Shown here: one piece after another, positions 1 through 20,442 of the stretch
How positions within the stretch are numbered: the stretch's first letter is position 1
Layout: every line of letters begins with the position of its first letter
Virus record (IMG/VR): IMGVR_UViG_3300030060_002217
Location: 1-20,442 of that record
Direction: 5' to 3' (one strand)
DNA from: a virus
DNA: 20,442 nucleotides
Program-made: the position numbers and the translations under genes
The notes under the pieces: generated by a model
Databases searched by the model: none
Told to the model about the DNA's origin: nothing
What the model saw: only the letters and a program-made list of their open reading frames with translations

Positions 1-35
1 ATGCTGCTGCTTTTGCCTATGGTTTTTGCATACCC
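1..35. other. Window edge after the HNH gene
   Basis: No gene can be called here. The only ATG on the minus strand (31-29) meets a stop after four codons. Two other minus frames are open but lack a start inside the window. Confidence 0.5.
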
Positions 36-323
36 CTATCCCTCGTGCGCTTCGCGGCCTGACTTGGCATTGTGGCACTTGTCGCACATGCTCTGCCAGT
101 TGCTGCTGTCCCAAAACTCACCGCCCAGCCTAACGGGTTGGATGTGGTCCACAACCTTGGCCAGCCTGTCGCACACTACGCACGTCGGATGCTTCTTGAT
201 GTATGCCAGTCGCGCACGTCGCCATGCCCCTGACCAATACCGCTTGTCTTGTGGCCGATCGCGTTGCTGCTTCTTCTTGCGTGGGTCGGGCGTCTGCTTA
301 CGTGGTATCGTCGGCATACGCAT
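36..323 (-). CDS. HNH endonuclease
   Basis: 95 residues (an ATG two codons later, at 317, is also possible). Zinc cysteines Cys48-x2-Cys51 (CVVC) and Cys80-x2-Cys83 (CDKC), the HNH core VDHIQPVRLGG (Asp59-His60), Asn75 in SSNWQ and His84 are all present. This is the small phage HNH type found next to terminase genes (HK97 gp74-like) and thought to aid DNA packaging cleavage. Being last before the window edge, with terminase at the opposite end, it fits a circular map in which small terminase follows. Confidence 0.9.
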   Translation of the reverse strand: MRMPTIPRKQTPDPRKKKQQRDRPQDKRYWSGAWRRARLAYIKKHPTCVVCDRLAKVVDHIQPVRLGGEFWDSSNWQSMCDKCHNAKSGREAHEG

Positions 324-468
324 AGATGATGTTGCCCGTCAGCGCGTACAGTTTCTCGTTGACTCGTCGCATGCGTGCAGTGTATTGTGTTGTGTAGTCA
401 GCCAGCAGTATTCTCCGCCTTGCGTCTCTCAACTCTGTTATATGCCGCTGCTTTATCGTTTCGCTCAT
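298..468 (-). CDS. Unknown small basic helical protein
   Basis: 56 residues from ATG in MSETIKQRHITELRDARRRI, ending YALTGNIIYAYADDTT. Mostly one long charged helix with many arginines. Its first 71 bases overlap the end of the NinG gene in another frame, and its last 26 overlap the HNH gene. A longer start at 849 would lie across NinG and is rejected. Not recognised; the call as a gene rests on filling the space between NinG and HNH. Confidence 0.5.
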   Translation of the reverse strand: MSETIKQRHITELRDARRRILLADYTTQYTARMRRVNEKLYALTGNIIYAYADDTT

Positions 469-955
469 TGATGGCAGGTTTCTCCAAAAGGAATCTTTGG
501 ACTTCTCCCTTGTAATGATCGGCGAGCTGACGCAGCTCTGCCACTCTATACGGTCGAGTCTGTTCTGTATCGCGCATAATCTCCTCAGCTCTGCCTTGGA
601 CAGCTTGGTCAAGTCGTCTACCGAAAGCCCACTGACGCCCTTGGTCGTACAGATTGCAGGCAACACACTGGCACTGGACGTTCCCGTGTCCGTCCGCTGG
701 ATCGTGCCAACGGGTGGCCATATACCGCCTAGACGCAAAATGTCCTGCTTGTAGACGCCTAACATGGTCACTCTTTCCGCAGGTGTAACACTCGGCTTGA
801 CCGTACTTGTCGGCTGCTCTATATCTGATGTATTTGCTAAACCATTCATCGACCTTTTTCTTGAGTTGTGCGTGTGTTAGCGGCTTCTTGGCTCGTGGTT
901 TCTTGCGCAGCTGCTTGCTGGCCTTGCTGTCCGTCTTGGTGCTCCTCTTTGGCAT
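398..955 (-). CDS. ninG: NinG/Rap-family recombination nuclease
   Basis: 185 residues. After a very basic N-terminus (SKQLRKKPRAKK) it has LKKKVDEWFSKYIRYRAADK, then the zinc site Cys56-x2-Cys59 in AECYTCGK, LQAGHFASRR with His72, and CQCVACNLY with a second cysteine cluster at 95-100. This is the NinG layout. In lambda this protein (Rap) is a structure-specific endonuclease that resolves recombination branches. Here it would act with the annealing-type protein and SSB-like protein of the same operon. It overlaps the previous gene by 110 bases and the next by 71 bases. No internal start would keep the conserved helix, so the overlap appears real. Confidence 0.88.
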   Translation of the reverse strand: MPKRSTKTDSKASKQLRKKPRAKKPLTHAQLKKKVDEWFSKYIRYRAADKYGQAECYTCGKSDHVRRLQAGHFASRRYMATRWHDPADGHGNVQCQCVACNLYDQGRQWAFGRRLDQAVQGRAEEIMRDTEQTRPYRVAELRQLADHYKGEVQRFLLEKPAINERNDKAAAYNRVERRKAENTAG

Positions 956-1295
956 GGTCCAATATTACGCCGCGAATCTTTGCCGCCAATGCTTCGCGCT
1001 CTGCCTTGCCTTTCTTATACTCAGGGTAGCTCTGCGCCTTCGTCTTGTTCTTGGTCAGGCGGTCCTCATACGCCAACCGCTTGTGTCCGTACATGCGCTC
1101 ACACATGTCCCAAAAGCTACGGGTGTGCTCTGACACCTCGATGCTGTACGCCACGCGCCCGTTGTTGGCCAAAAAATACTCCTTCTCCTTGGGATGCGGC
1201 CTGTATCTTAACATGGCCTCGTTACCATACACTTCGTTGATGATGTAACGCCGACCGTCGATCAAGTCGTGCCAAAAGCGTTCAAGGTCAGTCAT
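846..1295 (-). CDS. Unknown early protein with low-complexity tail
   Basis: 149 residues, starting MTDLERFWHDLIDGRRYIIN. The first 100 residues look folded (LRYRPHPKEKEYFLANNGRV, HTRSFWDMCERMYGHKRLAY). The last 40 are rich in Q, A, E and T (QQGQQAAAQETTSQEAANTR), and are encoded in the 110 bases that also encode the NinG N-terminus in another frame. It overlaps the previous gene by 8 bases. Not recognised. Confidence 0.65.
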   Translation of the reverse strand: MTDLERFWHDLIDGRRYIINEVYGNEAMLRYRPHPKEKEYFLANNGRVAYSIEVSEHTRSFWDMCERMYGHKRLAYEDRLTKNKTKAQSYPEYKKGKAEREALAAKIRGVILDHAKEEHQDGQQGQQAAAQETTSQEAANTRTTQEKGR

Positions 1296-1815
1296 TCGTG
1301 CGTGTTTTTGCTCGTTTCTCCATCTCCTCGCGCTCGGTGTACGTTAGGCGGTTCTCGCCTTTGAACCAGTCCTGCGGTGACACGCGTGCGGCAATCGGGT
1401 TAAACTCTGTGGCAAACTCAGGCGTTATGTAGCGCAAAGCCTCCGTGCGCATGCGTTCAAAGTCAGCGGCCTCATCCTGCCGTATCTTAGTAATGACTGG
1501 TTGCTTGAGCTTCTCGTACTTGGTAAAGCACTCAACGAACTGCGCAAGTTTTAGGCGCTCATAAAAACGTCCAAAGCTTTCCTTTGCAATCATATAAAGG
1601 CACAGCCGCCAATCCTCGATTGTAAAGCCCGGGAAGCCTTCTACCAGCTCATCCAGCACCATCTTATACTCGTCTCCTTCAGTTAACGTTTTGTTTGCGT
1701 CATAGGATCGCACGCACTGGGCCAGCATCGCAATAAGCGCAGCACGCGTAGCCTGCTCGTCTACTTTTAGCGCTGTGCGGACATTAGTGCCCTTAAAGGC
1801 GGTTTCTATTGTCAC
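1288..1815 (-). CDS. Possible helicase-loader-type or accessory replication protein
   Basis: 175 residues if started at GTG 1815, which has AGGA ten bases upstream. The frame is open back to an ATG at 1998, but that start would overlap the initiator gene by 206 bases. The central part, EGFPGFTIEDWRLCLYMIAK followed by ESFGRFYERLKLAQFVECF, matches a segment common in Bacteroidota replication-region proteins (ee.p.lk.eDf+lcf..ak.g.yG+.ydriD). The C-terminal half is charged. Its position after the initiator suggests a loader or partner role, which is inference. The exact start is uncertain. Confidence 0.65.
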   Translation of the reverse strand: MTIETAFKGTNVRTALKVDEQATRAALIAMLAQCVRSYDANKTLTEGDEYKMVLDELVEGFPGFTIEDWRLCLYMIAKESFGRFYERLKLAQFVECFTKYEKLKQPVITKIRQDEAADFERMRTEALRYITPEFATEFNPIAARVSPQDWFKGENRLTYTEREEMEKRAKTRTND

Positions 1816-2527
1816 CTGAGATATTTCCTGTTTCTGCAAGCTCTCTAAGCTGATCGCCAAGCTCGCCTCCTTCAAGCGCTGCCTTTCCGCTGGATTTAGT
1901 TCGCCTGCTCTTGGATGCACCAAATACGATGCCTTTCCATCCGTTTGCAATTGCTGTATAAATTGCCTCGATTGCTCTGCTTTCTGTAGGGTGTTCATTT
2001 GCTAAGGTCATAAGTGCCCGTTGTTCTGTTTGGGCGGTTTTGTATTTGAAGCGGTGATCCGTGCGCTTGTACTCCAGCCACTCGGCCCACGCTTCTCTGA
2101 ATTTTTCGGTTTCATACGGCAACACCACACCCGCACGCGCAGGCGTGCTTTTAGTAGATGTAATAGTAGGTGTATTAGTATATGTATTAGTATGTGCTAA
2201 ATTCTGCGCACTCGTTTGCGTAGATTTACGCACTCGTTTGCGCTGTTTTACGCATTCGTCTGCGCTATTTTGCGCATTCGTTTGCGCAGATTTACGCAGT
2301 CTTCGGTTATATCTGCTGCCCTCTCGGATAAGATATCCGCGCTTCACAAGGTTGTATATGTAGCCTCGTGCCGTCGCCTCAGATACGTTCAGCAGCTTTG
2401 CAAAGTGATCGTTCCCTGCAAAGCACTCTTTGAAGCTGGCGACCTCTGCAAGCAGCACCCGCTCGTTTGGGTGCAGCTCGCTCAGGTTCCAAATGTCAAT
2501 CGGTATGTTTATGTACTTACGATTCAC
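1793..2527 (-). CDS. Winged-helix replication initiator / replisome organiser
   Basis: 244 residues from a GTG start in (M)NRKYINIPIDIWNLSEL. Residues about 11-75 form a winged helix as in phage replication initiators (ERVLLAEVASF, FAKLLNVSEATARGYIYNLV, KRGYLIREG). Residues 76-135 are a basic, low-complexity linker. Residues 138-203 form a helical domain (FREAWAEWLEYKR, then ALMTLANEHP, AIEAIYTAIANGWKGI) like the C-terminal segment of DnaD/gp-O-type proteins. The linker is encoded by four 22-bp iterons plus an AT-rich stretch, which mirrors lambda O with its internal origin. The tail after 203 may be a run-through region overlapping the next gene. Confidence 0.78.
   Translation of the reverse strand: MNRKYINIPIDIWNLSELHPNERVLLAEVASFKECFAGNDHFAKLLNVSEATARGYIYNLVKRGYLIREGSRYNRRLRKSAQTNAQNSADECVKQRKRVRKSTQTSAQNLAHTNTYTNTPTITSTKSTPARAGVVLPYETEKFREAWAEWLEYKRTDHRFKYKTAQTEQRALMTLANEHPTESRAIEAIYTAIANGWKGIVFGASKSRRTKSSGKAALEGGELGDQLRELAETGNISGDNRNRL
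2151..2206. other. AT-rich stretch beside the iterons, candidate DNA unwinding element
   Basis: Only 15 of 56 bases are G or C, against roughly half in the surroundings. It contains repeated TGTATTAGTAT. It directly abuts the iteron array on one side, the arrangement used for strand opening at iteron-type origins. Confidence 0.55.
2207..2294. repeat. Four tandem 22-bp iterons (candidate replication origin)
   Basis: Units at 2207-2228, 2229-2250, 2251-2272 and 2273-2294. Fifteen of 22 positions are invariant (pattern CGCA.TCGT.TGCG....TTT.). Each unit contains the inverted pair CGCA...TGCG. A degenerate fifth copy begins at 2295. The period is not a multiple of three, so the repeat is conserved at DNA level, not as a peptide repeat. 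Location within the initiator gene fits an origin of the lambda type. Confidence 0.75.
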
Positions 2528-2693
2528 CTTCCGACTTTGTGTGATATTCTTGCAAAGCCTGCGAATACATCACTTTCGCTGCCCAAGCATGGGCTGCAAT
2601 TTTTGACAAGTCAACAGTTCCTCCGTCTTTTACCGTGTGTTCAACCTCAATACGGGCTAACATTAAAAAAAGCTCAAATTCTCGGTCATTCAT
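2517..2693 (-). CDS. Unknown small helical protein
   Basis: 58 residues, MNDREFELFLMLARIEVEHT through to HTKSEGES. Entirely helical in character, with a motif KIAAHAWAAKVMYSQALQEY. The start is fixed by the ATGA overlap with the helix-turn-helix gene, and it overlaps the replication gene start by 11 bases. No function recognised. Confidence 0.6.
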   Translation of the reverse strand: MNDREFELFLMLARIEVEHTVKDGGTVDLSKIAAHAWAAKVMYSQALQEYHTKSEGES

Positions 2694-2899
2694 AACGCTT
2701 GGTTTTTGGTTATTTCTACCGCTTGGACGAGTTCCTGCGGCTCTATGTTTTCATTCTTCATCAGTCGGCTAGTGTGTCGCAGCACGCCTTCAGGGTCTTT
2801 AGTCACGTAGTTGTGCAACGTACCTCTGCTCACCTCGATTGCCTCAGCGCAGGCCGTCAGGCTACCGTAATGGTGTTGCAGGTACATTTTCAGGTTCAT
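2690..2899 (-). CDS. Small helix-turn-helix DNA-binding protein
   Basis: 69 residues, starting MNLKMYLQHHYGSLTACAEA at an ATGA overlap with the previous stop; an ATG 9 bases earlier is also possible. Residues about 12-32 (SLTACAEAIEVSRGTLHNYV) form a clear helix-turn-helix of the Cro/XRE type. It may regulate the phage genes, for example at the TGTACAA sites upstream of the operon, but no direct link is visible. It overlaps the next start as ATGA. Confidence 0.7.
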   Translation of the reverse strand: MNLKMYLQHHYGSLTACAEAIEVSRGTLHNYVTKDPEGVLRHTSRLMKNENIEPQELVQAVEITKNQAL

Positions 2900-3252
2900 T
2901 TGTCCCATGGCATATCACTTGTTTTGGGCGCTGCTTGCGCTTTGTCCATTGCTTTTTCCTTTATGCTTTTTTGCGGCAGATCGTAAGTCCAAACGCGCAA
3001 GCTCATAAAAGCCTTGTGCTCTCCTGTTTTACTCTTCCATTCACGCCCTCTTACGTTGCAGCGTGCTTTTATGTCAGCTCCTACTGTAAGCCCTACAGCC
3101 TCATCGGTTAGCTCTTTAATAAACTCTATAGGTATGATTTCGCTATACTCCCCATCTGTAACTTTTACGTGCACCTCGCATTTACGAAACCCGCTTTCGT
3201 GTTCAAATGGTTTGCAGATGCGGTGCACCTGTCCTTCAATTATCAATTCCAT
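2896..3252 (-). CDS. DUF3127 family, SSB-like OB-fold protein
   Basis: 118 residues from ATG in MELIIEGQVHRICKPFEHES. It matches the DUF3127 layout: G.v......q.g...f.kre.vv at the N-terminus, then YSEIIPIEFIKELTDEAVGL, and the basic loop NVRGREWKSKTGEHKAFMSL before RVWTYDL. DUF3127 is largely a Bacteroidota family with an OB-fold, and phage members are thought to bind single-stranded DNA. The C-terminus ends DMPWDK after a flexible linker, like the acidic-aromatic tip (D-D-x-P-F) with which SSB proteins recruit partners. It overlaps the next gene as ATGA. Confidence 0.8.
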   Translation of the reverse strand: MELIIEGQVHRICKPFEHESGFRKCEVHVKVTDGEYSEIIPIEFIKELTDEAVGLTVGADIKARCNVRGREWKSKTGEHKAFMSLRVWTYDLPQKSIKEKAMDKAQAAPKTSDMPWDK

Positions 3253-3511
3253 TGTCTTTGTATGATTTATTAAATGATGTTTGTGACCAGTTAGGCAGGT
3301 CAATTGTCCGTAGTTGGTTGAGCTTCAAGCGCTGAAATATCTCACGCCAGCGCTCCAGCGTTGGCTCAGTGTCAATTATCTCGTCCTCTAAGCCGTCATC
3401 GTCGTCGCGCATGGTGCTGTTGAGCAGCAGAAACAGCGCGTAATCTTTGAGGCGCTCCTGATGCGCGTGCTGATCGGACTCGACGTCGTCAAAAAATTCG
3501 TCTAAGTTCAT
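3236..3511 (-). CDS. Unknown acidic early protein
   Basis: 91 residues, not recognised. It is strongly acidic at the N-terminus (MNLDEFFDDVESD) and middle (MRDDDDGLEDEIIDTEP), then LERWREIFQRLKLNQLRTID. It overlaps the methyltransferase stop as ATGA and runs 17 bases into the next gene. The charge would suit a protein-binding or DNA-mimic role, but nothing in the sequence proves this. Confidence 0.65.
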   Translation of the reverse strand: MNLDEFFDDVESDQHAHQERLKDYALFLLLNSTMRDDDDGLEDEIIDTEPTLERWREIFQRLKLNQLRTIDLPNWSQTSFNKSYKDNGIDN

Positions 3512-4149
3512 AGCAGCTCCAGTTGACGTTGATCGTGATGGCGTATAATGCCACAGGCTGTTTCAAAAATGCGCTTTCCAGCTTCGTAGTCAACAAGGTT
3601 GCGCGCCATTTTATCGCGACGTTGCGGCCCTTGATATTTGCCAAAATCATAATCATGATATGCAGACAATTCTGCAGTGGTCATGTTTGACAAATTTTTA
3701 TGGTGTCTTTGGCTGAGTATGGCAGGCAACTTAAAATTGGTCCAATACAAATGCCGTCCGCGTCTTTGCGCTTGAATCAATGGTTCGTAATGTGGCACAA
3801 CATTCTCCACAACATAGTTACCATCAAAAAACGATTGCAGCAATATGATCTCTTGATACAATCGCATGTCAGGATATTGCATTTTGCGTTTTGTTTTCAT
3901 GCTTCGTTGAAATGCACTATGTGTAGGACACGGTGGGCTTGACCATATAAAGTCAAACTCCTTGTAATGATCTAACAAATACGCATGAGCGTCAGCAACG
4001 ATGACCGTGTCGTTTGGAAAGCGCTCTTGATACAACTCTGCAGCATGCGGATCTAACTCCACAGCTGTGACGTCAATGTCAGTGACCTCATCCCACTTGT
4101 AACGGTTGCCACCGAGACAGGCGTACAGGTTAAGCACTTTCAAGCTCAT
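3508..4149 (-). CDS. Small cytosine-C5 DNA methyltransferase
   Basis: 213 residues from ATG in MSLKVLNLYACLGGNR; an ATG 18 bases upstream is possible. Motifs in order: I (LYACLGGNR, 8-16), an acidic motif II (AVELD), IV with the catalytic Cys74 in SSPPCPTHS, VI (ENV, 115-117), VIII (QRRGR, 128-132) and a motif X-like RNLVDYEAG near 183. It should transfer methyl from S-adenosylmethionine to cytosine C5. The target-recognition region between VIII and X is only about 50 residues, making this much smaller than typical Dcm enzymes. No restriction partner is adjacent, so it is an orphan enzyme, plausibly protecting phage DNA from host restriction. Confidence 0.88.
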   Translation of the reverse strand: MSLKVLNLYACLGGNRYKWDEVTDIDVTAVELDPHAAELYQERFPNDTVIVADAHAYLLDHYKEFDFIWSSPPCPTHSAFQRSMKTKRKMQYPDMRLYQEIILLQSFFDGNYVVENVVPHYEPLIQAQRRGRHLYWTNFKLPAILSQRHHKNLSNMTTAELSAYHDYDFGKYQGPQRRDKMARNLVDYEAGKRIFETACGIIRHHDQRQLELL

Positions 4150-4507
4150 CTTCACTGTATACTTCAAGCTGGTAGAATCCTGCGAGCTTCAAAATGGCAC
4201 GCGACAGTGCCCGCTTCTCGGCCATGGCAATAGGGTACTGGTTGCGGTTGTTGCTCTTGCTCACCTCGCCGTATGTCTCAACATGCCCAATTTCGCATTT
4301 TGCGTGCGCTTTAACGCAATAACGCCCTTCGCTAGGGTCAGACCATTCAGGCACCGTTTCGAAGGTCACCACGGCCTTTATTTTAGCTTGCACGTGTTCC
4401 ACGCCTCGGCGCGTCATAATGACGAAGCCGCGTGGGTCCTTGTGGAAGTGGTCAGGCCGCATGTCGTACTTCTTGGACAGCGCTTTGAGTTCGTCAATTA
4501 CGCTCAT
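4130..4507 (-). CDS. Phage recombination / ssDNA-annealing-type protein (tentative)
   Basis: 125 residues. The recognisable part is EVSKSNNRNQYPIAMAEKRA followed by LSRAILKLAGFYQL-EVYSEDE, a motif (N..N.YP..MAEKRA..R.ilkL.G) found in many phage early proteins, some annotated as ERF/Rad52-like single-strand annealing or ssDNA-binding proteins. The N-terminal part, RGFVIMTRRGVEHVQAKIKA, fits the same family. It is short for a typical ERF protein, so it may be a minimal version or a distinct family. Neighbouring DNA-metabolism genes support a DNA role. Confidence 0.55.
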   Translation of the reverse strand: MSVIDELKALSKKYDMRPDHFHKDPRGFVIMTRRGVEHVQAKIKAVVTFETVPEWSDPSEGRYCVKAHAKCEIGHVETYGEVSKSNNRNQYPIAMAEKRALSRAILKLAGFYQLEVYSEDELESA

Positions 4508-4662
4508 GCTTTCTCAGTGTATGCCGCAATCAGGTCGGCTTTAAACTGTTCCATCAATTGCTCAAAGCGCTTCTGTTCAGCAAGCTCTTGCTGCTGGTGG
4601 TTGAAGTCGCGCGTGGGTTTAACGTGCACACTGCTGCGCACACAAATAGGTTTGTTCATCAT
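4504..4662 (-). CDS. Unknown small early protein
   Basis: 52 residues, starting MMNKPICVRSSVHVKPTRDF at TAATG; a second ATG follows directly, so the protein may be one residue shorter. The second half is a charged helix (QQQELAEQKRFEQLMEQFKA). It overlaps the next gene as ATGA. No family recognised. Confidence 0.6.
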   Translation of the reverse strand: MMNKPICVRSSVHVKPTRDFNHQQQELAEQKRFEQLMEQFKADLIAAYTEKA

Positions 4663-4916
4663 TATTGGTTTTCGAGATGTTCCCATATCTCTTGTTCAAT
4701 ACGTTCGTGGTTGTAGTCCAGCAGGTTGTCATCAGCACGGGTAATATCAATGCGTTCAAAGCTGGTGTGATTCTTTTGCCACAGCACCACGCGAATGATG
4801 CGCACGGTGGCGGGGTGGCTTGGTGAGATGTGCGTGGCTTCCTCGCCAGCTTCGACCTCAAAGGTTACGACCATCTCAAGTCCGTCGTCAAGTTTGAGCA
4901 GGATTTGGTCTTCCAT
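4662..4916 (-). CDS. Unknown early protein, first gene of the operon
   Basis: 84 residues from ATG in MEDQILLKLDDGLEMVVTFE; an ATG 27 bases upstream would lie inside the promoter candidate. It is an acidic protein with beta-like N-terminal half (MVVTFEVEAGEEA, PATVRIIRVVLWQKN) and an acidic helical end (HERIEQEIWEHLENQ). Not recognised. Being first after the early promoter suggests an abundant, early product. Its stop overlaps the next start as TAATG. Confidence 0.7.
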   Translation of the reverse strand: MEDQILLKLDDGLEMVVTFEVEAGEEATHISPSHPATVRIIRVVLWQKNHTSFERIDITRADDNLLDYNHERIEQEIWEHLENQ

Positions 4917-4973
4917 TGTTTCGTTTCTTGTGCAAGTGTACAACTATTTACACAACTGTACAAGAAAAAGCAC
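4917..4973 (-). promoter_or_regulatory. Early promoter/operator candidate with TGTACAA repeats
   Basis: Between the terminator and the first early gene, the plus strand carries TGTACAA twice (4937-4943 and 4957-4963), starts exactly 20 bp apart, so on one face of the helix. On the minus strand these give TTG (4963-4961), 20 bases, then TACACTTG (4940-4933). This differs by one base from the Bacteroidota -7 box TAnnTTTG. TTGTAC-N17-TACACT also fits a weak sigma70-type promoter. A near-palindrome, CTTGTGCAAG, overlaps. The repeated TGTACA palindromes look like regulator sites. The regulator is unknown. Confidence 0.55.
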
Positions 4974-5005
4974 AAAAAAAGCGGCACCCCCTGCAAGGAT
5001 GCCGC
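4974..5005 (-). terminator. Strong rho-independent terminator between late and early blocks
   Basis: On the minus strand GCGGCATCC, a 7-base loop, then GGGTGCCGC forms a 9-bp stem with one G-U pair, directly followed by seven T residues. It closes the structural/lysis block and separates it from the early genes that begin about 60 bases further on in the same direction. The plus-strand reading has no T-run, so it works only for minus-strand transcription. Confidence 0.9.
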
Positions 5006-5026
5006 CCCAAAAACCAAACCTCAATG

Positions 5027-5060
5027 AAAAAAAAGGTCTACTTGTCCTCCTTGGACTAAG
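5027..5060 (-). terminator. Weak hairpin with T-run after the late operon
   Basis: On the minus strand CTTAGTCC, loop AAGGA, GGACAAG gives a 7-bp stem with one bulge, then TAGACC and eight T residues. The T-run is a few bases away from the stem, so this is at most a weak or helper terminator upstream of the strong one. Confidence 0.35.
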
Positions 5061-5070
5061 CAAATATAGG

Positions 5071-5241
5071 TTATTTCCGCCCTCTTTTGCTATCACCAAA
5101 CACTACGGCGTTAATGATGCGCTTTAGAATGTCAATAACCTTGTCATCCTTCTCAGATGCAGTAAGTGCAGTAATTGTTCCTGCAGCAGTTAAAATGGCC
5201 AGTGCAATCTCGGCCCAGTAAAGTAATAAAATCTCTTTCAT
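5071..5241 (-). CDS. Small membrane protein, holin-like
   Basis: 56 residues: one N-terminal hydrophobic helix (ILLLYWAEIALAILTAAGTI), the segment TALTASEKDDK, then an amphipathic helix (VIDILKRIINAVVF) and a basic tail (GDSKRGRK). It starts 1 base after the phosphoesterase stop (TAATATG). Small proteins with this layout, including a T-x-KDDK motif after the helix, occur near lysis genes of environmental phages and are often called putative holins. The call rests on layout and location. Confidence 0.7.
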   Translation of the reverse strand: MKEILLLYWAEIALAILTAAGTITALTASEKDDKVIDILKRIINAVVFGDSKRGRK

Positions 5242-5242
5242 A

Positions 5243-6079
5243 TTATTGTGCTTCTTCAACCTTCCAAAATGGTAGGTCTTTCTTTGAGTTGTGCAAGGTA
5301 ACAAACCAACCGCCAAGGCGTGGCGTGTTGAAGCCTTTCTCGGTCGCCCAACCTGCAAAGCGGTCGCCGAGCATCTTGTAGCTGCCGAGCTGCAAATGGT
5401 GCACGCTGTCTTGATACAAGCGACCAAAGCGGCTGATGCGGTCCGACGTCACAGGCAGGTGCCACTTCTGATGTGTATGTCCGCGCACAATCAGGCTGGC
5501 GTCCTTAAACTGCATCTGGTCAATGTCAACACGGAGCACACCTTTAGAGCGTGGAGCGTTGCCGCCCATGCCGTGATGATAATGTACAAAGGTTGAGCTG
5601 CGGCGCTTGCCTTGTTGGAATATTTGCATCCACAACCAGCCGCTGTACCCTGCCACGGTGATGTTGCCGCCGTTCTTGTTTACGATGTACGCCACGCGGT
5701 CAAGCGGGCTGGTGTGCATACGCTTCTCTATGTTCGTCTCGTGATTTCCACGGCAGAAAAACTTGATGACGTCTTTGTACTTGTGCAGGAACTCCGCACT
5801 GTCTTCAATGACGTCGTCTAGATATGTGATGCTTTTGTACTCAGGTCGGATGTCGCTGTAGCTGGACCGCGGATCATACTTGCCACCCATCAGGTCGAAC
5901 CAGTCGCCAAAGATGAACACGGGCGTTTTCGTGCGCTTGGCTTCGTCAAGGTGCCTGCGCAGCATAACCCGGTCGCATCTTACGCTGTCATAGTGGACGT
6001 CAGAAATAAACAGCATACGCTGCGGTTGCTTGTCCAGCTTTACAGCGTGGACGGTGCGGCTGATTTGTTCAATCTTCAT
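5243..6079 (-). CDS. Calcineurin-like metallophosphoesterase
   Basis: 278 residues from ATG 6079, which overlaps the endolysin stop as ATGA; an in-frame ATG at 6091 is a weaker choice. All metal-binding motifs are present in order: SDVH (Asp27, His29), GD (Asp59), GNHE (111-114), His in VHYHHG (166-169) and GHTH (200-203). It should therefore be an active two-metal phosphoesterase. Family members hydrolyse nucleic acids, nucleotides or phosphoproteins; the substrate here cannot be told. The position between the endolysin and another small membrane protein is unusual for a DNA-processing enzyme. Confidence 0.88.
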   Translation of the reverse strand: MKIEQISRTVHAVKLDKQPQRMLFISDVHYDSVRCDRVMLRRHLDEAKRTKTPVFIFGDWFDLMGGKYDPRSSYSDIRPEYKSITYLDDVIEDSAEFLHKYKDVIKFFCRGNHETNIEKRMHTSPLDRVAYIVNKNGGNITVAGYSGWLWMQIFQQGKRRSSTFVHYHHGMGGNAPRSKGVLRVDIDQMQFKDASLIVRGHTHQKWHLPVTSDRISRFGRLYQDSVHHLQLGSYKMLGDRFAGWATEKGFNTPRLGGWFVTLHNSKKDLPFWKVEEAQ

Positions 6080-6435
6080 GTGTATAACCAAACAACGTCA
6101 GCGTCCTTGCTGGGGTCGTCGTCAACGTGTATGAATGTGCTTGCAATACCGATGCGATTAAAGCCTGCATCTATTAGCCCGCCGATGATGTAAGCACGAC
6201 TGCGACTATCTACGCAGTGTATGTCCGCAGCAAAACCTTTGAGGTGTGCGCTGTCTTTCTTGCCACCTACCTTACGGTTGTGTTCAGGCGTCCTATATCC
6301 TGAGTTGATACGGAACGGAATGCCGGCAAGGTGTCGCGCCTTATCAAGCATTGATAAAAATACCTCGTCCATCATTTGTTCGCCGCTGCCGATCGCGTCG
6401 GGGCTGTCGAACTCATGATAGTTGAAGTATCTCAT
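6076..6435 (-). CDS. M15-family peptidase, endolysin
   Basis: 119 residues. It shows the peptidase M15A signature: SGYRTPEHN at 45-53, zinc ligands His64 and Asp71 in SAHLKGFAAD (S.H..G.A.D), and His103 in FIHVDDD. These enzymes cut peptide crosslinks of peptidoglycan (D-Ala-D-Ala carboxypeptidase or L,D-endopeptidase type) and act as phage endolysins. No signal peptide is present, so export would depend on a holin. The small membrane protein directly upstream is the obvious candidate. It overlaps the following phosphoesterase start as ATGA. Confidence 0.9.
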   Translation of the reverse strand: MRYFNYHEFDSPDAIGSGEQMMDEVFLSMLDKARHLAGIPFRINSGYRTPEHNRKVGGKKDSAHLKGFAADIHCVDSRSRAYIIGGLIDAGFNRIGIASTFIHVDDDPSKDADVVWLYT

Positions 6436-6554
6436 AATAGGGCTATCGAGATGGCTGCAATCAGTATTATGACATCGGCAAGATCACCGCGGCCATATTG
6501 CTTGGCCTTGTAAATGATGTTTGCCACCACAGTTGCTAAGATAATATAAATCAT
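6432..6554 (-). CDS. Tiny two-helix membrane protein, holin candidate
   Basis: 40 residues: a hydrophobic helix (MIYIILATVVANIIY), a basic turn (KAKQYGRGD), and a second hydrophobic helix (ADVIILIAAISIALL). It starts 4 bases after the distal tail stop, with TGAGGAAATG giving a rare SD-like GAGG, although very close to the ATG. Its stop overlaps the endolysin start as ATGA. Two helices, tiny size and coupling to an endolysin fit a small holin. It is shorter than most known holins, so a lysis-accessory role is also possible. Confidence 0.65.
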   Translation of the reverse strand: MIYIILATVVANIIYKAKQYGRGDLADVIILIAAISIALL

Positions 6555-6558
6555 TTCC

Positions 6559-8946
6559 TCAGTTTACAACAAACCAATTGCCACCACTGCACAGCAATTG
6601 TACCGCCTCATACGCTGTGTTCAAGTCAAAACTTGCGGCGCCGTTTATCGTCGCGCTTGTATCGCCGGACGCAGGTACGATGCTCACAATGTTGCTTGAG
6701 CTCACAGTGCCGTTGGCTACGATTGTAATAATTGCACCGTCAAAGTTTGCGACTGCTGGCAGCTGTATTGTACCTGTGCCTGCACCACCTACATAGTTGA
6801 CAGTTGCCGCTTGTTGCACTTCTGTCAAGGCTGTGGTTCTACCGCCTTGCGTGGCAATTTCAGTCACTGGTTGCTGTAGAAAACGCTGGAATATGTTCGG
6901 CGGTATGTCGCCATCATCAGGCGTGAACGTGTTTTGCAAGTCATATACTGGCTCACTATCATCAATTGGTTCATTGTCATCAATTACCTGTGGCGCTGGT
7001 GTGCTTACGTTTGTGTCATCACTATTGATGTGAAACGCTTCGTACTCTGTCTGCACGGCGCGCGCCATAAACGTAGTTTCAAACGGCAAAAAATTCCGTG
7101 TTGAAAATAATAGTGCGTGGAACGGGCTTACAAACGCCTTGTAAAAGCTGCCGCGCTTTACTCGCGTGCTTGCGTTTTGTCCTGCGATTACTTCTTGCAC
7201 ACCAAGTTTATGGATAGTAACTGTAGCCGAGCTGTTTGCAAAGCTCGCAAAGCTGTCAATCGGTTGAGCTGGGGAGCTGTTGTTTTCGTAAATGTTACGG
7301 TAATCTTCAAAGGCACTGGAACCTATCACTACCTCATCTTGTATTAGCGTTTCTTGATTGTTCGCTGTGGTAACCGCCTCATACACTACGCGGTCACCAT
7401 TTGTTGCGTTGCCGTTGACAATGTGCATACCAAACTTTTCTAGTTTGCCGTATGCGTTTGTGCCTGTTACATCTGTAATAAGGTTACCGTCATGATCATA
7501 ACCTTGGGCATTGACTGTTATTGTTACACCTGTTTGTGCACTTGTAAGGGCTGCTAAATCAATCAGAACTGGTTGATTGTATTGTGCAATACTGACAAAA
7601 CCTTGTGGCGTAAAGGTCATGTTATACACAAGGCCGTCGTTTCTATCTATGTACGCTGGCGTAGGTGTCACAGCAAAAAAGAAATGGCCAGCACTTCCTG
7701 ACCACGCTGGCGCGCTGAAGGTCATTGTGTCAAGAGTGTAAGCGTCTGATGCATAACCCACATTCATTGTGTTGGGTCCAAAGGTTACCGCGTTATTATA
7801 GTACAAGCTGCCAACCTTGATTTGCATCTTTAAAATAATCCGTGCAGGCACGTCGTCACCTGTACTTGTACCGTCACCATCGAATGAATGATTGTAACGA
7901 AACCGCATGCGGAACACCGTACCGTTGTCATACAGTAGGTTGTTGTCGGTTATGTTAGTACCTAAAGCAATCTGGTTGTTGATTGGATTAAGGAACTGCG
8001 TTTCGGGACCAACTACAGGCAGGTTCGCGTCCGTTCGCCAAGTACGCTGCACCTTGTTAAGTGGTGGTAAGAACGTAGTCACGCCGCCGCGCATGCGCTC
8101 CATATCGGTGTCGACTGTTAGCTGTGTATCTGTTGCTGTAGCCGATCCACTAATCGTTCCCGCTTTGGTGACTGTAAACAAGTTGACTGTGGTGTTGTTA
8201 ATCACCGCGCCTACAGGGATAAAGTAGAAACAACCTTCATGCAGAAACACGCGAGCGTTGAAGGTGATAGCAAAGTTTTTGAGCACGGTAAAGCAGTCCA
8301 TGCCCTGCGCGTTGCCCGCGTCGTCAAGGTTGTAAAATGCTGCGTGTCCAACCTGTAGTTCAATTAAGGCGTTCGCGCTTAAAAACGTCGTAGGCTTAAA
8401 ATCGTTGGCATATTTTAAAAACACATCGCCGCTTGCAAAGATGTGCAAGGCGCGCGTCTTGTTCAGCAAGTTGGTGAGGTGTGCTGCTATGGTTTCCTGT
8501 CCTGTGTAGAACGTGCCGCTGTTATCGTATGGAATGTTTTTAAGACTTCCTAAGTCGTCCACCGCTGTCATGGTGTTCTGAATTGGGAACGCTTCGTCCT
8601 GCAGCACGACCTGTTCATGCAGTAGCACGCCAGTCCAAAACAAAGTGTTGGCGCCGTCAGGGTCTTTGAATATGCTAACTGTAAAGTCAGCGTCCTCGCT
8701 TGTAGCTAACGCCGTGAGGAAAGTGGTGTGCGCTGCTACGTTCTCAATCAACGTAAACGTGACCTCGCTGCCGATGATTGGCTGCATGCGGTCCTCGTTG
8801 TTACCGCTGTAGCGTAAGGTAAAGCCGTCGGCGCCAAGGTTAAACTCGGTCGAGCTGCCTACGAATCCATTTTGGTGGATGTTTAGTTTGTATGCAGTGC
8901 CAAGATCGTCTGTAAACTCGGCGTGTAATCGTATTGCATCAGCCAT
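6559..8946 (-). CDS. Large distal tail / baseplate protein
   Basis: 795 residues, first gene after the tape measure, where distal tail, hub or tail-tip proteins usually lie. The N-terminal half (RYSGNNEDRMQPIIGSEVTF, DFTVSIFKDPDGANTLFWTG, VLQDEAFPIQNTMTAVDDLG followed by SLKNIPY) resembles a large tail protein family I associate with Bacteroidota phages. The middle is beta-rich. Residues 706-795 form a separate small beta domain (TIQLPAVANFDGAIITIVAN ... AYEAVQLLCSGGNWFVVN) like those ending phage fibres and contacting receptors. A low-complexity acidic stretch (VIDDNEPIDDSEPVYDL) precedes it. No peptidase or hydrolase motif was recognised. Confidence 0.78.
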   Translation of the reverse strand: MADAIRLHAEFTDDLGTAYKLNIHQNGFVGSSTEFNLGADGFTLRYSGNNEDRMQPIIGSEVTFTLIENVAAHTTFLTALATSEDADFTVSIFKDPDGANTLFWTGVLLHEQVVLQDEAFPIQNTMTAVDDLGSLKNIPYDNSGTFYTGQETIAAHLTNLLNKTRALHIFASGDVFLKYANDFKPTTFLSANALIELQVGHAAFYNLDDAGNAQGMDCFTVLKNFAITFNARVFLHEGCFYFIPVGAVINNTTVNLFTVTKAGTISGSATATDTQLTVDTDMERMRGGVTTFLPPLNKVQRTWRTDANLPVVGPETQFLNPINNQIALGTNITDNNLLYDNGTVFRMRFRYNHSFDGDGTSTGDDVPARIILKMQIKVGSLYYNNAVTFGPNTMNVGYASDAYTLDTMTFSAPAWSGSAGHFFFAVTPTPAYIDRNDGLVYNMTFTPQGFVSIAQYNQPVLIDLAALTSAQTGVTITVNAQGYDHDGNLITDVTGTNAYGKLEKFGMHIVNGNATNGDRVVYEAVTTANNQETLIQDEVVIGSSAFEDYRNIYENNSSPAQPIDSFASFANSSATVTIHKLGVQEVIAGQNASTRVKRGSFYKAFVSPFHALLFSTRNFLPFETTFMARAVQTEYEAFHINSDDTNVSTPAPQVIDDNEPIDDSEPVYDLQNTFTPDDGDIPPNIFQRFLQQPVTEIATQGGRTTALTEVQQAATVNYVGGAGTGTIQLPAVANFDGAIITIVANGTVSSSNIVSIVPASGDTSATINGAASFDLNTAYEAVQLLCSGGNWFVVN

Positions 8947-10890
8947 TTAGAATCCTCTTACGCGGTTACGGTCAATTGCGTTGCGCTCGCTCGTCAGCAA
9001 GATGTCACGTCCTGAAATCTTACCAGTCACCTGCACGTGCTGCCCACCCATCATACTCTGCAACTTGTCTAGTGGTGCGACAACTTCAGGATTGACACTG
9101 CTGGTGCCTGAGCCTTCGCCTACCATTGCAAGTGATGCGCCTGTGAACAGTCCGCCGTTTGCCATCATAGGTAAGCCAAAGCCCCCAGCAAGAAACTTAC
9201 CAAGGCCGCCCTTGACTAAGCCTGCCCCCGGCATTAATAATGAAAGCACCATAAACTGTGCTATCAGTGACGCCAGCTGCATAGCCAATCGCTTGATCAT
9301 GTCCAGCATGACCTGTTCAAACGTAGCCGTTCCGCTTGCAATTTGTTGAAAGGCGCTATCTACAAAACCTGCAACGGCCTGCGCCATGGCGTCTAAGCGG
9401 TTCTGTACTGCTGTACTTGCTGCAATGACCGCGTCAATGTCTTCGTCATCTACGATGTCTTCAGGCATGTCAATGTCAACGATGTTCAGCGCAGCGGGCA
9501 CAGTCACTGCGGGTTCACCTGCGCCACCTCCTCCACCTGCAACACCTCCTGCACTAGGCAACAAGTTGGTCAAGCCTCCTAACGTCTTTATAGATTGTGC
9601 TACACCTTCTTCACTAAACAACTCTATAGGGTCGCGTTGCAGTTCATCCTCGATGCCTGTGCGTATGTTCTCTGCCGCCTTTCTGCCAAACTCTGCAGTG
9701 CGTTCTGCTGCATCGCTAAATGCTGTACGGACCAGCTCAGGAATCGCAGCAAAGTCACCCGTAAATACGGCCTTTATAATTGAACCAAGATCTTTGAACC
9801 TCTCAATGACGTCATTGACAGCGAACGCAAAGAAGTCAAACACTGTCAGCACGGTCCCTTTAATTGCACCAATGATGCCGCGCACAAGGCTTGACTCATT
9901 GAAAAGGGTAATGAAGAAGTTAATCACCTTTGTCAATGGCCCTGCAATCTCATCGGCAAAGGTGACAATCGCAATGCCCAACCCAACAATGGCGCCAACC
10001 ACTAAGCCAATCGGTGAAAGCATAGCGGGCAAAATCATAAGCAACGGACCCAAAGCAGCAGCAACACCTGCTGCAATAAGTGCAAACTTTTTTGTTTCCG
10101 GTGACAGCCTTGTTATTGCTTGCATCAAACCGACAAAGCCGTCTAGTATATCTTTTACAACAGGCATTAAATCCTGCGCTAAAGCCGCGCCTGCAAGTTT
10201 TAGGTTGTCCAGCGCCGTGCTAAATTTACCTGCTGCCGTTTGGCTCAGGCGTTCCATAGCGCCAGCAGCAAAACCCCCTTCCGTTGCAAAGCCTTTCAGC
10301 GTTGCATTAAACTCTTCAACGCTTACAGCACCTGCACCGAGCTTGTCGGCTGGTAAGCCTGTCGCGTCAGCCAAGGCTGTAAAGATTGGTATGCCGCGCT
10401 CTGCAAGTTGGTTCAAGTTCTCTAGCTCCACCTTTCCCTTGGCATTCACCTTAGCGAAGATGGCAGCTATCTCGTCAATCGGTTGGCCGCTAGTTGCTGC
10501 AATGTCGCCAAGGAACTGCAGTTGATCATTCACTTCATTGATGCCCGTGCCTGATGCAATGAGCTGCCGCGCTGACTTGGCTACAGCTTCTATTTGAAAA
10601 GGCGTCTTTGCTGTGAACTCATTCAAGTTCTTCATCATGTCTGCCGCCTCTTTCGCTCCACCAGTCAAGCTAACAAAGCTCGTCTGCATAGCTTCTAAAT
10701 CTGCAGCTGATTTTACTGCAGCTAAACCAAGGCCAGCGATGGGCATAGTCAACGACCGCGTCATTGATTGACCCAGTCTTTTCGTATTCTTGCCAAAGGT
10801 CTGCATCTTGCGCATGGACTTGCCAAGCGCCTTGTCAAAGTCGCGCGTTGTTGCGCCTATCGTTACAATTAGATCGTTCAGCTTTGCCAT
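8947..10890 (-). CDS. Tape measure protein
   Basis: 647 residues. The N-terminal part shows the tape measure domain: RSLTMPIAGLGLAAVKSAAD, then MQTSFVSLTGGAKEA, FTAKTPFQIEAVAKSARQLI and FAKVNAKGKVELENLNQLAE. Residues about 265-310 carry hydrophobic segments (FALIAAGVAAALGPLLMILP, GLVVGAIVGLGIAIVTF). A glycine-rich break (GGVAGGGGGAGE) lies near 450. The C-terminus, MANGGLFTGASLAMVGEG and NPEVVAPLDKL, is common in such proteins. They set tail length; at about 0.15 nm per residue this would give a tail near 97 nm (an estimate). Its stop directly abuts the next start. Confidence 0.93.
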   Translation of the reverse strand: MAKLNDLIVTIGATTRDFDKALGKSMRKMQTFGKNTKRLGQSMTRSLTMPIAGLGLAAVKSAADLEAMQTSFVSLTGGAKEAADMMKNLNEFTAKTPFQIEAVAKSARQLIASGTGINEVNDQLQFLGDIAATSGQPIDEIAAIFAKVNAKGKVELENLNQLAERGIPIFTALADATGLPADKLGAGAVSVEEFNATLKGFATEGGFAAGAMERLSQTAAGKFSTALDNLKLAGAALAQDLMPVVKDILDGFVGLMQAITRLSPETKKFALIAAGVAAALGPLLMILPAMLSPIGLVVGAIVGLGIAIVTFADEIAGPLTKVINFFITLFNESSLVRGIIGAIKGTVLTVFDFFAFAVNDVIERFKDLGSIIKAVFTGDFAAIPELVRTAFSDAAERTAEFGRKAAENIRTGIEDELQRDPIELFSEEGVAQSIKTLGGLTNLLPSAGGVAGGGGGAGEPAVTVPAALNIVDIDMPEDIVDDEDIDAVIAASTAVQNRLDAMAQAVAGFVDSAFQQIASGTATFEQVMLDMIKRLAMQLASLIAQFMVLSLLMPGAGLVKGGLGKFLAGGFGLPMMANGGLFTGASLAMVGEGSGTSSVNPEVVAPLDKLQSMMGGQHVQVTGKISGRDILLTSERNAIDRNRVRGF

Positions 10891-11222
10891 CCGTCGCGTT
10901 CCTTTATTCGTTCAAACAATTGTTCCGTGGTCAAATTATCTTTGTTCCGTTTTGGCTTTTCCCACGGAAACTGCATTAGTTCCTTTGGCCGCAATTTACG
11001 ACCTTTCTTAAGGTGAGGTTGCATAAAGATAGTGGCTAGCCATCTTGTGCGTTCCCATTCAAAACGCTCAAGCATCTCTGCAGTTTCTCGGTTAGCCTCT
11101 AGGGCTAAACCCAACTCCCCAAACGTCATGTCCCAAAATGAAGAAGGGGACAGGTGTAGTACACCCATCCCCATTCTTATAACGTCCTGCCATCCTACTG
11201 GCTTCTCGTTACCGTCTACGCT
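10878..11222 (-). CDS. Tail assembly chaperone C-terminal part (T-type), made by -1 frameshift
   Basis: Read after the -1 slip, this adds 114 residues to 93 from the short form, for a fused product of about 207. The segment W-QDVIRMGMGVLHLSPSSFW, then DMTFGELGLALEA, matches the tail chaperone motif W..l...alg.lglsP..FW.mT..El. A stand-alone start at ATG 11174 would cut off its first conserved residues (PVGWQDVIR), supporting the frameshift product. The C-terminal part is basic (HLKKGRKLRPKEL). It overlaps the tape measure start by 13 bases. Confidence 0.82.
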   Translation of the reverse strand, partial: SVDGNEKPVGWQDVIRMGMGVLHLSPSSFWDMTFGELGLALEANRETAEMLERFEWERTRWLATIFMQPHLKKGRKLRPKELMQFPWEKPKRNKDNLTTEQLFERIKERDGWQS

Positions 11223-11500
11223 TTTTTTTGGTCGCTGTATTCACCAAGCACGTCAAAGCATTGTGTGACGTGTGCAAGCGTTATGTGCTCCTCAAACTCC
11301 TGCAGCTCCATGTCAAAGTCGACACCTTCAAAGTTGCAACCGCATTCGACACCAACGTAACAAAGAAAAGCGCAAGCGTCGGCAGACAGCTTGGAAGGAT
11401 CAGACAAACTAAACACGTTGACCTTGGCCTTGCGTTCAAACTTTTTTAGGGCCTTCATCGAGTACCGCACAGGGTACTCGTTGCCGTTGATTTCTATCAT
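11216..11500 (-). CDS. Tail assembly chaperone, short form (G-type)
   Basis: 94 residues, starting MIEINGNEYPVRYSMKALKKFE, the usual opening of small tail assembly chaperones (ingkeYpl.f.mgal..fe). The rest is a helical bundle with a C-terminal FDVLGEYSDQKKA. These chaperones coat the tape measure protein before tube assembly and are lost from the mature tail. The gene lies between tail tube and tape measure as expected. Its last codons run over eight A residues, where ribosomes can slip to make the longer form. Confidence 0.85.
   Translation of the reverse strand: MIEINGNEYPVRYSMKALKKFERKAKVNVFSLSDPSKLSADACAFLCYVGVECGCNFEGVDFDMELQEFEEHITLAHVTQCFDVLGEYSDQKKA
11222..11228 (-). promoter_or_regulatory. 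-1 ribosomal frameshift site, A AAA AAA then G
   Basis: Minus-strand codons CAA AAA AAA GCG TAG place the heptamer A-AAA-AAA in the correct phase for tandem Lys slippage, two codons before the short form's stop. The -1 frame is open from this point to the stop at 10878. The residues read after the slip (SVDGNEKPVGWQDVIRMGMG) continue straight into the conserved tail-chaperone C-terminal domain, whose start lies upstream of the only ATG (11174). This is the classic G/GT arrangement of siphophages. Confidence 0.85.
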
Positions 11501-11910
11501 TAAGCTACAGTTTCGTCAATCAAGCCAGTCAGTTCAAAGGTGGCCGAATACGTTGCTGTATCTTCTGTGCCGCCTGATTGCTCCAAGCTAGTAACAAAAC
11601 CGCTGGCTGAAAAACTTGCCTCACCTGTCGCTAGTGAAGACCTGCTAAATTTTAAAACCAATGCAGTGCGCGATTCCCATGCTCCATATAAATCTAAGAA
11701 GTCTTTGTTTGAACCGTCAACGTAATCAATCAAACCGCTGACGCTCATGCTGCCACTGCGCAAGCCGGGCAGAAGCTCACGAAACGCCGCGCTGTCCTTT
11801 GTAGTTATGTCAATAGTTTCTGCGTTCAAGGTCAATGTCACGTCAGTTGCTGCTGCAATCAAAGTGCTGCCTATGTATACGCCTAAATCGGTGCCGTTAA
11901 ATATCGCCAT
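11500..11910 (-). CDS. Major tail tube protein (TP901-1-like)
   Basis: 136 residues, starting MAIFNGTDLGVYIGSTLIAA. The family hallmarks are the N-terminal G.dl.vyvg...va..t..tl, then ETIDITTKDSAAFRELLPGLRSGSMSVSGLIDY, where the I(D/E)(T/I)T(T/S)KDS...W/F.E.LPG.rs.s.s..g segment is characteristic, and a C-terminal SGGTEDTATYSATFELTG. These proteins stack as rings to form the tube of siphophage tails. It is followed at once (sharing one base) by the tail assembly chaperone, as in other long-tailed phages. Confidence 0.92.
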   Translation of the reverse strand: MAIFNGTDLGVYIGSTLIAAATDVTLTLNAETIDITTKDSAAFRELLPGLRSGSMSVSGLIDYVDGSNKDFLDLYGAWESRTALVLKFSRSSLATGEASFSASGFVTSLEQSGGTEDTATYSATFELTGLIDETVA

Positions 11911-12064
11911 CGTTATCTTGTTCTTCTAATTCTAATTCGTTTTCGCTGGCAATATAACCCTTGATTGCCAATTCTTTTGCGAAAAATGGATGCACTGAGG
12001 GTTCGTCGCCTTTCTTCCAGTTATTACCTGCAAGTTTGCAAGCCTTTATGAGTTTAACCTTCAT
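11897..12064 (-). CDS. Small phage protein, 55 residues
   Basis: Starts at ATG in MKVKLIKACKLAGNNWKKGD and ends in an acidic tail (ENELELEEQDNDGDI). It overlaps the tail tube start by 14 bases in another frame. The pattern (short beta segment, then Kkgd, then a helix with AKELAIKGYI) is like small head/tail-module proteins common in phages (KvK.L+a....g..y+kGd.vev....A+eLi..G). Those proteins have no firm function that I can name. The start is supported by the CTTGCACCC motif just upstream, shared with the connector gene. Confidence 0.7.
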   Translation of the reverse strand: MKVKLIKACKLAGNNWKKGDEPSVHPFFAKELAIKGYIASENELELEEQDNDGDI

Positions 12065-12078
12065 GGGTGCAAGTTACG
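12065..12078 (-). promoter_or_regulatory. CGTAACTTGCACCC motif before the 55-residue gene
   Basis: In the 32-base gap after the coiled-coil gene, CGTAACTTGC matches the sequence before the portal exactly, and CTTGCACCCATG matches the connector start exactly. A TTTG lies 21 bases upstream. It could be a short-leader promoter or a translation signal; the role is inferred. Confidence 0.35.
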
Positions 12079-12096
12079 GCAAAATCATTGACTGCA

Positions 12097-12309
12097 TCAA
12101 ATGCCTTTCTTTGCCAGCAAAATCTTGAGTTCATTCACAGCCTCAAGCAGCGTGTCCAGTTTTTTGGCCATGTCGTTCTCGCGTTTCTCAAGGTTGATGA
12201 TGCGCGACTTAAGCACCGTGACCTCTTGGTTAATCTTTGTCCATGCTGCGATGCCACCACCGAGCAACGCGATGAACTCAAATAGCATCGCCGCCGTTAT
12301 CTGTTCCAT
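12097..12309 (-). CDS. Small membrane-anchored coiled-coil protein
   Basis: 70 residues. Residues 5-23 (TAAMLFEFIALLGGGIAAW) form one hydrophobic helix. The rest is a charged heptad-like helix (VTVLKSRIINLEKREND, KKLDTLLEAVNELKILLAKK), predicted to be a coiled coil. Small phage proteins with an N-terminal membrane helix and C-terminal coiled coil are often annotated as holin-like or lysis accessory, but this one lies among tail genes rather than with the endolysin. It starts 2 bases after the previous stop. The function is not established. Confidence 0.75.
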   Translation of the reverse strand: MEQITAAMLFEFIALLGGGIAAWTKINQEVTVLKSRIINLEKRENDMAKKLDTLLEAVNELKILLAKKGI

Positions 12310-12311
12310 GC

Positions 12312-12713
12312 TTAAATATCGTCTATTTCAAACCAACCATTTTCAACCATATAGTCTTGATCCCGCACCGTCGTCGTGCTCGGTATGATGGCTGCAAATG
12401 GAAACTCGTCGCTGTTGAGCGCATACGATTGCAATGCAAACCGCTCGTCCGCTGTCAGCTCAGGAAAGAGGCTAACCAGCTTCTCTAGCGTTGCCTGTTC
12501 ATGTACAGGTATAACGTAATCAGTATTTACCTTTAAGGCGTGTTGTACGCCGTCAGGATGCACAATTACGCCGAATACGGTTCCGTCCTTTTGGTACGGC
12601 TCCTGCACGGCCAGCGGTGTTGTGATGTTGTAGAGCTCTCGCGTTATGGACTTGGCGCGTTTCTCGCTTGTCAATGTGCCTTCGGTTAAAACGATGATGT
12701 ACTGCTGCGCCAT
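12312..12713 (-). CDS. Unknown protein after the fibre-fused terminator
   Basis: 133 residues, not recognised. It starts at ATG in TAATG, overlapping the fibre stop by one base. The N-terminus (MAQQYIIVLTEG) is beta-like, with a middle SLFPELTADERFALQSYALN and an acidic C-terminus ending NGWFEIDDI. It has no membrane segment or signal peptide. Its tight coupling to the fibre gene suggests a partner such as a fibre chaperone or a neck component, but this is position-based inference only. Confidence 0.75.
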   Translation of the reverse strand: MAQQYIIVLTEGTLTSEKRAKSITRELYNITTPLAVQEPYQKDGTVFGVIVHPDGVQHALKVNTDYVIPVHEQATLEKLVSLFPELTADERFALQSYALNSDEFPFAAIIPSTTTVRDQDYMVENGWFEIDDI

Positions 12714-14770
12714 TAGAAGATGCTGTAAAAGGTGTTAATGTCAGTTTCGATGCCACTAATATTGCCTGCGCTGCGCTGATTGCTTGGCCATATGATAATT
12801 TCCTGCGCCATGTGCTTGGCTATACTGCCGCCTTGGCTTGCAAGAATGTCTATTGCTGTTCCTGGCGTATAGGCCGTAGCAGATGTATTGGGGTCTACGG
12901 TTTCGGTTTGATTAACTCGGCCAACAATGTTGCCAGATCCAGCAGCGTCGTAGACGCCAGCATACAAAGCCTGTGAGGTTGACCGTGTACCAATAGTTGC
13001 AAAAGTGCCTGCAAAAATTCTCAGGTTATTTCCAGCAAAGTAGAATGCAGGCTTGAGTCCAGCACTTTCGCTGCCAAAAATGTATTGGGTGCCTTCGTCA
13101 TTATGATTGAATACCGCAGTCGCTGTGAACCCATCAGCAACTGAAAAGCTAGCATTAAAAAACCCAGTGCCATCTGGAAAAAGTGCTGGCTTATTGTTAT
13201 CCGTCACCACGCCCGTAGTCCCGTCGTAAATCTTTGGCTGATTTGCCGTTGAGCTTTGAGTCGCGTCGTTCCCGTTGCCTGACTGGTCCATCCAAGTTAC
13301 TACAAATCCATCAGAACTTCCGCAGAAGGTAGCCAAGGCAGTAGTGTCTAACACGTTGCTGCTGAACCCAATTGTTTGCTCCGTGTTATCGCTAGACCGT
13401 CGGACGCGCACTGCTTCTGTTTCGCCTGTTCGAAGTTGTCGCAGCGAATAAGCCGCAGTTGCACCTGTGTAAGTGTCCAACAGGCCGGTAAATGCGCTTG
13501 CCTCCTCCCACGTCTGTATAAGCGTGAACGGTGGCGTGCCGTAGGTATTGCCGTCTATAAAACCTTCAAATGTAGAAGTAGTGGCAGAATAAGCGGTATC
13601 GTTTGCAAAGGTGTGAATTAAGGTAAAGTCACTGAGAGCATCACTACTTGCAATGAAGCCTGCCTTGTGATAGATTTTGCGTTGAATCACTTTGCCTGCT
13701 GTTGGGGTGTCGCTCTGCGCGTCAAGAAAGATACCATCCCCATCCGCCTTAACAGTAAAAACACGCTCCACAAATGGCGAGGATAGCTTGTTGTTTTCTG
13801 CTTCATCTTCAAAACGGTTAGTAAAGTTGGCTAACGCTTTGAAGGAACTTGACGTTGTGTCAAATATTAACGCTTGGTTTGCAGTAGGCGTGCTGCTTAT
13901 AGTGACGTCAGTTAGATTGTTTAGTTGGGTTGGTACTGCACTAGTGTCCGCCTTGGCATTTAAAGCGGTTTGCGTGGCCGTGCTGATTGGCTTGTCGGCA
14001 TCGCTCGTATTGTTTACGTTGCTCAAATCCGCGCTGTTGGCCTTCGCGTTCAACGCCGTTTGCGTAGCTGAACTTACAGGCTTGTCGGCGTCGCTTGTGT
14101 TGTCCACGTTTGCCAACCCTACGTCCGACTTGCTTACGTTGTCATTGACAAATTGGCTGCCATCAAAAACAAGAGATTCACGATTTGAAGGTGTAGTAAT
14201 GCTTGTATCGGATAAACCTGTTAAAGTGTTACTGCCTGTGGCATCGTCTGCCGCTTCCCAGTTGCCGCTCGTGCTATTGTATGCGATCAGCTGGCCGTTT
14301 GATACGCCGTCAACGTTGACGTCAGAAAGTTGACCAAGCTGCGCACCCGTGACTGGTGTGCCTTGTGCAATAGTAAAGTCGTCGCGTTTTATGCGAAACG
14401 TAAAGGTTAGAACTTGACTGTATCGGCGTGGGTCGTATTCAATATTTATATCAACGTCGTTAAATTGTATACTTTCTACATTGACACCGTTGTAAGTTCC
14501 GCTCACACGATCTAAAGCGCCGCGCACTTTTTCGCCTACATCAGCAGCTTGATCGTAAGTGTCTGCATAACAGATAAATTCAAAACGCACCTCATCAAGT
14601 TCTGACGGTCCGTCGTGCGTGTCGTCAGGGTCAACACTTTGTAATTGATAAACAATAAAAGGTGTTTCCGCTTCTTGCTCTGCAATCTCAGGAAAGATGC
14701 GAGTTCCCACCAAAGTTGTCACGTTGCTGTTGGTGCTCAAAATGCCGTATGCCGCCTTACCTGTGTTCAT
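12713..14770 (-). CDS. Tail terminator (DUF3168) fused to fibre repeats and a carbohydrate-binding-like domain
   Basis: 685 residues in one frame. Residues 1-130 form a complete DUF3168-type tail terminator (MNTGKAAYGILSTNSNVTTL, RIFPEIAEQEAETPFIVYQL, YADTYDQAADVGEKVRGALD), normally a stand-alone protein of about 130 residues capping the tail next to the head. It then continues into fibre-type sequence: LSD repeats at about 148, 186 and 286 (LSDVNVDGVSNGQLIAYNS) and two N(V)NNTSDADKP repeats at 221 and 251. Residues about 430-685 resemble the arabinofuranosidase-B/LamG-like domain seen in flavobacterial and phage proteins (AYSLRQLRTG, VRVRRSSDNTEQTIGF, VTWMDQSGNGNDAT). No catalytic activity can be claimed. 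The ring location would place these arms at the neck. The next gene starts as TAATG on its stop. Confidence 0.85.
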   Translation of the reverse strand: MNTGKAAYGILSTNSNVTTLVGTRIFPEIAEQEAETPFIVYQLQSVDPDDTHDGPSELDEVRFEFICYADTYDQAADVGEKVRGALDRVSGTYNGVNVESIQFNDVDINIEYDPRRYSQVLTFTFRIKRDDFTIAQGTPVTGAQLGQLSDVNVDGVSNGQLIAYNSTSGNWEAADDATGSNTLTGLSDTSITTPSNRESLVFDGSQFVNDNVSKSDVGLANVDNTSDADKPVSSATQTALNAKANSADLSNVNNTSDADKPISTATQTALNAKADTSAVPTQLNNLTDVTISSTPTANQALIFDTTSSSFKALANFTNRFEDEAENNKLSSPFVERVFTVKADGDGIFLDAQSDTPTAGKVIQRKIYHKAGFIASSDALSDFTLIHTFANDTAYSATTSTFEGFIDGNTYGTPPFTLIQTWEEASAFTGLLDTYTGATAAYSLRQLRTGETEAVRVRRSSDNTEQTIGFSSNVLDTTALATFCGSSDGFVVTWMDQSGNGNDATQSSTANQPKIYDGTTGVVTDNNKPALFPDGTGFFNASFSVADGFTATAVFNHNDEGTQYIFGSESAGLKPAFYFAGNNLRIFAGTFATIGTRSTSQALYAGVYDAAGSGNIVGRVNQTETVDPNTSATAYTPGTAIDILASQGGSIAKHMAQEIIIWPSNQRSAGNISGIETDINTFYSIF
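13931..14110 (-). repeat. Two diverged 90-bp tandem repeats in the fibre segment
   Basis: Residues 221-250 and 251-280 of the tail terminator-fibre protein repeat in tandem. Both contain N-V-(D/N)-NTSDADKP-(V/I)-S-(S/T)-ATQTALNAKA. The DNA is diverged at many third positions, so this is an old, protein-level repeat rather than a recent duplication. Such repeats are typical of trimeric phage fibre shafts. Confidence 0.8.
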
Positions 14771-15282
14771 TTTATACGTGTTGAGTTTACTTTCTTTGCA
14801 ATTTCCTTGTGGTACTGCTTGCGCATTTTGTGAAATGCTTTGGGTGCCGCTGCTGTTATAGACTTGAAAAATACGTCTTTGTTGCGGTTGCTGCCCTTTA
14901 TAAACTGATCATCTCCTTCTACAATGTTCGCAAACCAACCGTCACCGTTTACGGGTGCGCGGCGCCCTACTCGCGGTCCTACCCAGTACGCATTTTGCTG
15001 GTTGTTAATGAGCCACACCTTGACGGACCTGCGCAAGGTACCGACTGGAATATCCATTTTGTAAGGCTTGCCAAATGTTTTACTGCGCTTTGTGTGTCCA
15101 CGTCGCAAGCGTATTGTTTCACGCGCATCCTCGATGTTGCCAATCATCTCTTTCTTAATTACGTTGCCAGCCGTGCGGTGAATTTTGCGCTGCGTCTTGT
15201 TGTCTTTGATGTGCTTGGCAATTTCTTTGAACTGCTTTTCAAGGGGCGCGGTGTGTGCAAATACTGTGCGTTTAGCTGGCAT
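14767..15282 (-). CDS. Neck/tail completion protein, HK97 gp10-like
   Basis: 171 residues, strongly basic. The helical N-terminus (LEKQFKEIAKHIKDNKTQRK), then TGTL-type GTLRRSVKVWL, the VGPRVGRRAPVNGDGWFANI segment and the helical C-terminus (FFKSITAAAPKAFHKMRKQYHKEI) are the pattern of the HK97 gp10 family, where W(f/y)A..vE.G and p..F+.a......i are usual. It lies between the joining protein and the tail terminator, which is the standard gene order. It overlaps the next gene as ATGA. No alternative function is likely from context. Confidence 0.85.
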   Translation of the reverse strand: MPAKRTVFAHTAPLEKQFKEIAKHIKDNKTQRKIHRTAGNVIKKEMIGNIEDARETIRLRRGHTKRSKTFGKPYKMDIPVGTLRRSVKVWLINNQQNAYWVGPRVGRRAPVNGDGWFANIVEGDDQFIKGSNRNKDVFFKSITAAAPKAFHKMRKQYHKEIAKKVNSTRIK

Positions 15283-15610
15283 TTGTTCCCGTTATTTGAC
15301 AAAACAAAATAAGCTGGTCTTGTCGGCCAACCTCCTCAATGCCTTGAATGTTGTAATACTTGCCGTCGTACAGCACGCGGTCGTCAGCCTTGATGCCTCG
15401 GCTGTCGGTACTGCTGCGGATTTTCAAACGCACGCGTTGCACAGGCATGTCCTGATTGGTACTAATGCGCTCTGTTATACCTTCTGTCTTCATCAATTCC
15501 GCCCATACAGTAATTAGCGTGCTGTAGTCTAGCCGCCGCTCGCCGTAAACGTTTGTCGTAGTCGTGTAACGCTGTATCGTAATACGTCGGTCGCTCTTGC
15601 CTATCCTCAT
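15272..15610 (-). CDS. Head-tail joining protein (SPP1 gp16-like)
   Basis: 112 residues. The N-terminus MRIGKSDRRITIQRYTTTTN and the middle TVWAELMKTEG, VRLKIRSS and VLYDGKYYNIQGIEEVGRQ match the Phage_H_T_join family: RItiq+ at the start, W A.v....g, and a C-terminal yNI.gi.e.gR. These small beta-barrel proteins form the stopper or closure ring between connector and tail. The gene overlaps the connector by four bases and the following neck gene by eleven bases, as expected for a coupled head-completion cassette. Confidence 0.88.
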   Translation of the reverse strand: MRIGKSDRRITIQRYTTTTNVYGERRLDYSTLITVWAELMKTEGITERISTNQDMPVQRVRLKIRSSTDSRGIKADDRVLYDGKYYNIQGIEEVGRQDQLILFCQITGTNAS

Positions 15611-16179
15611 CGGTCAGAAATTACGCGGTAAGGATTAAGCAAGCTGTGTATCAAGTTCGGTACTTCGCTTGAGATTGTACCAACGACCACAATATTACGG
15701 TTCTCATAGAAGTGTGCAACCAGCAGCTTGACGGCATGCACCAAACCGTCAGGTACCTCAGCCTCAAGGTATCCTAGCTCCATAGTTACCTGCACGCCGT
15801 TGCTTGTATCAGGATGCACAGTTGGCGGCGATATGGTGGTGATGCGTGCAGGCTTGCGCTTGAGGTCCGTGTAGTATTGCGAGGTCGCTAATGTTAACGT
15901 CGTGCTTGGCGTATTGTTGTAGACGATGCTGGTAATGCTGCGCACAGGTCCAATAGGAATTTCCCAAGTGCCTTTAAACTCATCGAGGTACATGACCGCC
16001 GTGACGTCGCCCAGCTGTACGTTGCAATAGTTCTGCACGTACTCGATGGCCGCGCTGCGTAGCGCTTCAATCATTGTGTCCTCGTCGCTGTGGTCTACGC
16101 GCAGAAAAGTCTTGAGGTCGGCGGTGCTGACGATGCTGGCTTCAGTCGCCGCGCCAGTAATCTCTAAAGTGTAGTACAT
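15607..16179 (-). CDS. Head-tail connector (HK97 gp6-like adaptor)
   Basis: 190 residues, starting at ATG in MYYTLEITG just after the terminator. Longer in-frame starts would run back through the terminator hairpin into the capsid gene. The N-terminal STADLKTFLRVDHSDEDTMI followed by EALRSAAIEYVQNYCNVQL is the typical DNA-packaging/connector family segment (dL+..lrvd...D..i..li.aA...ie.y). The C-terminal VKLLVAHFYENRN is also typical. Adaptors of this kind form a ring beneath the portal. The stop overlaps the next start as ATGA, so translation is probably coupled. Position after the capsid and before the joining protein fits the family. Confidence 0.88.
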   Translation of the reverse strand: MYYTLEITGAATEASIVSTADLKTFLRVDHSDEDTMIEALRSAAIEYVQNYCNVQLGDVTAVMYLDEFKGTWEIPIGPVRSITSIVYNNTPSTTLTLATSQYYTDLKRKPARITTISPPTVHPDTSNGVQVTMELGYLEAEVPDGLVHAVKLLVAHFYENRNIVVVGTISSEVPNLIHSLLNPYRVISDR

Positions 16180-16190
16180 GGGTGCAAGAT
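16180..16190 (-). promoter_or_regulatory. TATCTTGCACCC motif before the connector start
   Basis: Right after the terminator T-run the sequence reads TATCTTGCACCC then ATG (the first T belongs to the T-run). CTTGCACCCATG is identical to the 12 bases at the start of the 55-residue gene at 12064. It may restart transcription or translation after the terminator. I see no clear TTG element at the expected distance upstream, so the promoter reading is weak. Confidence 0.3.
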
Positions 16191-16221
16191 AAAAAAAAGG
16201 CCCCGCATGGTTGCGAGGCCC
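16191..16221 (-). terminator. Rho-independent terminator after the capsid gene
   Basis: Read on the minus strand, GGCCTCGC, a 6-base loop AACCAT, then GCGGGGCC, forms an 8-bp GC-rich stem with one G-U pair, followed directly by eight T residues. It sits in the 64-base gap between the capsid stop and the connector start. Because downstream head-tail genes lie on the same strand, it probably acts as a partial terminator that keeps capsid transcript in excess. Confidence 0.85.
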
Positions 16222-16243
16222 TTTCCATTCATTCAATCTAACC

Positions 16244-19078
16244 TTATCCGTTAGCTCCCAAGATAGTTGCCTGAGCAAAGACCATAGCACCGAGTGACTC
16301 AGCGCGTCGGACTTTTGCGTCAAAGAAAGTATCAACAACAATCTTAACGTTGCCCTCTGACAACTGGCTGAATGGATCAATAGTTACATCCAATCCGCCC
16401 CAGTTGGCGTAGAACAAGTCAGTCCAATCACCGTAGTACAAGAAGCGCAAAGCTGCACCGTTTGCACCAAATGGTTCTGCTTCTGCGTCGCTTAGGAATT
16501 CATTTGCATTGACAGCAGTAGCGTCAATTGACGGCACTGTTCCGCTTGACAAAACATTGTATCCCATCATTTGCCCGTTCTCAACCAAAGCGCTCACGTT
16601 TGAAACATTCTCGATTCCCATCAAGAAAGCAAAATCAGACGGGTGAGCAACAAACGCTGTATTGTTCTCTGCACCGTTTGCGGTGATTGTGCTCCACAAG
16701 TCGCGGACATTGTCAGCAGTGATCGCTGGAATGTCGTTGTCACCTGTTTCAGCACGGCCTACAACAGTACCCGTCTTACCTGCCAAAGCAGTAGCACCAC
16801 CAACACCGTGGATAGAGTTCAAAGCAATCTTGTCCTGAGCGATGGCAATAGCTCGACCAAAGTCTGCAGCAATTACGTTGCTCATGTTGCCGCTTGTTTG
16901 GTTCATGGCCTCCTTGGTCACGATCATCTGCTGCGCGATGCGCTGAGGTGACAAAGTAGCTGAACCCATAGAGCCAGTGTTGCTGCTCACTGCAGCACCT
17001 TCTGCAGGTGTGGAAGCGGCATCTGTTGGAAGCGATGGCATTTTGATGTCACCGACAAAGCCGTTAAGCTGTGTGGCACCAGTAGCTGCAAGCAAAGAGT
17101 TTGCACGCAAAGCACCAACCAACTCAGTAACCTCTGTGGCTACAGTTGTAACTGCGTCATTTACGCCTGATTGTCCTGAGTCAACGCCGTAAACGTTACG
17201 AGCTTCAACCAACATGCTCTGAGGAATCGCAAAATTTCCGCGAATCTCAAGGCCGCGAGAAGATGCTTCGTGTCGTGCTTCTTCCAATGCTTCCTTCTCT
17301 AAACCTGTCAACACCTGACCGTTTGACAATTCGCGCAAAGCCTTACCAAAGTCAAACTGTGCGTTTGCTTTGATAGCTTCCTTGTCGCTTCGTACAACCG
17401 CATCGGCTGCAACGGCACGTGCCTTCAGGCGCTGTTCGTTTTTTGCGAGTGCGTCGCGCTGCTGTTCTGCAGCTTCGAGCTTTGCGTGGATGTCTTGCGT
17501 CTCTTCTAATTCTTCAGAAGTCAACGCGCGCTCCTCGGTTTCTGCGAGGGCGTTGATGTTAGCCAACTTGTCTTCCAGCTGGGAAATGTAGCGGGCCGCA
17601 TCATTTGAGTTGCGTAAGTTCATAATCTTAAATTGTTTTGCGGGCTTACTTTCCGCTGTTTGTTCAAAGGTACGCACTTCCTGCTTTTCAGGTTGCGCCT
17701 CCGAAATCGTTTGAGTTTCTTCTACTGGCTCAGGCTCTTGCATGGCCATCTGTCGCGCTGCCACCGTAGTGGTTGGGTAGGCTGGATATGTGACCGGGCT
17801 GACGTCCAACAGGCGTGCCACCTTGAGCACGCGCCGCACGCTGCGGTCCTCGCTAAATTCCTGCTCACCAATCGTAAAGGCAAAGCTCGACTGCGTAATG
17901 TCGCCACGCTTGATGAGCTTGTACATGTCACGACCGTCTTGCGTGTCGGCTAATGCTGCACGGTATTTAAGTCCGTTCTCATCAACGCTGAGTTCCAGCG
18001 TGCCGTTCGTGGTGCGTGCCATCGGTGCGCCGTCGTGGTTAAGCAGCAGCCGAACGTCGTCTTCCATAACGTCCTCAAATGCACCGCGTGCAATCTCCTC
18101 CTTAAAATATCCAAGGTCTGTGCGTTGCTCAAAGTTGGCAGCGTAGCCCTCGATAACAAGCGAGTCGTCACCTGCAGCTCGCACCTCTGATGTGCGCAGC
18201 TCTACGTTGTCGCCATACTTCGCACGTATCTCTTGCTCGTGCTTTTCTGCAGAACGGTATGGCTTGTCTTCGTCTTTGCCTTTTCCGTTAGTAGCTACAT
18301 CGTGAGATTCACACGCCATGTAAACTGTTTGCCCTTCAAACTCATGCGTGTGGTACCCTTCGCACCCTTGACGCTTTGCTTGCTCTAGAGCTTCTGCTAT
18401 TGTGCTGAATACGGGTTCACCGCTTATTGTGCCAACGCGCTCACGCTGCGCGGCTTCTGTATTGATGTCGCTCATCTTTTCTTCTTTTTCTTTTGATCGT
18501 AGCGGGTGACCTTTTGGGAACAGGTCAGTATCGTGTTTGCCGCCTCTAAACTTTTCGTTTTTTAAAGCGTAAAGGTAGCTATTCACGCGAGCCATGGCCC
18601 ACTGCTCAGGCGTCTTTACTGATGGCCGCACGCTACCCGGATTTGTTTTGTACGCACCAACGCCTCGGTCGTACACCTTTTCTAGCATTGGCACAGTAGC
18701 TTTCTTATGTGCTGCGCTAACGCTTTCGTTGTGTTCCTTTACTTTATTTTTAAGAGCTTTTGCACGGTTGCGCTGCTGGCGTTCAGTCATCTCCTCCACT
18801 TTTTTTTTTGCCCAAGGCAGCATTGACTTGCCACCCCAAGCGTCATACATCAAACCGCCACAACCTTCGTCATAAGGTACGTCAGCATTCTGTGCGTGGC
18901 GGCTCAAAAAACTATAGACCCGCTTAATAGTGTCGTCGCTCAAGCTCTCACGGCTGGCAATTTGACTGGCGCGCTGCTTGCCCACTGGCGTGCCACAGTT
19001 GCCCCACCCGTTTTCCTCCACGTATTTAAGGACACGCTTGGCGTTATTAACTGCAGCCTGTGGATAATCCTTAGACAC
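16244..19078 (-). CDS. Polyprotein: small phage domains + prohead protease + major capsid protein
   Basis: One uninterrupted frame of 944 codons from GTG 19078. Domains (numbered from that GTG): 5-95, a small domain with VGKQRASQIASRESLS and YDEGCGGLMYDAWGGK; 130-190, a DUF5824-like segment (YDRGVGAYKTNPGSVRPSV, WAMARVNSYLYAL); 238-259, GCEGYHTHEFEGQTVYMACE; 305-440, an S78/HK97 prohead protease with His348 in LLLNHD and Ser397/398 in TQSSFAF; 440-485, an acidic proline-rich linker; 486-944, an HK97-fold capsid protein with a helical, charged delta-like N-terminus (486-570). ATG codons at 18475 (residue 202, after a run of A and G) and 17623 (residue 486, MNLRNSND) could be internal starts for free protease and free capsid. 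An ATG at 19168 would overlap the portal by 98 bases and is unlikely. Protease and capsid calls are firm; the true translation starts are not. Confidence 0.9.
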   Translation of the reverse strand: MSKDYPQAAVNNAKRVLKYVEENGWGNCGTPVGKQRASQIASRESLSDDTIKRVYSFLSRHAQNADVPYDEGCGGLMYDAWGGKSMLPWAKKKVEEMTERQQRNRAKALKNKVKEHNESVSAAHKKATVPMLEKVYDRGVGAYKTNPGSVRPSVKTPEQWAMARVNSYLYALKNEKFRGGKHDTDLFPKGHPLRSKEKEEKMSDINTEAAQRERVGTISGEPVFSTIAEALEQAKRQGCEGYHTHEFEGQTVYMACESHDVATNGKGKDEDKPYRSAEKHEQEIRAKYGDNVELRTSEVRAAGDDSLVIEGYAANFEQRTDLGYFKEEIARGAFEDVMEDDVRLLLNHDGAPMARTTNGTLELSVDENGLKYRAALADTQDGRDMYKLIKRGDITQSSFAFTIGEQEFSEDRSVRRVLKVARLLDVSPVTYPAYPTTTVAARQMAMQEPEPVEETQTISEAQPEKQEVRTFEQTAESKPAKQFKIMNLRNSNDAARYISQLEDKLANINALAETEERALTSEELEETQDIHAKLEAAEQQRDALAKNEQRLKARAVAADAVVRSDKEAIKANAQFDFGKALRELSNGQVLTGLEKEALEEARHEASSRGLEIRGNFAIPQSMLVEARNVYGVDSGQSGVNDAVTTVATEVTELVGALRANSLLAATGATQLNGFVGDIKMPSLPTDAASTPAEGAAVSSNTGSMGSATLSPQRIAQQMIVTKEAMNQTSGNMSNVIAADFGRAIAIAQDKIALNSIHGVGGATALAGKTGTVVGRAETGDNDIPAITADNVRDLWSTITANGAENNTAFVAHPSDFAFLMGIENVSNVSALVENGQMMGYNVLSSGTVPSIDATAVNANEFLSDAEAEPFGANGAALRFLYYGDWTDLFYANWGGLDVTIDPFSQLSEGNVKIVVDTFFDAKVRRAESLGAMVFAQATILGANG

Positions 19079-20258
19079 CGCTGCTAAGTTTTGTGCTGTA
19101 CTCGTCGAGCTTGTCGAGCGCAATCTGATTGACTTGGACCATGTGAGCGTCGCCACCTGCCACGCCATTCATGTCCTCAGTGCGTCGTGCTTCATTAATG
19201 CTCATGATGCCCGCCTTCACCAGCGTGTCGTAATACTGCGCGCGGCTCACGCTGTCGCCTCGCAAAAGGTCTGCAAGGTCAAAGCGTGTGAAGTGTGTTA
19301 AGCGCTCGTCAGGTGCGATGAGCTTACAATTCATCTCTTGCTCTATCTGCCGAGTCCATGGTACGATTGTGTACTTAGCAAACTGTATGGCCTGCTGCTC
19401 TGTGTTGCTGTACGTCACATTCGACTGCACACCTACAAGGCTTGGCGGTACGCCAAAGATTCGGCATATCTCTTGATTCAAAAAGTCGCGCTGCTCGTTC
19501 AGGCTTGCGTTTTCAGGATCAACCGCAATGCGGTCATACTTAAAACCAAAGGGTAACAGTTTGGTGCCCAACTGGTCACCGCTGTTGTTCCAGCTGTCTT
19601 TGATGATGTCAATCTGTTCTTTCTTGAGTGGCTCATTGCTAGACAAGATTCCTGTCATGTTGCCTGAGCTACCAAAGAACTCAGCAGCAAAGTCTTGCGC
19701 TGCCTTAGCAAGTCCAAGCATCTCGCGGTGTAGTTCTATGGGGCTTTGACCGTACAGGTTGCAGACGCGCAACATGTCAGCGTGCATGTAGATGCCGTGG
19801 TCCTTGACCTCGTACATGACCTCACCGTCAACCATCTTTTCCTTTACGGACTTAGGGTTGACAATACAAAGCTCGTAAGGGTCGCCATTCGGCAGGCGCT
19901 TGATGATGGCATACGCCTTGCCATAGATTAGGATGTTGGCCACGTAGGTCTGCCAAAAGTCGTATGCAGTATACCCCTCCTCTGCCTCTACGCTGATGAG
20001 GTCTTGAATAGTATGACCAATGCTTACCTGCACGCCGTTTTCGGTGCGGCGCATGACGTCGAGGTGCAACTGCGCAATCGTGCTGCTGATGCGCTGGACG
20101 CAAGCGTAAACTGTGGACAAGCCCATGGCTGACTCGGTGTCTACAAAAGCACCCGACCGCGTGCTGATACCGCGCAAGTGCGATGCGAAACTGTGGTGAC
20201 CTGTGTACGCTACTTGGTAGCCGTCACGCTTGAAAATTCTTTGGAACCAGTTAGCCAT
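19071..20258 (-). CDS. Portal protein, HK97 gp3 family
   Basis: Encodes 395 residues, the usual size for HK97-type portals, which form the dodecameric ring at one capsid vertex through which DNA passes and to which the tail attaches. Recognisable segments are the N-terminal SAMGLSTVYACVQRISSTIA (cf. Al..saV.acvr.ia..ia), GYTAYDFWQTYVANILIYGKAY, a central GNMTGILSS, and the signature DFLNQEICRIFGVPPSLVG with the following YSNTEQQ. The start is ATG in MANWFQRIFKRDG. An in-frame ATG 33 bases upstream lies inside the terminase gene and is less likely. The 3' end overlaps the next frame by 8 bases if that gene starts at GTG (GTGTCTAA). Confidence 0.95.
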   Translation of the reverse strand: MANWFQRIFKRDGYQVAYTGHHSFASHLRGISTRSGAFVDTESAMGLSTVYACVQRISSTIAQLHLDVMRRTENGVQVSIGHTIQDLISVEAEEGYTAYDFWQTYVANILIYGKAYAIIKRLPNGDPYELCIVNPKSVKEKMVDGEVMYEVKDHGIYMHADMLRVCNLYGQSPIELHREMLGLAKAAQDFAAEFFGSSGNMTGILSSNEPLKKEQIDIIKDSWNNSGDQLGTKLLPFGFKYDRIAVDPENASLNEQRDFLNQEICRIFGVPPSLVGVQSNVTYSNTEQQAIQFAKYTIVPWTRQIEQEMNCKLIAPDERLTHFTRFDLADLLRGDSVSRAQYYDTLVKAGIMSINEARRTEDMNGVAGGDAHMVQVNQIALDKLDEYSTKLSSGV

Positions 20259-20271
20259 TGCGCGCAAGTTA
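20259..20271 (-). promoter_or_regulatory. TAACTTGC motif directly before the portal start
   Basis: The short gap between terminase and portal reads TAACTTGCGCGCA before ATG, and its TAA is the terminase stop. The ten bases CGTAACTTGC recur exactly before the small gene starting at 12064, and a close relative, TATCTTGCACCC, precedes the connector gene. A TTTTG lies 17 bases upstream of this copy. It could be a Bacteroidota-like -7 element with a very short leader, or a translation-initiation signal. The function is inferred. Confidence 0.35.
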
Positions 20272-20442
20272 CGAAAGGTTGATAATCTCAAAATAGCCCT
20301 CGTCTTCTGCTGGGCTTTTCATGTGTTCGCCGATGCCCATAATCATTGCTACGATCGGGTCAATCTTGCCGCCGCTCTTTTGTTTGTCTGCTTTGATGTT
20401 GCCCGCGGGGTCCATCTTTAGCTCGACGTTGCCGAGTGCCCA
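20269..20442 (-). CDS. Terminase large subunit, C-terminal end (partial)
   Basis: The last 57 codons of a gene that enters from beyond the window edge, ending in TAA. The residues GNIKADKQKSGGKIDPIVA followed by MIMGIG match the conserved C-terminal end of HK97-type large terminases, the ATP-driven DNA packaging motor. There, a segment after the nuclease domain reads roughly GNIKxDKxKSxxKIDPIVAxxMA. Only this tail is visible, so neither the ATPase nor the nuclease motifs can be checked. The portal gene starts 10 bases downstream, which is the standard terminase-portal order and supports the call. The remainder of the gene and the small terminase should lie just outside the window. Confidence 0.9.
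   Translation of the reverse strand, partial: WALGNVELKMDPAGNIKADKQKSGGKIDPIVAMIMGIGEHMKSPAEDEGYFEIINLS

Follow-up and report, generated by a model that had tools for sequence, protein, structure and literature searches.

A tail terminator continuing into a fibre with a hypervariable tip at the neck locus of uncultured siphophages

The window analyzed in this study is a virus record of 20,442 nucleotides, whose minus strand carries the structural operon of a siphophage. The following genes were assigned, given in operon order:

19071-20291, minus strand: portal
16244-19168, minus strand: protease-capsid ORF (974 aa)
between the protease-capsid ORF and Hc1: connector gene
15272..15610, minus strand: head-closure gene Hc1 (PF05521, E 4e-15; phrog_25)
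14767..15282, minus strand: Neck1/HK97-gp10-like gene, upstream of the fused gene (weak PF04883 and phrog_5 matches; gene order conserved)
12713-14770, minus strand: terminator-fibre gene, one uninterrupted frame of 685 aa
12312..12713, minus strand: P2, the 133-aa partner gene, TAATG-coupled to the terminator-fibre gene
12097-12309, minus strand: 70-aa gene, between P2 and tube
after the 70-aa gene and before the tube: 55-aa gene
11500..11910, minus strand: major tail tube (PF06199, phrog_1407)
between tube and tape measure: two small chaperone-type genes
8947-10890, operon gene: tape measure
6559-8946, operon gene: probable distal tail protein (795 aa)

The 974-aa ORF unites a DUF5824-matching N-terminal part, an S78 prohead protease and the major capsid protein in one frame and overlaps the portal gene. 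The product of the 70-aa gene has a hydrophobic N-terminus and a probable coiled coil; the gene is kept in the relatives L004 and L041.

Within the terminator-fibre gene, the following parts were distinguished (all on the minus strand):

14381..14770, residues 1-130: tail-terminator domain, PF11367/DUF3168-like
14138..14380, residues 131-211: linker and first shaft segment, GTPVTGAQLGQLSDVxVxGVSNGQ... (identity profile)
13925..14137, residues 212-282: shaft repeats, VGLxNVDNTSDADKPVSxATQTALNAKA (PHROG fibre/minor-tail matches)
13481..13915, residues 286-430: middle domain, NRFEDEAENN...GTPPFTLIQTWEE (moves together with the tip)
13181..13480, residues 431-530: conserved tip part, GH54 AbfB-like (HMM against PDB; PF09206 in homologues)
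12806..13180, residues 531-655: hypervariable tip part (identity profile, alignment)
12716..12805, residues 656-685: conserved tip C-terminus, QEIIxYxSDQSxNRTxIExNINTFYSIY (alignment)

The first-pass annotation had assigned residues 1-130 to the tail terminators, and sequence, fold and gene position support the 685-aa protein as the predicted tail terminator of this phage. Residues 8-127 matched PF11367 (Tail_completion_gp17; SPP1 gp17) with an E-value of 2e-14 and 54.2 bits at a curated cut-off of 24.5. Among the PHROG tail-terminator families, the N-domain matched phrog_347 (E 3e-17), 123, 176 and 78, of which phrog_347 is the nearest profile and is itself 394 positions long. The AlphaFold2 monomer prediction of the fused protein, with 35 homologues as input, was confident mainly for residues 1-130 (mean pLDDT of about 76), and most of the chain beyond residue 130 received no confident model. 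The N-domain model does resemble the tail terminators: below E 1e-3, Foldseek returned almost only members of this class from the PDB, including those of phiXacJX1, RcGTA, Mu, T5 (p142), Bxb1 and lambda (gpU; E 1e-5), and VIA-align gave a Z score of 16.0 to the RcGTA terminator (6tba) over 126 residues. A search of the full 685-aa protein against the PDB sequences gave no match. The N-terminal 130 residues are thus like SPP1 gp17, lambda gpU, T5 p142 and the RcGTA terminator in family, fold and gene position, whereas the known siphophage terminators stop at about 120-160 aa and the window protein goes on to 685 aa.

The placement of the fusion in the neck gene slot, which had also been proposed, was confirmed by its terminator position between Neck1 and tube and by the conservation of this position in relatives. 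The order portal-MCP-connector-Hc1-Ne1-[terminator-fibre]-P2-tube-TMP is kept in L004, L035, L058 and L050 as well as in a Pirellulaceae MAG contig. The fused gene occupies the same slot in the distant relatives L035, L058 and L050, in which the terminator is about 44% identical, and in the Planctomycete MAG contig L146. Inspection of the ORFs and searches with PHROG and Pfam profiles revealed no other terminator candidate between Neck1 and tube in the window.

Downstream of the terminator domain, the joint segment of residues 131-211 was found by its region identity profile to be conserved between divergent terminators. The fibre shaft repeats that the annotation had read in the same frame were recovered in residues 212-282, which matched many fibre and minor-tail PHROGs with two stretches in each. 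The repeats were also found by tblastn in phages of Arthrobacter, Gordonia and Tsukamurella, within minor tail genes. The shaft is probably trimeric. The middle domain accompanies the tip in both of the terminator families described below.

The tip comprises residues 431-685 (255 aa). An HMM of the tip matched the GH54 AbfB structures 6sxr/1wd3 in the PDB with an E-value of 8e-6, the aligned part being positions 9-77 of the 257-position profile. In the window copy, residues 431-510 matched the first part of ArabFuran-catal (PF09206) just under the cut-off (E 5e-5, 23 bits), and the same family was matched in 8 of 15 homologues, with 9e-12 as the best value. Of the AbfB/LamG-like domain originally proposed, the AbfB likeness could therefore be retained, and LamG (Laminin_G_3) was matched only in the relative L037. 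The GH54 likeness spans only about 80 residues of the tip. The region in which the GH54 catalytic acidic pair would fall is hypervariable and unaligned, so the pair could not be traced, which makes a binding role of the tip more likely than an enzymatic one. Between the window copy and its homologues, the median identity of residues 531-655 was 12%, with conserved flanks on either side.

To determine how widespread the fusion is, relatives were collected by IMG/VR scans, and 72 distinct ORFs with a terminator domain and a complete 3′-end were counted. An extension of at least 200 aa (range 253-1089 aa) was found in 61 of these, and the remaining 11 were stand-alone terminators of about 130 aa, mostly Bacteroides-phage-like, nearly all of which are directly followed by the tube gene. 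The fused gene takes the slot of the stand-alone terminator of these gut relatives. The annotation had described the fusion for a single virus; the fusion itself stands, and among the sequences collected it is the rule across the clade, with a counterpart in a second terminator family. In the terminator-domain tree (135 columns, 81 rows), the stand-alone forms make up one clade plus the long-branch L063, which is compatible with either gain or loss of the fibre. All carriers of the fusion are uncultured virus sequences, with no isolate among them. Planctomycetota were considered as hosts and not adopted: the fusion is carried by one MAG contig, and both of the other matches that were inspected have a terminator ORF of 132 aa.

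A separate terminator could also be produced from the same gene by an internal start or a −1 frameshift, and this was rejected. Codons 101-215 of the window copy contain no ATG, GTG or TTG, the only slippery heptamer lies at codon 269, and neither a conserved start codon nor a conserved slippery heptamer was present across 84 distinct junction sequences. The stop or frameshift at the junction that would have spoken against the fusion was likewise absent from the independently assembled relatives.

The start codon of P2 overlaps the stop codon of the terminator-fibre gene (TAATG). Among the fused ORFs with enough downstream sequence, P2 is the next gene in 82 of the 85 that carry the middle/tip module (3 without), and in 0 of the 17 that lack it. 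L212 and L043 have another anchor, and there too P2 lies behind the tip. As P2 tracks the type of tip (82/3 compared to 0/17), it is a partner of the tip and not of the terminator. The earlier proposal of a chaperone or partner was thereby borne out in its partner part, and P2 may be a dedicated tip partner that acts as a folding chaperone or tip cap. More than 300 copies of P2 were found in IMG/VR, and searches of PHROGs, Pfam, PDB sequences and phage records for relatives gave no match; P2 is tentatively regarded as a new family. Most of the fused ORFs without the tip are followed by a gene for a separate protein that has a short common N-terminal segment (MAIDKVNGTAFDNIA..., MGEISGVPTADINNVDGFF...) and a varied remainder, which is LamG-like, propeller-like or discoidin-like by eye only. 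Such proteins are encoded at L041:6931-7884, L102:5496-6290 and L218:4950-6146.

Some of the fibres carry a second N-domain (MITFNNIVERF...). It was matched in 84 ORFs, which run past this domain into a fibre wherever the contig extends far enough, and this second terminator family bears the same cassette of shaft, tip and P2. Its AlphaFold2 model (pLDDT 78) had lambda gpU as best fold match, and all 29 matches below E 1e-3 were terminator, collar or neck chains. A relation by sequence between the two domains (TermN and TermN2) was rejected, as hhalign detected none, though both fold alike. Upstream of P2, 22 distinct anchors belong to the first type, 21 to the second type and 6 to others. In L212, a stand-alone 153-aa homologue of the second family (974-1435) adjoins the Neck1 gene, and the AbfB-like tip and P2 are found at the end of a 1537-aa protein (3391-8402) just before the tape measure gene. 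Two terminator families therefore bear the cassette, and in other places it is joined to different proteins.

The identities of anchor and middle domain were discordant in both directions, which shows recombination between anchor and cassette. In L041 and L044, the terminator is 98-99% identical to that of the window, but past about residue 205 the fibre is unrelated. Between L035 and L026, the terminators are 46% and the middle domains 93% identical. An anchor identity below 50% together with a middle-domain identity above 75% was observed in 30 of 406 pairs, and the reverse pattern (anchor above 90%, middle domain below 35%) in 5 of 406.

Several further arrangements of the cassette were found. 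In L142 (8001-16526), a terminator fibre of the second type and P2 are followed directly by window-type tube, chaperone genes and tape measure, which may mean that recombination took place at the cassette or that the contig is chimeric. In L043 (4285-10150), a different phage type, the same middle/tip module occurs in two fibre genes, which lie two genes after the portal and have P2 between them. An unfused arrangement was present in L177, L188 and L201, where the second-type terminator ORF (371-734 aa) precedes a distinct fibre ORF, which bears the tip and is followed by P2.

Terminators with extensions already exist. A review mentions terminators of larger size that bear additional domains, for instance for the sheath and not for fibres (PMC11784142), and the 394-position phrog_347 profile is another case. 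The protein A0A8S5QQ35 (385 aa, uncultured siphovirus ct6oU4, BFVD) resembles the window protein by fold in having a terminator-like N-domain in a longer chain, but it is shorter, is annotated only as a bacterial repeat domain and shows no fibre repeats. In the open literature searched (subscription papers and preprints lay outside its scope), neither a terminator-fibre fusion nor its exchange was found to be described.

The neck passage structures (NPS) of the lactococcal 936 and TP901-1 phages are neck fibres with terminal carbohydrate-binding modules and a variable C-terminus on a constant N-terminus (PMC6669499, PMC10747895). The predicted neck fibre of the window shares the variable C-terminus, and its tip, which is similar to a glycosidase sandwich, may correspond to the carbohydrate-binding module. 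In contrast, the NPS is a separate, dispensable protein with a BppU-like N-domain that is thought to sit on an adaptor, and the N-domain found here is a tail terminator instead of a BppU-like collar domain. The Anabaena myophage A-1(L) also possesses neck fibres with a distal CBM; these are gp82 trimers held non-covalently on a 15-mer ring (gp5/gp82) and encoded by separate genes (PMC10966104). Since the comparable neck fibres use other anchors, the terminator-fibre would work like an NPS without being one.

Taken together, the protein is best explained as an adhesion fibre that is anchored at the neck and has a hypervariable tip, produced by extension of the terminator at its C-terminus, to which a probability of roughly 0.72 is assigned. 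A hexameric ring of the usual kind would be assembled from the terminator domains on the tube end, between stopper and tail tube. The C-termini would emerge on its outer side and continue as the shaft, whose chains would associate into trimers and end in the AbfB/concanavalin-like tip. An exit on the outside is indicated by analogy to phiCD508 gp53, a terminator with a C-terminal linker that reaches outside and holds the sheath (PMC11948020). The hypervariable face of the tip may bind a glycan on the surface of the host or of the surrounding matrix, and P2, made by stop-start coupling, would serve the tip as its chaperone or cap. In this explanation, the terminator acts as a socket, and phages exchange the shaft-tip-partner cassettes, which would alter the target of the neck fibre. 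The mismatch between six terminator chains and a probably trimeric shaft counts against this explanation and could be accommodated by two trimers or a mixed arrangement. The six separate arms, the binding of host polysaccharide or mucus and the reversible adsorption proposed in the annotation are hypothetical.

This symmetry problem would vanish if the chain were cleaved around residues 130-140, perhaps by the S78 protease that the phage itself encodes, leaving a normal ring and a free fibre attached elsewhere. That such fused precursors exist is seen from the protease-capsid ORF of the same phage, and L177, L188 and L201 encode the fibre beside the terminator ORF. Processing of a polyprotein is nevertheless considered rather improbable: residues 131-210 are kept between divergent terminators, as a structural joint would be, and the free fibres of relatives bear an N-terminal segment of their own. 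It is still harder to reconcile with the data that the N-domain is a mere attachment domain derived from a terminator, with the fibre on tail tip or tube and the true terminator encoded by another gene. L212 shows that a different tail protein can bear this tip-P2 cassette, but the window offers no second candidate in the slot, and there the fused gene substitutes for the stand-alone terminator of the gut relatives.

Neck whiskers without adhesive function, which would act fibritin-like as an assembly guide or sensor, are unlikely, yet deserve some weight. The T4 neck fibres have been proposed as guides of the long tail fibres, and in A-1(L) the CBM that ends the neck fibre fails to bind the host, so that a tip lectin need not imply host adsorption (PMC10966104). 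However, the hypervariable tip with its conserved flanks and the exchange with other kinds of tip genes look like selection on binding specificity. An assembly artefact joining two genes has a negligible probability: near-identical common cassettes can yield chimeric contigs, of which L142 may be one, but 61 distinct complete ORFs carry the fusion in independent assemblies, their frames continuous and their gene order conserved, which rules out such an error at the junction.

Beyond the neck-anchored fibre itself, the terminator ring may represent a general socket for an exchangeable adhesion system, although this wider reading falls somewhat short of even odds. At least two terminator families would serve as the socket, the shaft-tip cassette would spread horizontally together with P2, and the receptor-binding variety of the phage would lie at the neck. 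The adhesion of siphophages has been described almost entirely from the tail tip; here, surface-binding arms are probably located at the neck and not solely at the tail tip. A covalent link joins the most conserved ring protein of the neck to the most variable adhesin, both in a widespread group of uncultured phages and across two terminator families. This raises the structural question of how a fibre that is probably trimeric can be held by six terminator chains. The pairing of P2 and tip provides a genetic handle by which neck adhesins could be sought in metagenomes.

A homologous AbfB-like tip gene is also found in an isolate, the Aphanizomenon phage CL131. In its gp025-gp027 region, gp026 (phrog_10356, E 4e-62) is located downstream of the Neck1 gene, but it is not fused to a recognisable terminator. 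The similarity of CL131 gp027 to P2 was not significant, and it was rejected as a homologue. The phrog_10356 profile combines a head-closure-like N-part with an AbfB-like later part, which suggests that a head-closure protein is also fused to this tip somewhere.
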